Origin: Phyllobacterium myrsinacearum
Lineage (GTDB): Bacteria; Pseudomonadota; Alphaproteobacteria; Rhizobiales; Rhizobiaceae
DNA length: 64,000 nt
Direction of reading: 5' to 3'
NCBI RefSeq assembly: GCF_002980555.1
Contig: NZ_PVBT01000002.1
Coordinates: 558,001-622,000 of the forward strand
Part shown: in pieces, positions 1 to 64,000 of the stretch
Position numbering within the stretch: position 1 is the stretch's first letter
Layout: the number at the start of each line of letters is the position of its first letter
Notes under the pieces: model-generated
Databases searched by the model: none
Seen by the model: the letters and a program-made list of their open reading frames with translations, nothing else
What the model was told of the DNA's origin: nothing
Translations under genes and position numbers: made by a program

Positions 1-1152
1 ACCGCGCGCTTCGCCCTTGGTCGAGAAAAAGGGCGTCGTGGCTTTTCTTATTTGCTCGGCGGTCATTCCAACCCCGGTATCTTCAATCACGATGATCAGA
101 TTTCCGCCAATCGTCCATCGCTGCCGGATGTCGACACTGATGATGATCTCGGCATTGGCAACACCATCGACCGCGTCCTTGGCATTACGCAAAAGCTCCT
201 GAAGCATTAGGTGAAACTGCCCTTGGGGTACCAGCAGCTGGGTTGCCTTGATATTGGCGCGCAGTGTCGGCACAACGGCGGCGTCCGAGCGATCTATTTG
301 ATCAAGGATCGTGCCCAAGGTGACGATAGGCGTATTGTCCTGATCAAATTTTGGATATGCAATGCGCGCCAGCCAATCGGTCACGACCGAAAGATCGGTG
401 ATGCGTTTACGGGCCATGTCGAGGAGCATCGGATCAGGTTTGTCGTCCGGCGTCAGTGTCTCGTGCATCCACATCGACAATCCGCTTATCCGTGTAAAGG
501 TCATGTGGGAAAAGAGCAGCGCGAACTGCCGGACCTGATTGTTGTAGAGCGATTTGCTGCGGTAGGTGACGAAGGCCATGAACATCGCCATTATCACCAG
601 GGCAAATGCGAAGGTAAAGGCCAGGAAGAGATTGTCGTACAGCGCTTTCTGTTCGAGATCAGCGGTCCTTTTTTGCGTGTTTCCCAGGTTTCCCGTGGTT
701 GTCAGGACAATGTGCGGCCACAGTTCCTCCAGCCCCGATACGATCATCTGGTAGTCCGGATTTGCAAGCTGGAGCTGGGGTTTGATGCTCTTGTTGGCGA
801 AATCGAGGAGAGCTCTCATCTGATCTATATCCGCTTGAGGCATTATTTTGCTGGTATAGGTCAGGCCGACAAGCGTTTTGGTGTTGATGATAAGATATGT
901 GCTGTCGGTGAGGATTTTCGCGCGGTAATCCGGAGCATTGGTGAGGGCGGCCAGTCTCGCCCACCCCATGATGCTCACCATTTTTTCACGCGCCTGACTG
1001 GAGCGCCATTGGATTTCGTTGACTTCGGCAATAACCCCATTGGACTTGTTGCGCGCGCTGTTGGTTTCAATGAAGGAAACAAGACCGAACAGCACGCAAA
1101 TGCCAAAAATCAATCCAAGTACGTAGGCTCCGTAAGTCCGAAAAAGGTGCAT
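1..1152 (-). CDS. sensor histidine kinase (C-terminus cut by window edge)
   Basis: 384 residues are visible; the end lies outside the window. Reading leftward from ATG at 1152, TM segments at about residues 8-28 and 173-194 bracket a roughly 145-residue periplasmic sensor region. After the second TM, LFSHMTFTRI sits where the HisKA H-box should be and is degenerate, but keeps a His. An N-box (ELLRNAKDAV) and a G1 box (EDTGVGM) show a GHKL ATPase domain. The frame stays open upstream of 1152, so a non-ATG start nearer 1190 is possible. The gene follows the periplasmic SUOX-fold gene on the same strand with only about 70 bp between, which suggests co-transcription and perhaps a shared signalling role. 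The ligand cannot be read from the sequence. Confidence 0.85.
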   Translation of the reverse strand, partial: MHLFRTYGAYVLGLIFGICVLFGLVSFIETNSARNKSNGVIAEVNEIQWRSSQAREKMVSIMGWARLAALTNAPDYRAKILTDSTYLIINTKTLVGLTYTSKIMPQADIDQMRALLDFANKSIKPQLQLANPDYQMIVSGLEELWPHIVLTTTGNLGNTQKRTADLEQKALYDNLFLAFTFAFALVIMAMFMAFVTYRSKSLYNNQVRQFALLFSHMTFTRISGLSMWMHETLTPDDKPDPMLLDMARKRITDLSVVTDWLARIAYPKFDQDNTPIVTLGTILDQIDRSDAAVVPTLRANIKATQLLVPQGQFHLMLQELLRNAKDAVDGVANAEIIISVDIRQRWTIGGNLIIVIEDTGVGMTAEQIRKATTPFFSTKGEARG

Positions 1153-1222
1153 CAGATAATCTGCCAGCAGTTTGAATGAAGCCTTTCCGCACGCATCTGC
1201 AAGACTATCGAAACGCTGCCGT

Positions 1223-1768
1223 TCATTGATCGAGCTGCAATTCGGACAGGAACCAGACCCATCTGGAATGATCGCTTGGATCGAACGATTGCGGCAGTTC
1301 CTCGTATGGCCATACAATGAAGAACGGTCCAAAATCCTCCGTTTCAAGCGATCGCATCTTGCCTTGTGTACAGGCCCCCGATTGCGCTTCGGTTGCGTTG
1401 CACGCGATCTGTGATGCAACGATCGGGCGGTACTTCTGTATTTCCCGCATGTCGATTCTGGCAGCGAAATCATTGGGGGCAATGCCGATAACCACCTTGG
1501 CATCGGCAAGGCCGTTCTTCTTAAGGATTTCCAGCAGCGAAAAGCCCCTGTATGTCCGCTTTTCACCGTTGGTCCAAGGCGTCTGGGTCGTGATGTCAAG
1601 GTAGGTGAATATTTGCGCAAGATCGGCTTCACGATAGGACGCAAGCGGTGTGCCGCGCACCCGTTCGACAACCAAAACGCCGGGATCCGAACTGATGGCA
1701 TGAGAGGCGGTGATTCCGCCTAGCAGAGTGAGCCTGGTCAGAAGGGCTGGCAACCGGCCTGCATGCAT
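1223..1768 (-). CDS. periplasmic SUOX-fold (oxidoreductase molybdopterin-binding-like) protein
   Basis: 181 aa. The first ~24 residues form a signal peptide ending ITASHA. The rest has the small molybdopterin-binding/sulfite-oxidase-fold pattern: a TTQTPWTNGEKRTYRG core, then GFSLLEILKKNG, IAPNDFAARI and FFIVWPYEE. The ATG at 1768 is chosen because AGGGGAT lies 10 nt upstream and the signal peptide starts there; the frame stays open to 1975. Family members of this length usually lack a full catalytic domain. Here an insert containing two cysteines (IACN..., SGACTQG) precedes the conserved Pro-Tyr end. The adjacent kinase suggests a sensory accessory role. That is inference; an enzymatic role is not excluded. 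Confidence 0.75.
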   Translation of the reverse strand: MHAGRLPALLTRLTLLGGITASHAISSDPGVLVVERVRGTPLASYREADLAQIFTYLDITTQTPWTNGEKRTYRGFSLLEILKKNGLADAKVVIGIAPNDFAARIDMREIQKYRPIVASQIACNATEAQSGACTQGKMRSLETEDFGPFFIVWPYEELPQSFDPSDHSRWVWFLSELQLDQ

Positions 1769-2162
1769 GATGTGCGTCGATCCCCTGTTCGAGTACGTCA
1801 CTGTTGCCAGCTGACAATCGGCTGTGTACCGCTTCCCGGCCAGGCGCAAGCCCCTTGCGGCACGCTCGCTCGATGTTTTGAAGCGAGGCTTGGGCCATTT
1901 GTGCCTTTCTAGCAGGCGCATGGATGGAAGAATAGGTATCAGCCGGGCACCTATTTCAAGCCATGTCAATGACACGGGAATAGGGGCCGCGCGCTCGTTT
2001 CAGGTAACTATCCGGCCCGGCAAAAGGACGCGCCATGGCGAGCGCGCACGGTGACGATCGTGTCCTCAAGGCCGATAGCTGCAAAAACTGGCGCGATTTC
2101 ATCTGGCTGTCATCGGGGATTTATAAAGGGAGGGGGAAGTTAACCAAGTTTGGGGGTATGAA
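1769..2162. other. divergent intergenic region with operator-like dyad
   Basis: This 394-bp gap separates the leftward SUOX-fold gene from the rightward phosphatase gene. It holds a perfect 7-bp inverted repeat AATAGGT (1931-1937) / ACCTATT (1949-1955), a short palindrome TGTCAATGACA (1964-1974), and the candidate Pho box listed separately. The ORFs crossing it have no ribosome-binding site or recognisable product, so I read it as regulatory. Confidence 0.45.
2096..2113 (+). promoter_or_regulatory. candidate PhoB (Pho) box
   Basis: Two 7-bp near-repeats, ATTTCAT (2096-2102) and CTGTCAT (2107-2113), start 11 bp apart. That matches the direct-repeat spacing and the CTGTCAT half-site of proteobacterial Pho boxes. 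The site lies about 50 bp before the phosphatase start codon, where a phosphate-starvation operator would be expected. Confidence 0.55.
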
Positions 2163-3917
2163 ATGCGTAAACTTTTCCTTGCGGTGACGTCGGCGGCACT
2201 CTTGTCCGGGGCGGCCCATGCGACAACGATCTATCCGCTGGACCGGGCCACGGTCCTTGCCGGCTCGCCATTCGATTTCAAGGTTGAATTCAGCAAGGTC
2301 GTGAAGCCGGAAGACGTGAAGGTCACGATCAACGGCGAGAGCTACGACGCCGTTTTCGGCAAGGCTGCCCAATTCGTCGCCGAGGAGAAGGGTGCCGAAG
2401 ACAAAGTGCTCGGATCCGCGCTCATCCTGCGCGACATCAAGCTCGCAAAGCCCGGCCAGTACAAGGTCGAGGTATCGGCTGGCGACGAGAAGAAGTCCGT
2501 CGGCTGGGATGTCTACACGACATCTGACACGCCAAAAGCCAAGAATATCATCTTCCTGCTGGGCGACGGCCTGTCCGTCGCGCACCGCACCGGCGCCCGC
2601 CTCATGTCCAAGGGCATGACCGAGGGGAAAGCCAATGGCCGCCTTGCCATGGATGACATTCCGCCCGTCGCCTTCATCGGCACGTCCTCGACCTCGGCCA
2701 TCGCCACCGACAGCGCCAACACCATGTCGGCCTACATGACCGGCCACAAGTCCGCGGTCAATGCGCTCGGCGTCTATGCTGACCGCACACCGGCCAGCCA
2801 GGACGACCCGAAGGTTGAAACGATCGGCGAGGCTCTGCGCCGCACCGGCAAGAAGTCGCTCGGCATCGTGACAACATCCGAAGTGCAGGACGCGACCCCT
2901 GCGGCCCTCGTTTCCCATACGCGCAAGCGTGCCGACAAGGCCGACATCGTCGGCATGATGTACAACGTCAAGCCGGACGTGCTGCTCGGCGGCGGCTCGG
3001 CCTACTTCCTGGCCAAGGACGTGCCCGGTTCGAAGCGCAAGGACGACAAGGACTATATCGCGCTCTTCAAGGAGGCCGGTTACGCCCTCGCCACCGACAA
3101 GAACGAACTGGCCGCCGCGGCCGGCTCGAATCAGGACAAGCTGCTTGGTCTCTTCCACACCGGCAATCTCGACGTCACGCTCGATCGCGAATTCCTCAAG
3201 AAGGGCACTGTCGACAAGTTCCCCAACCAGCCGGGCCTGGTTGATATGACCAAGGTGGCGCTCGACAGGCTGTCGAAGAATCCCGATGGCTTTTTCCTGA
3301 TGGTGGAGGCTGCGTCCATCGACAAGATGAGCCATCCCCTCGATTGGGATCGTGCTCTTGTCGACACGATTGAATTCGACAAGGCCATCGCGGCTGCACG
3401 CGACTTTCAGGCGAAGAACCCGGATACGCTGATCGTCGTCACCGGCGACCACACGCATGGCGTCTCGATCATCGGCACCGTCGATGATGACAAGCCGGGC
3501 ACGGAAATGCGCGACAAGGTCGGCACCTATGCCGCAGCAGGCTTCCCGAACTATGAAGACAAGGACGGCGACGGCTATCCGGACCGCGTCGATGTCTCCC
3601 GCCGTCTGTTCATCGCAGCCAACAACGGTCCTGACCATTACGAGACCTTCCGTCCGAAGCTCGATGGTCCTTTCGTTCCGGCCATCCAGAACGAGAAGAA
3701 GGAATATGTTGCCAATGAAGCTTACAAGGACGTGCCCGGCGCCGTCTTCGTTCAGGGCAACATTCCGCGCGATGAGGATAGCGGCGTTCATGCGGTGGAC
3801 GATGTCGTGCTGCAGGCCGTCGGCCCGGGCGCGGAAGGTTTCCGCGGCTACATGGAACAGAGCGACGTCTATCGCGTCCTGGCCGACGCCTTCGCACTCG
3901 GCGCACCAAAGATGTAA
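2163..3917 (+). CDS. secreted alkaline phosphatase
   Basis: 584 aa with a Sec signal peptide (MRKLFLAVTSAALLSGAAHA). After an N-terminal beta-rich domain (about 20-120) comes the alkaline phosphatase superfamily core: metal ligand motif IIFLLGDGLS, nucleophile Ser184 in TDSANTMSAYMTGHKS, VEAASIDKMSHPLD, and the late metal motif VVTGDHTHG. Such enzymes hydrolyse phosphomonoesters in the periplasm. A DKDGDGYPDRVD stretch near residues 466-478 has the DxDGDGxxD form of calcium-binding loops and is an insertion in the C-terminal half. GGGGGT precedes the ATG. A candidate Pho box upstream suggests induction by phosphate limitation. A strong hairpin follows the stop codon. Confidence 0.9.
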   Translation: MRKLFLAVTSAALLSGAAHATTIYPLDRATVLAGSPFDFKVEFSKVVKPEDVKVTINGESYDAVFGKAAQFVAEEKGAEDKVLGSALILRDIKLAKPGQYKVEVSAGDEKKSVGWDVYTTSDTPKAKNIIFLLGDGLSVAHRTGARLMSKGMTEGKANGRLAMDDIPPVAFIGTSSTSAIATDSANTMSAYMTGHKSAVNALGVYADRTPASQDDPKVETIGEALRRTGKKSLGIVTTSEVQDATPAALVSHTRKRADKADIVGMMYNVKPDVLLGGGSAYFLAKDVPGSKRKDDKDYIALFKEAGYALATDKNELAAAAGSNQDKLLGLFHTGNLDVTLDREFLKKGTVDKFPNQPGLVDMTKVALDRLSKNPDGFFLMVEAASIDKMSHPLDWDRALVDTIEFDKAIAAARDFQAKNPDTLIVVTGDHTHGVSIIGTVDDDKPGTEMRDKVGTYAAAGFPNYEDKDGDGYPDRVDVSRRLFIAANNGPDHYETFRPKLDGPFVPAIQNEKKEYVANEAYKDVPGAVFVQGNIPRDEDSGVHAVDDVVLQAVGPGAEGFRGYMEQSDVYRVLADAFALGAPKM

Positions 3918-3938
3918 ATCTGCCGGACTGACGAACAG

Positions 3939-3963
3939 GACAGGCGGCCGAAAGCCGCCTGTC
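3939..3963 (+). terminator. hairpin terminator or attenuator
   Basis: GACAGGCGGC (3939-3948) and GCCGCCTGTC (3954-3963) form a perfect 10-bp stem around a CGAAA loop, 21 nt after the phosphatase stop and before the next ribosome-binding site. TTCCCGTTT follows, so it may terminate only partly and separate the phosphatase from the exporter genes. Confidence 0.7.
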
Positions 3964-3984
3964 TTCCCGTTTAAGGAGATTGCA

Positions 3985-4449
3985 ATGACGGAAAAGAAGA
4001 CCTTTGCCATCGGTCGCCGGGCGCTGCTCACGGCGGCTGCGGTCTTGCCTTTCATGGGCATTGCCGCACGCGCAAGCGCCGCCGAAAGGCTGGGCTTCGG
4101 CGAGCTCTACAAAAGCTTTGGTCCGCTCGGTCTCGAATTTTCCGACAAGGTGAAGCAATTGAGCGGCCAGGAGGTTGCCATCAGCGGCTTCATGGCGCCG
4201 CCGCTCAAGGCGGAGGCGGCATTTTTCGTCCTGACGGAAATCCCGATGTCGCTCTGCCCGTTCTGCTCCTCCGATGCCGACTGGCCGGACAACATCATGG
4301 TCGTCTATCTCTCGGCCAAGCAGACCTTCGTCCAGTTCAATGCGCCGATCGTCGCGCGCGGCGTCCTGGAATTCGGCTCCTGGACCGATCCGGAAACCGG
4401 CTTCATCAGCCAGTTGCGTCTCCGGAACGCCGCCTTCAGGACCGTCTGA
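3985..4449 (+). CDS. Tat-exported DUF3299-like protein
   Basis: 154 aa. The start has a twin-arginine signal (IGRRALLTAAA, ending ARASA), so the mature protein should be periplasmic and folded before export. The mature part has SGFMAPPL, then LCPFCSSDADWPDN, a pattern like DUF3299 (G-x-x-x-P followed by a Cys/Pro segment). The paired cysteines in CPFC could bind a metal or be redox active; that is inference. GGAG precedes the ATG. The next two genes encode an ABC exporter with a His-rich loop, and such DUF3299/ABC/FtsX sets have been linked to metal handling. No enzymatic function is evident. Confidence 0.7.
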   Translation: MTEKKTFAIGRRALLTAAAVLPFMGIAARASAAERLGFGELYKSFGPLGLEFSDKVKQLSGQEVAISGFMAPPLKAEAAFFVLTEIPMSLCPFCSSDADWPDNIMVVYLSAKQTFVQFNAPIVARGVLEFGSWTDPETGFISQLRLRNAAFRTV

Positions 4450-4453
4450 CGCC

Positions 4454-5140
4454 ATGCTCACGCTCGATGTTTCCGATCTACAAATGCACTTTCCGGGCCT
4501 GGCGGCGCCGGTCCTTGCCATCGAACGATTTCATTTGCCGGCCGGTGGCCAGCTGGCGATCACCGGGGCTTCCGGCTCGGGCAAGAGCACATTCGTGAAT
4601 GCCATTACCGGCCTGGAAAACGTCACGCACGGCAAGGTTTCCTGGAACGGCACGGATATCACCCGTCTTTCCTCCGGCCAGCGCGATGCTTTTCGTGCGC
4701 GCAATATCGGCCTTGTCATGCAGGATTTTCATCTTTTTCCCGGTCTTTCCGCTTTCGATAACGTGGTGCTGCCGGTCAGGCTCGCCCGCCGGCTGACCGC
4801 CGGGGAACGCGAGCGCGCTCTGACGCTGCTTGCGGCCACCGGGATCGACCGGGTCAGTCAGAAGATCGAGACATTGTCGCGCGGTGAAATGCAGCGTGTC
4901 GCCGTCGCCCGCGCGCTGCTGCAGCGCCCCGGCGTTATCGTCGCGGATGAACCGACGGCCAGTCTTGACCGCAATGCGGGCAACGAGGTTGCCGAGCTGC
5001 TGCTGCGGCTTTCCGCGGAGCAGGGCACGACGCTGGTGGTGGTTACGCACGATGCCTTCCTGGCGGAGCGTCTTGGCCGCCGCATCTGCCTGGCGAGCGG
5101 GCGTGTCGACGAGGATAGTGGAGAGAGTGCCGCGCAATGA
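4454..5140 (+). CDS. LolD/MacB-type ABC transporter ATPase
   Basis: 228 aa, normal for this family. Walker A GASGSGKST, Q-loop VMQDFHLFP, signature LSRGEMQRVAVARALL (an unusual LSRGE instead of LSGGQ), Walker B VIVADEPTASLD and switch His VVVTHD are all present. The real start is ATG 4454, five nt after the previous stop, although the frame is open further upstream. The stop overlaps the permease start (ATGA at 5137-5140), so the two are translationally coupled. It should energise the FtsX-type permease that follows. Confidence 0.88.
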   Translation: MLTLDVSDLQMHFPGLAAPVLAIERFHLPAGGQLAITGASGSGKSTFVNAITGLENVTHGKVSWNGTDITRLSSGQRDAFRARNIGLVMQDFHLFPGLSAFDNVVLPVRLARRLTAGERERALTLLAATGIDRVSQKIETLSRGEMQRVAVARALLQRPGVIVADEPTASLDRNAGNEVAELLLRLSAEQGTTLVVVTHDAFLAERLGRRICLASGRVDEDSGESAAQ

Positions 5141-6408
5141 TGACATTCATTTTTGCCGACCTGCGGCGTTTCTGGAGCGGGGCGCTCGCCGTAGTGGTGC
5201 TCATTGCGTTGTCGGTAGCGTTAAGCGTGACCGTGACGCTGCAGGAGCGGGCTGTCCGGCTCGGCAGCGCGCGTGCGGCCGAGAAGTTTGACCTGCTGGT
5301 CGGAGCCGCAGGCAGCGAAACCCAGCTGGCGCTTTCCGCTGTTTTCCTGCAGCCGGCACCGCTGCCGCTGATGGATGGCGCCGTTCTCGGCCGCCTCGCC
5401 AACGATCCGCGCGTCGCATTGGCGGCGCCCGTCGGCTTTGGCGACTCGGCAGACGGCTTTCCGATCGTCGGCACCACGACAAGCCTGATTTCGGCGTTAT
5501 CTCCGAACCTGTCGCAAGGGGCACATTTTTCGCGCCTTGGCGAGGCGGTGGTTGGCTCTGACGTGGCGCTGTCGCCGGGCGCGCAAATCAAGCCGATGCA
5601 CGGCACGGCGGAAACGGGCGGTGAAACCCATACGGCCATTGCCTACACGGTAACCGGCCGCATGACGCCGACCGGAACCGCCTGGGATCGCGCCATCCTG
5701 GTGCCGATCCGGGCCGTATGGCAGCTTCACGGCATGCATGGTGAAGAGCATCATGACCATGAAAACGAGGAAGCCGGGTCGCACGATGCCGGGAAAAAAG
5801 ATCATGGCCATGAGCACGAGCACGGCCATGTCGATGCGGATGCGCCGCTGGACGAGCATTTCGACGCGCAGTCGCCGGGCGTTCCGGCCATTCTCGTCAA
5901 GCCGAAGACGGTTGCCGACGCCTACCGCCTGCGGCAGGAATACCGCACGGGCGCAACGCTCGGCGTTTTCCCGGCAGAGGTGCTGACGCGGCTCTACGCG
6001 ACGTTGGGCGACGCGCGCAGCCTGCTTCTGGCCATCGCCCTGGGCACGCAGGCCATCGTCATCGCCGCGATCGCATTGGTGACGATCATGCATGTCGGGA
6101 CGAGGTGGCGTCAGATCGGCGCCTTGCGCGCGCTCGGCACGCCGGTTCGCTCGATCATCGTGCTCGTGTGGGGAGAGCTTTTCCTGCTGTTCGTCGCGGG
6201 GATCGCATCGGGAATAACCTTCGGCTACGCTGCAGCGTCAGCGATCTCCGCGCGGCTGACCGCGTCGACGGCCGTCCGGCTGCCTGTCGAGTTCGCGCCG
6301 GACGATCTGTGGCTGGCGGCCGGTTTTCTCGCCGTCGCGGCAGCGGTTTCCATTGTTCCCGCTCTTGCCGCCTTGCGTTCCAGCCCCGCCGCCGCTTTAC
6401 GCGCCTAG
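5137..6408 (+). CDS. FtsX/MacB-family ABC permease with His-rich periplasmic loop
   Basis: 423 aa. There is one N-terminal TM (about 11-30), a long periplasmic domain, and three C-terminal TMs from about residue 300, including the FtsX-type cytoplasmic loop GTRWRQIGALRALGTP. Around residues 200-245 the periplasmic part has twelve His with many Asp/Glu in about 44 residues (for example HGEEHHDHENEE and HGHEHEHGH), a likely metal-binding insert. With the ATPase and the Tat-exported protein it forms a candidate metal-responsive or metal-exporting (zinc-like) system; the metal is inferred only from the His cluster. It ends 5 bp from a convergent SDR gene. Confidence 0.85.
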   Translation: MMTFIFADLRRFWSGALAVVVLIALSVALSVTVTLQERAVRLGSARAAEKFDLLVGAAGSETQLALSAVFLQPAPLPLMDGAVLGRLANDPRVALAAPVGFGDSADGFPIVGTTTSLISALSPNLSQGAHFSRLGEAVVGSDVALSPGAQIKPMHGTAETGGETHTAIAYTVTGRMTPTGTAWDRAILVPIRAVWQLHGMHGEEHHDHENEEAGSHDAGKKDHGHEHEHGHVDADAPLDEHFDAQSPGVPAILVKPKTVADAYRLRQEYRTGATLGVFPAEVLTRLYATLGDARSLLLAIALGTQAIVIAAIALVTIMHVGTRWRQIGALRALGTPVRSIIVLVWGELFLLFVAGIASGITFGYAAASAISARLTASTAVRLPVEFAPDDLWLAAGFLAVAAAVSIVPALAALRSSPAAALRA

Positions 6409-6413
6409 CGGTC

Positions 6414-7259
6414 TCATCCCAACCCATGCCGTTCATCTGTCGCGAAATCGGTGCTCCGGGTGATATCTTCCCAGGCATCGATCTCATCGGCGATCTCATC
6501 CAGCTTGCTCCGGGCGCGGCGCAGCGCATCGCTGCCCAGAAGCAAATGAAGCGGCGGGTTGCCGGAGCGGGTGAGAGCGATGATCGCTTGTGCCGCGAAA
6601 TCCGGATTGCCCTGCTGCCGGCCCGCGGCGGAATCGAAGGCGGCGGAACTCCGTCCAACCGTCTCGGCGTAGGCGGCATCTTCAGTATCGCTTTTGCGGA
6701 TCGAGTGAGACGAGAGGAAATCCGTCCGGAATGCACCGGGCGCAACCGCCGTTACCTTGATCCCCAGCGGCGCGACCTCCAGTGCCAAGGCTGAGGAGAG
6801 GCCCTCAAGCGCATATTTGGCGGCAGCATAGACCGCTGATCCGGTGGTTGGCGCGCGACCGGCGATCGACGTGATGTTGATGATGTGACCGTGGCCCTGC
6901 GCGCGAAGGTGAGGCAATGCGGCCCGGATGATCCGGAATGGCGCAAAGACATCGACAGAAAACAGTCTCTCCACATCCGCATCCGATGCTTTTTCCAGCG
7001 CACCCAGCAGCCCGTATCCGGCATTGTTGACGATGACGTCGATCGGACCCGCCATTGCAAAGGCCTTGGTTATGCTGGCAGCCGCCGCCTGACCGTCGGC
7101 GAGGTCGACAGTCAGGACATGCAAAGTGCCGCGATCATGCTCAAGGTCGAACGGCCCCGTCCGGACCGTCCCGATCACGGTATCCCCTTCTGCCAATGCC
7201 GCCGCCGCAAGAGCTTTGCCAAGGCCGCGTGAAATTCCGGTGATGAACCAAACTGTCAT
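6414..7259 (-). CDS. short-chain dehydrogenase/reductase (SDR)
   Basis: 281 aa classical SDR. The nucleotide motif GISRGLGKA lies near the N-terminus, VNNAGYG supports the Rossmann core, and the catalytic set is Ser in ITSIAG plus YAAAK. The C-terminal extension after about residue 200 is like the oxidoreductases of roughly 280 aa that act on small carbonyls. VIGTVRT at the end of beta-2 suggests NADP preference. It is divergent from the LysR gene at 7357, the usual layout for a regulator and its target. The substrate is unknown. Confidence 0.88.
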   Translation of the reverse strand: MTVWFITGISRGLGKALAAAALAEGDTVIGTVRTGPFDLEHDRGTLHVLTVDLADGQAAAASITKAFAMAGPIDVIVNNAGYGLLGALEKASDADVERLFSVDVFAPFRIIRAALPHLRAQGHGHIINITSIAGRAPTTGSAVYAAAKYALEGLSSALALEVAPLGIKVTAVAPGAFRTDFLSSHSIRKSDTEDAAYAETVGRSSAAFDSAAGRQQGNPDFAAQAIIALTRSGNPPLHLLLGSDALRRARSKLDEIADEIDAWEDITRSTDFATDERHGLG

Positions 7260-7356
7260 TTTCTAACCTCTTTAATGAACTGGAGAGACAATGCCATGAG
7301 GGCTTCCTCTTTATAATACACCAAAAAATTACATGGCTTGTTAGGTGGGCTAAGTA
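7260..7356. promoter_or_regulatory. divergent SDR/LysR promoter region
   Basis: This 97-bp AT-rich spacer holds TATAAT at 7312-7317 in the LysR direction, and AGGTGGG just before the LysR start codon. The TAAT...ATTA symmetry around 7314-7332 is a possible LysR-type operator, though weak. Confidence 0.4.
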
Positions 7357-8277
7357 ATGTATGCTGCAAAAATGGATATTTTGCTCGCCGGACATGATTA
7401 CAATCAGCTTCGCGCCTTCATTGCCGTTGCCGAATTTCTGAGCTTCAGCCGGGCTGCCGACAGCCTCGGCGTCTCGCCTTCGGCACTCAGCCAAATGGTG
7501 CGGAATTTCGAGGAACGGGTGGAGACGCGCCTCCTTCACCGGACGACGCGGAACGTGTCCCTGACGGAAGCCGGTGAAAATCTGCTTCAGCGGGTCAGGC
7601 CCGCGGCATTCGAGTTGGGACATGCCGTCGCGCAGGCCCGCCGTACGGGGGAGAATCCCGCCGGAACAGTGAAGGTGCATTCGTTCCGGTCAGCGGCGCG
7701 AAAACATATCGAACCCATTCTTGCCGGCTTTACCGAACGCTACCCCGACGTGCTGCTCGATATCACGGTCGATGACGAGGTCACTGATATCGTCGCCGGA
7801 GGTTTCGATGTGGGGCTGCGCATAGGCGAGGTGATCGAGCGCGACATGATCGCCGTTCGTTTGGGATCGGAGCTGCGGCAGGTGGTGGTGGCGACACCGG
7901 ATTACCTCGCGCGCCATGGACGTCCGGAGCACCCGCGCGATCTCGTCGGTCATCGCTGCATCCGTTGGCGCTGGCCGGGCCGGACGACGCCATACGCCTG
8001 GGAATTCTTCGAGAACGGCGCCTGGTTCAGTGTTTCGGTTGAAGGCCCGCTGATCTTCAGTGACAAGGAAATGGCGCTCGGTGCGACCCTCAAAGGGATC
8101 GGGATCGGCTTTCCCATCGAAGACACGGTGGAAGAGCACATTGCCGAGGGCAGGCTTATCAGCCTTCTCGATCCATGGTGTGTTGCATTCCCCGGATTGT
8201 TCCTGTGCTATCCCAAACAGCGCCATATGGCGCCAGCGCTGCGCGCCTTCATCGATACCGTTCGAGCTGGAGCCTGA
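7357..8277 (+). CDS. LysR-family transcriptional regulator
   Basis: 306 aa. The N-terminal winged helix-turn-helix is clear (FSRAADSLGVSPSALSQMVR, then RLLHRTTRNVSLTEAG), followed by a periplasmic-binding-type effector domain. It resembles the large CrgA/DmlR-like clade whose members often sit opposite an SDR gene. ATG 7357 has AGGTGGG nine nt upstream; ATG 7372 is the alternative. It probably controls the divergent SDR gene and itself. The effector is unknown. Confidence 0.9.
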   Translation: MYAAKMDILLAGHDYNQLRAFIAVAEFLSFSRAADSLGVSPSALSQMVRNFEERVETRLLHRTTRNVSLTEAGENLLQRVRPAAFELGHAVAQARRTGENPAGTVKVHSFRSAARKHIEPILAGFTERYPDVLLDITVDDEVTDIVAGGFDVGLRIGEVIERDMIAVRLGSELRQVVVATPDYLARHGRPEHPRDLVGHRCIRWRWPGRTTPYAWEFFENGAWFSVSVEGPLIFSDKEMALGATLKGIGIGFPIEDTVEEHIAEGRLISLLDPWCVAFPGLFLCYPKQRHMAPALRAFIDTVRAGA

Positions 8278-8333
8278 ATAGCCGTTTTGGGTTCTCCGCG
8301 CCGTCAGTATCATCAACGGCTCAACTGCCCTCT

Positions 8334-11300
8334 TCAGTGCGTGGAGGGCGAGGTCTCCGCGGACGCAACCGGCTTGGCCTGATGGTCCGCGGCCAGAAGC
8401 ATGTACACCGCAGGCACCACGAAGAGCGTGAACAACGTGCCGATGGCCAGCCCCGCGGCGATCACCAATCCGATGCTGAAACGGGCGGCCGCACCGGCAC
8501 CGGTGGCCAGGATGAGCGGCACCACGCCGAGAACCATGGCGCCTGTTGTCATCAGGATCGGCCGCAGCCGGATGCCGCAGGCGCCTTCAATGGCCTCGCG
8601 CTTTGATTTTCCCCCGGCCTGCAGCGTGTTCGCCACCTCGACGATCAGAATGCCATGCTTGCTGATCAGCCCCATCAGCGTGACCAGCCCGACCTGAGTA
8701 TAGATATTCATGGTTGCGCCGCCGATACCAAGGGTGATGAAAGCGAGCGCACCCGCAATCGACATGGGCACCGATACAAGGATGATCAGCGGGTCGCGGA
8801 AACTGTTGAACTGTGCCGACAGGGCCAGGAAAACGATGATCAGTGCGAGGGCGAAGGTCGTGGCCATCCCGCTCGACTCCTGCACGAACTGCCGGGACTG
8901 GCCGCCATAGTCGACGGTGTAGCCTTGCGGCAGTGTGCGCGCCGCGATCGATTTGAGGGTATTCAGCGCATCGCCGACGGCAACGCCCGGTGCCGGGACG
9001 CCGGAAATGGTGGCTGAGTTCAATTGCTGGAAATGCGCGACGGAGCGCGGCGTTGCCTGGAGTGTGACCGTCGCGATTGCCGAAAGCGGGATCTTGGTGC
9101 CGTTCACGCTCGCGACGGGATAGCTCATGATCTGGTCAATGGTTTGGCGGGACCGCTGTTCCACCTGCGGGATGACCTGATAGGAGCGGTTGTCAATGCT
9201 GAAATAATTGACGTAGCCGCCGCCCAGCATGGAGGCCAGTGCCGCCCCCACATTGTTCATCGACAGGCCGAGCGCCGACGCCTTGCTGCGGTCGATCTGG
9301 ATCGAATATTGCGGATTGTCGATATTGAGATCCTTCATCAGGAAGATGAACATGCCGGATTTCTGCGCTTCCTGCAGAAAGGCATTGGACACGTCATTGA
9401 GCTGGTCGAAACTGCCGGTGCTGCCGATGGCGAATTGCACTGGCAAGCCGCTGGCGCCGGGCAGCGGCGGTATCTGGAACACCACGGCCTGACCGCCGGC
9501 GATGCCGGCCATCTGGGCCTGCACCAATGGCTGCAGATCGTTTGCAGTTCGCTTGCGTTCGTCCCACGGTTTCAGCACCATGCCCTCGAACGATGTGCCC
9601 GGCGCCTCGACCTGCAGGGTCTTGTCCGTTTCCGGGAAGCTGCGGAAGATCTTGGTGACCTGGTCAGAATTGAGCAGCTTCTGCTGCAGCGTCGCGTTGG
9701 GCGCGTTGGTTACCTGCGCGCCAAGAAAACCCTGATCCTCATTGGGCGCCAGTTCATTCTTGGCGCTGGCATAGAGGAAATAGATGCTGCCGAGGACGAT
9801 TGCAGCGAACACTAGCGTCACCACAGTCGTGTTCAGGCTGCCGTGAAGCAGCCGCATATAGGGCCGGTGAATCTCCGAGAAACGACGATCGATGAAATCC
9901 GAGATGCGCTCCTCCCAGCCGCTGCGGTCGGTGAGGTGCGGTTTCAGGATGCGCGAGCACATCATGGGCGTCAGCGTCAGGGCGATGATCATGGAAACAC
10001 TGACGGAGGCCACCAGCGTGAAGGCGAATTCTGTGAACAGCGCGCCGGTCAGGCCGCCCTGGAAACCGATGGGGATGTAGACGGCGATCAGGACAACGGT
10101 CATGGCCAGGATCGGGCCGACCAATTCGTGCGCGGCAGCCAGCGCCGCCTGCATGGGGGGCGCCCCTTCTTCGATATGCCGGTTGACGTTTTCGACGACA
10201 ATGATGGCGTCATCGACCACGAGGCCGATGGCCAGCACCAGGGCGAGCAATGTCAGAAGATTGATGGAAAAGCCCATGATCAGCATCAGCGCGAAGGTGC
10301 CGATCAGCGACAGGGGTATGGCGACAATGGGAATTGCGACAGAACGCGGCGAACCGAGAAATGCGAACACCACGAAAATGACGATGATCAGGGCTTCGAC
10401 CAGGCTTTTCACCACCTCATCGATCGATTTCGTCACGAAAGTGCTGGAATCATAGACGATGTAGCCTTCCAGCCCCTGCGGCAATTGTGCCTGAATGTCC
10501 GGAAACACCGCGCGGACGCCAGCGATCACGTCGAGCAGGTTTGCCGTCGGCGCGATCTGGATGCCGATGAACACGCCGGTCTGCGCATCGAAGCCCACCT
10601 GGACGTCGGTGTTCTGCGATCCGAGTGCAACGGTGGCGACATCCTTCAGGCGCACGATCGCTCCGCCGATCTGCTTGACCACCATTTCCTTGAATTCGTC
10701 GGCCGAATGCAGATCGGTCCGTGCCGTCAGCACGGTCTGGGTCATCTGGCCGCGCGTCGTGCCGATGCCGGAGATGTAATTGTTGGCCGCGAGAGCAGTC
10801 CACACGTCGCCTGCCGTCAATCCATAGGCCGACAGCTTGTCCGGCTTCAGCCAGGCACGCAGTGCGAAGGTTCTGCCGCCGAGAATTTCCGCTGTCTGGA
10901 CGCCATTGACCGTCTGCAGTTTGGGTTGAACCACACGCGCCAGATAGTCGGTGATCTGGTTGCTGGCCAGAATATCGCTGCGAAAGCCGATATACATGGC
11001 GTCGATGGTCTGGCCGATGGAAACCGACATGGTCGGCTGCTGCGTTCCGGTCGGGAGCTGGTTGAGCACCGAGGACATCTTGGCGTTGATTTCGGTCATC
11101 GCCGCATCGGCATCATAGTTGAGACGCAGATTGACCGTGATGGTGGAGGTGCCGCTCGTGCTCGATGAGGTCATGTAGTCGATGCCGTTGGCCTGGGCGA
11201 TGGCGTTTTCAAGCGGCGTGGTGATGAAGCCTGCAATCACATCGGGCGCCGCGCCGGGATAGACGGTGGTGACCGTGACGACGGCATTCTGCGTGCGCGG

Positions 11301-11411
11301 GAATTGGCGCACCGTCAATGTGCGGAAGGATTGATAGCCGATGACGACGATCAACGCACTCACCACCAGGGCAAGGACGGGGCGCCGGATGAAAATGTCG
11401 GTGATGTTCAT
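8334..11411 (-). CDS. RND efflux pump inner-membrane transporter (HAE1 family)
   Basis: 1025 aa, normal for AcrB/MexB-type proteins. It begins FIRRPVLALVVSALIV, has the duplicated TM and porter layout, and carries the proton-relay Asp pair in TM4 (AIGLVVDDAIIVVENV). The second half has the GLISKHGILIVEVAN motif. It exports drugs or other amphiphiles from inner membrane and periplasm using the proton gradient. It lies 9 bp downstream of the adaptor gene in the same operon. No outer-membrane TolC-like gene is present here, so the pump must use one encoded elsewhere. The substrate cannot be deduced. Confidence 0.93.
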   Translation of the reverse strand: MNITDIFIRRPVLALVVSALIVVIGYQSFRTLTVRQFPRTQNAVVTVTTVYPGAAPDVIAGFITTPLENAIAQANGIDYMTSSSTSGTSTITVNLRLNYDADAAMTEINAKMSSVLNQLPTGTQQPTMSVSIGQTIDAMYIGFRSDILASNQITDYLARVVQPKLQTVNGVQTAEILGGRTFALRAWLKPDKLSAYGLTAGDVWTALAANNYISGIGTTRGQMTQTVLTARTDLHSADEFKEMVVKQIGGAIVRLKDVATVALGSQNTDVQVGFDAQTGVFIGIQIAPTANLLDVIAGVRAVFPDIQAQLPQGLEGYIVYDSSTFVTKSIDEVVKSLVEALIIVIFVVFAFLGSPRSVAIPIVAIPLSLIGTFALMLIMGFSINLLTLLALVLAIGLVVDDAIIVVENVNRHIEEGAPPMQAALAAAHELVGPILAMTVVLIAVYIPIGFQGGLTGALFTEFAFTLVASVSVSMIIALTLTPMMCSRILKPHLTDRSGWEERISDFIDRRFSEIHRPYMRLLHGSLNTTVVTLVFAAIVLGSIYFLYASAKNELAPNEDQGFLGAQVTNAPNATLQQKLLNSDQVTKIFRSFPETDKTLQVEAPGTSFEGMVLKPWDERKRTANDLQPLVQAQMAGIAGGQAVVFQIPPLPGASGLPVQFAIGSTGSFDQLNDVSNAFLQEAQKSGMFIFLMKDLNIDNPQYSIQIDRSKASALGLSMNNVGAALASMLGGGYVNYFSIDNRSYQVIPQVEQRSRQTIDQIMSYPVASVNGTKIPLSAIATVTLQATPRSVAHFQQLNSATISGVPAPGVAVGDALNTLKSIAARTLPQGYTVDYGGQSRQFVQESSGMATTFALALIIVFLALSAQFNSFRDPLIILVSVPMSIAGALAFITLGIGGATMNIYTQVGLVTLMGLISKHGILIVEVANTLQAGGKSKREAIEGACGIRLRPILMTTGAMVLGVVPLILATGAGAAARFSIGLVIAAGLAIGTLFTLFVVPAVYMLLAADHQAKPVASAETSPSTH

Positions 11412-11420
11412 CGCCGCGCC

Positions 11421-12554
11421 TCAGTTGGGGTTTGGTGGTTCAGCATTTGGATCGTTCGCAGGCTGCACCGTATTGTTGACGATCACCGGCGAGCCGTTGC
11501 TCAGTTTCAGCTGGCCTGACGTGACGACGACCTCTCCGGCATTCAATCCCTTCGTCACGGCGATCTGATCGCCGCGTGCCTGACCGGTGGTGACGAATTT
11601 CTGGCTGGCTGCGAATTGCGGCTTGCCATCGGGGCCCTTGTCCTTTTCGGTCACGATATAGACGACATTGCCGTAGGGATTGATGGTAACGGCGGTCTGC
11701 GGCAGCGTGATATAGCTTTGCGGCTCGCCCACCACCACGGACACATTGCCAAACATGCCGGGTAAAAGCTTGTGATCGGGATTGGCGAGACTGGCGCGGA
11801 TCGTGAGGTTGCGGCTCTGGCTGTCCACCAGCGGGCTGATCGCCGTGATCTTGCCGTCAAAGGCCTGATTGCCGTAGGCGTCCAGCGTTGCAGTCACTGT
11901 CTGGCCGACCTTGATCTGCGACAGGGCCTGCTGCGGCATCGAGAAGTCGAGTTGAATGGGATCAAGCGACTGCAAGGTGACAACCGCAGTTCCCGCAGCC
12001 AGATACTGACCGAGGCTGACCAGTTTGATGCCGAGCCTTCCGTCGAAGGGCGCGCGGATCGAATACTGATCGATCAGTGCCTGCTGTGCCACGACTTGCG
12101 CCTGTGCAGCCTTCAAGGTTGCCAGATCGCCATCGACCTGTGACTGCGGAATGGTGTTCGTCTTGATCAGCTTGGAATCGCGATCATAGGTGATCTGCGC
12201 ATTCACCACGGTGGCCTGATACTGCTGCAGCGTGGCGATCTGCTGATCGGCAAGCAGCTGCACGATCAGATCGCCCTTCTTGACGTCCTGACCATCCTGA
12301 AAGCCGATCTTCTGCACAATGCCCTGGACCTGCGCCGAAAGGCTGGCCCCTTCGACGGCATTGAAACCACCCACGGATTGCAATGTCGTCTGCCATGGGC
12401 TCATCGCAGCCGTGATTGTCGAGACCGTTTGCGGCGGCGCCTTGAGGTTGGCCAGATAGGCTGCGATCATGCGGTTCTTGAATGCCTGAAAGCCGAAGAT
12501 TCCGCCCAGGATCAGACCTATCACGATCAGCATGATCACCATGCGTTTTATCAT
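11421..12554 (-). CDS. RND efflux periplasmic adaptor (membrane fusion protein)
   Basis: 377 aa. An N-terminal TM anchor (MVIMLIVIGLILGGIFGF) precedes the split lipoyl halves (VQGIVQKIGFQDGQDVKKGD and RAPFDGRLGIKLVSLGQ) around a coiled-coil hairpin. Beta-barrel and membrane-proximal domains follow. It links the inner-membrane pump encoded by the next gene to an outer-membrane channel. It is first in the operon; no TetR or LysR regulator adjoins it, so its control is not visible. Confidence 0.92.
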   Translation of the reverse strand: MIKRMVIMLIVIGLILGGIFGFQAFKNRMIAAYLANLKAPPQTVSTITAAMSPWQTTLQSVGGFNAVEGASLSAQVQGIVQKIGFQDGQDVKKGDLIVQLLADQQIATLQQYQATVVNAQITYDRDSKLIKTNTIPQSQVDGDLATLKAAQAQVVAQQALIDQYSIRAPFDGRLGIKLVSLGQYLAAGTAVVTLQSLDPIQLDFSMPQQALSQIKVGQTVTATLDAYGNQAFDGKITAISPLVDSQSRNLTIRASLANPDHKLLPGMFGNVSVVVGEPQSYITLPQTAVTINPYGNVVYIVTEKDKGPDGKPQFAASQKFVTTGQARGDQIAVTKGLNAGEVVVTSGQLKLSNGSPVIVNNTVQPANDPNAEPPNPN

Positions 12555-13061
12555 GGCTTCAGACTCTCACGTTAAGGACAAGCCGGTGCAGCACGTATCG
12601 GTGCCAGGTCCGGCAGGTCGCGTGGAAAATGCCCGTGCACCTCTGCTGTCGCAAGACCGGTGCCGCCGCGGCTGAAACCGGGGGCGTTCAAACCGGCAAT
12701 TCTCAAACAACGCGGACCGGTCAAGCATCACTGACAGACCTTCATTTTCCGATTGAGTACGGGTTGGTTGCGAGAAGTAGAGAGGTTCCTGTTTTCGATT
12801 TCAGACTGCGCGCAAACGGAATATGTGCGGAGCCAAGCATAAGTTACAACGTCGTATCAGGCCAGCCGGTGAACATCGGACGCAAAACCAGGCACTTCAT
12901 GCATGGTATGACAAAGCATGCGGAATTCGACATTAATATATTATAATTATTCAAATAATGATTTGATCGCAATATTGACAAAATTATGGAAGCCCGCGCC
13001 TTCTCGAAGAGGCGAAGCGCCGCTCTTGACATCTGGATAATATATCGATAAATCCAGATAT
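12555..13061. other. intergenic region between efflux operon and ars operon
   Basis: This 507-bp region carries the leftward efflux promoter and the rightward ars promoter. The first 350 bp have no supported gene. From about 12930 it becomes AT-rich and contains a small palindrome ATTATT-CA-AATAAT (12946-12959) before the ars operator dyad. The reading frames across it have no ribosome-binding site or recognisable product. Confidence 0.5.
13026..13059 (+). promoter_or_regulatory. candidate ArsR operator overlapping promoter
   Basis: A perfect 8-bp inverted repeat, ATCTGGAT (13031-13038) and ATCCAGAT (13052-13059), ends three bases before the arsR start codon. TTGACA (13026-13031) is a good -35 element touching the left arm, so a bound ArsR dimer would block the promoter. 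No strong -10 hexamer is apparent in the AT-rich spacer. Confidence 0.6.
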
Positions 13062-13418
13062 ATGGGAAAAGAAAACACCATTGAGGCCTTTTCGGCTCTT
13101 GCTCAAGCCTCGCGCATGGACGCTTTCAAGCTGATTGTGATGCATGAACCGGAGGGAATCGCCGCCGGGGAAATAGCGCGCATGCTCGATATTCCCCAGA
13201 ACACCATGTCGACGCACCTCGCGATCCTGTCGCGGGCCGGGCTGATTGCTTCGGAACGCCAGAGCCGCTCCATCATCTACAAGGCCAAATTCGAGAACCT
13301 TCGCGCGGCGATCAATTATCTCTTGAAGGATTGCTGCGCGGGTCATCCTGATATTTGTGCACCGCTCATCGCTGACATTGTTCCGTGCTGTCCGCCCGCG
13401 CAGACATTCACTGGCTGA
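13062..13418 (+). CDS. arsR: ArsR-family arsenic-responsive repressor
   Basis: 118 aa. It has the ArsR/SmtB winged helix (AGEIARMLDIPQNTMSTHLA, then LIASERQSRSIIYKA). Cys91, Cys92 and Cys99 in the C-terminal helix (DCCAGHPDIC), with a further pair Cys109-Cys110, suit As(III)/Sb(III) sensing like the C-terminal thiol sites known in some ArsR types. The helix-4 CVC motif of E. coli ArsR is absent. The start codon sits directly behind the palindromic operator. It leads the arsC and arsH genes and should repress them until arsenite binds. Confidence 0.9.
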   Translation: MGKENTIEAFSALAQASRMDAFKLIVMHEPEGIAAGEIARMLDIPQNTMSTHLAILSRAGLIASERQSRSIIYKAKFENLRAAINYLLKDCCAGHPDICAPLIADIVPCCPPAQTFTG

Positions 13419-13466
13419 TAGCCTCTGCACGGATGCGATCAAGGTCAAAGCAGAAAGGAATCCCCG

Positions 13467-13889
13467 ATGACCGTCACCATTTATCACAATCCATCCTGCG
13501 GCACGTCCCGCAACGTTCTCGCGCTCATCCGCAATGCGGGCATCGAGCCGGCGATTATCGAGTATCTCAAGACGCCGCCCGCCCGGCAGGAACTGAAGGA
13601 TCTGATCCGCAGGGCAGGGCTGACCGTGCGCGCGGCTATCCGTGAAAAGGGAACGCCTTATACGGAACTGGGGCTCGATGACCTGTCGCTGAATGACGAG
13701 CAGCTGTTGGATGCCATGGAAGCACATCCGATCCTGATCAACCGTCCCTTTGTGGTTACGGAAAAGGGCGTGCGCCTGGCCCGGCCGTCCGAAGCGGTTC
13801 TCGACATTCTGCCAAGCCCGCAGCAAGGAGCGTTCACCAAGGAAGACGGCGAGGTTGTTATCGACGGTGAGGGGAAGCGCATTGTCTGA
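13467..13889 (+). CDS. arsC: glutaredoxin-coupled arsenate reductase
   Basis: 140 aa, standard length. The N-terminal motif [17 protein letters not shown] carries the single catalytic Cys of the thioredoxin-fold ArsC/Spx family. Conserved Arg positions include the one in [17 protein letters not shown]. It reduces arsenate to arsenite in the cytoplasm using glutathione and glutaredoxin. AAGGA lies seven nt before the ATG. It overlaps the start of arsH. Because its product is arsenite, an efflux pump is needed somewhere in the genome. Confidence 0.95.
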
Positions 13890-14595
13890 TTTGCCCAATA
13901 CCGTATCCGGCATTCTGCACGTTCCGGATAGTGAAAAGCTGTCTGCACCATTTTCGGCGCACCGCCCGCGCATCCTTCTGCTCTACGGCTCCATCCGGAA
14001 CGTGTCCTACAGCCGCTTTCTGACCCAGGAGGCGGCGCGCCTGCTGGAACATTTCGGCGCCGAAACCCGGATTTTCAATCCGGCGGGGCTGCCTTTGCCT
14101 GACGATGCGCCGGTTGACCATCCGAAAGTCCAGGAGCTGCGCGAACTCTCGCTGTGGTCGGAAGGGCAAGTCTGGACCAGCCCCGAGCGGCATGGCGCAA
14201 TGACCGGGGTGATGAAATCGCAGATCGACTGGATACCCCTGGCCATGGGCGCGATCCGCCCCACGCAGGGGCGGACGCTGGCGGTCATGCAGGTGTCCGG
14301 CGGATCGCAATCATTCAATGCGGTCAACCAGATGCGGGTGCTCGGCCGCTGGATGCGCATGATCACGATCCCGAACCAGTCGTCGGTTGCCAAGGCGTAT
14401 CAGGAGTTTGACCAAAACGGCCGGATGCAGCCGTCAGCCTATTATGACCGCGTCGTCGATGTGATGGAGGAACTGGTCAAATTCACGCTGCTGACGCGCG
14501 ATATATCCGGCTACCTCACCGACAGATACAGCGAAAGAAAGGAAAGTTCCGCAGCTCTTGAGCAACGGGTGAAGCTGAAGTCAGCAACAGAGTAA
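13882..14595 (+). CDS. arsH: ArsH NADPH-dependent FMN reductase
   Basis: 237 aa from a TTG start at 13882, which overlaps the arsC stop by 8 bp and has GAGGGGAAG just upstream; GTG 13867 is the alternative. The FMN-binding flavodoxin-fold motif [15 protein letters not shown] and the ArsH block [20 protein letters not shown] are clear, as is [11 protein letters not shown]. ArsH proteins oxidise trivalent organoarsenicals or act as FMN/quinone reductases. It ends the arsRCH operon. The frame is open further upstream, but inside arsC. Confidence 0.93.
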
Positions 14596-14698
14596 GAAAT
14601 ACCTTTCAAGTCTGTCTTCCCGGTCTTTCATGACGTATGGTTTTGCGCGGGCCGCATGCCATGTGGCCGGAATTCAACATGGTTCGGAGAGAGGTGTC

Positions 14699-16675
14699 AT
14701 GACCAACGCAGACGAAACCACTGCTGCATCCGGCAAGACGTTTACGGTCGAGAACGACACGACTGCCGCCTATTGGCACAACAGCGCCGGCAATAGCCTG
14801 CCGCCTCCCGACATGATGGGAGCTTACATGCGCAACCGCCCGGTTCCGGCCGGATCGGCCGAACGCCGCAAGGCGTGGATCATCGGCAGCGGCATCGCAG
14901 GCCTTGCCGCCGCCTTCTACATGATCCGCGACGGGGGCATGGCGGGCGAAGACATCACCATACTGGATACGATGCAGATCGAAGGAGGCTCGCTTGACGG
15001 CGCAGGCAATGCCGAGGACGGCTATATCGTCCGCGGCGGCCGCGAGATGAACTGGAACTACGACAATCTGTGGGACATGTTCCAGGACGTGCAGGCGCTG
15101 GAACTGCCCGCGGGCTACAGCGTTCTCGACGAGTATCGGCTGGTCAACGATAATGACCCGAATTTCTCAAAAGCCCGGCTGATGCACAAACGCGGCCAGA
15201 TCCGTGATTTTTCGACACTGGGTCTCTCCAAGCCGCAGCAGTGGGAGCTGATCCGTCTGCTGCTGAAGCGCAAGGAGGATCTCGACGACATCACCATCGA
15301 GCAATATTTCAGCGCGGGCTTCCTCAAGACCAATTTCTGGTATCTCTGGCGTTCCATGTTTGCATTCGAGAACTGGCAGAGCCTGCTTGAGATGAAGCTC
15401 TATATGCACCGGTTCCTCGATGCCATCGACGGGCTCACCGACATGTCGGCGCTAATCTTCCCGAAATACAATCAGTTCGACAGTTTTGTTCGTCCTTTGG
15501 TGAAGCATTTGCGGGAACGCGGTGTGAAGGTGCAGTTCGATACGCGCGCCTATGATCTCGACATGGCCGTTGCAGGCGAGACGCGCACGGTGACGGCCAT
15601 CCGCGCCAAGGTGGGCGGTGCTGATACGGCCATTGCGGTTGGCCCGAAGGATCTGGTTTTTGCGCTCACCGGGTCGATGACCGAGGGCACCGCTTATGGC
15701 GACATGGACAATGCTCCGGTGCTCGACCGCGGCAGGCATGATCCGGGCGACGCCAGCGACTGGGCACTGTGGAAGAATCTCGCCAGGAAATCGCCCATCT
15801 TCGGCAAGCCCGAGAAGTTCTACGGCAATGTCGACGGTTCGATGTGGGAATCCGTTACACTCACCTGCAAACCATCTGCCTTTGTCGAAAAGCTGAAGGA
15901 GCTTTCGGTCAACGATCCCTATTCGGGCAAGACGGTGACCGGCGGGATCATCACCTTTACAGACTCTAATTGGGTGCTCAGCTTTACCTGCAACCGCCAG
16001 CCGCACTTCCCCACGCAGCCGAAGGATGTCCTGGTGGTCTGGGTCTACGCACTGCTGATGGATAAGGAAGGAAATTACGTCAAAAAGGCCATGCCGGCCT
16101 GCACCGGGCGAGAAATCCTGGCCGAGCTTTGCTATCATCTGGGCATTGAGGATCAATTGGACGACGTGGCGGCAAACACCAAGGCGCGCATCGCGCTGAT
16201 GCCCTATATCACGGCGCAATTCATGCCGCGCGCGGCGGGCGACCGGCCGCATGTCGTGCCTGCCGGCTGCACGAATCTTGGCTTGATGGGTCAATTCGTC
16301 GAGACGTCGAACGACATCATCTTCACCATGGACAGTTCAATCCGCACCGCGCGGGTCGCGGTGTATAGGCTTCTCAACCTGAAGAAACAGGTGCCTGACA
16401 TCAGCCCGACCCAGTATGATATCCGCTCGCTGCTGAAAGCCGCCCGCGCACTGAACAATGGCGAGCCGTTTCCGGGCGAACGCCTGCTGCACCGGCTGCT
16501 GGACAAGACCTATTATGCCCATATCCTGCCGCCACTCCCCGAACCCGATTCGGCCAAGCGCGAGGCTGCCGAAGGCGAACTGACGGGGCTGCTCGGCAAG
16601 GGCAATCAGGCGCTCGGCAGCGTCCTCGGCTGGCTGGAAAAGGTCCGGGAAAGTTTCAATCCGCACAAGCGCTAA
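14699..16675 (+). CDS. ohyA: oleate hydratase
   Basis: 658 aa. The FAD-binding motif [12 protein letters not shown], then the family block [10 protein letters not shown] and [12 protein letters not shown], and full length mark an oleate hydratase (myosin-cross-reactive antigen family), which adds water to the cis-9 double bond of unsaturated fatty acids to give 10-hydroxy acids. The ATG at 14699 has GGAGAGAGGTG right upstream; the frame is open 23 codons further but lacks a site. It follows arsH by about 100 bp and may or may not share its promoter. A strong hairpin begins at its last codons. Confidence 0.93.
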
Positions 16676-16686
16676 GGCTTGTGCGG
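16661..16686. terminator. bidirectional hairpin between convergent genes
   Basis: CCGCACAAGC (16661-16670) and GCTTGTGCGG (16677-16686) form a perfect 10-bp stem with a 6-nt loop spanning the ohyA stop codon. The convergent cytochrome gene ends at 16703, so the hairpin can end both transcripts. Confidence 0.65.
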
Positions 16687-16702
16687 CCACTGGCAAGGCA
16701 AC

Positions 16703-17995
16703 CTAGTCCGCGTGGCGCGCCGATGCGACATCGGCTGTCTTGACATCAGGCTCCCGGCCGCCCCATGTCGCCCGTGCCCAGTTGGCAAGGTCGGCAACCT
16801 GCTGATCGGTGAGCTTGTCCTTGAACGCGGGCATCGGCTGCATGCGCTCAAGACCCGGAAAACGTTGCGCGGGAATGCCATGGAGGACGGTGCGGATGAA
16901 ATTGCGCGCGTCATTGATGCGCAGTGACGTGTTGGTGGCCAGCGGCACCGCGACGTGCGGAATACCTTCGCCCTGGGCGCCATGGCAGCCCGAGCAAAGA
17001 TTGAGATAGGTTCCCCGTACCGATGCCGTCAGTTCGGGAGCCACATTGACCGGCTTGGGCGCTGGCGGCGGCGTGGATTGGTCCGGCGCGGCGTCGAGGT
17101 TGAACAGATAGACCGAGAGCGCCTTCATATCGTCGTCGGTCATGTACTGTGTCGAGAAATGAACAACCTCGAACATCTGGCTGGTCATCGCACCCCCGGC
17201 AAAAATGCCGGATTTCATGAAGCCAGCCAGCAAGGGGACGTCAAATCCCATGCGTGTCAGCCCATCCTTCGTGATATCAGGCGCCGCGACGCCTTCAATG
17301 ACCGTTCCCTGCAGATACCGCGTCTGCTCCATGCCTTGCATCAGGTTGCGTGGCGTGTGGCACTCGCCGCAATGGGCGAGGGCATCGGTGAGGTAGCGGC
17401 CCCTGTTCCACAATGCGGATCGTGCCGGATCATCTGCTGGCACTGCGCCGGGCAGATTGACAAGATTCCAGAAGGTAAGTGTGCGGCGGATATTGAAGGG
17501 AAACGCCAGGCCGTTGGCTTGATTCTTCACCGGCATGGGTTCGCGGGTCATCAGATAGCTATAGACCGCATCAACATCTTCCGTGGTCATCTGCCGGTAG
17601 GAGGCATAGGGCATTGCCGGATAGAGATGTTTCCCACCCTTGCCGATACCATCGCGAACGGCACGCTGGAACTCGTACCGGGTCCAGTTGCCGATGCCAT
17701 TCTCCTTGTCAGACGAAATATTGCTGGAGTAGATCGTGCCGAACGGCGTTTGCATCGGCAGCCCGCCGGCCCACGCAGCCCCGCCCTTTGCCGTGTGACA
17801 GGCATAGCAATCCGCAGCAACCGCGATATAGGCACCCCGTTGCGCCAATGCTTTCATCTGGTCAGCAGTCAGGGGTTGCTCGACGTCCTTGGCCACGACG
17901 CTTTTTTCGAACAGGCCGGCAAAAACGCTGCCTGCGGCCAGCCCGCCGCACACGATCAGTATCGCCAGGATCCAGAGTAGCCTGTGCAACGTCAT
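16703..17995 (-). CDS. three-haem cytochrome c subunit of molybdenum hydroxylase/dehydrogenase
   Basis: 430 aa. After an N-terminal signal or anchor (LLWILAILIVCGG) there are three c-type haem motifs, CYACH, CGECH and CSGCH, each in its own cytochrome c domain. The layout matches cytochrome subunits of membrane-bound aldehyde/alcohol dehydrogenases and nicotinate-dehydrogenase-like enzymes, which pass electrons to quinone or to the oxidase. It is the third gene of an operon after the Mo and 2Fe-2S subunits, 15 bp behind the latter. Confidence 0.92.
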   Translation of the reverse strand: MTLHRLLWILAILIVCGGLAAGSVFAGLFEKSVVAKDVEQPLTADQMKALAQRGAYIAVAADCYACHTAKGGAAWAGGLPMQTPFGTIYSSNISSDKENGIGNWTRYEFQRAVRDGIGKGGKHLYPAMPYASYRQMTTEDVDAVYSYLMTREPMPVKNQANGLAFPFNIRRTLTFWNLVNLPGAVPADDPARSALWNRGRYLTDALAHCGECHTPRNLMQGMEQTRYLQGTVIEGVAAPDITKDGLTRMGFDVPLLAGFMKSGIFAGGAMTSQMFEVVHFSTQYMTDDDMKALSVYLFNLDAAPDQSTPPPAPKPVNVAPELTASVRGTYLNLCSGCHGAQGEGIPHVAVPLATNTSLRINDARNFIRTVLHGIPAQRFPGLERMQPMPAFKDKLTDQQVADLANWARATWGGREPDVKTADVASARHAD

Positions 17996-18010
17996 GGACT
18001 ACTTACTCCC

Positions 18011-18556
18011 TCAGGTTTTGACGAGGCCGGGTGTCTTCAGCACCAGGTCGCGCACGGCCTGGTGATAACGGACATAGCCGGTACAGCGGCAGATATGATT
18101 GTCCAGCGCTTCAGTGATGGCCTGTTCCAGATCGGCCCTGGCGATCGGTTTTCGTTTCAACTGGTCGATGAAAACGGTTGCTCCGGTGACAAAGCCCGGC
18201 GTGCAGTAACCGCATTGGAACGAAAAATTCTCGATGAAGGCCTGCTGAATTGGTGAAAGTTCCACAATGGCGCCGGAGGCATCGCGCTTGGCGTGCCCTT
18301 CCACCGTGCGCACCTTTTTGTCCTGGAACCAGTGCGCACCCGTGATGCAGGTGCGCACCTCATCGAGCGTACCGTCATTCTTTTCCACGATCACCGTGCA
18401 GGCATGGCAGATGCCTTGCCCGCAGCCCATGCGCGAACCCGTCAGATTGAGATACTCATAGAGGAAATCCTGCATCATCATGCCCTCGGGCACGTCAACG
18501 GGATCGATTGCCTTGTCGTTGACGGTCAGCGACAGCTTTTTTGTAGCCAGGGTCAT
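18011..18556 (-). CDS. 2Fe-2S subunit of molybdenum hydroxylase (IorA-like)
   Basis: 181 aa. The N-terminal plant-type 2Fe-2S domain has GCGQGICHACTV, and the C-terminal xanthine-oxidase-type 2Fe-2S domain has QCGYCTPG and CRCTGYVRYHQAV. In most relatives the first cluster reads GCGxGxCGAC; here His replaces the Gly after the second-loop Cys, but all four ligand cysteines are kept. It shuttles electrons from the Mo centre to the cytochrome. The ATG overlaps the Mo-subunit stop (ATGA). No signal peptide is seen, so it probably travels with the Tat-exported large subunit. Confidence 0.92.
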   Translation of the reverse strand: MTLATKKLSLTVNDKAIDPVDVPEGMMMQDFLYEYLNLTGSRMGCGQGICHACTVIVEKNDGTLDEVRTCITGAHWFQDKKVRTVEGHAKRDASGAIVELSPIQQAFIENFSFQCGYCTPGFVTGATVFIDQLKRKPIARADLEQAITEALDNHICRCTGYVRYHQAVRDLVLKTPGLVKT

Positions 18557-21378
18557 GCCAGCGCTCCCCGTATCTTTTCCGGCGTAATCGGCAAATCGTA
18601 GAAGCGCTTGCCGATGGCGTGCGACACGGCATTGGCAAGAGCCGGCACCACCGCAATCATCACGACCTCGGCGATACCCTTGGGCGGGTCGGTTTCCGAA
18701 AGCGGCGCGAGGATTTCGACGGTCTGGGTCCAGACTGCCACGTCTTTCGAACGAGGCAGCTCGTAGCGGTTCCAGTTCCAGGTGCCATCGCCGGGACCAT
18801 CTTCATACAGCGGCAGATACTCCTTCAGCGCATGGCCGATACCCATGGCGATGCCTCCCTGGATTTGCCCGGAAACCAGTTCGGGAACCACCTGGGTTCC
18901 GCACTCCATGATCGAGTGATGCGAAAGCAGGGTGACCTCGCCTGTCGCCGTGTCGACGCTGATTTCGGCCAGTGTCGCCATCGGCGCGTAATAGGTGACG
19001 CCGGCATTGTTGCGCTGGGTGGGCGGATAATGCACCGCCGCCCGGTCGACGAACTGCCAGCCGTCAAGTGTCATGAGCGTTCTGGTTTCGGCGGAGGCGC
19101 CGTCGCCATATTTCAATGCAAGCGCATCGACTGGAAGCCGCACCCGTCCCGCATTCGGGATGTCGAACTCGGCTTCCGTCCATTGCCACCGGTTGAAGGT
19201 ATGGACCGTCACGCCGGTGACGAGACCGAGCCGGTGCGCTTCGGCTGCAACCGCCTCGAAGCGCAACGGCGGCAGCCCGCCTGCATTCACCTCGCCGTTT
19301 TCAAGCCGGATGTCCTCGCGCCGCACGGAGTAGGGGGTCATTGAACCGCCGCCGATGCCGCGCGACCACAGCGACTTCGCCGCCGGCCAAATGGCAAGGT
19401 CGACAAGCGCATGCGCCGCTTGCCGGGTGGCGTGGCCGAGATAATAGACGCTGTTGGTTGCGCTCATCGGCGAGGTGAAACTCGGTGTCCAGCGTGGGTT
19501 TTTGCTGTGCTTGTCCTCGTCTTCCTGAGACATGGTGTATGGCTCATCGGAGGTTTCAAGCGGCATCTGCGGCCAGCGCACCTTGCCGAACTCTGTCTCG
19601 TCGGGAACGCGGCCGAGAATGTCGCCAACCATGATCGCCTGCGACGTGGTCGTGCCTGTCCCGATCTCATGTGCCACATGCGCGAACCTGATCCGGCCCG
19701 ATGCATCGAACTCAAGCGCTGCAAGTGCCGATTCCGCTCCCGTGCCATAGTCCTTCTGCACGTGACCGTAGCCGACGCCGTAGCGCTTGCCGGGATTGGC
19801 GGCATCGAACGCGGCCTTCTTCCCGGCGCGGTTTGTCCACAGCGGATGGTCGCGCGCCTTGAGCAGGATTTCCTCGTTGCGCAGCGCGCCTGCGGGGATG
19901 GCCCCTTGCGTGTTCTTCATTCCGGACTTGAAAACATTCTTCAACCGGAGGTCGATCGCATCCATTTTGAGGATTTCGGCCACCTCGTCGACCATCATTT
20001 CGGTCGCCGACATGGACTGGAGGGTGCCATAGCCTCGCGTTGAGCCCGCGTCGACAGCACGTGAGGCAATGGCCGCGGCCGAAAAATCGCTTTTCGGCAG
20101 ATAGTAGATCGATTGCGCCGCCGTTGCCCCGACGAAGCCCACTGAAAACGAGAAGTTGGGGCGCCCGCCGCCGTCGTTCTTGAAATGGCCGGTCATGGCG
20201 CGAAACTGGCCTGTTTGACGGTCAACGACCAGCGTGTTGTCCATCCAGAAGGCATGCCGCTTCAGTCCCATCTGGAACTGCTCGTAGCGATCATTGGCAA
20301 GCCGTACCGGACGGCCATTGCCATAGAGACCCGCCAGGACGCAGAAGAATGGAAAGATGGAATGATCCTTGGTGCCGTAGCCCACGGTATAACCGACCTT
20401 GAGGTCGACTTCCTTGAGATGGAATTTCGATTTGGAGACGAGGCTCGCCGAAACCTCGGCCACTTCATAGGGCGACTGCGTCGCCATCATGATGTGAAGG
20501 ACACCGGTTGAGGCATCATACCAGACATTGCCGTTGTCTGCCTCCATGGCGGACGCATCGACCGACTGCGAGAAGTATTTGTGTTTGAAAACCAGCAGGT
20601 CGTTGCCGGCGTCGCTGATTTCCTTCTCGATCTGCGCGGCGGCAGCCATGCCGCGCGCCATGGCATTGCCTTCGCCCGCCGCCGGCCATGCCGGTTCGTC
20701 GCCGGCAAAACCGCCATAGATCACAGCATCCTTCAGCGGCGAGTAGCGGTCATCCGCGTCAGGCGTGCCGCCGTCGATACGCACATAACGCGCCGCGCCA
20801 TAGTGGGCCGGATGGCTGTAAGGCGCCTTGCCGCCATAGCGGACCACCGTATCGTCGAAGCGTATCAGCCGCTTTGCCGCGTCGTAACGGGCGAAGTCAT
20901 GATAGACGAGGAGTGCGACCGGCTGCCCGAGCAGCCGGGCTGTCTGCCCTTTCGGCACGAAGAATACATCACCATAAAAGCCTTCGCCCGGGATGGTGAT
21001 ATCGTCGGCAACGAGATCTTCGTGAAGAACGACGCGATCGGGTTTCAAGTCGTCGCCGAGAAGGCTCAGGTCGATGCCTTCGAATATGCGATCTGCTTTG
21101 GTCGCATGCAGCATGAAGGCGTGCGCCTGCTCCTTCGGCCAGTTTTCAAGATCGCGGGCGCGGTAGTCGCGCGCGAAGGTCTTTCCACCGGTAACCTTGG
21201 CAATGGCGTCGAGCCGGTATTTCGGCTTGCCATCGGCCTTGAGCCAGTCCGGCCCGGGCAGGGGAGGTGTTTGAACGAGTGCAGCCTGAGCCGGTGCCGA
21301 GAGAAAAGATACCTTGATGGCAATGCCTGCCGCGACGCTGCCTTTGATAAAGGTTCTGCGCGAAACATTGGGCCTCAT
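18553..21378 (-). CDS. Tat-exported molybdopterin subunit of aldehyde/isoquinoline oxidoreductase family
   Basis: 941 aa. The start has a twin-arginine signal (SRRTFIKGSVAAGIAIK). The remainder aligns in outline with IorB-type xanthine oxidase family Mo subunits: a short aldehyde-oxidase a/b-hammerhead part, then the Mo-binding halves, with GIAEVVMIAVVPALANAV near the C-terminus carrying the Glu at the usual catalytic GxxE position. It should oxidise an aldehyde or N-heterocycle in the periplasm with water as oxygen donor. The operon order is Mo subunit, 2Fe-2S, cytochrome c. The substrate is not deducible; no dedicated maturation chaperone gene is adjacent. Confidence 0.9.
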   Translation of the reverse strand: MRPNVSRRTFIKGSVAAGIAIKVSFLSAPAQAALVQTPPLPGPDWLKADGKPKYRLDAIAKVTGGKTFARDYRARDLENWPKEQAHAFMLHATKADRIFEGIDLSLLGDDLKPDRVVLHEDLVADDITIPGEGFYGDVFFVPKGQTARLLGQPVALLVYHDFARYDAAKRLIRFDDTVVRYGGKAPYSHPAHYGAARYVRIDGGTPDADDRYSPLKDAVIYGGFAGDEPAWPAAGEGNAMARGMAAAAQIEKEISDAGNDLLVFKHKYFSQSVDASAMEADNGNVWYDASTGVLHIMMATQSPYEVAEVSASLVSKSKFHLKEVDLKVGYTVGYGTKDHSIFPFFCVLAGLYGNGRPVRLANDRYEQFQMGLKRHAFWMDNTLVVDRQTGQFRAMTGHFKNDGGGRPNFSFSVGFVGATAAQSIYYLPKSDFSAAAIASRAVDAGSTRGYGTLQSMSATEMMVDEVAEILKMDAIDLRLKNVFKSGMKNTQGAIPAGALRNEEILLKARDHPLWTNRAGKKAAFDAANPGKRYGVGYGHVQKDYGTGAESALAALEFDASGRIRFAHVAHEIGTGTTTSQAIMVGDILGRVPDETEFGKVRWPQMPLETSDEPYTMSQEDEDKHSKNPRWTPSFTSPMSATNSVYYLGHATRQAAHALVDLAIWPAAKSLWSRGIGGGSMTPYSVRREDIRLENGEVNAGGLPPLRFEAVAAEAHRLGLVTGVTVHTFNRWQWTEAEFDIPNAGRVRLPVDALALKYGDGASAETRTLMTLDGWQFVDRAAVHYPPTQRNNAGVTYYAPMATLAEISVDTATGEVTLLSHHSIMECGTQVVPELVSGQIQGGIAMGIGHALKEYLPLYEDGPGDGTWNWNRYELPRSKDVAVWTQTVEILAPLSETDPPKGIAEVVMIAVVPALANAVSHAIGKRFYDLPITPEKIRGALA

Positions 21379-21532
21379 GTTTTCCTCCGAACAATTGCCA
21401 ACAATCTAGCGCGCCATTTGTTGTATAGATAGAGCGGGCGCAATTTTAGTGTCAAATAATACACGGTACTGCCGGCGAAGAAGTCACCGTTCTATGGTCG
21501 GACTGTTTGGATGTACACCAACTATTTGCTGG

Positions 21533-21552
21533 TTGTTTAGCCCTCTAAACAA
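21533..21552. repeat. short palindrome between DUF2971 gene and Mo-hydroxylase operon
   Basis: TTGTTTAG (21533-21540) and CTAAACAA (21545-21552) are perfect 8-bp arms around CCCT. It lies downstream of the DUF2971 stop and about 155 bp upstream of the Mo-subunit start. It could be an operator for the operon or a weak terminator; the AT-rich stem favours an operator. Confidence 0.35.
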
Positions 21553-21617
21553 GTGCTGCGGCCGCAAGATCGATAAGCGCCTTGGCCGCACCGCGCATTG
21601 CCGGGTGTTCAAACGCT

Positions 21618-22598
21618 CTACCCCATGGCTTTGGTGCGAACCGGCAACTTCGACATGATGACTTTCGCAGCGGGTTGCTGCACATTTTTTTCGGCCAGTT
21701 TTGACACGATTTCTTCCCGGACCGCCTCGGCATGCATGGAAGGGCCGATAATGACCCGCGAGATCAGCTGGGGAAATTCCAGTCCGGTGATGTTCTCCAT
21801 CGGCCGGTTCTTGAGGGGGAGTGTGTACATCGTCCGGTTGCTGCCTTCGACGCCGGAATTATGCTTGGTGAGCAGTGTCGACGGCCACAGAAGCGGGTTG
21901 GTCAAGACACGCCATTCCCGCTCGTCGCCAAGCCCAGGGTGCTTGGAACATGTGGCGGCAAAGAGCAGCATCAGGAAGATGACTTCACGCAGCAGGGCCC
22001 GGTTGGTCCGGGCGATGAACTGCTCATTCTCCAACAGAGTGGCGGCAACCGTTTCAAACTCGCCGATAAACTGTTGTCTTGTCCAATATGCAACCGGGCT
22101 CGAATAGGCTTTCAGTGCCTGCGCTACCTGCATGAACGGCAAGGTATCGACAACGACCGCGACACCGGTGACATCCCGTTCAAAGGCCCGCCACAAAGAC
22201 AGGCGCCCGGTATTGCTCTCGGCAGGATCGTGTTCGGCGACGGACAGGACATAGGTCTCGTTTCGCACATCCGGCAGCCGGTCCTGAAATTTCCTGACGC
22301 CTTCACTCCAAACACCCGGTGCGCACCGGTCAAGCGCGTCGGCGAGCGCCGTGCCGCCGGAACGGCCGATCCAGTCCTGCAGTCTCTCCACGCCGATCTC
22401 AAGGTCGTGGTGATCGTTCATATCGCGGGTGTTCTGGAACTCGATCTCTCCGCTGTCGAGAATGTCGAGCAGATTCTTCGACGTGGTGTAATGGACGAAC
22501 CGGGATTCCGGCGTGATGGCCGCACGGCTTTTGAAGGTACTCGGCATGAAGATGCTGAGAATTCTGACAACGGCCGGATCCCAATTTTCCATAGACAT
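21618..22598 (-). CDS. DUF2971-type protein of unknown function
   Basis: 326 aa from ATG 22598, which has AAGGAAC just upstream. The pattern fits DUF2971: an N-terminal VHYTTSKNLLDILDSGEIEF block, a middle SLWRAFERDVTGVAVVVD block, and a later DEREWRVLTNP block. No signal peptide or TM segments are evident, so it is probably cytoplasmic. It stands alone between the Mo-hydroxylase operon and the MBL-fold gene. Members of this family are often found near mobile or defence genes, but nothing here shows such a role. Confidence 0.65.
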   Translation of the reverse strand: MSMENWDPAVVRILSIFMPSTFKSRAAITPESRFVHYTTSKNLLDILDSGEIEFQNTRDMNDHHDLEIGVERLQDWIGRSGGTALADALDRCAPGVWSEGVRKFQDRLPDVRNETYVLSVAEHDPAESNTGRLSLWRAFERDVTGVAVVVDTLPFMQVAQALKAYSSPVAYWTRQQFIGEFETVAATLLENEQFIARTNRALLREVIFLMLLFAATCSKHPGLGDEREWRVLTNPLLWPSTLLTKHNSGVEGSNRTMYTLPLKNRPMENITGLEFPQLISRVIIGPSMHAEAVREEIVSKLAEKNVQQPAAKVIMSKLPVRTKAMG

Positions 22599-22765
22599 GT
22601 TCCTTGGATTTGATGCAAAGCCGCCAATGCGCTCGCAGCACACCGGTATGCACCGGTTGCCTTAATTTTCAAGGGGCTATCTACAGGCCAAGGATGAGAT
22701 TCGCGCCGCCGCTCCATTGCAACAGACAATTGAGAGAATGAATTCAACGGCTTATATCTGGAACC

Positions 22766-23746
22766 CTAGAGAATCGAACTGTAGTTGAGAGGCACCCAAT
22801 CGTAGTTGGAGCTGTCACGGCGCACATGTCCAATGCCGGGGAAGGAGATGTGCGCGCCTGCGACAAGGTAACCCTCATTGGCAGCCTCGCTGAACGCTGC
22901 TTGTCTGGAGATGATGGCCTTCTCCGAGTCTTCGTCGAATGCGATTGCAATACCAGGCTCGTCAAATTGGACGATATCGCCGTGGGTGATGTCGCCCCAG
23001 ATCACCAGTTTCCGTCCCTGGCTTTCAAGCACAACTGAGGAATGACCCGGCGTGTGGCCCGTGCGAAGGATTGTCTTGAAGCCCGGTATGGGTTCGGCAT
23101 TGTCGGCGAAGGTCCTGAGCTTTCCGGCGTCGATGTAAGGGTTGATCGCCTCGATTGCTTCCCTATAAAGCCCCTTCTTTGTATCCGGAGCGGCCTTTGC
23201 GTGCAGAGGATTCAGCCAGTAATCGACATCCCGTTTATTGACGTGCAGCAGGGCATTGGGGAAAGCGCGCTTGCCATCCGCAATCAAGCCACCCGAATGA
23301 TCCGTGTGAATATGGGTCAGGAGCACATCGTCGATCTGCTCGGGTTGATAGCCCGCCGCCTGAATATTCCCGATGAGCTTACCAAGGGTCGGCCCGAGAT
23401 ACGTACCGGTGCCTGCGTCTATCAGAACCAGCCGGTCACCCGTATTGACAAGATAGGCGTTGACCGAGGCTTCGGAGGGAGATGACTGAAACACACCGGA
23501 CAATACCTTGTCGATATGGTCGGGCGTTGTATGGTTGTACAGCGTATTGAGAGGTATTTTGACGGTGCCGTCGGAGAGCGCCACTATTTCATAGGCGCCG
23601 AGCATCAGCCGGTGATAGGCTGGCGCTATGCTCTTGATTTGAGCCGCACGAGCGAAAGCTTCGAGCGGTGTCAATGCTGAAAGAGCCGTTGCTCCAAGCA
23701 TCAATAGCGCTGTTCCCTTGAGCATCGATCTGCGTGTTGTCGTCAT
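22766..23746 (-). CDS. Tat-exported metallo-beta-lactamase-fold hydrolase
   Basis: 326 aa from ATG 23746. A twin-arginine signal (TTRRSMLKGTALLML) precedes the MBL domain, whose metal motif HIHTDHSGG is intact with downstream ligands in TGHTPGHSS and WGDITHGD. The layout is like lactonase/hydrolase-type exported MBL proteins. A dyad at 23782-23797 lies between it and a divergent LysR gene, which probably regulates it. The substrate is unknown; a quorum-signal lactone or ester hydrolase is possible but untested. Confidence 0.85.
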   Translation of the reverse strand: MTTTRRSMLKGTALLMLGATALSALTPLEAFARAAQIKSIAPAYHRLMLGAYEIVALSDGTVKIPLNTLYNHTTPDHIDKVLSGVFQSSPSEASVNAYLVNTGDRLVLIDAGTGTYLGPTLGKLIGNIQAAGYQPEQIDDVLLTHIHTDHSGGLIADGKRAFPNALLHVNKRDVDYWLNPLHAKAAPDTKKGLYREAIEAINPYIDAGKLRTFADNAEPIPGFKTILRTGHTPGHSSVVLESQGRKLVIWGDITHGDIVQFDEPGIAIAFDEDSEKAIISRQAAFSEAANEGYLVAGAHISFPGIGHVRRDSSNYDWVPLNYSSIL

Positions 23747-23781
23747 GGCCGTCTCCAATTGCCTGTAGCAACTCTTTTGAA

Positions 23782-23797
23782 TTGCAGCTTCATGCAA
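23782..23797. promoter_or_regulatory. candidate LysR operator
   Basis: TTGCA (23782-23786) and TGCAA (23793-23797) are perfect arms six bases apart in the 95-bp divergent gap between the MBL-fold gene and the LysR gene. The symmetry fits a LysR-type recognition site, although not the exact T-N11-A form. Confidence 0.4.
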
Positions 23798-23841
23798 AAC
23801 AGGTATTGGTGATCAGTCCAGCAATCAAATCGATATGAAGA

Positions 23842-24771
23842 ATGAACTCCATCGATCATTTCAATCTACGCTCGTTCGATCTCAATCTGCTTGTTGCGTT
23901 TGACGCCATGATGCAGGATCGCAGCGTTACGAAGGCCGCGGCACGTTTGAAAATCCAGCAGCCCGCCATGAGTCACAATCTCGCAACGCTGCGTTTGCTG
24001 CTGCAAGACGACCTGTTCATACGTATGGGACAGATCATGCAGCCGACGGCGAAAGCCCAGGCGCTGTCGGTACCGATCCGCCTTGCATTGAATCAGGCGC
24101 AATCGGCCCTGAATGCCCGTGTTGCTTTTTCCCCGGAAACAGAAGAGAGAACATTCCGCCTTGGTCTTTCCAGCGAAATAGAGCTTCTGCTTCTGCCTGA
24201 TCTGACGGCACGGCTGCAAGCGCAAGCACCCGGTATCAAGGTGCTTTCCCGCGTTGCGCATCCTGATCAGGTCGAGGCGATGATCGATATGCAGGCCATT
24301 GATCTGGCGGTGGGATGCTCGCACCACAATGGACCGCGCTACAACAGCGAGGTGATGTTCGACGCGCATGTCATGTGTTGTTTTAATCCGCTGCTTCTGG
24401 ATTTGGACGTGCCGGTAGACAGGCAAACCTACCTGTCCCAAAGGCATGCGGTTGTCTCGCAGACAGAAAGCCTGCACGGTTGTGTGAAAGAGGCACTTGA
24501 ACACGCGGGTGTTGATCTGGATGTTGTGGCTGCGGCGCCAGACTTTTTGTCGGTCCTTTCAACCGCAATGAAAGCGCCTGTTATTGCAACTGTGGCTGCT
24601 CGCGTGGCTCTCAAATACGGGCCCGTCCTGGGTCTGCGGGTTAGTCCCGTTCCACTGGATCTCAAGTTCCCGCCAGTTACTATGGTGTGGTCACATTATG
24701 CCGGCAAGGATCCGGCCAGTCTTTGGATGAGGCGTCAGATCAGGGAAAGTTTTGAAATGGCACCTGTCTGA
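23842..24771 (+). CDS. LysR-family transcriptional regulator (NodD-like subgroup)
   Basis: 309 aa. The N-terminus (LRSFDLNLLVAFDAMMQDRS, then VTKAAARLKIQQPAMSHNLA) has the NodD/LinR-type opening and the helix-turn-helix. The C-terminal half is a standard effector-binding domain, ending with a MVWSHYAGKDPASLWMRRQI block typical of the NodD/NahR subgroup. It is divergent from the exported MBL hydrolase and probably activates it. No nod genes are in this window, so the resemblance is to the subgroup only. Confidence 0.9.
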   Translation: MNSIDHFNLRSFDLNLLVAFDAMMQDRSVTKAAARLKIQQPAMSHNLATLRLLLQDDLFIRMGQIMQPTAKAQALSVPIRLALNQAQSALNARVAFSPETEERTFRLGLSSEIELLLLPDLTARLQAQAPGIKVLSRVAHPDQVEAMIDMQAIDLAVGCSHHNGPRYNSEVMFDAHVMCCFNPLLLDLDVPVDRQTYLSQRHAVVSQTESLHGCVKEALEHAGVDLDVVAAAPDFLSVLSTAMKAPVIATVAARVALKYGPVLGLRVSPVPLDLKFPPVTMVWSHYAGKDPASLWMRRQIRESFEMAPV

Positions 24772-24961
24772 ATGGCGGGTAATTAGACATTCCGAAGTGA
24801 GCTTGGATTTGCACGGTCTCCCTCAGATGGCCGGTGTGAATGATTCTCTGGAGCCTCTTTTCGCTGCACTGCTCCGGTAACGTGCGATTTCATAGGCGAT
24901 GCGCATTATCCATTGGCATCATTATTCCTTTGCGGGAAGATGGGAGAAAAAGGGGTCCCTC

Positions 24962-25852
24962 ATGAACTTGCGCTTTGTCGAAACATTTCTCTGGATCGTC
25001 CGCCTCGGCAGTTTTAGTGCCGCGGCGGAAAAATTGAACACAACCCAGGCCTCGATTTCCAACCGTATCGCAACGTTGGAACGTGAACTGGGCGTGCAAT
25101 TGTTCGATCGCGATACGCGCACGGTCAAACTCACGCCCGTTGGCCAGCAGGCTGTCGCGAAGGCCGAGGACATCGTGAAAGCCGTCAGCGAGTTCCGTGA
25201 AGCGATCGCCGATCCGACGAGCCTCAAGGGTTCGGTCAGCATCGGAACCATCGATTCCATCGTGCACTCGTTTTTGCCGCGTCTCGTCGAGCGGGTTCAG
25301 GAGCGCTATCCGGGTATCGCCATCGACCTGAATGTCGATACGAGTCTCAACGTGGCGCGGGAAATCATCGAGCGGAAAATTGATCTGGCGCTGATCATGG
25401 GGCCGGCGCTCGATCACGGCCTGGTCAATATCGATCTGGGCACCTATCGCTGCGTCTGGGTGGCAAGCCCGAAATACGGCCTGGCGGGAAAGCCGCTGAC
25501 GCTTGCGGATATTGCAAGTTATCCCCTGTTGGCCTTTTCCAAGGGCAGTGTGCCCCATCACGGCCTGCTGCAGCAGTTTCGCGAAGCTGGCCTTGAGGCG
25601 CCAACAATCTCAAATTCGAATTCGCTGGCAACAATCATGCGCCTCGCCAAGGACGGCCTCGGAATAGCACCTTTGCCGCGGGTTATTCTCGGGGACTATG
25701 TCGATACTGGCGCGCTGGAGATCCTCGACGTTACGCCCGTGTTCCACCCGCTGACATTTCATGCGGTCTATGCGGATCATCCGGACAGCCTGTTGCCCTC
25801 GATCATTGCGCAGATGGCGGCTGAAGTATCCCTTTGCATGGCCGACGCCTGA
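24962..25852 (+). CDS. LysR-family transcriptional regulator
   Basis: 296 aa. The helix-turn-helix GSFSAAAEKLNTTQASISNR and the linker (VQLFDRDTRTVKLTPVGQQA) are clear; an effector domain follows. ATG 24962 is used. It lies on the same strand, about 110 bp ahead of the nitrilase-RraA-ABC operon, and is the best candidate to sense that operon's substrate. The effector is unknown. Confidence 0.9.
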   Translation: MNLRFVETFLWIVRLGSFSAAAEKLNTTQASISNRIATLERELGVQLFDRDTRTVKLTPVGQQAVAKAEDIVKAVSEFREAIADPTSLKGSVSIGTIDSIVHSFLPRLVERVQERYPGIAIDLNVDTSLNVAREIIERKIDLALIMGPALDHGLVNIDLGTYRCVWVASPKYGLAGKPLTLADIASYPLLAFSKGSVPHHGLLQQFREAGLEAPTISNSNSLATIMRLAKDGLGIAPLPRVILGDYVDTGALEILDVTPVFHPLTFHAVYADHPDSLLPSIIAQMAAEVSLCMADA

Positions 25853-25963
25853 TAGTTCCGGTCTGGCCCATAAGAAAATTCTATAGGATTGCTCAATTAT
25901 TTCGAGTTTGTCTGGAGCCGATATTTTCCGCACGATCCCTTCATCAACAATGGAGGAATGAGC

Positions 25964-26767
25964 GTGAAAGTAAGTCTGATCCAAATGAACTCGCAGGATA
26001 GCAAGTCCGCCAATCTCGAAACGGCCGCGCGGCTGATCAATGAAGCTGTCGAGAATGAGTCACCAGATCTTGTCGTTCTGCCGGAATATTACGCCTTTCT
26101 CGGCGAAGGGCGGGAGAACATCTACGCCAATGGCGAAACCTTCCCCGATGGCGATGGTTATCGCCTGATGGCGGGTCTTGCCGCCCGGCACAAGGTAACC
26201 ATCCACGCCGGCAGCATCGTCGAACAGGACGGCAACAAATATTACAATACCACCATTGTATTCGGTCCGGACGGCAGGGAACTGGCAAAGTACCGGAAGA
26301 TTCACCTTTTCGACGTGGATACACCAGGCGGCGCGATCTATCGCGAATCCGATACGATCAGCCGTGGTGAGGACATTGTCACCTACCAGGTGGGTGACAC
26401 CAAAGTTGGTTGTGCCATCTGCTATGACGTCCGCTTCCCCGAACTCTTCCGCAAGCTGCGTGACGAGGGTGCCGAGGTCATCGTCCTCCCGGCCGCCTTC
26501 ACCCTGATGACCGGCAAGGATCATTGGGAGGTTCTGGCCCGCGCCCGCGCGATCGAAACACAGACCTATTTCCTCGCCGTCGGCCAGACGCTTTCCAATT
26601 CAGAGGGGCGCAAATGGTGCTGGGGGCATTCGATGGTCATCGATCCGTGGGGGCATGTCGTGGCGCAGTGCTCCGATGGTGTCGGAACCACCAGTTCCAA
26701 GCTCGACCTGAGCTACGTCGCCAAGGTGCGCGGTGATGTGCCCGTCGCCCGCCATCACGTTCTCTAA
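25964..26767 (+). CDS. carbon-nitrogen hydrolase (nitrilase superfamily amidohydrolase)
   Basis: 267 aa from GTG 25964. GGAGG at 25952-25956 is seven nt before this GTG but only one nt before ATG 25958, so GTG is favoured. The Glu-Lys-Cys triad is visible: Glu in VVLPEYYAF, Lys in YRKIHLFDVD, Cys in GCAICYDVRFPELFR. Length and motifs fit the omega-amidase/N-carbamoyl-amide branch of the nitrilase superfamily. The neighbours (RraA-like protein and a polyamine-type importer) suggest it hydrolyses an imported amide or amine-derived compound. The exact substrate is unknown. Confidence 0.9.
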   Translation: MKVSLIQMNSQDSKSANLETAARLINEAVENESPDLVVLPEYYAFLGEGRENIYANGETFPDGDGYRLMAGLAARHKVTIHAGSIVEQDGNKYYNTTIVFGPDGRELAKYRKIHLFDVDTPGGAIYRESDTISRGEDIVTYQVGDTKVGCAICYDVRFPELFRKLRDEGAEVIVLPAAFTLMTGKDHWEVLARARAIETQTYFLAVGQTLSNSEGRKWCWGHSMVIDPWGHVVAQCSDGVGTTSSKLDLSYVAKVRGDVPVARHHVL

Positions 26768-26778
26768 GAGGTAAAATC

Positions 26779-27450
26779 ATGTTTGAAGTCAATGAAATGC
26801 CGCGTCAGATCAATGCCGATCTGATCAAGCTGATGGAACAGGTCGAAACGGCGACGATCGGACACTTCCTGCATTCGGGTTTTATCGACCGGGAAATCCG
26901 CGCGGTCCTGCCGGAAAAACGTGTGGCGGGAACGGCCGTTACGGTTCGCATCCCCCACGCCGACTCGACAATCCTGCATTACCTGACCAAGCTGGTACGG
27001 CCGGGTGATTTCGTCGCTATCGAGCGGTGCGGCGATGACCGCCATGCCTGCTGGGGCGGTGTCGTTACCCACGCCATGAAACTGGCGGGTATCGTCGGAG
27101 CCGTGATCGATGGGCCTGCGACGGATTTTTCTGAAATCCGCAAGGTTGAAATGCCGATGTGGTGCCGCGGACCGTCACCGATAACAACAAAAATTTTGGG
27201 ATTGGAGGGCGCAATTAACGTCCCGGTCACAGTCGGCGGTCAGGTTGTCAGGCCAGGTGATGCCATCATTGCCGATGAGAGCGGCATCGTTGTTCTCTCA
27301 CCCTCTCAGGCCCGCGCTGCGACGGAAAAAGCACTTGGCATGCAGGAAAATGAAATCACACTGCTTGAGCGCCTGCGCAACGGTGAGTTTCTTCCCGATA
27401 TTTCAGGTGCAACGAAAATCGTGGAGGGTCAAAAGCGCCAGGTTGCCTGA
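26779..27450 (+). CDS. RraA-like family protein (HMG/CHA aldolase-type)
   Basis: 223 aa. The RraA fold is marked by the central GAVIDGPATDFSEIRK block (the conserved G-x-x-x-D-G and Arg region) and the C-terminal VRPGDAIIADESGIVVLS block. Family members include 4-hydroxy-4-methyl-2-oxoglutarate aldolase/oxaloacetate decarboxylase and the RNase E inhibitor RraA. In place of the usual D-G-x-x-R-D the sequence reads D-G-P-A-T-D, so the catalytic Arg position differs and aldolase activity is uncertain. It is in the operon 11 bp after the nitrilase, which favours a catabolic role. Confidence 0.82.
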   Translation: MFEVNEMPRQINADLIKLMEQVETATIGHFLHSGFIDREIRAVLPEKRVAGTAVTVRIPHADSTILHYLTKLVRPGDFVAIERCGDDRHACWGGVVTHAMKLAGIVGAVIDGPATDFSEIRKVEMPMWCRGPSPITTKILGLEGAINVPVTVGGQVVRPGDAIIADESGIVVLSPSQARAATEKALGMQENEITLLERLRNGEFLPDISGATKIVEGQKRQVA

Positions 27451-27484
27451 TCGAAAACAATCAACTCAAAAAAAGGGGAACGAG

Positions 27485-28525
27485 ATGATGTTCGCAAGAC
27501 TTTCAATTGCTGCTTCTGCATTCACAATCGCCGCAATGTCCAGTGCCTGGGCGGAGACTGTGACACTGACGGCTTATAGCGGGATATTTCAGGAACATTA
27601 TACCAAGGCTGTCATCGAGCCTTTCATGAAGAAATATCCCGATATCACCGTGCAGTTTTACGGTATGCCGAATTCGGCCCAGATGCTTGGCACATTGCGT
27701 GCGCAAAAGAGCAGTCCGCAAATCGACGTGGCCATTCTCGATGTGAGCGTGGCCAAGGCGGGAGCGGATGAGGGTATTTTTGACAAGATCGATGAGAGCG
27801 TCTCGCCGAACGTCGGGGATCTCTATCCCAATGCACGCGTGGAGGGTGTTGCGGGGGTCGGCGTCACCTTTGACAATCTCGTTCTCATCTACAACACGGA
27901 TCAGGTCAAACAGGCACCGAAGTCCTGGAACGTGCTATGGGACAAGGCTTATCAAGGCAAACTGATCATTCCTTCGGTCCCCGATATTCAGGGCACGACC
28001 TTTACCATCATTTCAAACAAGCTCGCGGGCGGTACTGACTACAAGACCGACCTCACGGCGGGGATCGCCAAGATTGGCGAACTTGCTCCGGGCGTGCAGA
28101 CCTGGGAGCCCAAGCCCGATGTTTATGCGCCGATTGCCAATGGACAGGCCGCGCTCGGCATCGGCTGGAATGCCCGCGCACAGATTTATGCGCAGACATC
28201 AGGCGGAAAACTCGGTGTTTCATTGCCAGAGGAGGGCAGCGGGTTTCAGATCAATACGATCAATCTTGTGAAAAATGCTCCGGCTGGAGATGCCGCGAAA
28301 AAGTTTATCGATTACGCGCTCAGCCCGGAGGCCCAGGCCGCATTCACCAGCGAAATGTTCTATGCGCCGACAAACTCAAAGACAGTTGTCGCCAAGGATG
28401 CAATCGAGCGCACTGCAGCGGGCGATATGGACAAGATGATCGATATCGATTGGCTGGCCGTGGCGAAAATCCGGGATAACATCACCGAGCAGTGGCGCCG
28501 CCGCATCATTCCGCTCAGCCGCTAG
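27485..28525 (+). CDS. ABC transporter substrate-binding protein (PotD-like)
   Basis: 346 aa. A signal peptide (about residues 1-23, ending SSAWA) is followed by a type-II periplasmic binding domain with LTAYSGIFQEHYTKAVIEPF, VGVTFDNLVLIYNTD and the ATPase-linked SPEAQAAFTSEMFYAPTN tail usual for spermidine/putrescine and related compounds. GGGGAACGAG precedes the ATG. The matching ATPase and two permeases follow. The actual ligand is not predictable; the neighbouring amidohydrolase hints at a small amide, amine or carbamoyl compound. Confidence 0.9.
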   Translation: MMFARLSIAASAFTIAAMSSAWAETVTLTAYSGIFQEHYTKAVIEPFMKKYPDITVQFYGMPNSAQMLGTLRAQKSSPQIDVAILDVSVAKAGADEGIFDKIDESVSPNVGDLYPNARVEGVAGVGVTFDNLVLIYNTDQVKQAPKSWNVLWDKAYQGKLIIPSVPDIQGTTFTIISNKLAGGTDYKTDLTAGIAKIGELAPGVQTWEPKPDVYAPIANGQAALGIGWNARAQIYAQTSGGKLGVSLPEEGSGFQINTINLVKNAPAGDAAKKFIDYALSPEAQAAFTSEMFYAPTNSKTVVAKDAIERTAAGDMDKMIDIDWLAVAKIRDNITEQWRRRIIPLSR

Positions 28526-28557
28526 ACCTTGTCAGCAGAGAAAATTTGGAGGCTAGA

Positions 28558-29667
28558 ATGATGCATCAAACCATCAAAGGCAGCGGCGTTGCAGCGGTCA
28601 AAGACCCTTATCTTTGTCTCGAAGGCATCAACAAGAAGTACGGCCTGATTGAAGTCATTTCCAATCTGAATCTTGAGGTTCGCAAGGGCGAGCTGATTGC
28701 CCTGCTTGGTCCCTCCGGCTGCGGCAAGACCACGACCCTGCGCATGATCGCCGGCCTTATCACGCCGACCGCCGGCAGGATCGCCGTCGGCGGCCGCGAC
28801 GTCACCCGCATTGCCCCGCATGGCCGCGACATGGGGCTGGTCTTCCAGAGCTACGCCCTTTTTCCCCACATGACGGTGGCCAGGAACGTGGCCTTTGGCC
28901 TTGAAATGCGGGGTCTGTCCCGCGCTGAGATTGGTGCGAAGGTTACCAGGGCTCTCGGGATGGTTCAGCTTGAACATCTTGCCGGACGCAAGCCGCGGGA
29001 ACTTTCGGGCGGACAGCAGCAACGCGTTGCATTGGCGCGCGCCCTCGTGATCGAACCCTCGATCCTGCTGCTCGATGAGCCGCTTTCGAACCTCGATGCG
29101 AAACTGCGCGACGAGATGCGGACGCAAATCAGGGATATCCAGCAGCAGCTCGGCATCACCACGGTTTTTGTGACGCATGACCAGGTGGAAGCCCTGAGCA
29201 TGTGCGACCGCATCGTTGTCATGAAGGGCGGACTGATCGAACAAGTGGGAACGCCGCATGAAATCTACGAACATCCCGCCACACCCTTCGTGGCTTCCTT
29301 TGTCGGGCGCACCAATCGCATCAAGGGTGTCAGGAACGCGGATGGCAGCATAGGCATTGGATCATCGCTGATCCGGTCCGCTTCTTCCGTAAAACCGGGC
29401 GATGTGATGGTGATGGTGCGTCCGCATCGCATCCGCATTGATTGGAGCGGGACCGAACGGCAAGGCGAAACAGCAAACCGTATTGCCGCGTCGCTGTCGC
29501 GGATCACGTTTGTCGGCGACGTCATCCAGTATCATTTCGATGTCGACGGCTCGGAGTTCATTGTCGAGGAGTCGACGATAAAGTCTCAGGCCGGTCACCA
29601 TCCGGGTAAACAGGCTGTATTATCCTGGGCCGTCGAAGACACGTTCGTTTTCGGAGCGGATCAATGA
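28558..29667 (+). CDS. ABC transporter ATPase (PotA-like)
   Basis: 369 aa. Walker A GPSGCGKTTTLRMIAG, signature LSGGQQQRVALARAL, Walker B ILLLDEPLSNLD and switch VFVTHDQ are all present. The C-terminal TOBE domain (about 280-369) has the usual MVRPHRIRI segment. GGAGG is five nt upstream of ATG 28558. Its stop overlaps the next permease start (ATGA). It drives uptake through the two permeases downstream. Confidence 0.95.
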   Translation: MMHQTIKGSGVAAVKDPYLCLEGINKKYGLIEVISNLNLEVRKGELIALLGPSGCGKTTTLRMIAGLITPTAGRIAVGGRDVTRIAPHGRDMGLVFQSYALFPHMTVARNVAFGLEMRGLSRAEIGAKVTRALGMVQLEHLAGRKPRELSGGQQQRVALARALVIEPSILLLDEPLSNLDAKLRDEMRTQIRDIQQQLGITTVFVTHDQVEALSMCDRIVVMKGGLIEQVGTPHEIYEHPATPFVASFVGRTNRIKGVRNADGSIGIGSSLIRSASSVKPGDVMVMVRPHRIRIDWSGTERQGETANRIAASLSRITFVGDVIQYHFDVDGSEFIVEESTIKSQAGHHPGKQAVLSWAVEDTFVFGADQ

Positions 29668-30548
29668 CCACAGCAACGTTTGATCTGGCTGCCGATGTCC
29701 CAAAACGATCCAGTGCAGCCGGGATTGCAGTTGTCCTGCTGTTGCCCATTGCGCTGGTGAACGCCATCGGTTTCATTCTTCCCGTCCTCAACCTGGCAAG
29801 AATGTCCTTCAACGAGGCCTTGCCCGGCGGCGGGATTGCCGAAACCTTGACCGCCGCCAACTGGACCGGATTGCTGCAGGATCGGTTCTATCTGGACCTG
29901 ATCGTCAATTCTGTTGCGGTCAGTCTCGGGATCACGCTTGCCACGCTGCTGGCCAGCTATCCCATCGCGCTCTATCTCCACCGGGCCTCAGGTGCCTGGC
30001 GGACGTTTCTGACAGTCCTGGTCATATCGCCGCTTCTGACTTCGGCCGTGGTCCGGACTTACGGCTGGATAGCACTTCTGGCGGAACAGGGACCGGTTGC
30101 CAATGTCATCGCCGCGATGGGATTTCAGCCGCCGCGGATGATGTTCAACACGACGGGTGTCGTCATCGGCCTTACCGAAATTCTCATGCCCTATATGATC
30201 CTGTCGCTCATGGCGGGGTTTGGCCGCCTGGATCCAAAGGTCGAGGAGGCGGCCCGAACATTGGGCGCGACGCCGTTCAGGACATTCTGGCGCGTTATCC
30301 TGCCCCTGACACTGCCCGGTATCGCTCTTGGCTGTCTTCTTTGCTTTGTCCTTGCCATCTCATCGTTCATCACCCCGAAACTGATGGGCGGTGGCCGCGT
30401 GTTCCTGCTGGCGACGGAGATTTATGATCAGGCAATCGTAACATTGAACTGGCCGCTGGCCGCCACGCTCTCCATGCTGGTGCTGATCATCTTCGGTGCA
30501 GCATTGGCGGTTTACTCGCGCGTCCTGCGCATGATCGATCAAGGATAA
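29664..30548 (+). CDS. ABC transporter permease (PotB-like)
   Basis: 294 aa with six predicted TM segments and an EAA loop (EEAARTLGATPFRTFWRVIL) between the fourth and fifth. A longer N-terminal periplasmic stretch before TM2 is typical of PotB/PotH. It forms the translocation channel with the PotC-like gene, which begins one base inside its stop codon, so translation is coupled. Confidence 0.93.
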   Translation: MTTATFDLAADVPKRSSAAGIAVVLLLPIALVNAIGFILPVLNLARMSFNEALPGGGIAETLTAANWTGLLQDRFYLDLIVNSVAVSLGITLATLLASYPIALYLHRASGAWRTFLTVLVISPLLTSAVVRTYGWIALLAEQGPVANVIAAMGFQPPRMMFNTTGVVIGLTEILMPYMILSLMAGFGRLDPKVEEAARTLGATPFRTFWRVILPLTLPGIALGCLLCFVLAISSFITPKLMGGGRVFLLATEIYDQAIVTLNWPLAATLSMLVLIIFGAALAVYSRVLRMIDQG

Positions 30549-31348
30549 TGACGATGGAAGACAACCCAACCTCGTGGTTCATGCGCGTGACCGTCGGCCT
30601 TTTGTTTCTTTTCCTGCTTGCGCCGGTGCTGCTCGTGTTTCCGATTTCCTTCAGCGGTGATCGGGTGCTTGCCTTTCCGCCGAGTTCCTGGTCGCTGCGA
30701 TGGTATGAGGCCCTGCTTGGAAACAGCGTGATGATGCGTGCCTTCCTGACCAGCCTCGGACTTGCAGCCGTGGTGACGGTGCTGTCGCTGATCATCGCGA
30801 TACCTGCGTCCTATGCGATTGTTCGATTGAAAGTGCGCGGATCGGAATTCCTGTTCAACCTGTTTACCGCACCATTGCTGCTGCCGACGATCGTTCTGGG
30901 ATTGGCCATCCTGATGATTTTCGCGTCGGCGGGATTGCTTGCGACATTCACCGGGCTCGTCATCGGTCATTTGGTGATCACGCTTCCCTATGCGCTGCGC
31001 GTCCTGTCGGTATCTCTGGGGAATCTTAGTCTTGCCTGTGAAGAAGCTGCTTCCTCACTCGGCGCCAAGCCTTTGATTGTGTTCAGAAAGGTGACGCTTC
31101 CGATGATGGCGCCGGGCATCGTCGCCGCCACGGCGCTCTGTTTTCTCGTTTCGTTTGACGAAGTGGTCATTACGCTGTTCCTCACCGGTCCGCGCATGAC
31201 GACCCTGCCGGTGGAGCTGTTCCATCACGTCGAGAGCCAGGCGGACCCGCTGGTCGCAAGCGTTTCGGTTCTCCTGATCCTGATGACAATCGCCGTGGTC
31301 ATGATCGTGGACCGGACCATGGGGCTGACGAAAGCTTTCGTAAAATAG
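30548..31348 (+). CDS. ABC transporter permease (PotC-like)
   Basis: 266 aa with six TM segments and an EAA loop (CEEAASSLGAKPLIVFRKVT). Length and loop position fit PotC/PotI. It shares one base (TAATG) with the previous gene's stop. It is the last gene of the operon, and a 9-bp hairpin lies just past its end. Confidence 0.93.
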   Translation: MTMEDNPTSWFMRVTVGLLFLFLLAPVLLVFPISFSGDRVLAFPPSSWSLRWYEALLGNSVMMRAFLTSLGLAAVVTVLSLIIAIPASYAIVRLKVRGSEFLFNLFTAPLLLPTIVLGLAILMIFASAGLLATFTGLVIGHLVITLPYALRVLSVSLGNLSLACEEAASSLGAKPLIVFRKVTLPMMAPGIVAATALCFLVSFDEVVITLFLTGPRMTTLPVELFHHVESQADPLVASVSVLLILMTIAVVMIVDRTMGLTKAFVK

Positions 31349-31367
31349 GATGCGGCGCCTGTTCTGA

Positions 31368-31395
31368 CCTGCCCTCACTTCCATCCGAGGGCAGG
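31368..31395. terminator. bidirectional hairpin between convergent genes
   Basis: CCTGCCCTC (31368-31376) and GAGGGCAGG (31387-31395) are perfect 9-bp arms around a 10-nt loop. It overlaps the last codons of the leftward LLM gene and is 20 nt past the PotC-like stop; it can serve both. Confidence 0.6.
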
Positions 31396-32400
31396 CGCAA
31401 CGTGCTTCAGGATCGCTTCAAGCACGTGTGCATTGTAGTCGACGCCCAGCTGGTTGGGCACTGTCAGCAGCAGGGTATCGGCTTCCTTGATGGCCTCATC
31501 CTGTGCAAGCTCCTTGATGAGCGCTTCGGGCTCGGCGGCATAACTGCGGCCGAAAATGGCTCTGGTGTTTTCATCGATGTAACCAACGGAGTCCTGTTCC
31601 TTGTTGCCGTTGCCGAAATAGGCGCGATCGCGGTCGTTCACCAAGGCAAAGATGCTCCGGCTGACGGAAACACGCGGGGTCCAATCGTGGCCCGCTTCCT
31701 TCCAGGCGTCGCGATAGGCCCGTATCTGCGCGGCCTGCTGGACATGGAACGGCTCGCCGGTCTCATCATTCTTCAGCGTGGAGCTTTGCAGGTTTACACC
31801 CAGCTTGGCCGCCCACACAGCCGTCGCGTTCGAGCTTGCGCCCCACCAGATACGCTTGCGCAGGCCTTCGGAATGCGGTTCGAGGCGCAGCAGACCGGGC
31901 GGGTTCGGAAACATCGGCCTGGGGTTCGGTTCGGCAAAGCCCTTGCCGCTGAGCAGACCCAGGAAAACCTCTGCGTGCTGGCGTCCCATATCGGCGTCCG
32001 TGGCACCATCGTCGGGCTGGTAGCCGAAATAGCGCCAGCCGTCGATGACCTGTTCCGGCGAGCCGCGGCTAAGCCCCAGCTGCAGCCGGCCGTTGGAGAT
32101 CAGGTCCGCGGCACCGGCATCCTCCGCCATGTAGAACGGGTTCTCGTAGCGCATATCGATGACCGCCGTGCCGATTTCGATATTCTTGGTTTTCGCGCCA
32201 ATGGCCGCCAAAAGCGGGAAGGGCGAGGCCAGTTGCCGGGCGAAATGATGAACACGGAAATAGGCGCCGTCGATGCCAAGCTCCTCGGCGGCGACCGCCA
32301 GGTCGAGCGACTGAAGCAGTGCGTCTCCGGCCGAACGGGTTTGCGATTGCAGGGAAGGCGCCCAGTGGCCAAACGAAAGGAAACCGATTTTTTTCATCAT
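31375..32400 (-). CDS. LLM-class flavin-dependent oxidoreductase
   Basis: 341 aa from ATG 32400, with AGGTG five nt upstream. It is a luciferase-like monooxygenase: an N-terminal KIGFLSFGHW strand, the AEELGIDGAYFRVHHF segment, and NGRLQLGLSRGSPEQV with the flavin-phosphate region RIWWGASSNATAV. Such enzymes use FMNH2 or F420H2 and oxygen to oxidise small organics. It faces the PotC-like gene tail to tail and so is not in that operon. The substrate is unknown. Confidence 0.9.
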   Translation of the reverse strand: MMKKIGFLSFGHWAPSLQSQTRSAGDALLQSLDLAVAAEELGIDGAYFRVHHFARQLASPFPLLAAIGAKTKNIEIGTAVIDMRYENPFYMAEDAGAADLISNGRLQLGLSRGSPEQVIDGWRYFGYQPDDGATDADMGRQHAEVFLGLLSGKGFAEPNPRPMFPNPPGLLRLEPHSEGLRKRIWWGASSNATAVWAAKLGVNLQSSTLKNDETGEPFHVQQAAQIRAYRDAWKEAGHDWTPRVSVSRSIFALVNDRDRAYFGNGNKEQDSVGYIDENTRAIFGRSYAAEPEALIKELAQDEAIKEADTLLLTVPNQLGVDYNAHVLEAILKHVAPALGWK

Positions 32401-32577
32401 ATCACACCTGAAAAGGAGCAAACCCATTTGCTCGGGAGCGCTCAATATGGGGCCGGATACCAGTGGTTGTAAGTCCGTTGAACAGTCTGTTCGAAGAGTG
32501 GGATGGGAGCGGTATGAACCAGCAGCCGGATGGCGCGCTTTTGTGTCTTGTGGCGGGCCTGCAGGAACGAGGTAAAG

Positions 32578-34644
32578 TCAGGCAGTTTCAAGGAATGACA
32601 TGGTTATCGTGGTCCCGACATTGACGGTCGACGTCAGGGTTATGTCACCATTGGCCTGACGCACGAAGCCGTAGACGATTGCCAGCCCCAGCCCCGTGCC
32701 ACCCGATGATCTGCGCGTGGTGAAATAAGGCTCGAACACACGATCAATGAGTTCAGGCGGGATACCCTTGCCCGTATCGGTCACGACAACACGCACGCGA
32801 TCTGCGGTGTGTTCGAGCGCAATGATGATGTCACCGCCGTCAGGCATGGCGGCAGCGGAATTGCGGCAGATATTGACGATGGCTTGCTCGAACAGCGCCG
32901 GATCGAGCGACACATCAGGCAGGTTTGCGGGCGCGTCTATTGTCAGACTGATGCGCGGACCCAGTATGACATGCAAAACATCCTCGACCCCGCGCAATGT
33001 CTTCCGCAGGTCGCAGCGAACGGGAATATTGTGCTGTTTGCTGGCAAAGGAAAGCATGCCTTCAACGAGTTCCTTGCCGCGTTCCGAGGCTTTGCGAATG
33101 CGGGCGACGTTGCGTTTCTGCGGATCAGTGAGGGTGCCCATCTTCTCCAGCATTCCCACGCTGCCAACGACAATTCCGATCATGTTACCAAGCTCGTGGC
33201 TGAGCTGATGGCTGAGGCGCACCAGGCCATCGAGCTTTTTGGCACGCTGGACCTCCTGTTCCTGGTTTTCCTGTTCAGTGATGTCGCGCACCACGACAAT
33301 GGAGCGGTCTCCCGGCTGATCCGTACGGGAAACTTCAAGGATCCTGTTGTTTTTGCTGATACGGGTAACACTGGGCACGCCATCCGGCACGGGCCCAGCG
33401 CTGGAGATGGTGAAGGCCGAAGCCAGTTGCGGCAAGCTCCAGGTCCGGGCCGCGGCTCCAACGCCGGCGAACTCGACAATACGCCGGTTCATGGCCATGG
33501 CCTTTCCGTTCGCATCAAACAGGGCGATGCCTTCATTCATGCTGCGAAACGTCCAGCGGATCGTGCGGGCCGCCCGTGTTGCCCGGATATGGAGGTGATT
33601 GAAGCGCTCGACACTGTTTTTGAACGCATTGAACGCCCGGATAAGATCCTGCAGCTCCGTCTCGTTCGTGCCCACGGCGGGCAGGCGGACATCTCTTTCG
33701 CCTCTGGCCAGCCGGTTCAATGCATCGGAAATCTGGGCGATTCCCGCCGATACCCGAATGATCGAGTAATAGATGGTCACGGTGCAGAGTATGATCACAA
33801 GCAGCACAGTTGCGAGAACGAAGGTCCGCATGCTGTCGAGATTGTTGGATATGGCCGCAACACCGGTATTGAAATCATTGCGGAGCAACTGACTCTGTTG
33901 TTCGAGCCCGGATGTGAGTTTTTGCGATGCATTGCGCATTTCGCTCAGGATGCTGCGCATCTCGATGAACCGGCGCAGGTAAATCTCGCGCATCTGAAAG
34001 ATTTGCTCGTAGATGCTGTACTGTACCGAGCGCTGCCCCGCAGATGCCGGGGTGAGGGCCACGGCGGAGCGGCGAAGATACGAACGGCGTATTTCGCCGA
34101 GGCTGAAAAGGCTGTCGGCAGAAGCAGCGTTCAGCGCGAACTGTTTCAGTTGCAGGTCCGGTTCGGGGCCTGTGCCGTGCCGGATCGCCTCAAGGCTCCG
34201 GGTAATCCTGTCCTTGTAGAGCTGCGCTTCCTCTGCCGCGGCAGCCAGCTTCAGGGTGGTTGCACGGACCGATCCCAGGGCGTCAACCAGCTCGGCTGTG
34301 CCCGGCGTATCGGTTGATCCGGATGATCCGCCATTGCGCGCAATATACCCGTTCAAGGAATCGATCTGTTCCGCGATGGACAGACTTTCGTCGGACAGGC
34401 GGTACGGCGATGTGGTGTTGAGTATGAAGGGGGCGGAGGAAAGAAGGGCTGATGCCTGGCGCGAAATGTTGGATGCTACGGCGAGATCCGCATAGGTCTG
34501 TACACCATAGGATGTCATTTGCGTCTTCGCATCGGTCAGGCTTTTGACCGCCATGAGCGACAACAGCAGCACGAGCGCACAGATGAAGCCGATGGCAAGG
34601 GGGATGCGAAAAGCGATGGAATTGAAGAACCGGTCCGCAATCAC
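32578..34644 (-). CDS. membrane sensor histidine kinase with HAMP and PAS-like domains
   Basis: 688 aa. TM1 (about 12-35) and TM2 (about 285-305) enclose a 250-residue, largely helical periplasmic sensor. A HAMP segment follows (about 306-360), then a PAS-like part (FRSMNEGIALFDANGKAMAM), the H-box QLSHELGNMIG, N-box NICRNSAAA, G1 DTGKGIP, F-box FEPYFTT and G2 GGTGLGLAIV. It phosphorylates the response regulator gene that overlaps it (ATGA). The pair is divergent from a periplasmic-binding ABC importer, so it probably senses that importer's ligand. Confidence 0.95.
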   Translation of the reverse strand: MIADRFFNSIAFRIPLAIGFICALVLLLSLMAVKSLTDAKTQMTSYGVQTYADLAVASNISRQASALLSSAPFILNTTSPYRLSDESLSIAEQIDSLNGYIARNGGSSGSTDTPGTAELVDALGSVRATTLKLAAAAEEAQLYKDRITRSLEAIRHGTGPEPDLQLKQFALNAASADSLFSLGEIRRSYLRRSAVALTPASAGQRSVQYSIYEQIFQMREIYLRRFIEMRSILSEMRNASQKLTSGLEQQSQLLRNDFNTGVAAISNNLDSMRTFVLATVLLVIILCTVTIYYSIIRVSAGIAQISDALNRLARGERDVRLPAVGTNETELQDLIRAFNAFKNSVERFNHLHIRATRAARTIRWTFRSMNEGIALFDANGKAMAMNRRIVEFAGVGAAARTWSLPQLASAFTISSAGPVPDGVPSVTRISKNNRILEVSRTDQPGDRSIVVVRDITEQENQEQEVQRAKKLDGLVRLSHQLSHELGNMIGIVVGSVGMLEKMGTLTDPQKRNVARIRKASERGKELVEGMLSFASKQHNIPVRCDLRKTLRGVEDVLHVILGPRISLTIDAPANLPDVSLDPALFEQAIVNICRNSAAAMPDGGDIIIALEHTADRVRVVVTDTGKGIPPELIDRVFEPYFTTRRSSGGTGLGLAIVYGFVRQANGDITLTSTVNVGTTITMSFLETA

Positions 34645-35399
34645 TGGACAGCCTGCTCTGCTGGATCAAGAACAAGCATGTAGCCTTTGCCGCGATTGGT
34701 CTTGATGTGCTTTGGCATGGAGGGATTGCGTTCGATCTTGCGCCTGAGTCTGAGGACAAGAACGTCGATGTTGCGGTCTATATAGAGCCGGCCATCTGAA
34801 CCCAGACGCTGGAGGATTTCGACCCGGTCAATCGGTATTCCGGGTTTCGCCGCCAGGATTTCCAGCAGGGAGAATTCGGAGTTTGTGAGCGTGGCGAGCG
34901 GATTGCTGGTGGAATAGGCCAGGCGCGCTTCAAGATCGATCAGCCAGTCGCCTATCCGTATCGTTCTGGTGCTCTCGCGCCTGTCAGGTTGTTCCGCTGG
35001 GCGGCTTGGCACTGTTGACCGGCGCAGGACAGCCTTGATCCGCGCAGCCAGTTCAATCGGCTCGAATGGCTTGACCACGTAATCGTCGGCTGCCGTTTCC
35101 AGCCCCAGCACGCGGTCAATCGAGCTGCCCGCAGCCGTCACCATGATAATACCCTTGTCGGTATCACGCCGGAACCGCTGCGCCAGCGAACGGCCGGAAA
35201 TACCCGGCAGGTTGTGGTCGACCAGGAGGAGGGAGATGGACGTATCGTCGATCTTTTCCAGCGCCTCTTCGGCCGAGAAGACACGAATGGCTTCCCAACC
35301 CTCCGATTCCACCAGATCCGCAATGACTTCGGACATATCTGGATCGTCTTCAACAATCAGAATTCGAACCGGCGAACTATTCAAGACGGAATCCCTCAC
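34641..35399 (-). CDS. OmpR-family response regulator
   Basis: 252 aa. The receiver domain has the acidic pair in VEDDPD, the phospho-acceptor Asp in LLLVDHNLPGISG, Thr in MVTAAGS and Lys in DYVVKPFEP. A winged-helix DNA-binding domain follows (LTNSEFSLLEILAAKPG, then DVLVLRLRRKIERNP). It is first in the leftward two-gene unit, upstream of its kinase, and 212 bp from the divergent transporter operon it probably controls. Confidence 0.95.
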   Translation of the reverse strand: MRDSVLNSSPVRILIVEDDPDMSEVIADLVESEGWEAIRVFSAEEALEKIDDTSISLLLVDHNLPGISGRSLAQRFRRDTDKGIIMVTAAGSSIDRVLGLETAADDYVVKPFEPIELAARIKAVLRRSTVPSRPAEQPDRRESTRTIRIGDWLIDLEARLAYSTSNPLATLTNSEFSLLEILAAKPGIPIDRVEILQRLGSDGRLYIDRNIDVLVLRLRRKIERNPSMPKHIKTNRGKGYMLVLDPAEQAVQ

Positions 35400-35611
35400 A
35401 GTATTCTCACAGGTTTTATTTTAATATGAGTAACAGGGATTGTCAGCAAGCCGTGATGTGTACAACCACTGCCTGATTGTAATAATTGAAAGGAAAAATG
35501 CGGCTGGATGTCATCTACGCAATGAAATGCCGATTGCAGTCCCGTTCATTACTCTCTTATGTGATCAGATGTGAGCGCCTTGGCGTTGACCGGTTTCCGG
35601 GGAGGATTGGG

Positions 35612-36631
35612 ATGAAAAAGCTTCTTTTGACGGCCGCCGTTTTTTTTGTCGCAACGGGCGGTGCATTGTCGGCCGAGCGGTTGAGTGTCCTGTGCGGTGC
35701 GGATGAACGCTGGTGCGCGGAAATGAAGACCAGCTTCGAACAAAAATCCGGCACGCGTGTCTCCATGGTCAGAAAAAGCACCGGTGAAATCCTGGCTCAG
35801 CTGCGCGCAGAGAAGGACAATCCGAAGGTTGACGTGTGGTGGGGCGGCACCGGCGATCTGCAGTTGCAGGCGGCATCCGAAGGCCTTCTGGAAAAATACG
35901 TGTCGCCGAACAAAGCCGATCTTCTGGGATGGGCAAACAATTTTGAAGAAATATCCAAGGGACAGGCATCGGGCATCTATGCCGGGGCGCTTGGTTTTGC
36001 TTACAATGCAGATATCCTGCGCAAAAAAGGTCTCCCCGCACCAACGTGCTGGAAAGACCTGACGAACGGGACCTATCGCGGCGAAATCCAGATCGCCAAC
36101 CCGGCCTCATCAGGCACGGCTTATACGGCGCTGGCGACCCTGGTGCAGCTGTTCGGTGAAGATGAAAGTTTCAAATACTTCAAGGCGCTTGATGCCAACG
36201 TCAATAGTTATACGAAGTCCGGCTCGGCACCGGTAAAGGCGGCCGCACGCGGCGAAACGCTGATAGGCATCGCCTTCATGCATGACGCGGTCACGCTGAA
36301 ACAGGCAGGCTTTCCGCTGGAGGTCGTCGCTCCCTGCGAAGGCACCGGCTATGAGATTGGTGCTGTCAGCATCGTCAAGGGCGCCCGCAACATTGAAAGC
36401 GCCAAAGCCTTTGTCGATTATGCCTTGAGTCCCGAAGGGCAGGCCACGGGCAAGGCGGCGGGACAAAACCAGGTGCCATCCAATGCAAAGTCAGAAGTGC
36501 CGGACGGCGCCCCCGACATCACTTCGTTGAAGCTGATTGACTATGACTTTGCCATCTATGGCGCTTCTGAAACCCGCGACAGGCTGCTTGCGCGCTTTGC
36601 GACCGAGATAAAGGCGGCCGACGCGCAATAG
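35612..36631 (+). CDS. periplasmic binding protein, AfuA-like (ferric iron/sugar-phosphate family)
   Basis: 339 aa from ATG 35612 (GGAGG six nt upstream; the frame is open to 35486 but without a site). The signal peptide ends GGALSA. It belongs to the FbpA/AfuA binding-protein family (KSTGEILAQLRAE, DVWWGGTGDLQ). His224-Asp225 (FMHDAV) and Glu248 (CEGTGYE) have the same order and spacing as the His-Asp and Glu that I recall binding the sugar phosphate in Actinobacillus AfuA. That argues against iron as ligand. Two-component genes diverge upstream; permease and ATPase genes follow. Confidence 0.88.
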   Translation: MKKLLLTAAVFFVATGGALSAERLSVLCGADERWCAEMKTSFEQKSGTRVSMVRKSTGEILAQLRAEKDNPKVDVWWGGTGDLQLQAASEGLLEKYVSPNKADLLGWANNFEEISKGQASGIYAGALGFAYNADILRKKGLPAPTCWKDLTNGTYRGEIQIANPASSGTAYTALATLVQLFGEDESFKYFKALDANVNSYTKSGSAPVKAAARGETLIGIAFMHDAVTLKQAGFPLEVVAPCEGTGYEIGAVSIVKGARNIESAKAFVDYALSPEGQATGKAAGQNQVPSNAKSEVPDGAPDITSLKLIDYDFAIYGASETRDRLLARFATEIKAADAQ

Positions 36632-36703
36632 GCCTTCTCACCCCCGGCATTGTCGACACCTGTGATCCCCACGCTGTTGGGATCCGATTTCAAGATAGAC
36701 ATC

Positions 36704-38860
36704 ATGAATCGCTCACTTCAACTCATCGCAATGCTGGGTCTGGCGGCCTATTGCCTGGCGCCCTGGTACGGCGTTGAATACGGCATATTCGAACGGGACT
36801 GGATTGATGCGGGCGGCCTTCTGTCGGAAGCCGGCGCATCGGGATTGCTCCGGCTGGTTCTGTTTCGCGACGCTGCAATGGCAATTCCGGCGGCCGTGCT
36901 TCTGTTCCTCGTTGCGATTGGATTCATCAAACCGGCCTCGCGCCTGCTGCTCCTGTTCTCGCTCGCCGCAACGATCCTTGCGCTGGCCGCTATTGTCATC
37001 GATGCGTTTGCCGGCGGCACTGTGATCCGGTCGCTTGGTTACGGCGCAACAATCGTCATGACGATGCTTTTCTTGTCGGCAACCCATCTGTGGTCGCGCC
37101 TCGGCAGGGATAATCGCGATGCATTCGTCGTCTCGTCGATTGCCGGCGTGTGTGCGCTGATCGTGCTGTTTGTGTTCTATCCGATTGCGCAAATCCTGGT
37201 CCAGGCATTTGTGGACAGACAGGGTGCGTTCAGCCTTCCCGGTGCCCTTCATATCGCCATGGGCGGCGATATCTGGAGCGTCGGTTGCATTGCGGGAAAA
37301 TCGCGGTGTGGTGTTGCAATCAATTCGATTATTCTGGGTCTTCTGACCGCGACAAGCACAACCGTACTGGGGCTTGCCTTTGCCCTTCTCATGAGCCGGA
37401 CCCGCTTTCCGGGAAAGCCGCTCCTGCGTGCGCTGGCTGTTCTGCCGATCATCACCCCGCCGTTCGTGATCGGCCTGGCCCTGATCCTGTTGTTTGGCCG
37501 TGCAGGCTTTGTCACGGATATCATGTCGGGTCTCCTGGGGCTGGAAGCCAGCCGCTGGCTCTATGGCCTGTGGGGAATCTGGCTCGGTCAAACGCTGGCG
37601 TTCACGCCTATCGCGTTTCTTGTACTGACAGGTGTTGTCCAGGGTATTAGTCCTTCGCTGGAAGAAGCATCGCAGACCTTGCGTGCTGACCTGTCATCGA
37701 CGTTGCGCACGGTTTCGCTGCCCTTGATGAAGCCGGGCATCGCCAATGCGTTCCTATTGGCCTTTATCGAAAGCCTGGCGGATTTCGGCAATCCGGTCGT
37801 GCTTGGCGGCGGCGACAATGTGCTGTCGACGGAGATCTACTTTGCCATTGTCGGCGCGCAGGCCAATATGATGCGCGCCGCGGTTTTATCGCTCATTCTT
37901 CTGGTGCTGACGCTGACCGTTTTCATTGTCCAGAAGCGATGGCTGGGACGCACAAATTTCACCACCATCACGGGCAAAGCCGACAATGGCGCAAACAGCA
38001 TGCTGTCGACCGGTCACAAGGCGATTGTCTATGGCCTCACACTGCCGTGGATGGTCTTCACAACAACAATCTATGTGATGGTGTTCTATGGCGGCGTTGT
38101 CCGGCTCTGGGGACAGGATCACACGCTGACATTTGCCCATTACAGGGAAGCATTCGACATTGGCTGGTCTGATGGCGGCATCTGGTGGAAGGGCGCAGCC
38201 TGGGACTCGTTCTGGACGACCATCAGTATCTCAGCCATTGCGGCTCCGCTGACGGCAGCACTTGGTCTCCTGACGGCCTGGCTGCTTGTGCGGCAGAAAT
38301 TTGCCGGCCGAAGCACCTTCGAGTTCCTGACGATGTTGAGCTTTGCCGTGCCCGGAACGGTTGTCGGCGTGAGCTATATCCTCGCGTTCAACAGCGCGCC
38401 AATCGAGCTGACGGGCACTGGGACGATACTTGTTCTGTGCTTCATATTCCGCAACATGCCGGTGGGCGTTCGCGGCGGCGTTGCTGCCATGAAGCAGCTC
38501 GACGCCAGCCTGGATGAGGCATCTCTGACACTGGGTGCCAACAGCTTCAAGACGCTGAGGCATGTCGTGCTGCCATTGATGCGCCCGGCGATTGTCTCCG
38601 CCGTCGCCTACAGTTTCATTCGGGCCATCACATCCGTCAGCGCCGTCATTTTTCTGGTTGGCGCGGATCACAACATGGCAACGGCCTACATCATCGGGCT
38701 GGTGGAAAATGGCAGCTATGGCCTGGCGATTGCCTATTCGACGGTGCTGATCGTCGTCATGCTCATTGTCGTCACCGTGCTTCAGCTTGCCTTTGGCAAG
38801 CGGCGTCTGCGGCGGGAAGACCGGGTCGGATACCAGCCACCACGTCCTGTTGCCGCATAG
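36704..38860 (+). CDS. fused two-domain ABC permease (AfuB/FbpB-like)
   Basis: 718 aa from ATG 36704; TTG 36650 or GTG 36662 could extend it, but none has a strong ribosome-binding site. About four N-terminal TMs (1-150) precede two fused permease halves, each with an EAA loop (EEASQTLRADLSSTLRTVSL and DEASLTLGANSFKTLRHVVL). A fused FbpB/AfuB permease with extra N-terminal TMs is normal for this family. It works with the binding protein upstream and the ATPase downstream. Confidence 0.9.
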   Translation: MNRSLQLIAMLGLAAYCLAPWYGVEYGIFERDWIDAGGLLSEAGASGLLRLVLFRDAAMAIPAAVLLFLVAIGFIKPASRLLLLFSLAATILALAAIVIDAFAGGTVIRSLGYGATIVMTMLFLSATHLWSRLGRDNRDAFVVSSIAGVCALIVLFVFYPIAQILVQAFVDRQGAFSLPGALHIAMGGDIWSVGCIAGKSRCGVAINSIILGLLTATSTTVLGLAFALLMSRTRFPGKPLLRALAVLPIITPPFVIGLALILLFGRAGFVTDIMSGLLGLEASRWLYGLWGIWLGQTLAFTPIAFLVLTGVVQGISPSLEEASQTLRADLSSTLRTVSLPLMKPGIANAFLLAFIESLADFGNPVVLGGGDNVLSTEIYFAIVGAQANMMRAAVLSLILLVLTLTVFIVQKRWLGRTNFTTITGKADNGANSMLSTGHKAIVYGLTLPWMVFTTTIYVMVFYGGVVRLWGQDHTLTFAHYREAFDIGWSDGGIWWKGAAWDSFWTTISISAIAAPLTAALGLLTAWLLVRQKFAGRSTFEFLTMLSFAVPGTVVGVSYILAFNSAPIELTGTGTILVLCFIFRNMPVGVRGGVAAMKQLDASLDEASLTLGANSFKTLRHVVLPLMRPAIVSAVAYSFIRAITSVSAVIFLVGADHNMATAYIIGLVENGSYGLAIAYSTVLIVVMLIVVTVLQLAFGKRRLRREDRVGYQPPRPVAA

Positions 38861-38883
38861 TTGAACCGAACGAGGATAGAAAA

Positions 38884-39987
38884 ATGAAGTTGGACACGCG
38901 CTGGCAGGCCGCCGAACAGGTCAGTATCCCTCTGAATGAGGGACGCGGCAGCATTGTCTTCAGAAACGTCGTGAAAAAATACGGCGTGGTTCACGCGGTT
39001 GACGGCATCGATCTCGAAATTAGGAGCGGGGAGCTGGTCACGCTGCTGGGGCCAAGCGGCTGCGGTAAGACCACGACATTGCGGATGATCGCCGGGCTGG
39101 AACTGCCGACCACGGGAACCCTTGCCATTGGCGGAACGGATGTTTCCCGGCTTCCGGCGACATATCGCAACGTTTCCATGGTGTTTCAGTCCTACGCCCT
39201 GTTTCCACACCTGACAGTGCTGGACAATGTGGCCTACGGACTGCGCATGGGCGGTTTGAAAACGCCTTTGGCCCGAGACATGGCGGAAGATGCACTGTCG
39301 CTGGTTGGCCTTGCCGGCTTCGGCCCGCGTCTTCCGAGCGAGCTGTCCGGAGGCCAGCAGCAACGTGTTGCTCTTGCCCGCGCCATCGTGCTTGAACCGG
39401 AGGTTCTGCTGCTCGACGAACCGCTCTCCAATCTTGATGCGAAGCTGAGACGGTATGTACGTGAGGAAATCCGCACGCTGCAGCAAAGGATCGGGGTTAC
39501 GACCGTTTACGTCACGCATGATCAGGAAGAGGCAATGGCGGTATCCGACCGCATCATTGTGATGGAGCAGGGCAGGATTGCGCAAATGGGCTCCCCCGCC
39601 GAGCTTTACCATAATCCCCGGTCGGCCTTTATTGCCAGCTTTATCGGCGAGGCTAATCTGATCTCCTGTGTCGCGGCTGTTGACGCCGACGGGAGCAGAG
39701 TAGCGCATGTTCATGACAGCCACCGGTTTGCCGTGCCAACCAGCACGGTAGCGCAAGGCGATGCAACGCTGGTCATCCGGCCGGCCGCCATTTCATTTTC
39801 AACCGGTACCGGCGCGGGCATGCCCGGCACGATCACATCAGCCGCCTTTTTGGGGGATCGCGTTCTCTACGGTATCAAGACACCCATCGGCCGGCTGTTC
39901 CATATTGAATACGTATCCTCGATCCGGCATCCGGATGGAACCGAGGTCAATATCATTCTCGACCCTGCGAAACTGCATCTTGTTTGA
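38884..39987 (+). CDS. ABC transporter ATPase (AfuC/FbpC-like)
   Basis: 367 aa. Walker A GPSGCGKTTTLRMIAG, signature LSGGQQQRVALARAIV, Walker B VLLLDEPLSNLD and VYVTHDQEEAMAV are intact. A C-terminal TOBE domain covers about 285-367. It follows the permease by 23 bp in the same operon and supplies its energy. Confidence 0.95.
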   Translation: MKLDTRWQAAEQVSIPLNEGRGSIVFRNVVKKYGVVHAVDGIDLEIRSGELVTLLGPSGCGKTTTLRMIAGLELPTTGTLAIGGTDVSRLPATYRNVSMVFQSYALFPHLTVLDNVAYGLRMGGLKTPLARDMAEDALSLVGLAGFGPRLPSELSGGQQQRVALARAIVLEPEVLLLDEPLSNLDAKLRRYVREEIRTLQQRIGVTTVYVTHDQEEAMAVSDRIIVMEQGRIAQMGSPAELYHNPRSAFIASFIGEANLISCVAAVDADGSRVAHVHDSHRFAVPTSTVAQGDATLVIRPAAISFSTGTGAGMPGTITSAAFLGDRVLYGIKTPIGRLFHIEYVSSIRHPDGTEVNIILDPAKLHLV

Positions 39988-39988
39988 G

Positions 39989-40480
39989 ATGGCGAGCCCG
40001 GGGACAAGCCTTGATCATGCGAATCCGGAGGATATGCCGGTGCGGGCGATAAAGCGCGGTACTGCCGTCTTCGAGAGGCGACTGGATATGCCGGCACAGG
40101 CCGCGTTCAACGCATGGACGCGTCCGATCGATCTTCATCTGCGGCGGGACCGCAGCGGCAATCTGTTTTCCTATGTCAGCTTTGACTTTCGTATCGATGG
40201 CGAAACAATCTTTGGTTTCGGTGCGCCCGACGGCAGATGGTATCGCGCGAGGCAACGATATGAAGAGATTGTTGAAGGGAAACGCATCACATATGTCCTC
40301 ACAATCAAACGCCGTCACAAGCTTGTATATCTCGGCACAGTGACGATTTCCTTCGCCGATACCGCTACGGGTTGCACCCAGACCTATTGCGAGCAGGGCA
40401 TCAGTTTTGACAACGAATCCATACCCGATCACGTACAATGGTACGCAGGACGCTTGTTTGGGACAGGGTTTGCAATGTGA
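39989..40480 (+). CDS. SRPBCC-fold (AHSA1-like) protein
   Basis: 163 aa from ATG 39989, directly after the ATPase stop. GTG 40040 has GGAGG at a better distance, so the protein may be 146 aa. An opening ERRLDMPAQAAFNAWTRPID, then FDFRIDGETIFGFGAP and a C-terminal helix (DHVQWYAGRLFGTG) fit the START/SRPBCC lipid- or ligand-binding fold of AHSA1-type proteins. It could be the last gene of the transporter operon. No catalytic role can be assigned. Confidence 0.7.
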   Translation: MASPGTSLDHANPEDMPVRAIKRGTAVFERRLDMPAQAAFNAWTRPIDLHLRRDRSGNLFSYVSFDFRIDGETIFGFGAPDGRWYRARQRYEEIVEGKRITYVLTIKRRHKLVYLGTVTISFADTATGCTQTYCEQGISFDNESIPDHVQWYAGRLFGTGFAM

Positions 40481-40554
40481 CTGCGTGAAAGCCGGTCATG
40501 GGAAGACGGGGTGCAGGGCTGTAAGTTTTGTAATCAAAAAAATGCCGGAATAGC

Positions 40555-40584
40555 TCACATATCTATCACAATATACGATCACAT
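40555..40584 (-). promoter_or_regulatory. three TGTGA boxes upstream of giant T3SS-linked gene
   Basis: TCACA appears at 40555, 40566 and 40579 (TGTGA on the minus strand), spaced 11 and 13 bp. The surrounding 40500-40620 is AT-rich, unlike the genes on both sides. It is about 90 bp before the giant gene and resembles the TTGTGA elements of the T3SS intergenic regions. Confidence 0.4.
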
Positions 40585-40675
40585 AATGTATGAGTGTTAA
40601 TGAGTATCCTGGGGCGGGCATGCCGATGGCCGCCAAGCAGAGCAACTGGGCTTTGCCCGAGACATAGGTGATTTC

Positions 40676-43600
40676 ATGTTTGGTCCCGATGGTATTCTTT
40701 TTGCAAAATTCTTCCGTGACATTGAAATATTGCGGCAGAACGCGATTGCCGCTGCGGCTGCAGCGGCTGCAAAACCCACCTATACCGCCGCCAAAAATCA
40801 GACACCTCAAATAATTGCCAAGGCATTGGGCCACACCGACGGCGGTGAGGCCATTGCCAAGGCCAATAAACTGCGCGTGGATCAGGTGGTGGAGCCGGGG
40901 GTGGTTCTGGTCATTCCGAAAGTCGAACCCCTTGCGGATCCTGCGGAAACGAATTTCAAAAAGGCCGTCGCAACGCAAAAGGAAACCCCGCCGCCTGTTG
41001 ATCCGAAACTGATATCCGCGGATGTAAAGGGCGGTAAATCGATCGAACAAATCGCTGCCGACCGCAAGCTGAAGGTTTCGGATGTCACGGCAGCGATTGA
41101 TGCGGCGGGCCTGCAGGTCAAAACCACCGACCCGGTCAGCAACAATGGCGATGTCAAAACCACCGAGATCATCGACAAGTCAACCAGCAAGGTCGTTGCC
41201 ACGTTTTACGACGATTACCAGCATGGTGGGACCACATCGCAAGTCACGGATGCAGATGGCAAAGAGGTAACGCAGACCCAGTTTGGCGACGGCTCGAGCA
41301 GCCGCACGGTCAACGATACGAAAAAGGGTGAGACCACCACCCGCGTCGAGGATCCGAAGGCTGGCAAGGTTACCGAGACCACGATCGACGCGGACAAGCG
41401 GCTGACGCAAACCATCACCGAGAAAAACGGTGATGAAACGCGCAAGACCGAGAAGCTTTCATTCAATGGCTACGAGCTGACAACCGCGCCGGACGGCAGT
41501 TCCGTCCTTGTAAGGCAAGCGGATGGCATTCAGCTTGCGATGAAGCCCGGAACGCCTGAAGCGTCGCTGGCCAAGGCGCTGTTCGATGTCAACCCCAACA
41601 GCAGTGATGCGGCAGAGGCAAAGAAGGGGGCTGTCGTCAAAACCGTCATTGACGGCATGCTGCTGGGGCAGAACTACAAGGATCTTGATGCTGCGGCTCA
41701 GGCCAAGGCTGGCGAGACGAAGGCTGCCATTGATAAATACGGTGCCGGGCAGACTGGAACACCGGCACAGCCCAAGGCCCCATCGGGTAAAAGCTGGGTT
41801 CAGGTCGGTGAACTCTGGGTTGATCCCGAGGTTGCCAAGGCGATGGCCGCGGAAAACACCGCCGGCGCCAAGCTGATTGAAGCTTCCGCAAAGATGAAGC
41901 AGGCGAACGATCAGTTGAACGTCTATGCCCTTGATCCGGATTATAAATCGGCGATGAACGGTGCGGGAAAGATTCTCGACAAATCTTTGGCGCCCCATGA
42001 TCTCGTCTGGGAGCGGCCGGAAGGCACGGGCACGCTTGAGGAAGCGCGGCAACAGCTCGCAACCGCCGGCACGCAGCTGACAACGGCCAGCACAACCGCG
42101 AAGGAATATGCCGAGGCCGAGCGGCTTACCGGGGAAGCGATCGCCAAACAGGCGCAACTGCCGCCCCCGGTCAGAAAAGATGTACCAACCGTGACGTCTT
42201 CATCGTCACATTACGATCCGGAAACGGCGTCGATTGAATGGAATGCCAAAAATGCCGAAGTGAATGATCTTTTTGCCAAGGCGAATACGCATACGGCCAA
42301 CGGCGACAAAGCCTTCGCCGACTATCTCGTTGGCATAAGGCAGGAGAACCTTGCCGCGACAAAGCCGGGTTCGAAGGAAAATACAGAAGCCAAACAGCTG
42401 CTTGACCAGGCACTGTCTCAACAGGACAAAGCGGGCAAGAATGTCCATGCCGCTGAGGTCTATCAAACCTATCACGATGCCAACAAGACAGCGGCCGATC
42501 TGCAGGTAACCGGCCAGGGTATAAAGCAGAAAATCATCGCGGAAGACATCAAGAACAATCCGGACCGTTACGATTGGAACAAGAAAAACAGCACTTATGG
42601 CGGCGATTATCTCGGTAAGATAAAGGATCAAAAGGTTGTCGAGGACCCCAAGGACAATCAGCTCTATGTCGAGACAACCTATGAACATGGCGGCACAAAA
42701 CGGGTCCAGCTGACATTCGCCCGCAACGACAAGAATGTACGCGGTGAATTCAAGGATCGCGAGCTCAACAAGCAGTGGCAATCGCTTGTCGACGGCCCGG
42801 AGGGCAATTGCGGGCTGGGCGGCCTTAGGGGCGCACAACAGGCGGTTATCTCGGCCGGGGAAGCAATCAAGGACGTGCAGATCAGCGACCTTGATCTGCA
42901 GATCAAGGACCTTGACAAGGCGATTCCGGAACTGAAAAAAGCCCGCGACGACGCCATCGCGAAATATGGTGCAGGCACGCCCGACGCTCCGGCTGACAGC
43001 AAGCCGAACGGCTCCAATGCCGTCAATGCGGCTTATACAAAACCAGCCGGCAAGGACGCGGGAAATGACCCGGCGGACGGCGAGCGCGTCCGTGTCCAGA
43101 TGGACGGACAGTGGGTGTGGGTGCATCCGGAGGTGGCCAATGCGCAGCTTGCGCTGGATACGGCATCGGCCCAGAAGCAGGCAGCCGAGCGTGCCCGCGA
43201 CGAGGCCCATGCCGCCCGCAATCGCCTCAATTTTGCCTTGACGCAGCCGATCAAGCTCATGGTCGATAAAGGCTCCGATTCCTACGGCAAGAATACGGAA
43301 TATGCCTATCTCGACAAGCGCAGGGACGAGGCCCTCGGTGAATATCAACTCAAGTTCAATGACCTCTACAAATCAGGTTATACAAATGATTTCAAAGGCA
43401 TAAAGGGCGGAAAAGAACTTGATGCCACCGTTACGCAGGCCTTCGGACTGACGCCGGGGCAGAATGCTGAAACGCTGAAGAAAATCACCGGAGAAGTGCA
43501 TGACATCGCCGGGGACAACGTCCAGTACAAAATTGTACCCATGTTCCATGTCAATCAGGAGGAGGGTTCCCAACAGACGGCATTGATTGCGGTCAAGAGC

Positions 43601-46600
43601 GGCGGCGGCAAGGTCTATTATGTCGATGTGACAGGCAAGCACTTTGAAAGCCTGCAGGATTTCCAGGACAACAACACCCAGTTCGGCGAAGGTGGCCGGC
43701 TGGTCGTGCCGCGCAGTCTCGACATGCGGCAGAGTCCGGATTCAACCATCCCGCTTGAAGTCGTCAGTGCGCGCAATTTCACGGTTGCGGAGAAAATCAT
43801 CGATCCCGTGGTCGGGACCATCACCACCGTTGCGACGGTTGCCTCTTTCATCCCGCCATTCGCCCCGGTCGCCGCACCCATAGCCATGGGCGGCGGCGCG
43901 TACCTCGGCGGCCGGGCGATTGCCCGGCAGATCAATTATCTCCAGCATGGCGGCGAGTGGGGCGATTCGGAATCCTGGATGAATATGGGATCGGTTGCCA
44001 GCTCGTTCATCCCCATGGCGGCGGGCGGATTGCGCACGCTTGGCATGTTCCGCACGGTCTCCGACATGTCGGTGTTGCAGGCAGCCAGGGGCAGTATCGG
44101 CGCTCTGAGGGCAGAATCGCCAATGGCACTGAAAGCCGCGGAATATATGAGCAATGGCGGTAAGCTGAACCGTACAGCGCGCGGATTGGACTGGTCGTCC
44201 CTTGGCATCGGCGTTCCGATGGTTGCTGTGTCGGTGCATGACATCGCTTCGGGCAACATGAAGGGTCTTGACCTTTTCAATGCTGTGACAGGCGTTGCAA
44301 CCGGCACGGTCGGGACCGGGTTTGGTGTGCGCGGACTGATGATGACGCGGCCGGGCAAAGGCAATTCTGAAAACAGAGGTGATGATCCGTCACCTGCCTC
44401 GCAACCACTTGTCAATGCTGGAAACGCCAGGCCGGCGAGCAGCAATACGCCGGTGTTCAAGACATTGGATGAATACCGGAAATTCGCTAATTCTCTGCCG
44501 GAACCCCGTAACCTCTCTGCGGCGGGGCAGCCGAAGGACCCGATTGAGATTTGGAAGGCCTTCCAGCGCCAGATGGGAAAAGATCCGGATGCCGGACCGC
44601 CCCCCGGGCTCTTCGATATTCCCGGAGTGGTCAGCCCGCTGCATACGGGGACGGATCCAAAGAATGGCATCGGTTCGATCACCTACAGCAAACCGGAGAT
44701 CACAGCTCACACGACGCCCGAGCAGGTGGGTTCTCTGCTCCCCGGGCAGCTTGCGCGATTGGAGCCCAGTGATTTTGAGAACCTCACGCCAGCACAGGCG
44801 GCGAGCATTAGGAAGGCAGCCAAAGGTAGCCTCAATGATGAACAGCTTGCGGCGCTTGAGACAGCAAAGAAGCGGCGCGATCAAGGAACATCTGCTCCCA
44901 AGCAGACGGTGCAGCCCGCGGCGGGAAGCAATGAAAGCACTCCTGTCGGCGTGACCAACGTTGCGGTCCCGGATGGCCCCTTCAAACCGGTCATTACGCT
45001 TCTCACCAAGCCCAAGGAGATCAAGAATCTCTCCGATGAAGAGGTCGCGCTGCTGACCCCCGAAGATCTGCAATCCCTGCGCCGCAAGCAGGCAAAAGCG
45101 GTCAATCCCGATAAGCTGGAAACGGACGAGCAGCTATCCGCTCTGCTTTATGCCCAGCGGCGACGGGGCGCCAATGAGAAGCGGCGTGAACTGCTTGACG
45201 TCATGGGTGAGCGCAATCCTCCGCAGCTCAAAACAGGACTTATCAAGACGAGTGTTGTCGGGGTGAATGTGGTCGCCGAAACGCTCAAGCGGTCGGTCGG
45301 CTTCTCCGGTGTTTCCAGCGTGCTTGGCGGACCATCTTCCGCTTTCATTCTGGCCGTTCGTTCCAACGGCTCGAAACTGGCCTGGTGGACGAACAACCAT
45401 GGTGTTCAGCGGGCGTTTGGCTATGCCATGCTTGGCAACGAGGCGCGTGCGATCAAGAAGGCAGAAAGTCTGCTCAACAAAAGCGGGCTGACTGGAACGG
45501 CCAAACCGTCGCAAGCCCAAAGAGACGCGCTGATCGCAACCCTCAAGGAAGTCGCCAAATTGGGACGTGCCTATAAGGAAGCGCGTGATGAGGCGCTGCG
45601 AGGGGACCGGTCGCTGTTGCCCAAGGCCAACACTGACAACCTGAAGCCTCCGAGCCTTGCTGAGGAAAAGACCCTCGATAAGATGGACAAGCGGGTCAAA
45701 TACGCGGTGGATAAGCAGGTTGATCCCGATAATATTGCCGGCGCGCGGGAAAGGATTGATGATCTTTATGCGGCGGATCAGGAGGCGTTTGGCCCAGCTT
45801 ACGCCAGATACAGCCGCACGGAGGATGCGCGCAAAGCCTATAGCGATCTGCATGAATATCTCCTGGCCAAATTCGAGCACCAGGACAATGACAGCAAGGG
45901 CACTGTCGATTGGAAGCGGGCGGAGAAACTGGTCAGCAGTTCGATGTCACCCGAGACGCATTTGGGCTACGCCTTCAAGGCTGGTGCCTTGGCAGCTCCG
46001 GTCAACGCCTTGGCTGCCATCATGCTGAGCAAACATTCGGGTGATATGAACTGGGTCCAGTGGGTTAGCCAGGATGGGGGTAATTTGCTGCGCGCCCTGC
46101 CGGCGGTTCTGATTCAGACAGCCTATCTCAAGGCGGTACAGAACCTTGCGGATATCAAGATGGAACGGGGGCCCATGACCCCGGAGAAAGAGGCAAGGGT
46201 AAAAGAGCTGGATGCCAAGAAAGATGACATGAATTTTGAGAGCGACAAGACGGCCTGGAAATACAGCCTGCCCGGTTTTGCGCTGCTCGGAACCGTTGCC
46301 GCGACGATGCCGGGTGGCGGCTTGAAGGCCGGGCTCTATGGCCTGCAGGCCCTTGGCGGTCTCACCTGGTATGTTGCCCAGCGTCCGCCGTCATGGTGGC
46401 CAAAAATGCCCAGCGGTGTCAATGAAGGCATGCGGGCACTCGGCATTGCCACAAGTTTTGGCGTGCCGCTTTACCTCCTTGTTGATTTCATGCTTTCCGA
46501 CAGCAAGGATAACGGCAAGGACAAGTCAAATCTGGACAAACTGGTCGAACTGACGACCTGGGCGTTCAGCGATAAACAGCCTTTGAGCCCCGGACCGGTG

Positions 46601-46957
46601 CCAAGAACGACTTTGCCGCCTGCGCCGACGACCGTCCTGCCAACCACGCGGGCGCCTGCAACGGGCGGTTCAACGCCAACCGTCATCACGCCGACTGCGC
46701 GCGCGGGCTTGAAGCCGATCAACTTCACCATGCCGACAGGATCCGGCAGCGTCGAAGATGAGCTGAGTTTTCATTTGCGCAGGGCGGAGGTGATGCTTGA
46801 TCCGGCCTATGCCGGCTCGAAAGAGCGGGCGAAATACGAGGAGGCAGGCCCAAGCAGTTCGGTATTCGCTTGGGAGAACATGCGCAGCTCGGCCGTTGAC
46901 ATGGTCAAGCTCCTCGCTGTGGATGCCGATAGGAGCGATATGGCTCTTTCTGCCTGA
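40676..46957 (+). CDS. giant multidomain T3SS-linked protein (LysM-like start, unknown function)
   Basis: 2093 aa from ATG 40676 (AGGTG nearby). After an Ala-rich tract (AAAAAAAA, about 25-32), residues 40-80 (TPQIIAKALGHTDGG ... PGVVLVIP) look like a LysM domain. A Thr/Lys-rich stretch covers about 150-270. Two copies of a region lie near 352-445 and 761-865, each with KYGAG and W-V-x-P-E-V-A. A hydrophobic segment at about 1042-1080 and others near 1770, 1863 and 1924 could insert in membranes. The Pro/Thr-rich linker near 1970-2010 is followed by a short acidic end. It has no Sec signal. Parts resemble DUF4781-type large proteins. It is probably secreted or a translocator of the adjacent T3SS, but no homology proves this. 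Confidence 0.7.
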   Translation: MFGPDGILFAKFFRDIEILRQNAIAAAAAAAAKPTYTAAKNQTPQIIAKALGHTDGGEAIAKANKLRVDQVVEPGVVLVIPKVEPLADPAETNFKKAVATQKETPPPVDPKLISADVKGGKSIEQIAADRKLKVSDVTAAIDAAGLQVKTTDPVSNNGDVKTTEIIDKSTSKVVATFYDDYQHGGTTSQVTDADGKEVTQTQFGDGSSSRTVNDTKKGETTTRVEDPKAGKVTETTIDADKRLTQTITEKNGDETRKTEKLSFNGYELTTAPDGSSVLVRQADGIQLAMKPGTPEASLAKALFDVNPNSSDAAEAKKGAVVKTVIDGMLLGQNYKDLDAAAQAKAGETKAAIDKYGAGQTGTPAQPKAPSGKSWVQVGELWVDPEVAKAMAAENTAGAKLIEASAKMKQANDQLNVYALDPDYKSAMNGAGKILDKSLAPHDLVWERPEGTGTLEEARQQLATAGTQLTTASTTAKEYAEAERLTGEAIAKQAQLPPPVRKDVPTVTSSSSHYDPETASIEWNAKNAEVNDLFAKANTHTANGDKAFADYLVGIRQENLAATKPGSKENTEAKQLLDQALSQQDKAGKNVHAAEVYQTYHDANKTAADLQVTGQGIKQKIIAEDIKNNPDRYDWNKKNSTYGGDYLGKIKDQKVVEDPKDNQLYVETTYEHGGTKRVQLTFARNDKNVRGEFKDRELNKQWQSLVDGPEGNCGLGGLRGAQQAVISAGEAIKDVQISDLDLQIKDLDKAIPELKKARDDAIAKYGAGTPDAPADSKPNGSNAVNAAYTKPAGKDAGNDPADGERVRVQMDGQWVWVHPEVANAQLALDTASAQKQAAERARDEAHAARNRLNFALTQPIKLMVDKGSDSYGKNTEYAYLDKRRDEALGEYQLKFNDLYKSGYTNDFKGIKGGKELDATVTQAFGLTPGQNAETLKKITGEVHDIAGDNVQYKIVPMFHVNQEEGSQQTALIAVKSGGGKVYYVDVTGKHFESLQDFQDNNTQFGEGGRLVVPRSLDMRQSPDSTIPLEVVSARNFTVAEKIIDPVVGTITTVATVASFIPPFAPVAAPIAMGGGAYLGGRAIARQINYLQHGGEWGDSESWMNMGSVASSFIPMAAGGLRTLGMFRTVSDMSVLQAARGSIGALRAESPMALKAAEYMSNGGKLNRTARGLDWSSLGIGVPMVAVSVHDIASGNMKGLDLFNAVTGVATGTVGTGFGVRGLMMTRPGKGNSENRGDDPSPASQPLVNAGNARPASSNTPVFKTLDEYRKFANSLPEPRNLSAAGQPKDPIEIWKAFQRQMGKDPDAGPPPGLFDIPGVVSPLHTGTDPKNGIGSITYSKPEITAHTTPEQVGSLLPGQLARLEPSDFENLTPAQAASIRKAAKGSLNDEQLAALETAKKRRDQGTSAPKQTVQPAAGSNESTPVGVTNVAVPDGPFKPVITLLTKPKEIKNLSDEEVALLTPEDLQSLRRKQAKAVNPDKLETDEQLSALLYAQRRRGANEKRRELLDVMGERNPPQLKTGLIKTSVVGVNVVAETLKRSVGFSGVSSVLGGPSSAFILAVRSNGSKLAWWTNNHGVQRAFGYAMLGNEARAIKKAESLLNKSGLTGTAKPSQAQRDALIATLKEVAKLGRAYKEARDEALRGDRSLLPKANTDNLKPPSLAEEKTLDKMDKRVKYAVDKQVDPDNIAGARERIDDLYAADQEAFGPAYARYSRTEDARKAYSDLHEYLLAKFEHQDNDSKGTVDWKRAEKLVSSSMSPETHLGYAFKAGALAAPVNALAAIMLSKHSGDMNWVQWVSQDGGNLLRALPAVLIQTAYLKAVQNLADIKMERGPMTPEKEARVKELDAKKDDMNFESDKTAWKYSLPGFALLGTVAATMPGGGLKAGLYGLQALGGLTWYVAQRPPSWWPKMPSGVNEGMRALGIATSFGVPLYLLVDFMLSDSKDNGKDKSNLDKLVELTTWAFSDKQPLSPGPVPRTTLPPAPTTVLPTTRAPATGGSTPTVITPTARAGLKPINFTMPTGSGSVEDELSFHLRRAEVMLDPAYAGSKERAKYEEAGPSSSVFAWENMRSSAVDMVKLLAVDADRSDMALSA

Positions 46958-46974
46958 GTTGGGATGGCGGGTGT

Positions 46975-47009
46975 ATCAGCTCATACAGATCTGTTCTGTC
47001 TGAGCTGAT
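46975..47009 (+). terminator. hairpin after giant gene
   Basis: The arms 46975-46989 and 46995-47009 pair over 15 bp with one mismatch around a 5-nt loop, 18 nt past the giant gene's stop. No T-run follows, so it may act with Rho or as an mRNA 3' stabiliser. Confidence 0.6.
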
Positions 47010-47216
47010 CACAACCTCACGGAAATTGCTCACTCAGATGCAGCCGCTCACAGTCTGGCCCGGGATTTGCACCGGAGGGCCGGCGGAACGCCTTATTTTA
47101 CCCTATGTTTGCCAGATATGACTTTTTGTGAACAGACCCATGCATTGGTGGCATTGGCTTATCACTTAATATGTTTTATGTTAACTTCAAACAGTTGGGG
47201 TAATTGGTAGATCGAA

Positions 47217-47678
47217 ATGTCGGTTGCGAAAGTATTGATTAACACACAATCGCTCACAATAGAGCTGGAAGGTGAAGATGAGTTCGTGAGGACCTATCTT
47301 GACAAGCTTATGCCTATCCTGGAGCGCTCGAAACTCGCCGAGGCCGGGCATGCGGACGGCGAAGCCGGATTGTCGGATAATCTGCAGGCAATCGCGCCAG
47401 CCAAGCCAGTTGGCACGCGAAAGCGTGTGCGGGCAACAGCCGCGTCCGGCGGTTCCTGCCGTGAACGCGTTAAAAAACTGCGCGAAGATGGTTTCTTTGA
47501 TAAGCCGCATGGCATTGGCGAGATCGTTAAGGAACTGAACGATCAAGGTTTTCCTCACAGCATCAATCAGGTTGGAGCTGCATTGTCGACCATGTTCGGC
47601 CGCAATGAGATCGAGCGCAGCAAGATCGACAAGAAATATTCCTATTTCTGGGGATCGAACCAGATCAAGGCCGCCTGA
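47217..47678 (+). CDS. hypothetical protein with possible winged-helix C-terminus
   Basis: 153 aa. The N-terminal 60 residues are acidic and have no recognisable domain. A basic linker (VGTRKRVRATA) precedes a helical C-terminal region, SCRERVKKLREDGFFDKPHG then IGEIVKELNDQGFPHS and an aromatic KKYSYFWG end. The arrangement of F-x-x-P, eI-x-x-L-x-x-x-G, and a basic wing suggests a winged helix-turn-helix, but no named family was recognised. It is the only gene in the T3SS island that looks like a DNA-binding protein. Its own promoter region is AT-rich, and a clear terminator follows it. Confidence 0.6.
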   Translation: MSVAKVLINTQSLTIELEGEDEFVRTYLDKLMPILERSKLAEAGHADGEAGLSDNLQAIAPAKPVGTRKRVRATAASGGSCRERVKKLREDGFFDKPHGIGEIVKELNDQGFPHSINQVGAALSTMFGRNEIERSKIDKKYSYFWGSNQIKAA

Positions 47679-47734
47679 TCCCGTTCGGCCAGGCTTTCAA
47701 TCCAACAAAACACACTGCACCGGGCTCATGGTCG

Positions 47735-47769
47735 CCGGAGTGCTCCCTGTTCGGGAGTATTCCGGTTTT
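47735..47769 (+). terminator. intrinsic terminator
   Basis: CCGGAGTGCTCCC (47735-47747) and GGGAGTATTCCGG (47753-47765) make a 13-bp stem including two G-U pairs, followed by TTTT. It is 57 nt past the stop of the small hypothetical gene and should end its transcript. Confidence 0.75.
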
Positions 47770-47950
47770 GACATTGGCTTTGCGAGTGCACGTCGATTGA
47801 CTGCATGGTGTTTCCTGCGCTTGTGCGGGGGCATGGGTGGGGTGAATCGGCATACGCAGCTAGCCGGCCGCGCTGCAAGCACATTTATTCATATTCAAAA
47901 AAATTGAAGCTATGGCTTTTTGTGATGAATTCATGTTTGATTATGTTCAA

Positions 47951-47963
47951 TTGTGTCTCACAA
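47951..47963. promoter_or_regulatory. TTGTG dyad
   Basis: TTGTG-TCT-CACAA is a perfect 5-bp palindrome in AT-rich sequence about 235 bp before the thioesterase gene. It is similar to the TTGTG elements near other genes of the T3SS island. Confidence 0.35.
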
Positions 47964-48197
47964 AGGTTAAGAGAAATTGTTTTGACCTCGAGTTGGCGCA
48001 ACACTATCGTTCAAGGGCCAAATCGTTTTGGAGAATATGTCCGGAATTTCCATTGGCTTGAAAGTGTCTCTTCACATAACTTCGCAGGTATTCGCCAAAC
48101 AGCAGCCACGATGTCATGTTGCCCCTCCCCAAAGGATGCTGCCGTGTAAGTCAGGTGGTATTCCGTTGCAGTTGCCCTGAAACAGGATCCCAACCCA

Positions 48198-48695
48198 ATG
48201 CGATCACTTGCCCGAGAATGGATAGACGAAATTCTATTGAGGACACCCTTCGCGCGCAGCCTTGGTATCATATTCCTTTCTGCCCAAGGTGATGCCGTAA
48301 AGTTGAGACTGCCGGTTCAGGGGGATGTCACCCAGTTGCCGGGCAATGCGCACAGCGGTGCCATTGCCACTTTGATTGAAGTCGCCGGATCCGCCGCGGC
48401 AGTGCTCGGAGCAAGCAATCTTTCAATCGCAGGCTGTGCAACCAGTCAGTTGAACATCACATTTCTGGCGCTCGGCGATAGCCGTTACCTCGATGCTGCG
48501 ACGACGATCGTGCATCGTACAGCCAGCCAGGCTGTCGTGGATGTAACCATAACAAGCGATGATGGACGTCCCATGGCCAAGGCAACGACCATATGCCGTA
48601 TTTTCGAGAAGCGTGCCGCTGTGCCGGTGCCGCCGGTCTCCTTCTTTAGACCCTTTGTCGTGAAGAACGCGGCGGATCAACAGAACGCGGGCTAG
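48198..48695 (+). CDS. PaaI-like hotdog thioesterase
   Basis: 165 aa. A hotdog fold is indicated by the NAHSGAIATLIEVAGSAAAV block (thioesterase active-site helix, H-x-G-x-x-x-x-L-x-E) followed by beta strands (QLNITFLALG). The family cleaves acyl- or aryl-CoA thioesters. AGGAT precedes the ATG. It lies between the small regulator-like gene and the T3SS operon, and ends 6 bp from sctT tail to tail. No link between a thioesterase and a T3SS is known to me, so it may be a passenger. Confidence 0.75.
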   Translation: MRSLAREWIDEILLRTPFARSLGIIFLSAQGDAVKLRLPVQGDVTQLPGNAHSGAIATLIEVAGSAAAVLGASNLSIAGCATSQLNITFLALGDSRYLDAATTIVHRTASQAVVDVTITSDDGRPMAKATTICRIFEKRAAVPVPPVSFFRPFVVKNAADQQNAG

Positions 48696-48701
48696 GACCT
48701 A

Positions 48702-49532
48702 TCATTCCAGCGGACGCCTGCTCTCCGGTTTGATGTCAAAGAACGCATCGACGTTTTGGCGCAGCCGGCCGAGTTCGGTTTGCATCTGCGGAACAAGAAA
48801 CATTGCATAAAGTGCAATGAGCAGGGCAAATATCAAATTCTTGACCGCCATTGACAGGTCGAACACATGCAGCTGCGGCGCCATGCGCGACAGGAAGGCC
48901 AGCATCAGATCCGCGATCAGCAAGGCGAGAACGATGGGGCCGATCTGAACCAGCGCCATTTGCATCATGCCATTCACTGTTCCGACGAAAAGCGGGAGGG
49001 TAGCGCCGGTGAGCACTGGCACGAAGTCGGTCACCGGCCAAATGCGGTAACTGTTGTAAAAGCTGTCCAGCAGAACCAGAAAGCCGCCGGAAGAAAAGAA
49101 CAGAACGATCACTGCAAGCGCAAAGAAAGTTCCGGTGATGCTGGTCTCCGTCACCGCTTGAGGATCGAGGAGCTGGGCCGCGGTGGATCCGCGTTGCAGG
49201 TCGATGAGATCGCCGGCGATTTCGGCCGCCCAGAATGGAATACTGAAGAGAAAACCGATGGCAAAGCCGATGATGAATTCCTTGATCATCATGGCGCCCA
49301 ACCATGGAATGGTCATCGGAGGGCGGCTTGCAAGGGTGCGCATGACTTCCGGAATAACCGGAATGCTGATCGCCAATGCCACGCCGGATCGTATGGGGCC
49401 TGTGATCCCCAACCGCACGAATATGGGGGATATGGTCATGAGACCAAAACCGCGCGCCATGGCGATGGACGTCGCCAGGAGTATGGCATAGCCCGCTTCG
49501 AAAAGTGGCAGCGTGATCATCTGCTGTTCCAT
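48702..49532 (-). CDS. sctT: T3SS export apparatus protein SctT (RhcT)
   Basis: 276 aa. It is a polytopic membrane protein of the SctT/FliR family, with about six TM segments and the conserved block AAEIAGDLIDLQRGSTAAQL. It is part of the SctR5S4T1 export gate. It is the last gene of the leftward T3SS operon. In rhizobial clusters rhcU usually follows rhcT; here a convergent thioesterase takes that place and sctU is elsewhere. Confidence 0.93.
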   Translation of the reverse strand: MEQQMITLPLFEAGYAILLATSIAMARGFGLMTISPIFVRLGITGPIRSGVALAISIPVIPEVMRTLASRPPMTIPWLGAMMIKEFIIGFAIGFLFSIPFWAAEIAGDLIDLQRGSTAAQLLDPQAVTETSITGTFFALAVIVLFFSSGGFLVLLDSFYNSYRIWPVTDFVPVLTGATLPLFVGTVNGMMQMALVQIGPIVLALLIADLMLAFLSRMAPQLHVFDLSMAVKNLIFALLIALYAMFLVPQMQTELGRLRQNVDAFFDIKPESRRPLE

Positions 49533-49540
49533 CAGCGTGT

Positions 49541-49807
49541 TCAGCGCGTCATGGCGGGAAACTCGTCAAGAACGCGGCTGGCAAGGGAGGTGACCTGCAC
49601 GCCGAGCGCCGGGCCCGCAACAATCAGGACCAGCATGACCGCGACGAGCTTTACGGTTTGGGGCAGCGTCTGATCCTGAATTTGTGTCAAAGCCTGAAGC
49701 AAACCGACACTGATGCCGATCACAATGGCCACGATCAGCGCCGGGGCTGAAACCATGAGGACGGTGAGCAGCGCACTTTGCATCTGTGCGAGAAAGGCAG
49801 TCTGCAT
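49541..49807 (-). CDS. sctS: T3SS export apparatus protein SctS (RhcS)
   Basis: 88 aa, normal for SctS/FliQ. Two TM helices are visible (SALLTVLMVSAPALIVAIVI and LVAVMLVLIVAGPALGVQV) with QALTQIQDQTLP between them, the family's conserved linker. It builds the export gate with SctR and SctT. It sits 4 bp after sctR and 8 bp before sctT. Confidence 0.93.
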   Translation of the reverse strand: MQTAFLAQMQSALLTVLMVSAPALIVAIVIGISVGLLQALTQIQDQTLPQTVKLVAVMLVLIVAGPALGVQVTSLASRVLDEFPAMTR

Positions 49808-49811
49808 GTTT

Positions 49812-50465
49812 TCACCTGTAGCTGAGAATGAGTCCGTGCATGAGCCGCGACCAGCCGTCGACGGACACGAACAGGAATATTTTGAGCGGGATTGAGATCA
49901 GGGTAGGGGATACCATCATCATCCCCATCGCCATCAGGACGTTCGAGACGATGAGGTCGATGACGAGGAACGGGATGTAGAGCAGGAAGCCGATCTGGAA
50001 TGCACGGGACAATTCCGAGCTTACGAATGAGGGAACAAGAACCACCAGATCATCGGGTTTTACGTTTGCCCGCGCCTCCTCGGACCAGATGCCTTCCGTC
50101 GATTGAAGGAAAAACTGCCGTTCGCTCTCACTGGAATAGCGCGCCAGATGTTCCTGCAGCGGGCCGCGCACGGTATTGGCTGCGCGCGTTATACCCTCCA
50201 CATTGCTCAGATCGATGGATTGCGTTTCCGCTGCCCGGTAAATATTGCCGACCAACGGCGCCGTCACATAAACCGTCAGGATGAGGGCGATGCCATACAA
50301 TACGAGATTGGGCGGCGATTGCTGGATGCCCAGCGCATTGCGCACCAGGAACAGAACAATGGATATCTTCAAAAAGCCCGTCATGGTCACGATGGCGAGC
50401 GGAATGAATCCCACCGATGTAACCAGCAGCAGGATCGGAAGAATATTGCCCTGAAGCTCAGTCAT
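49812..50465 (-). CDS. sctR: T3SS export apparatus protein SctR (RhcR)
   Basis: 217 aa from ATG 50465, which lies within the last codons of sctQ (8-bp overlap); the longer open frame upstream overlaps sctQ and is not used. FLKISIVLFLVRNALGIQQSPPN is preceded by TM1 and followed by the FliP/SctR C-terminal TMs and the LMAMGMMMVSP motif. It is the first export-gate component. Confidence 0.94.
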   Translation of the reverse strand: MTELQGNILPILLLVTSVGFIPLAIVTMTGFLKISIVLFLVRNALGIQQSPPNLVLYGIALILTVYVTAPLVGNIYRAAETQSIDLSNVEGITRAANTVRGPLQEHLARYSSESERQFFLQSTEGIWSEEARANVKPDDLVVLVPSFVSSELSRAFQIGFLLYIPFLVIDLIVSNVLMAMGMMMVSPTLISIPLKIFLFVSVDGWSRLMHGLILSYR

Positions 50466-51507
50466 TTGCACCAAGCTGCAAAATGCGAACGCCGAGACCT
50501 TCACCCAATCTGACAATATCGCCGCGGCCGATCTTGCTGCCGTTTGCGATAATGGCAACAGCACCCTCGTTGAGCGCTGCGACGGGTACGACGCTGCCTT
50601 CGGCAAGCGCCTTCACGTCGCGCAAAGCCATGTCCGTGCGCGCAAGCTCGAATATGACGCGAACAGAAAGACTGTCGATGGTTGCTTCATCCATTACCGT
50701 TCCCCTTTCCATGAAAATTTCATTGCCGTCGGGCTGTGAGATTGCCGCCGGACTCCAGCCGCTGGTAAGAAGAAGCCCTGGTTCCGATTGGATGCAGCGC
50801 GCCTGAAGCTGGCCTGCGCAAAGGGCATATAATTCTCCCGGCGCGGCGCCTTCACTGATGATCGTGTCTCCCGGCTTCAAAGCGGAGATTTCGGCCGTAG
50901 TCAGGGTTTGCGCGCCGGCCAGAATTTGCACCGGAACGGGCAAGTCCTCGACATCAACCGGTGCTTGCATGGGGAATGCATCCCATGCGTTGCTGAGAAG
51001 TCTGCCTGCCTCCGCATTCAGCCCGAGACGGACAACCCCGTCGAAGGATGCAAATGCGACGTGGAGATCAAGGTTGATGTCCGCAGTGCTCGCATCCGCA
51101 TCCGTGACAAACTGCAATGGCTGCGATATCGCCGTTTCAAACGGGAAGAGCAGGTTCTCCAGCGCCGCCTCGATCAGAACGGCCTGTTGAAGCGCTGGCA
51201 GCGTGTGGAATGAAGCGGGTTTGCAAAGACCACCCACCAGAGCCTCGACCAGACTGCCAGGCAAAGCGAGTTGAAAATTCCAGATACCGGCGGACACGTT
51301 GAAACTGCGCGATGCGTCGCCGGCGGACCAGGGGCGGGCGGACAGGCCGATGGTTATGGGTTTACCCCGCACGTCCGCGCGCAGGGACTGCCGGCGGCGA
51401 TAGAGGGCATTATGGGTGATCAGTGAGGCAGGGGACATGCTGGGAAAGGGCTGAAAATCCACTGCCCCATCAGGTTTTCCCGCATTGATTTTCTTCTTGG
51501 GCGTCAT
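50458..51507 (-). CDS. sctQ: T3SS cytoplasmic ring protein SctQ (RhcQ)
   Basis: 349 aa. The N-terminal two thirds are divergent, as usual, and the C-terminal SpoA domain (about 275-349; SLSVRVIFELARTDMALRDV and LGEGLGVRILQL) is clear. SctQ/FliMN-like proteins form the sorting platform beneath the export gate. Its start is 2 nt past the sctO stop and its end overlaps sctR. Confidence 0.88.
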   Translation of the reverse strand: MTPKKKINAGKPDGAVDFQPFPSMSPASLITHNALYRRRQSLRADVRGKPITIGLSARPWSAGDASRSFNVSAGIWNFQLALPGSLVEALVGGLCKPASFHTLPALQQAVLIEAALENLLFPFETAISQPLQFVTDADASTADINLDLHVAFASFDGVVRLGLNAEAGRLLSNAWDAFPMQAPVDVEDLPVPVQILAGAQTLTTAEISALKPGDTIISEGAAPGELYALCAGQLQARCIQSEPGLLLTSGWSPAAISQPDGNEIFMERGTVMDEATIDSLSVRVIFELARTDMALRDVKALAEGSVVPVAALNEGAVAIIANGSKIGRGDIVRLGEGLGVRILQLGAND

Positions 51508-51509
51508 GT

Positions 51510-51998
51510 TCAGGCCCGCCCTGCACTGAGGGAAGTCTTGTGAAAATCATCGCGATCATCATCTTCCATCTCAGCGCGCAAAAGCGATGCTGTCCTTTGT
51601 TCCGCTTCGAAGGCAGCCTCCAGCTGTTCAAGTGATTTCTTCCGGGCGAGATAGTCTGCCAGTGTTTTTGCCAGATCAGTGCGCATGTGATCGAGGTGCT
51701 CGCTTGCCCGGGAATGGGAATCGGCACTCCTGGCGAGTTCTTGATCTATCGCCAGAATATCCTGGCGGTAGCGCTCGAGCATGGCTTGGCTGACTGTGTT
51801 TCCCGTCAGGTTTTGCCTGTTTTCATCGTCCCGGACGGTCAATTCCGCCGCAAGTTCGAGCATGGCATTATAGGCCTTGGATCGCTGCGATTCAGCGTCA
51901 TTGACGAGCATCTGCTGAACAGACAAGGCATTCACTGCAATCTGCAGGCGCATTTTGCGTAAGCCCAGGAGCTTCTCAAATCTCTGCCGGTTCTTCAA
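51510..51998 (-). CDS. sctO: T3SS stalk protein SctO (RhcZ/Y4yJ-like)
   Basis: 162 aa from a TTG at 51998 that overlaps the sctN stop (TTGA) and has GGGAG eight nt upstream; GTG 52013 is the alternative. It is almost wholly helical with two long coiled-coil segments, like YscO/FliJ, the ATPase stalk. Its place directly after sctN and before sctQ is the same as in rhizobial clusters. Sequence conservation in this family is low, so the call relies on size, helicity and position. Confidence 0.78.
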   Translation of the reverse strand: MKNRQRFEKLLGLRKMRLQIAVNALSVQQMLVNDAESQRSKAYNAMLELAAELTVRDDENRQNLTGNTVSQAMLERYRQDILAIDQELARSADSHSRASEHLDHMRTDLAKTLADYLARKKSLEQLEAAFEAEQRTASLLRAEMEDDDRDDFHKTSLSAGRA

Positions 51999-53332
51999 TT
52001 TGCAAGCTCCCACATCCTGTCCAAGGTTTCATTGAACGTCGAATGTTCATGGCTTTCCTGCCGCAGGAAATCGGTGATGGCCTGATGCCTTTCGACAGCC
52101 CTGTCGGTAACCGCGTCTGAACCTGCCTTGTATTCATTGACGCGAAGCAGCAGTTCCACTTCTTCATAGCGCGCCATCATTTCCCGGATTGCGGTGGCGC
52201 TTGCCCTATGGCTTTCATTGGCGACTGCGTCCATCAACCGGCTGCGGCTGCGCAGTATATCAATCGCTGGAAAATGGTTTTTCTCCGCCAGCTGGCTGCT
52301 CAACGACACGTGGCCGTCAAGGATGGCCTTTACTTCTTCCGCCACTGGATCCAGCGTTTCGTCGCCTTCGGTCAGCACCGTATAAAGTCCGGTAATTGAT
52401 CCACCCACGCCGGGCCCGGAGCGCTCGAGGAGACGCGGAAGGGCTGCAAACAGCGATGGAGGATAGGCACGGCGCGTGCCGGGTTCGCCCGCCGCCAGAC
52501 CGATTTCGCGCTGTGCTCTGGCAAAGCGGGTAACACTGTCCATCAACAGAAGAACATCCTTGCCTTCGTCGCGAAAATATTCCGCGATTGCCGTGGCGCA
52601 GTGTGCCGCCTTGACACGTTCGATCGCCGGGCGATCGGAGGTTGCGACCACGGTTACCGCGCGCTTCCGGCCTTCGACGCCCAACTGGACATCGAGAAAT
52701 TCGCGCACTTCCCGGCCACGCTCGCCAATCAGGGCGATGACAACCACGTCCGCCTGGGTCCCGCGCACGATGCTTGATATCAGCGAGGATTTTCCGGCAC
52801 CCGGCGCACCGAAAATGCCGATGCGCTGGCCGCGAGCGACGGTCAAAAGGCCGTCGATGGCGCGTATTCCAAGTTGCAGGGGATCGCGGACCAGATCGCG
52901 CTGCAAAGCATTTACAGGCTCGGCCAAGGTGGGGTAAAGCGCAACAATCCCGGCGGCCGCATCCGGATCGCGGCCATTGTCGTTCACGATGTCCCCGAGG
53001 GCATTGACCACGCAGCCCAGCAATCCCGGCCCCACAGGAACCTGTATGATGCTGCCGGTCGGGATGACCTCGGCACGCGTGGACATGCCCGCCATATCGC
53101 CAATGGGGCTGAGAACGGCATCATCATTGTCGAATCCGATCACCTCAGCCGGAACGGTGCGGCCGGACACGGGATCGCGAATCTCGCATAACTCGCCAAT
53201 CCGGACCATCGGCAGGGAAGCATGGATGATGACACCCGTTATGCGGCGCACACGCCCATGCACCTGCAGCGGATGAGCGCTGACGGCAGCTCTTTGAAAG
53301 CGGTTCATGAGTCGGCTGAGGTCGCTTTGCAT
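51995..53332 (-). CDS. sctN: T3SS ATPase SctN (RhcN)
   Basis: 445 aa. Walker A GAPGAGKSS, the GERGREVREF block, Walker B LLLMDSVTRFARAQRE and the F1-beta-like core are all present. This hexameric ATPase unfolds and feeds substrates at the base of the T3SS. It starts just after sctL with a gap of 5 bp, and overlaps the sctO start. Confidence 0.96.
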   Translation of the reverse strand: MQSDLSRLMNRFQRAAVSAHPLQVHGRVRRITGVIIHASLPMVRIGELCEIRDPVSGRTVPAEVIGFDNDDAVLSPIGDMAGMSTRAEVIPTGSIIQVPVGPGLLGCVVNALGDIVNDNGRDPDAAAGIVALYPTLAEPVNALQRDLVRDPLQLGIRAIDGLLTVARGQRIGIFGAPGAGKSSLISSIVRGTQADVVVIALIGERGREVREFLDVQLGVEGRKRAVTVVATSDRPAIERVKAAHCATAIAEYFRDEGKDVLLLMDSVTRFARAQREIGLAAGEPGTRRAYPPSLFAALPRLLERSGPGVGGSITGLYTVLTEGDETLDPVAEEVKAILDGHVSLSSQLAEKNHFPAIDILRSRSRLMDAVANESHRASATAIREMMARYEEVELLLRVNEYKAGSDAVTDRAVERHQAITDFLRQESHEHSTFNETLDRMWELAN

Positions 53333-53337
53333 GGATG

Positions 53338-53949
53338 TCAGACCGCTCCAAATTCGGCTTCGTCGCGCGCAGCGATCAGAGCCTGGCGAATGATGGACAA
53401 TTGTGCATCAAGCCCGGCATTGACGACGGCGCTGGGAGACACGACGAGACAGTTCCTGCTATCCAGCCGGGGATCGCCGGTGATTCTGACAGACAGGCCT
53501 TTTTCGAGGCCGGTCGATATCTCCTGCAGAAGGTTTTTAACTTCCTTTTCCAGTTCGGGGGCGACGTAAACGGTAAGCGCGCGCTCATAGCGTAAAAGCT
53601 CGATGGCATTGCTTGCCAGTTTGGCGACCACAACCGGATTGTCGATTTCGCCGATCAGCTGTTCGACCACGGAGAGGCTGAGATCAATGACCTGCTCCTG
53701 CAGCGCTTCAAGATCGCGATCAATCTTGGTTGCGGTCTCGGCGACGAGGATCGCGGCATCCTGTTCGCCCTGCTGCAGCCCCTGCCGGTATCCTTCTGCT
53801 TTGCTTGCATCGAAAGCTGCCTGCGCCGCACTGCGGATATCATCCGCCTCCTGCCGCGCTGCGGCCAGCATTGCCTGCGCGTCGGTCCATAGTGCGGTAT
53901 CCCGCGCCGATATGATCCGGGCCGCCGGTGTTTTGGGCAGATCCATCAT
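53338..53949 (-). CDS. sctL: T3SS stator protein SctL (NolV)
   Basis: 203 aa. The N-terminal half is helical and Ala/Gln-rich (coiled coil) and the C-terminal half has the FliH/HrpE fold, with LSLSVVEQLIGEIDNP and VRITGDPRLDSRNCLV. It tethers the ATPase to the sorting platform. It overlaps the sctK stop by four bases and precedes sctN, as nolV does in rhizobia. Confidence 0.9.
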   Translation of the reverse strand: MMDLPKTPAARIISARDTALWTDAQAMLAAARQEADDIRSAAQAAFDASKAEGYRQGLQQGEQDAAILVAETATKIDRDLEALQEQVIDLSLSVVEQLIGEIDNPVVVAKLASNAIELLRYERALTVYVAPELEKEVKNLLQEISTGLEKGLSVRITGDPRLDSRNCLVVSPSAVVNAGLDAQLSIIRQALIAARDEAEFGAV

Positions 53950-54596
53950 GCGGCTGCCATATCCGCGCGCGCGTTTGATGGGTGCCGCACGATGACAAGA
54001 GCGCGTTTCGCATGGTCGCCGGAATGGGCCGGCGCAATTGTGTCATCACCCGGATATTTGAGACCAAACCAGTCGTTGACATAATCCGGCATGCTCTCCC
54101 GCCACGTTGAGATGCACGCCTGCCCGTCACGCTGCATGGCGGCCAGCAGCGTATCCGGATCGGTGACCGGTTCACCCGCGATAGCCAAATGGCGGTTTGC
54201 CAGCGCAAGCGCATAAAGGTCCTGGCCCAACGCGTCCTTCAGCCGATGGGCGGCCGCTGACTGGACGATCTGCGCAAGCGAATTGGCCAGGAACATCGCA
54301 CCGCACCGCAACTCGAAAGCCGCCACATCTTCCGGGGGCATCAGCAGCAGTTGCAGATCGCATGCTTCCAGTCTGGGCTCAACCGGAAGAGCAGAAAGCC
54401 GGAAATGCTCGCGCATGAGCCGCCGCGTGTTGTGACCAATGCGCTGCGCATTGCGCAAAAGCTCGATGCCTTCAGGCAGGAGAACCCCGGCGAAGCTTGC
54501 GGATAGGCGGTCCGGATGAATAAACCGCGCCGTATTGTTGACGTAAGTACTCCACGCGGATGAGGATTTCCGGCCGCTGCCCTGGGACATTGTCAT
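53946..54596 (-). CDS. sctK: T3SS accessory sorting-platform protein SctK (NolU)
   Basis: 216 aa without a signal peptide or TM segments. Weakly conserved helical features (FIHPDRLSASF, LGQDLYALALANR) and the place between sctJ and sctL match NolU/SctK. SctK caps the sorting-platform pods. ATGA overlaps connect it to both neighbours. The name depends more on position than on sequence. Confidence 0.75.
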   Translation of the reverse strand: MTMSQGSGRKSSSAWSTYVNNTARFIHPDRLSASFAGVLLPEGIELLRNAQRIGHNTRRLMREHFRLSALPVEPRLEACDLQLLLMPPEDVAAFELRCGAMFLANSLAQIVQSAAAHRLKDALGQDLYALALANRHLAIAGEPVTDPDTLLAAMQRDGQACISTWRESMPDYVNDWFGLKYPGDDTIAPAHSGDHAKRALVIVRHPSNARADMAAA

Positions 54597-55390
54597 GAGG
54601 TCTTTCCATTCCGGGCAATGTCTGTGGGCTCAAGTGCATAGGTCATGGGCACGCGCCGCTGCCAGAGAAGAAAACCGATTGTTCCAAGCAGCGCGAGAAC
54701 AAGCGTTCCAGCGATTGCCGCCATCCAGAACACCCGGCTTTCGCTTTCCCTGGTCAGCCACAAGCCCATATACTCCCGCACTTCCAGCTCGGGCGGCGTT
54801 TCGCGTGTTTTCTGCGGCGCTGCGACAGGAATGACCGAGACCTTCTCATAGCTCAGTCCGGCAATCCCGTTGGCGACCAGCGTCTTGATCTGCGGGATCA
54901 ATGCATTGATGTTCAGCGAGGGTTCGTGCCTGATAAACACCGAAGCCGAAGCTGGTGCGGCAAAACGATTGAGCGGGTCATTGTCCGCCAGAACCACGTG
55001 AACACGAGCGGAAAGAACCCCGTCGATTTCCGAAACCGTGCGGGACAATTCTTCGCTCAGGGCGTAGATCATCTGTGCCCGTTCCTGAACAGGCGAGGCC
55101 ACCAGCCCCTCCTTCTTGAAAACGCTGCCTATCGTGGCAAATTCCGCCTTCGGCAGCCCGTTTTCCGCCAGCAATGTCACCGCCTCGGCAAACTGATCCT
55201 CATCCACCAGGACGGTCAGCTTCCCGTCCTTCTGCGGTTTGCGCGTTGCCGAAATCCCATGCGTCAACAGCGTTGCCACAATCTGGTTGGCCTCGCGCTG
55301 GTCAAGATTGGTATAGAGATCCGATTTGCATGCCTGCAGAAAACATACGGCGGCTATCGCCAAAATCATGCGTTGGAACGTGTGCGTCAT
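54593..55390 (-). CDS. sctJ: T3SS inner-membrane ring lipoprotein SctJ (RhcJ/NolT)
   Basis: 265 aa from ATG 55390; GTG 55414 is an upstream option. A lipobox LQAC sits at the end of the signal peptide. The YscJ/FliF ring-building motifs follow (LDQREANQIVATLLTHGI, then RVHVVLADNDPLNRF and SASVFIRH), then a C-terminal TM (about 225-245). It forms the inner MS-like ring around the export gate with SctD. Confidence 0.95.
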   Translation of the reverse strand: MTHTFQRMILAIAAVCFLQACKSDLYTNLDQREANQIVATLLTHGISATRKPQKDGKLTVLVDEDQFAEAVTLLAENGLPKAEFATIGSVFKKEGLVASPVQERAQMIYALSEELSRTVSEIDGVLSARVHVVLADNDPLNRFAAPASASVFIRHEPSLNINALIPQIKTLVANGIAGLSYEKVSVIPVAAPQKTRETPPELEVREYMGLWLTRESESRVFWMAAIAGTLVLALLGTIGFLLWQRRVPMTYALEPTDIARNGKTS

Positions 55391-55406
55391 GGGATTGCTG
55401 TTTGCC

Positions 55407-55820
55407 TCAACCACCGCCGCGGGTCGTTTCGCGAACGCTGGTGGTCAGTTGAATGGGCACGTTGGCAATCATGTGCTGACGCTGCATCAGGTCAAATGAC
55501 ATCGTCAGCCCCTGTATCAGGTTGCTCATCTTGTCCTTGTTGAGAGGAGACTGCTGGTCCTTTGCCTGTCCGGCAGGCGTGGCTCCCACATCACCGGATG
55601 CCAGGAACCGCTGAACCTCAACTCTTCCGCTCTCAAGGCGATCGGCAACCGACTTGAACGTGGTGCCAAGGCTGCGGCCAATATCGACGGGACTTGCGCC
55701 GTGCGGCATGGATTGGATCGTTGTCGCGACATGTTCATAGATATTCTGCTGATTGGCAGAAACCGGCGTAACCGGCTGGTGCTGCGACACGCTGCTGACG
55801 GGAGCTATGGGGGTAACCAT
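55407..55820 (-). CDS. nolB: T3SS inner-rod protein SctI (NolB-like)
   Basis: 137 aa from ATG 55820 with GTGAGG ten nt upstream. The N-terminal half is Pro/Val/Gln-rich and unstructured; the C-terminal 60 residues are amphipathic helix (LIQGLTMSFDLMQRQHMIAN, then IQLTTSV), as in inner rod proteins that pack beneath the needle. It lies right before rhcJ, exactly like nolB. The match is by position and helix pattern. Confidence 0.75.
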   Translation of the reverse strand: MVTPIAPVSSVSQHQPVTPVSANQQNIYEHVATTIQSMPHGASPVDIGRSLGTTFKSVADRLESGRVEVQRFLASGDVGATPAGQAKDQQSPLNKDKMSNLIQGLTMSFDLMQRQHMIANVPIQLTTSVRETTRGGG

Positions 55821-55855
55821 TGGTGCGTACCTCACTGGTTGATTGCAGCAGATGC

Positions 55856-56044
55856 TTACTCGGATGAATTGGCTTCGCTCATCTGGTCGCCGGCAATATC
55901 CATGATGAACTGCGTGAACATCGAGGTTGCCCCCGAGAGCATGGAGGATGCCAACGCCTCTTCGAACTGCTGTTTCTGGGCGGCATCATCGACAGGGGGA
56001 GATGCTTGTTGCGCGGCGGCCGGTGCAATCCGTTCAGCGGTCAT
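55856..56044 (-). CDS. small protein between split secretin N-domain and NolB genes
   Basis: 62 aa. It starts with an Ala/Gln/Pro-rich section and then has an amphipathic helix (FEEALASSMLSGATSMFTQF). No TM or signal peptide is present. It lies between rhcC1 and nolB in the same operon. It could be a secreted or rod-associated protein, but no family was recognised. Confidence 0.65.
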   Translation of the reverse strand: MTAERIAPAAAQQASPPVDDAAQKQQFEEALASSMLSGATSMFTQFIMDIAGDQMSEANSSE

Positions 56045-56056
56045 GATTGAAACTCC

Positions 56057-56728
56057 TCAATTTGTTGTCTTGGTCAAAACAGTCTTGGGTTGCGCAGCCG
56101 GTGCGTCCGTGCGCTTGCGTGCGGTCTGCAGCTCCACAGTCTCATCGACGGTTGATCCGCGGCCGCGAAACACGCGCACTCTGGGATCGTCATCGGTTGC
56201 GGGCGGGGGCTGTATGGTTGAAATAACCTCCCTGGTGACGGCGATGTAGGATGGCGGCCCCGACACGCGCAGCGCCGCCGCATTCTTGCTGTAGGTGATC
56301 GAAAAACGCTCGTCATAAAGACCCATGCGCTTCATTTCCTGCAGCACGGCATCGCCGGTGAGCCGCCCCAGCTCGATAACCTGTGTTTTGAACTCATCAC
56401 TGGAACTGATGTGAAGAATGGCGCCATCGAAATACCAGTTGACGCCATTGCCCTGTGCAAGTTCATCCAGAAATTGTCCTGCCGTTTGCGCCTTGACCTG
56501 GCCGCGGATCTGGCCGCGCACCTGACCGTCGAGGACAACCGGAAATCCGAGATTACGGCCGAACTCCTTCATGGCTCCGGGCAAGTCCTGATTGATCAGC
56601 ACGTAATTGTAGGGTTTGCTCGCCCATTCCGGCAGTGCGGTCGCAGCCGATGTGCCACACGCCACCATCACAGCGGCTAGCGCCATCAGGAAAGCGGAAT
56701 GTCCCACATAGGTGATGTTTTCTGCCAC
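56057..56728 (-). CDS. rhcC1: T3SS secretin N-terminal domain protein (RhcC1/NolW-like)
   Basis: 223 aa. After a signal peptide (about 1-31) there is a secretin/TonB short N-terminal (N0) domain: DLPGAMKEFGRNLGFPVVLD followed by QFLDELAQGNGVNWYFDGA. A second N-domain (about 115-170) and a Thr/Arg-rich tail complete it; no secretin beta-barrel follows. Rhizobial T3SSs have the secretin split into RhcC1 and RhcC2, and this is the RhcC1 half. The barrel half is about 4.4 kb away on the other strand. It opens the leftward operon. Confidence 0.88.
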   Translation of the reverse strand: MAENITYVGHSAFLMALAAVMVACGTSAATALPEWASKPYNYVLINQDLPGAMKEFGRNLGFPVVLDGQVRGQIRGQVKAQTAGQFLDELAQGNGVNWYFDGAILHISSSDEFKTQVIELGRLTGDAVLQEMKRMGLYDERFSITYSKNAAALRVSGPPSYIAVTREVISTIQPPPATDDDPRVRVFRGRGSTVDETVELQTARKRTDAPAAQPKTVLTKTTN

Positions 56729-57098
56729 GCTTTCACATCCGGTTTATGATAAAATCACCCTCAAAGGATTACAATTGTGAGTATTCACTGTCAACGTCGT
56801 TGTGATCTGTTTGTGAGCATCCTTGAAGCGGGTCGGCGTTCTCTGAGATTCATTTTGTCGAGTGAAATTACCCATATAAAACATGCATTTATTTTGTTAG
56901 CTGGCGTTAGATAACCTGTGGTTCCGGCAAATAGGTGTAATATTTGTAAGATAAAACACGGCCGGATGACGGCAATCTTTTTCCTGTAACATTGCCAATT
57001 TATGAGTATGCTGTTAGTTGTGAGTTCGCACTGATTTGTGCTTGAAAAGGCTCGGAGTCACGAGCCTGTGATTAACTGAAACGCAAAAGGGATTCATC
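56729..57098. promoter_or_regulatory. divergent T3SS promoter region
   Basis: This 370-bp AT-rich gap drives both T3SS blocks. It contains TTGTGAGTATTCACTG (56775-56790) near the rhcC1 start and TTGTGAGTTCGCACTG (57018-57033) near the needle-candidate start, plus a weaker TTGTGAGC near 56811. The two full boxes share TTGTGAGT and CACTG. No gene is supported in the gap. Confidence 0.55.
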
Positions 57099-57269
57099 AT
57101 GGCTCAGTCAGGTTCCGTCAACGCATCCTCCTCATCCACCAGTTTCGACAGCAATCTTGCTTCTCTGAAGGAAGCATTTGATCGCATCCAGAAAGAAGCA
57201 ACGCAGACAAAGCTTGCAACAATGGATGGCCAGAGCGTGCTTGACATCGCCAAGGCAAAAATCGGCTGA
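57099..57269 (+). CDS. small T3SS needle/pilus subunit candidate (SctF/NopA-like)
   Basis: 56 aa, below the usual annotation cut-off. It has a Ser-rich N-terminus and then one long amphipathic helix (LASLKEAFDRIQKEATQTKL, then QSVLDIAKAKIG) with a C-terminal I-x-x-A-K-x-x-I-G tail like needle subunits. No signal peptide. It is the first gene of the rightward T3SS block, before sctD, as NopA is in rhizobia. An attenuator-like hairpin directly after it fits the very high expression needed for a needle. Sequence alone does not prove it. Confidence 0.6.
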   Translation: MAQSGSVNASSSSTSFDSNLASLKEAFDRIQKEATQTKLATMDGQSVLDIAKAKIG

Positions 57270-57278
57270 TTTTACTGC

Positions 57279-57307
57279 GGGAGAGGGCGGCCCGTGCTGT
57301 CCTCTCC
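57279..57307 (+). terminator. attenuator-like hairpin after needle candidate
   Basis: GGAGAGGGC (57280-57288) and GTCCTCTCC (57299-57307) pair over 9 bp with one G-U, and a T-rich stretch (TTGTCTTCTTCG) follows. It is 10 nt past the 56-aa gene and 60 bp before sctD, so the upstream gene would be made in excess over sctD. Confidence 0.5.
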
Positions 57308-57368
57308 TTGTCTTCTTCGAGGTGCCATTGGGCGCCGATGCGGGCGCCACAGTTAATACAGGTTTCTC

Positions 57369-58274
57369 ATGATGTTGATGAAGCAGATTCCGGGCGGCAC
57401 AGGCGAATTGACGTTGAATGTCCTCGATGGCGTTCATCGCGGTGTCGTGGTTCCCATTTCCGGTGATGATTGCCAAATCGGCTCTTCCACCGACTGCGAT
57501 CTGTTTTTGAGCGACAGTTCGATAGAGGAACGTCACTTCTCTATTCGCCGCGCGGGGGCAATGGTCGTTATCGGTGCTCATAATGGTGAGGTTGTCATCA
57601 ACAACCGCACAACGCTCGAAATCGGCAAGGGCATGCGCACAAGGCTGCCCGTGAGGATTTCCGCAGGCGGCGTTTCCATGGTTCTCAATGGGCCGGCGAA
57701 AATGAAGCCGGATTTGCAATCACGCCTTCAGCCATGGCGTAAATTCGGGTTGATTGGCGGCTGCATTGCCTTGCTGGCCGTGTCGATCGCGCTCGTTCAG
57801 GCCGGCATTGCCGGTAATTTTGACAGTCGCCGTGCCGGTTTCGAGACTACCGCCGCGTTGCAGGTTGCGCCCGTATCCGCAGCGGCAGGAGATCCCCGTC
57901 AGGTGCTCAGCCAGATGCTGGCTGACAATGGCCTTGAGGCTCTAGATGTTCAATGGGAGGGATCGCGTGTGCATGTCGGCGGTGCGGTCGATCAGGCGCA
58001 GATGAAAAAGTGGACTGATGTCCAGTACAGATTTGATAGCCAGTATGGCAGCCGCAACGTCGTGTCGAGCAGCGTTCACGAAGAGGCAAAGAGAATTCAG
58101 CCGAAATTCAAGCTGCAGGCGGTCTGGTTCGGAGAAAAGCCCTATGCGATTGCCGCTGACGGTTCGCGTCTCTACACGGGTGCCGCCTTGGAAGACGGCT
58201 GGATCATCAAGGAAATCGGGTCGGACAGACTTGTCGTCAAACGCAACGCGGAAGAATTCACGCTGACATTCTAA
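57369..58274 (+). CDS. sctD: T3SS inner-membrane ring protein SctD (Y4yQ-like, FHA domain)
   Basis: 301 aa. An N-terminal FHA-like domain (about 10-110; IGSSTDCDLFLSDSSIEERH) is followed by a single TM (about 125-147; IGGCIALLAVSIALVQAG) and a periplasmic ring-building part. SctD proteins form the outer inner-membrane ring and link to the secretin. The FHA domain lacks a typical phosphothreonine pocket, as in other SctD. Its place before sctV matches y4yQ. Confidence 0.85.
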   Translation: MMLMKQIPGGTGELTLNVLDGVHRGVVVPISGDDCQIGSSTDCDLFLSDSSIEERHFSIRRAGAMVVIGAHNGEVVINNRTTLEIGKGMRTRLPVRISAGGVSMVLNGPAKMKPDLQSRLQPWRKFGLIGGCIALLAVSIALVQAGIAGNFDSRRAGFETTAALQVAPVSAAAGDPRQVLSQMLADNGLEALDVQWEGSRVHVGGAVDQAQMKKWTDVQYRFDSQYGSRNVVSSSVHEEAKRIQPKFKLQAVWFGEKPYAIAADGSRLYTGAALEDGWIIKEIGSDRLVVKRNAEEFTLTF

Positions 58275-58289
58275 CCGGCGGGAGGGCCT

Positions 58290-58685
58290 ATGGCGCTTGA
58301 TCTGCGTCGCACTGAAAGCCGGGAGCGCGCTGAGCGGCTGTTGCCATCCGCCGCCGATCGTAGCGGCACGTCCCCCGCCACGGATGCGCAGTCTTTTGAA
58401 ACTGCGCTGCGCAGCACCAGGCTTTTCAACGAACGCGGGAAAAATGCCAACCGCAAGCGCACGGACAAGTTCTCGCGGGTCGACGCATCGGCGATTGGAC
58501 GGCTCAAGGGGTTCCATAACGAAGAAATGCTTTTGCATATTCTCGAGCATGTATTGCCTCTCCTGGAACTGGGGCCGGACGTTGCCGCCCTTGCGGTCGA
58601 GCTGATGCAGGAGGAAATCGATAAATGCCGGGATGTGAATGGCCGAATTGCAGAGGTAAAGTCCATTGAACTTCAACGAGCGTGA
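58290..58685 (+). CDS. small T3SS-operon protein of unknown function
   Basis: 131 aa with GGAGGG just upstream. Charged N-terminus (many Arg/Glu/Ser) and a C-terminal helical half (GFHNEEMLLHILEHVLPLLE). No signal peptide. It lies between sctD and the TPR chaperone-like gene and overlaps the latter by 20 bp. It may be a chaperone or export-control protein; no family was recognised. Confidence 0.65.
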   Translation: MALDLRRTESRERAERLLPSAADRSGTSPATDAQSFETALRSTRLFNERGKNANRKRTDKFSRVDASAIGRLKGFHNEEMLLHILEHVLPLLELGPDVAALAVELMQEEIDKCRDVNGRIAEVKSIELQRA

Positions 58686-59025
58686 CAGCGCCGACTATCT
58701 TCACACATTGGGCCGGCTGTACTGGCGCGCGGGAAATCTCGATCGCGGCCTGGTGTTCCTGCTGCTGGCGGCTCGTGTCGCCCCCGATGATGCCGCCATC
58801 CTCAAGACGCTTGTGATGGTGTTTATCGAACAGGGAGCGGCCACGCGCGCTTTGACGACCATCGACCGCATGGCGGACCTGGGCGAAGAGTTTCAGCTGG
58901 AGCTTGCGGCCTTGGAAAGCCGCGCCCTCTGGACCGCGGGGCAATATCAGGAAGCCCGTGATGCTTTCTCCGACTTCATGACCAGGAAGTCAAAATCCGC
59001 AACGATTTCTCCGGCCGGATCCTGA
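58666..59025 (+). CDS. TPR-like T3SS chaperone candidate (Y4yS-like)
   Basis: 119 aa from TTG 58666 (AGAGGT nine nt upstream). It is helical with TPR-like repeats: LHTLGRLYWRAGNLDRGLVF then AARVAPDDAAILKTLVMVFI and ALWTAGQYQEARDAFSDFM. Small TPR proteins next to sctV, such as Y4yS in rhizobia or needle chaperones in other T3SSs, bind a small export substrate; the 56-aa protein upstream is a candidate partner. The gene ends 2 bp before sctV. Confidence 0.75.
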   Translation: MNFNERDSADYLHTLGRLYWRAGNLDRGLVFLLLAARVAPDDAAILKTLVMVFIEQGAATRALTTIDRMADLGEEFQLELAALESRALWTAGQYQEARDAFSDFMTRKSKSATISPAGS

Positions 59026-59027
59026 CG

Positions 59028-61139
59028 ATGCAGATGCTCCTGCAGCTGAACCAACTGGCACGAATGGCGGCGCGGCGCACCGACCTCGTCGTTGCGGTCA
59101 TGGTGCTGCTGGCAATCAGCATGATGATCCTGCCCCTGCCGACCGTGATGGTCGACGTGCTGATCGGCATCAATCTTGCCTTTAGCCTGCTGGTGCTGAT
59201 TGTGGCCTTTTATATCTCCAGGCCGGTGGAGTTCTCGGCTTTGCCGTCTGTCATCCTGTTGGGAACGTTGTTCCGCCTGTCGCTCACGATCACGACCACG
59301 CGCCTCATTCTGCTTCAGGCCGATGCAGGTGATGTGGTGAATACGTTCGGGAACTTTGTCGTGGGTGGCGAGATCGTTGTCGGTCTCGTCGTGTTTCTGG
59401 TGATCACCGTCGCCCAGTTCGTCGTGATCACCAAGGGTGCCGAGCGCGTGGCCGAAGTGGCTGCACGCTTCACCCTGGATGCGCTGCCCGGCAAGCAGAT
59501 CAGTATTGATAATGAAGTGCGCAACGGCGACATAGACGCGGCGGAAGCCAAGATCAAACGGCAGAATCTGGAGCGGGAAAACCAGTTCTACGGCGCCATG
59601 GACGGCGCAATGAAATTCATCAAGGGTGACGCGATTGCCGGTATCATCATCATCGGAATCAATCTGATTGGCGGGCTCAGCATCGGCATCTGGCAACGTG
59701 GTCTGTCATTCGGCGAGGCTGCCCACACCTATTCGCTGCTGACGGTCGGAGACGGCCTGATCGCACAAATACCGGCTCTGCTCGTCTCGGTTGCCTCGGG
59801 CGCCGTTGTGACCCGCGTTGCCTCGCACGGCAATCAGGACCTGGGCACCGAAATCGTCGGGCAGCTGGGTGCCGATCCGCGCGCGATCTCCCTTGCTGCG
59901 GTGATCCTTTTCCTGCTTGCGTTTGTCCCCGGCATGCCCGTCACCGTCTTTCTGTCGCTCGCGGCCATCGCCGGCGGCCTTGCATTCATCCGCAGGCGCC
60001 AGATCAGGGTGGAGAACACCGTCTTTGAGCTGGAGAATGAAGCCAAGGATCTTCAATCCGAGACACCGGAGCCATCACGCGAAACCATGTCCCGGCTTGC
60101 CGTCTGGCTCGGCGAGGATCTGGGCAAGGTCATTTCGGCGGAAAAGTTTGCTGCGGGTGCCGAGACGATCAAACGGCGCATTCTTGTCGATCTCGGCATC
60201 AATATTCCGCAGGCGCAGCTGTGGCGGGCCGAGGATGGCGAGAAGAATGATTTCCGCCTTGACCTTGAGGGCGTGCCGATCGTGGAAGGAACGATCGAGC
60301 CAGAGCATCTGCTGGTGCTGGATGCAGCGACCGATCTGGACCTGATGAGCATCGATTACGACGATGCGGGGACGTTGATCGGCCGCAGGTCAACCTATTG
60401 GGTGCACAAGCAGCACGAGCAGAAGCTCATGGACGCTGGCATTCCTTATCACGCTCCGGACGCTGTTCTGCTTGAAATCATGTTCCATGCATTGCGGCGT
60501 TACGCTGCGCATTTTGCCGGCATTCAGGAAACGAAAGCCCTGCTGGCCGCCTGTGAAAGCCAATACGGTGAACTGGTCAAGGAAGCGGTTGAGGTTTCTT
60601 CCGTGCAGAAGATTTCTGAAGTTCTGCGCCGCCTTGTCGAGGAGGATGTGCCCATCACCAATATGCGGGCCATTCTGGAAACGATCGTGGAAAATGCGCC
60701 GCAGATCGAGAATGCGCATCAGATGACAGAACTGGTGCGAAGTGGTTTGGCCCGCCAGATCAGTCATCGCCGCGCGGAGAAAAACCGCATCATCCCGGTG
60801 TTCATCCTGACGCGGCAGATTGAAGAAGCCATCAGGACAGCCTTGAGACAGGGAAACTACCTGCAGGACGATGTGTTGAAGCCGCTCATTGATCAGGTGA
60901 GTGCATTGTTGAACTCGGGCGATCCGATGTTGAAGCGTTCGGTGCTGACGTCGATCGATATTCGCCGGCAGATTCACAGCATCCTTGCCGGCCAGAATGT
61001 CGATATTCCGGTGCTTTCCTATCAGGAAATTGCCTCAGAATTCAATGTGCAGTCATTGGCGACAATCGCCCTTCCTGCACCGGAAAAGCCTTCCTCGCTG
61101 AAGGCGGAACGCAATGACCAGACGGAAACGGCCGGATAG
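59028..61139 (+). CDS. sctV: T3SS major export apparatus protein SctV (RhcV)
   Basis: 703 aa, normal length. Eight TM segments cover about 1-320, including the FHIPEP-type block FYISRPVEFSALPSVILLGT and ERVAEVAARFTLDALPGKQ. A large cytoplasmic domain follows. It forms the nonameric export ring that receives substrates. It follows the TPR gene by 2 bp, and its end may overlap the secretin gene if the earlier ATG 61114 is used. Confidence 0.96.
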   Translation: MQMLLQLNQLARMAARRTDLVVAVMVLLAISMMILPLPTVMVDVLIGINLAFSLLVLIVAFYISRPVEFSALPSVILLGTLFRLSLTITTTRLILLQADAGDVVNTFGNFVVGGEIVVGLVVFLVITVAQFVVITKGAERVAEVAARFTLDALPGKQISIDNEVRNGDIDAAEAKIKRQNLERENQFYGAMDGAMKFIKGDAIAGIIIIGINLIGGLSIGIWQRGLSFGEAAHTYSLLTVGDGLIAQIPALLVSVASGAVVTRVASHGNQDLGTEIVGQLGADPRAISLAAVILFLLAFVPGMPVTVFLSLAAIAGGLAFIRRRQIRVENTVFELENEAKDLQSETPEPSRETMSRLAVWLGEDLGKVISAEKFAAGAETIKRRILVDLGINIPQAQLWRAEDGEKNDFRLDLEGVPIVEGTIEPEHLLVLDAATDLDLMSIDYDDAGTLIGRRSTYWVHKQHEQKLMDAGIPYHAPDAVLLEIMFHALRRYAAHFAGIQETKALLAACESQYGELVKEAVEVSSVQKISEVLRRLVEEDVPITNMRAILETIVENAPQIENAHQMTELVRSGLARQISHRRAEKNRIIPVFILTRQIEEAIRTALRQGNYLQDDVLKPLIDQVSALLNSGDPMLKRSVLTSIDIRRQIHSILAGQNVDIPVLSYQEIASEFNVQSLATIALPAPEKPSSLKAERNDQTETAG

Positions 61140-61170
61140 ACCGGCAGGCCAGGTCGGGGGACCCAGAAGA

Positions 61171-62529
61171 GTGAAATACCTGATGCGCAATAGGAAATGG
61201 CCCTCCGGCAGGGCGCCCGGCATGATGCTGTGCGTGCTGCTTCTGGGCATGATATCGATGATTGTTATGAATGATTCTGCCCACTCGCAGACGATCAGCG
61301 TTGATGCCATGACCGGTCAGCCTCTGAAGCTGACGCAAGGGCAGGGGGTCATCATCCGCTTTGATCAGCCGGTTGAATCGGTGTTCGTGGCGGACACCCA
61401 GATCGCTGATGTCCGTGTGGTTTCCCCGGGCGCGATCTATGTTTTCGGATCGGCGGTCGGCACCACCAATCTCATAGCGCTCAACGCTGACCAGAGTTTG
61501 CGCGGAACCATGAAGCTCATTATTTCGGGCAATACCGATCCGGCAAAGCAGTCGATGAAGACGCTGCAACCCAACACCATCATCGACGTGAAGCTGTTTG
61601 GTGAAAAGACCGTTGCCACGGGTAAAGCGCGCTCGGTCGGCGAGGCCGTGGACACGGAATCCGTCATCCAGTCTTACGCCAAGCCTGGCAATCCTCCCAT
61701 CAACAACACGACGATACAGGGCGCCAACCAGGTCAATATCCGCGTGCGGTTCGCCGAGGTGTCGCGCAATTCGCTGGAACGCTACGGCCTTAACTGGAGC
61801 GCTCTGATCGAAAAAGGTTCATTCTCATTCGGCATCGTCAAAGGGAACCCCCTGCAGACCGTGCCGGGCGGTATCAATGCGCATCTGGGAACCGGTAATG
61901 TGAACGTCGACGTTCTGCTCGACGCGCTCCAGAACAACGGTATTCTGACAGTTCTCGCAGAGCCGAACATCACGGCGGTAACCGGACAGACCGCCAGCTT
62001 CCTCGCCGGCGGTGAAGTGCCGATCCCTATCCCAGCCGGTGACCGGCAGATCGGCATCGAGTACAAACAATTTGGTGTCTCGCTGCAGTTTACACCGGCG
62101 CTTCTTCCCAACAATCGCATCTCCCTGCAGGTCAAGCCGGAGGTCAGCACCATTTCGGCGGCCACGGGTGTCTCCATCGGCGGTGTCAGCGTCCCGGGTT
62201 TCAAGGTGCGCAGGGCAGACACGACGGTTGAAATTGGCAGCGGTCAGACATTTGCCATTGCCGGCCTTTTCCAGAGAGAAGAAACGCGGGAGTTGGAGAA
62301 AACCCCTATTCTTGGCGATGTTCCCATCCTGGGAAGCCTGTTCAAATCGAAGAAATTCCAGCGCAACGAGACGGAGCTTGTCATTCTTATCACGCCGTAT
62401 CTGGTTCAGCCACGCTCGGACAGGTCATTGAAGACACCGCTTGATAGCCCAAGCGGTGCGTTGTCGGCTCCGGTCGCCAAGAAACGGCAGGTCGCGAAAA
62501 AAGGATATGGTTTCTATGTGGGAGATTGA
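61171..62529 (+). CDS. secretin barrel protein, CpaC-like (RhcC2 position)
   Basis: 452 aa from GTG 61171 (GGGGG about 10 nt upstream); ATG 61114 and ATG 61183 are alternatives. After the signal peptide, the N-terminal domain (QPVESVFVADTQIADVRVV) is the pilus-assembly (T2SS/T3SS pil_N) kind used in CpaC/RcpA of Tad pili. NIRVRFAEVSRNSLERYGLN, LAEPNITAVTGQTASFLAGG and the C-terminal TPILGDVPILGSLFKS with ETELVILITPYLV are the CpaC secretin pattern. It takes the RhcC2 place and should form the T3SS outer-membrane pore together with RhcC1. Confidence 0.88.
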   Translation: MKYLMRNRKWPSGRAPGMMLCVLLLGMISMIVMNDSAHSQTISVDAMTGQPLKLTQGQGVIIRFDQPVESVFVADTQIADVRVVSPGAIYVFGSAVGTTNLIALNADQSLRGTMKLIISGNTDPAKQSMKTLQPNTIIDVKLFGEKTVATGKARSVGEAVDTESVIQSYAKPGNPPINNTTIQGANQVNIRVRFAEVSRNSLERYGLNWSALIEKGSFSFGIVKGNPLQTVPGGINAHLGTGNVNVDVLLDALQNNGILTVLAEPNITAVTGQTASFLAGGEVPIPIPAGDRQIGIEYKQFGVSLQFTPALLPNNRISLQVKPEVSTISAATGVSIGGVSVPGFKVRRADTTVEIGSGQTFAIAGLFQREETRELEKTPILGDVPILGSLFKSKKFQRNETELVILITPYLVQPRSDRSLKTPLDSPSGALSAPVAKKRQVAKKGYGFYVGD

Positions 62530-62533
62530 GACG

Positions 62534-62986
62534 ATGATCGTGAGCCCACGCCGGATTCTGCGCGTTGCCGGATTGTGCATCCTTGTCGGCGCGAGCGGGT
62601 GCCAGACCCAGCCCGAGCCCTATTCGCCCAATTATCATTATGTAACGACTGGCCCTGTCACGCCTGACGCCAATGGTAAAGTCGTGCGCAAAGGCTATGA
62701 CCGGCCGGGCAGCAAGGGATATGCAGCCGAAGGCCGCATGCTTGTTCCGGACGCCTGCACAACACCCGACAAGACGCCGGATGCACTGTATCTGCCATCG
62801 GGATGCGCCAATAATCTCAATCTGCAATTGATGGCGGAAAAGGAAGGCGACCTGGTGCGCGGCCGGGATATGGGCCCTGCCATGGCCGCGCCTGTGGCAC
62901 GGGCGGCAAGGCGCGTGATTGATGGGGAAGACCATCGTTCAGGTGGCAAAGCGCCTGAATCCACCACCAATGTCGGGGGAATTTAA
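62534..62986 (+). CDS. CpaD-like lipoprotein of secretin module
   Basis: 150 aa from ATG 62534 with GGGAG nine nt upstream. The signal peptide ends in a lipobox, ASGC (residue about 24). The C-terminal section has SGCANNLNLQLM then DLVRGRDMGPAMAAPVARAA, matching the conserved GCA-x-x-x-NL-x-x-M ... DLV-x-GR-x-x-GP tail of CpaD/RcpB pilus lipoproteins, but the N-terminal half is shorter. It follows the CpaC-like secretin by 4 bp. I infer it stabilises or targets the secretin; a y4xK-type counterpart exists next to rhcC2 in rhizobia as far as I recall. Confidence 0.78.
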   Translation: MIVSPRRILRVAGLCILVGASGCQTQPEPYSPNYHYVTTGPVTPDANGKVVRKGYDRPGSKGYAAEGRMLVPDACTTPDKTPDALYLPSGCANNLNLQLMAEKEGDLVRGRDMGPAMAAPVARAARRVIDGEDHRSGGKAPESTTNVGGI

Positions 62987-63006
62987 ACAGATTGGAGGTC
63001 AGGCTG

Positions 63007-63801
63007 TCAGCCGGAGGCAAGCACGCCAATCGCCTTGGCACGCGATGCCGGATCCTTGATGGTGACGGCATTGGCGGCCTGACGAAGGATGGTTTCCTTG
63101 CCGGCTGCCGTCATCTCGGGAACATTGACCGCGCGTGCCTCGTCGGTGCGGCCTGACATGCGCAGAATGACCGCGTAATTGATAAGCTGGCGCCGTTCCA
63201 CCAAGGGTGAATTGACCACGTCCTGCATCGTCGAAGCGGCAACCGGGAACTTGCCGCCAACGGCCTGCGCCAGGGCAAGGTTCGTACGGGTATCGAGTTT
63301 TCCAGGCTCCATCGACAGTGCCTTGCTGAAGGCCGTTTCGGCATTTTCAGTTTGGCCAAGCAATATATAGGCGGTACCAAGCTTGTTGTAGACTTTGCCG
63401 GACGGCGCATGCGCGACTGCGGCATTGAGTGACCGGATGGCACCCTGGGCGTCGCCCTTCTGCAATTGAATGGAGCCCAATCCAACAAGGGCTTCGCTGC
63501 TGTTGGCATTTGCGCCTAGCATGGTGCGGTAGGCGGCCTCCGCGCCGTCAAGATCATCCGCTGCTTCCCGCGCTTTTGCCAGCCGCAGTTGAATGGCCGG
63601 ATCCGTCGAAGAGGTTGCGGCGCGCTCGTAGAGGGCAAGCGCCGTTCCGCGGTCGCCGCGCTTTTCAACATCCGCCGCGAGCTTTATCAATCTGGCCTGG
63701 TCGGTCATTTGCGGGGTCTGTGTCTGTGGCGCGGTGTTGCAACCGCAAAGGGCGAGCAATACGCCGCCATATGCCAAGGCATTTGCCCACCGTCGTGCCA
63801 T
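63007..63801 (-). CDS. TadD-like TPR lipoprotein
   Basis: 264 aa from ATG 63801 (GGGGGGAAG upstream); the frame opens at 63828. The signal peptide ends LCGC, a lipobox. TPR units follow: RGDRGTALALYERAATSSTD, DDLDGAEAAYRTMLGANANS and GQTENAETAFSKALSMEPGK, then TRTNLALAQAVGGKF and a GRTDEAR segment as in TadD of Tad pilus operons. It is tail to tail with the CpaD-like gene and head to head with sctU. TadD-type lipoproteins act in pilus secretin assembly, so a pilotin-like role is inferred. Confidence 0.8.
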   Translation of the reverse strand: MARRWANALAYGGVLLALCGCNTAPQTQTPQMTDQARLIKLAADVEKRGDRGTALALYERAATSSTDPAIQLRLAKAREAADDLDGAEAAYRTMLGANANSSEALVGLGSIQLQKGDAQGAIRSLNAAVAHAPSGKVYNKLGTAYILLGQTENAETAFSKALSMEPGKLDTRTNLALAQAVGGKFPVAASTMQDVVNSPLVERRQLINYAVILRMSGRTDEARAVNVPEMTAAGKETILRQAANAVTIKDPASRAKAIGVLASG

Positions 63802-63894
63802 GCGACTCTTCCCCCCGCGAATAATCATAATATGTTCAATATCGCATATGAATTACATTTCACAAGTTTCATATTTTGTTTTGTGAGTGTTTGT

Positions 63895-63909
63895 GTTTGT
63901 GGCACAAAC
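63895..63909. promoter_or_regulatory. TTTGTG/CACAAA palindrome before sctU
   Basis: GTTTGTG-G-CACAAAC is a perfect 7-bp palindrome 26 nt upstream of the sctU TTG. Further TTGTG and CACAA elements lie between 63860 and 63890 in the 134-bp gap to the divergent TPR gene. Confidence 0.45.
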
Positions 63910-63935
63910 GGCCAGCGGAAACACGGATGTGAGCA

Positions 63936-64000
63936 TTGACCGACACCAGTGAAGAAAAAAACCTGCCGGCATCAGACAAGAAGATCGATGACGCGCGGCA
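63936..64000 (+). CDS. sctU: T3SS export switch protein SctU (RhcU), N-terminus only
   Basis: The first 21 codons read, from TTG 63936: MTDTSEEKNLPASDKKIDDA R, the usual opening of rhizobial RhcU/YscU proteins (T-x-x-S-E-E-K-x-x-P-x-S-x-K-K-x-x-x-A-R). A TGA in frame (63930-63932) lies directly upstream, so no earlier start is possible; no ATG is available in the visible codons. It controls substrate switching and completes the export gate with SctRSTV. The rest lies outside the window. Confidence 0.82.
   Translation, partial: MTDTSEEKNLPASDKKIDDAR

Follow-up and report, generated by a model that had tools for sequence, protein, structure and literature searches.

In the passages cited here, Abby and Rocha (2012; PMC3459982) describe the channel of Rhc T3SSs as Tad-like, and the proposal of Tad-secretin recruitment that a sequence-only reading of the present DNA had mentioned has indeed been in print since that year. 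For Rhc-I, literature of 2015 reports a TadD-like Y4yS and a CpaD homologue, and loss of Y4yS in M. loti results in lower RhcC2 levels. Much is already available piecewise, namely, for Rhc-I, the Tad origin of the secretin, a TadD-like pilotin and a CpaD homologue. On the Tad side, section 11 of PMC10499894 describes TadD as bound by the last residues of RcpA, the TadD orthologue CpaO is dispensable in Caulobacter (PMC13170226), and the cited part of Denise and others (2019) does not settle whether Tad systems gained their secretin and TadD in linked events. For Rhc-II, a 2015 commentary gives subgroup II as lacking y4yS; the cited sections on P. syringae T3SS-2 (PMC3574062) do not name its small gene and TPR gene as relatives of CpaD and TadD, and the words Tad and lipoprotein are absent from that text. 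No description of a secretin, CpaD-like and TadD-like trio in Rhc-II was recognised among the papers listed in searches of open-licence literature.

The window (the whole 64-kb stretch of DNA that was analysed), from a plant-associated bacterium, carries an Rhc-II T3SS of the pNGR234b and P. syringae T3SS-2 kind, with the core genes in that arrangement. A secretin, a small lipoprotein and a facing TPR lipoprotein (61171-63801) lie between sctV and sctU, the latter being located beyond the window and followed by an L,D-transpeptidase gene (both named from matches to annotated relatives). The features are as follows.

48702..53949, reverse strand: sctT-S-R-Q-O-N-L block, open reading frames named via synteny with the annotated pT1293a cluster
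54593..55414, reverse strand: sctJ (TIGR02544, 230.6 bits)
56057..56728, reverse strand: rhcC1, N-terminal remnant of the SctC secretin (TIGR02516, 89.1 bits)
57369..58274, forward strand: sctD of the Y4yQ type (TIGR02500, 87.8 bits; Y4YQ_C, 72.7 bits)
58666..59025, forward strand: SctY-like TPR chaperone without lipobox (NF052415, 60 bits, cut-off 70)
59028..61139, forward strand: sctV (TIGR01399, 752 bits)
61114..62529 (ORF), forward strand: RhcC2-type (Tad-type) secretin (Pfam Secretin and pil_N, RcpA match, trees)
61318..61512, forward strand: pil_N, CpaC-like N-domain of the secretin, residues 69-133 (PF13629, T2SS-T3SS_pil_N, 67.4 bits, above cut-off)
61924..62406, forward strand: secretin barrel domain, residues 271-431 (PF00263, 153.6 bits, above cut-off)
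62509..62526, forward strand: putative docking tail GFYVGD, end of the S-domain (loose tail pattern across secretins)
62534..62986, forward strand: small lipoprotein, CpaD C-terminal domain only (Pilus_CpaD, hhalign, genome profile search)
62783..62896, forward strand: CpaD tail signature GCANNLNLQLM...DL..GR..GPA (Pfam match over residues 93-130, invariant alignment columns)
63007..63801 (ORF from 63828), reverse strand: TadD-like TPR lipoprotein, proposed pilotin (TPRs, profile search, tree, Asn column)

The TIGR02516 match of rhcC1 is restricted to positions 2-165 of 463, and a separate RhcC1 is present in 61 of the 80 relatives' stretches. Together with the SctD, SctV and SctJ matches, this bears out the sequence-only reading in placing the trio inside an Rhc-type T3SS with a split RhcC1. 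Nor do the lipoproteins belong to an adjacent tad locus: CpaB, CpaE, CpaF, TadB and TadC were not matched at E 0.01 anywhere in the window or the 18 kb beyond it, and the complete Tad locus of this genome lies on a different contig (C7). The genome has another secretin on contig C2, at a distance of 541 kb, which was considered as the Tad locus and rejected: it is part of a further Rhc-II T3SS that also has the trio. SctY (58666-59025) was likewise rejected as a pilotin, having no lipobox and matching, under the model cut-off, the SctY chaperone family.

The secretin, whose likely start codon is GTG 61171 or ATG 61222, consists of the Secretin domain and pil_N without the N-terminal domains of SctC. 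Its best solved relative is RcpA (8odn, 184 bits) versus 30.5 for the SctC protein InvG, and it reaches 78.9 bits against the SctC model (cut-off 238); the best NCBIfam model is GspD (127.7 bits, cut-off 351), with a CpaC model absent from the NCBIfam matches. According to trees and scores, it sides with Tad secretins and not with PilQ, GspD or SctC, the last represented in the trees by a single row (L163) in the first tree and otherwise compared by scores. The trees used 24 Rhc-II rows of our choosing, excluding L012 (Halomonas, secretin in two frames). In the careful tree, long or odd rows (L163, L202, L152, L151, L135, L169, L177, L164, L167) were dropped, and SctC is absent from it because L163 was the only SctC over the family cut-off; Tad and Rhc secretins were set apart with support 100/100 from an outgroup of six rows, all PilQ above cut-off. 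Outgroup rows in the first tree, the tail counts and the rank controls carry labels taken from the searches by which they were retrieved, and among ten rows checked, one SctC, six PilQ and one GspD were above cut-off, with L164 and L165 above none. Rhc-I secretins fall within the Tad spread. In the PilQ-rooted tree, Rhc-II secretins stand beside all sampled Tad and Rhc-I secretins (95/76) and not within them, a rooting that is unsure because the root branch is very long.

The extreme C-terminus of the secretin retains the tail of RcpA-TadD docking. Composed after the tails had been viewed, a loose tail pattern was found in 79/79 Rhc-II, 7/7 Rhc-I, 30/31 Tad and 2/28 outgroup secretins, over a background of 138/3907 unannotated and 73/1198 annotated non-secretin ORFs. 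A strict pattern of the same provenance was found in 78/79, 6/7, 21/31 and 0/28 of these secretin groups, respectively, with backgrounds of 4/3907 and 2/1198.

The small lipoprotein starts at ATG 62534 and has the lipobox ASGC (Cys codon 62600-62602). Pfam Pilus_CpaD (PF09476) matches it at profile positions 154-191 of 200 with 19.3 bits (E 0.001), under the curated cut-off of 31.1, while comparison with Tad CpaD by hhalign gives a probability of 98.4 (E 4e-15). The CpaD signature is thus considered real despite the Pfam score, and the C-terminal domain is homologous to that of CpaD as judged by profiles. The N-terminal OmpA-like domain of CpaD is missing, with the lipobox Cys32 of P0002 separated from Cys84 by 51 residues. 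When genomes picked for having CpaD were searched with the small-lipoprotein profile, a CpaD C-terminus was the top match in 23 of 27 (21 Tad, 2 of Rhc-I type); the profile missed in the other four, and the Tad CpaD of this genome was not matched. An AlphaFold2 model was poor (pLDDT 60, pTM 0.29), and a profile search of the PDB yielded two matches, with E-values of 0.35 and 0.65.

The TPR lipoprotein has the lipobox LCGC (Cys codon 63739-63741). Its Pfam and NCBIfam matches are general TPR models, the best in NCBIfam being PrsT (56.9 bits, cut-off 312), with no TadD model among them. A profile search had the TadD of a Tad locus as top match in 15 of 16 genomes, all of them picked for a Tad TPR noted beforehand; in the host genome, the Tad TadD comes third after the T3SS copies, behind two unrelated TPR proteins. 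In trees, Rhc-II, TadD and Y4yS stand together against 12 PilF (100/100), and Rhc-II is not nested inside TadD, although the separating fork is weak (84/40; 61/24). Foldseek and VIA searches with the AlphaFold2 model (pLDDT 90.3) returned many TPR proteins, and TadD (8odn_B) was not among the matches listed. The column aligned with TadD D139 (Asn in other TadDs), which depends on the end of the PDB match that fixes the offset and is the one TadD contact residue that could be placed, holds Asn in 21/21 Rhc-II, 20/20 Tad, 2/2 Y4yS and 2/12 PilF proteins. The TPR lipoprotein therefore appears to keep, as Asn183 (codon 63280-63282), the Asn corresponding to one in the groove of TadD.

Taken together, the sequence-only reading was right about a secretin with pil_N and a CpaC-like C-terminal pattern, which does not group with T2SS or YscC-type secretins (one SctC row), and about a facing TadD-like TPR lipoprotein. 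Its small gene does bear a lipobox and a CpaD tail signature, short of the Pfam cut-off and of the N-terminal domain. As to whether the two lipoproteins are nearer to unrelated families, in most cases their closest relatives from other systems are CpaD C-termini and TadD, the two TPR proteins of the host genome being the exception.

Among 80 related loci, the CpaD-like gene is present in all and the TPR gene in 78; one genome of the remaining two carries the TPR gene elsewhere, and the other locus seems to be cut by a contig end. No tad gene exceeds 50 bits in these loci, with a single CpaF-like match of 41.6 bits (L050). None of the three genes was found in R. etli p42d (Rhc-III).

Among the 19 Tad loci with all three genes, the five nearest by the secretin profile (built without L047) are L098, L153, L096, L158 and L154. 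These five rank 1-5 of 31 for CpaD, which had no outgroup control, and 1, 2, 3, 4 and 6 of 20 for the TPR protein. In the full list of 31, their secretin ranks are 1, 2, 3, 6 and 10, with no TPR protein detected in the Tad loci in between. The five loci near for the secretin are also near for the other two genes; therefore, the trio most likely derives from one Tad lineage, as far as profile ranks can tell. For co-recruitment of a whole module, proposed in the sequence-only reading, these shared neighbors provide support, the parts being already in print for Rhc-I. The nearest-scoring Tad loci came from Rhodospirillales and Burkholderiales.

In the controls, given in the order L098, L153, L096, L158, L154, PilF ranks the five at 20, 5, 12, 19 and 4, a PilQ profile at 5, 7, 1, 21 and 12 of 31 (rho 0.45) and a GspD profile at 6, 3, 2, 5 and 7. 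Since the PilQ and GspD outgroups partly mirror the secretin ranking, that ranking may be due in part to slow change. The Rhc-I trio lacks the same agreement, with ranks of 3, 8, 4, 1 and 20 of 20 for Y4yS and 5, 4, 20, 25 and 1 of 31 for CpaD. Spearman coefficients were 0.67 for secretin-TPR (n=19), 0.52 for secretin-CpaD (n=30) and 0.64 for CpaD-TPR (n=19); because the loci are related, the p values do not count as independent evidence. AU tests did not reject a single clade of all Rhc for the secretin (p 0.351 and 0.363), for the TPR protein (0.386, excluding L011 and L192) or for both joined (0.257), and the trees may thus reflect one recruitment by Rhc-I and Rhc-II or separate recruitments.

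We interpret the trio as the outer-membrane unit of the Rhc-II T3SS, derived from that of the Tad pilus, with a probability of about three in four. At the sequence level, this is built on the homology of all three proteins, the conservation of tail and groove Asn, the gene order and the near-universal co-occurrence in Rhc-II; binding, pilotage, belt and link are roles that we infer. Most likely, the TPR protein serves the secretin as pilotin and the small protein as belt lipoprotein; a belt has been observed around CpaC. The RhcC2 secretin would be the channel, and the TPR lipoprotein would take it to the outer membrane, holding the conserved tail at its extreme C-terminus in the TPR groove, in the way that RcpA is held by TadD. 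We read the small lipoprotein as a reduced CpaD that keeps the C-terminal domain, taken as the part against the secretin barrel, and lacks the OmpA-like, peptidoglycan-binding region described for the CpaD N-terminus. The inner rings would be connected to the foreign channel by RhcC1, which is what remains, on the N-terminal side, of an ordinary SctC. We lean slightly towards a fuller version, in which a T3SS received the whole Tad outer-membrane unit, docking tail included, as a single cassette that took the place of most of the older SctC, and the T3SS version shed the CpaD domain by which the pilus machine is tied to peptidoglycan.

Alternatively, only the secretin and its CpaD neighbor came from a Tad locus, and the TPR lipoprotein was drawn from the general TPR pool and converged on the same tail. 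TPR proteins are common, two in the host genome outscore its Tad TadD, the fork between the Rhc-II TPR proteins and TadD is weak (61/24), and in Rhc-I y4yS lies far from rhcC2. However, TadD was the top match in nearly all of the selected genomes, the Asn column sets TadD, Rhc-II and Y4yS apart from PilF, and all three genes have their nearest counterparts in one set of Tad loci, a pattern that PilF does not follow; piecemeal assembly thus appears improbable. A somewhat less remote, though still unlikely, possibility is that the small lipoprotein does not function as a CpaD and does something else, e.g., acting as a chaperone or filling space against peptidoglycan, as about 66 columns alone align to CpaD, the N-terminal domain is absent and the predicted structure is unusable. 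That it immediately follows the secretin in 77 of the 80 loci, as Tad CpaD does, argues against this, as do the pattern Cys...GC..N...M...DL..G shared with Tad CpaD and the short CpaD (124 aa) of a complete Caballeronia Tad locus.

The direction of transfer could also be the reverse, with the trio arising in an Rhc-type T3SS or a common ancestor and being taken up later by Tad systems. Both the PilQ-rooted position of Rhc-II secretins beside Tad and Rhc-I and the likewise outside, weakly separated (84/40) position of the Rhc-II TPR proteins would fit. Against this, that root branch is very long, Rhc-I lies inside the Tad spread, and the T3SS has kept an SctC remnant in RhcC1, which indicates that an older secretin was replaced (an argument made in the cited passages of PMC3459982); we regard the reverse direction as highly improbable.

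A Tad origin of the unit would bear on the old question of how a secretion machine swaps its outer-membrane channel. In alpha- and gammaproteobacteria alike, Rhc-II T3SSs combine this channel with a probable pilotin and a remnant of CpaD, with tail and Asn conserved. As the channel, its probable insertion helper and a partner lipoprotein are all Tad-like, parts may be able to move between machines as a set; if cassette transfer is true, secretin swaps would succeed because the channel brings its assembly helpers along. The TPR lipoprotein is also a possible answer to the 2015 commentary, which claimed no y4yS-like pilotin in Rhc-II. What is new here, at the level of alignments and profiles, is the conservation of docking tail and groove Asn and the closeness of the same Tad loci for all three genes.

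Compared to the known Rhc-II systems (pNGR234b T3SS-2; P. syringae T3SS-2 with hrcIIC1/C2, PSPPH_2521-2524), the locus shares the order sctV, secretin, small lipoprotein, TPR gene and then rhcC1 or sctU, as well as the split secretin; the TPR gene faces the others as in the part of PMC3574062 describing P. syringae T3SS-2. With Rhc-I (RhcC2, Y4xK/mlr8762, Y4yS), it shares a Tad-type secretin with the same C-terminal tail, a CpaD-family lipoprotein adjoining the secretin and a TadD-like TPR lipoprotein, which in Rhc-I (Y4yS) affects RhcC2 levels. In contrast, the CpaD relatives in Rhc-I are larger (186-302 aa as ORFs, six loci) and keep an N-terminal region, and Y4yS is shorter (179-182 aa, two loci) and adjoins sctV rather than the secretin. 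The Tad pilus unit (RcpA/CpaC, CpaD, TadD) has a homologous pil_N secretin with the docking tail, the secretin-CpaD order, the CpaD C-terminal domain and a TadD-like TPR lipoprotein; unlike there, CpaB, CpaE, CpaF, TadB and TadC were not found nearby, the CpaD N-terminal domain is missing and the unit serves a T3SS. Relative to the canonical SctC (YscC/InvG) with its pilotin, the role in the T3SS is the same and RhcC1 is the N-terminal part of SctC, whereas the barrel protein is of the Tad type.

The three genes between sctV and sctU of the Rhc-II T3SS are, with a probability of about three in four, an outer-membrane unit of this secretion system descended from that of the Tad pilus. The locus (G000:C2:558001-622000, within the 5.4 Mb genome) and the stretch just past it (L005) contain the following:

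61171-63801: secretin, then small lipoprotein, then convergent TPR lipoprotein
40676-46957: very large protein
L005:1997-2626: L,D-transpeptidase, directly after sctU and outside the window
L005:3971-7558: very large protein

Upstream of the trio lie sctD, an SctY-like chaperone gene and sctV, with sctJ and the remaining T3SS core in the orientation opposite to the sctD-sctV side; past the window end, sctU is followed by the L,D-transpeptidase gene (named via annotated relatives). The rhcC1 gene matches SctC over the N-terminal third only, and the genes are arranged as in annotated Phyllobacterium clusters and in T3SS-2 on pNGR234b, which bears out the Rhc-type setting with a split RhcC1 described in the sequence-only reading. 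The closest named relatives at the locus are Phyllobacterium plasmids and contigs; two of the plasmids encode secretins with 93.6 and 91.3 per cent identity to that of the window.

Two features of the surroundings were also observed. Among the stretches of the best 80 of 533 relatives, 26, every one alphaproteobacterial, contained an L,D-transpeptidase match, as did the compared loci L006, L008, L009, L129 and L130; the enzyme may shape peptidoglycan for the T3SS. The very large proteins flank the T3SS on both sides and have similar starts, and the protein at the matching position in the annotated Phyllobacterium cluster pT1293a carries the label DUF4781; they are possible translocon or secreted proteins.

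Pfam recognized Secretin (153.6 bits) and pil_N (67.4 bits) domains in the secretin and TPRs in the convergent protein. With NCBIfam, the secretin scored 127.7 bits for GspD (cut-off 351), 105 for PilQ (284) and 78.9 for SctC (238), the small protein had no match and the TPR protein matched general TPR models only; the curated models leave the family placement of the trio unsettled. The top solved relative of the secretin was the Tad secretin RcpA (8odn, 184 bits), followed by a 'type II and III secretion system protein' (151), PilQ (79), GspD (74) and the SctC protein InvG (30.5). In a tree of 90 secretins, Rhc-II, Rhc-I and Tad sequences grouped together (support 100) against 28 outgroup rows, comprising eight GspD, six PilQ and one SctC (L163) over their family cut-offs and 13 others, of which two were over no cut-off and 11 were classed by the fetching search alone. 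A careful tree with six PilQ rows as outgroup recovered the same Tad and Rhc grouping (100/100), and the Rhc-II secretins formed a single branch (87/87 with this outgroup, 100/99 without); a single clade of Rhc-I and Rhc-II secretins was not rejected (AU p values of 0.351 and 0.363). The pil_N domain, the RcpA match and the trees thus confirm a secretin of the Tad kind, and an affiliation with T2SS or YscC types is contradicted by the position of the GspD rows and the one SctC row outside the Tad/Rhc group.

The small lipoprotein was more difficult to place. Against Pfam Pilus_CpaD it reached 19.3 bits (cut-off 31.1), over profile positions 154-191 only. A profile of 20 relatives was run across 29 genomes (its own, G050 and 27 with a known CpaD outside Rhc-II), and its top match was the CpaD C-terminus in 23 of the 27, namely 21 Tad CpaD and two Rhc-I-type (G143, G123); G055 and G012 had no match, G051 and G059 matched elsewhere, and the Tad CpaD of its own genome was not matched. 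The E-values were modest (best 1e-6), yet such recurrence on one gene, CpaD, is not due to chance. In profile-profile comparison, the probability was 98.4 (E 4e-15, 66 columns) against six Tad CpaD sequences and 82.5 (E 1e-5) against six from Rhc-I. The CpaD tail proposed from the sequence therefore holds as C-terminal homology, but the Pfam cut-off was missed and the N-terminal part of CpaD is absent. In Caulobacter that part is described as OmpA-like and peptidoglycan-binding, and a model there places CpaD around the secretin like a belt (PMC13170226). In our reading, the C-terminal domain would be the part touching the barrel. As a complete Caballeronia Tad locus has a comparably short CpaD (124 aa), such shortening is not peculiar to T3SSs.

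A docking tail may connect the secretin with the TPR protein. In P. aeruginosa, RcpA binds the groove of TadD through its final four to five residues, which are required for assembly; D139 of TadD lies in this groove and is Asn in other TadDs (PMC10499894). The compared secretins have similar ends: mostly ...GF[IY]x[DEK] in Tad and GFIIE in most Rhc-I; Rhc-II endings are of the GFYVE, GFYMN or GLIVK types, and the window secretin ends in GFYVGD. A loose pattern (G followed by F/Y/L/M, with two to four further residues before the C-terminus) was found in 79/79 Rhc-II, 7/7 Rhc-I (two assigned by tree alone), 30/31 Tad and 2/28 outgroup secretins, compared with 138/3907 unannotated and 73/1198 annotated non-secretin ORFs; for a strict pattern the counts were 78/79, 6/7, 21/31, 0/28, 4/3907 and 2/1198, respectively. 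Of the TadD contact residues, D139 alone was placed on the TPR alignment, via the match of Caballeronia TadD 107-207 to 8odn_B 45-146; at offset 61 (the nearer, C-terminal end) the column is Asn in 21/21 Rhc-II, 20/20 Tad, 2/2 Y4yS and 2/12 PilF proteins, while offset 62 (the other end) gives a neighbouring Leu column. With a C-terminal FLAG on RhcC2, M. loti still secreted NopA, at a lower level (PMC4311626), which fits a role for the tail, although other explanations exist.

Among the best 80 of 533 confirmed relatives in the genome collection, ranked by RhcC2 profile, SctV was present in 80, a separate secretin ORF in 79 (the 79 of the tail counts), the CpaD-like gene in 80 and the TPR gene in 78; RhcC1 was found in 61, in stretches of at most about 21 kb. 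CpaB/E/F/TadB/C exceeded 50 bits in none of the 80, the one CpaF-like match (L050) scoring 41.6 bits. The CpaD-like gene directly followed the secretin in 77 loci and lay within 300 bases of the TPR gene in 74. The TPR gene was on the opposite strand from the secretin in 67 loci and shared the secretin strand in 11. Of the two loci lacking a TPR gene, L083 has one elsewhere in its genome (contig C20, 266.5 bits), and L028 matches the TPR C-terminus over 25 residues, apparently at the edge of an 8.2 kb contig. Hosts include Phyllobacteriaceae, Rhizobiaceae, Rhodobacter/Paracoccus types, Labrys, Pseudomonas and Halomonadaceae. As these loci are the best RhcC2-profile matches, the constancy applies within Rhc-II, not over all T3SSs; in a single Rhc-III case, R. 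etli p42d, SctN, V, R, J, U, T and D were present, with none of the three trio genes and no rhcC1 by the query used. Together with the trees, profile matches and docking tail, this co-occurrence upholds the proposed Tad-type outer-membrane module of a secretin and two lipoproteins.

Several individual loci are also of note. In Pseudomonas sp. KNUC1026 (L052), sctV is part of an ORF of 1154 residues, and the region of the secretin match shows no secretin ORF of its own, which may reflect an sctV-secretin fusion or a record error. The Klebsiella pneumoniae plasmid pAP855, typed as conjugative, carries an Rhc-II-like T3SS cluster flanked on either side by IS elements, in which a Tad-type secretin and matches to the CpaD-like and TPR proteins were found; Sinorhizobium meliloti GR4 and LMB1 plasmids also carry Rhc-II T3SS clusters with the trio.

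The trio might instead belong to, or be copied from, a Tad locus of the same genome. There are three secretin-domain genes in this genome: the window copy, one in a second Rhc-II T3SS (G000:C2 near 78912, same contig; 66 per cent identical), whose own trio is all on one strand including the TPR gene, and a Tad CpaC. The CpaC gene lies on contig C7, in a complete Tad locus that also encodes its own CpaD (232 aa) together with a TadD-like TPR lipoprotein in facing orientation. By blastp, the window secretin is 30 per cent identical to this CpaC (E 2e-50), the TPR protein 22 per cent identical to its counterpart at the locus (E 5e-7), and the CpaD-like protein gave E 0.91. The trio is thus neither part of an adjacent tad locus nor recently copied from the one in this genome.

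Whether the three genes were recruited jointly was addressed by ranking. Of the Tad loci of other genomes, 19 have all three genes, and the five of these nearest by Rhc-II secretin profile were compared.

Ranks of the five Tad loci (order: L098, L153, L096, L158, L154)
Rhc-II CpaD profile: 1, 5, 3, 4, 2 of 31
Rhc-II TPR profile: 2, 1, 6, 3, 4 of 20
PilF-profile control (slow change): 20, 5, 12, 19, 4 of 20
PilQ-profile control (secretins): 5, 7, 1, 21, 12 of 31
GspD-profile control (secretins): 6, 3, 2, 5, 7 of 31
Rhc-I secretin profile: 1, 2, 3, 8, 20 of 31
Rhc-I Y4yS profile: 3, 8, 4, 1, 20 of 20
Rhc-I CpaD profile: 5, 4, 20, 25, 1 of 31

The same five loci are near for all three Rhc-II genes, which supports, but does not prove, a joint origin, the basis being ranking rather than a resolved tree. 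The controls cover the TPR protein (PilF) and the secretin (PilQ, GspD), not CpaD. The PilQ and GspD rankings confound the secretin part of the argument, and the GspD control and the Rhc-I trio, whose three rankings do not agree, weaken it as a whole. Co-recruitment as a module is therefore partly sustained, and we slightly favor the view that the whole Tad outer-membrane unit moved as one cassette into the T3SS, replacing most of the older SctC.

In such a unit, all parts would be exported by Sec, and the TPR lipoprotein would be lipidated and then sorted to the outer membrane, where its groove might grip the secretin tail and help the secretin to insert and form its ring. The reduced CpaD would pack on the secretin barrel, and RhcC1 may link the Tad-type N-domain to the inner rings, a proposal of Abby and Rocha (PMC3459982).

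Our searches of open-licence literature, judged largely from listings, gave no paper recognizable as describing the Rhc-II trio, its tail or the reduced CpaD, and a commentary describes y4yS as absent from subgroup II and rhcC2 from subgroup III (PMC4500985). The main idea is already half in print, and the docking-tail evidence adds to it. RhcC2 has been derived from Tad, with RhcC1 as a remnant (PMC3459982). In the Rhc-I system of M. loti, Y4yS is a TadD-like TPR lipoprotein affecting RhcC2 and mlr8762 is a CpaD homologue (PMC4311626); four Rhc-I copies are already labelled CpaD family in public records. For P. syringae T3SS-2, the facing TPR gene and PSPPH_2522 are shown, without TadD or CpaD names in the accessible part of the report (PMC3574062), and on S. 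meliloti pSymA genes for a secretin, a lipoprotein and a TPR protein form an orphan trio (PMC10934763).
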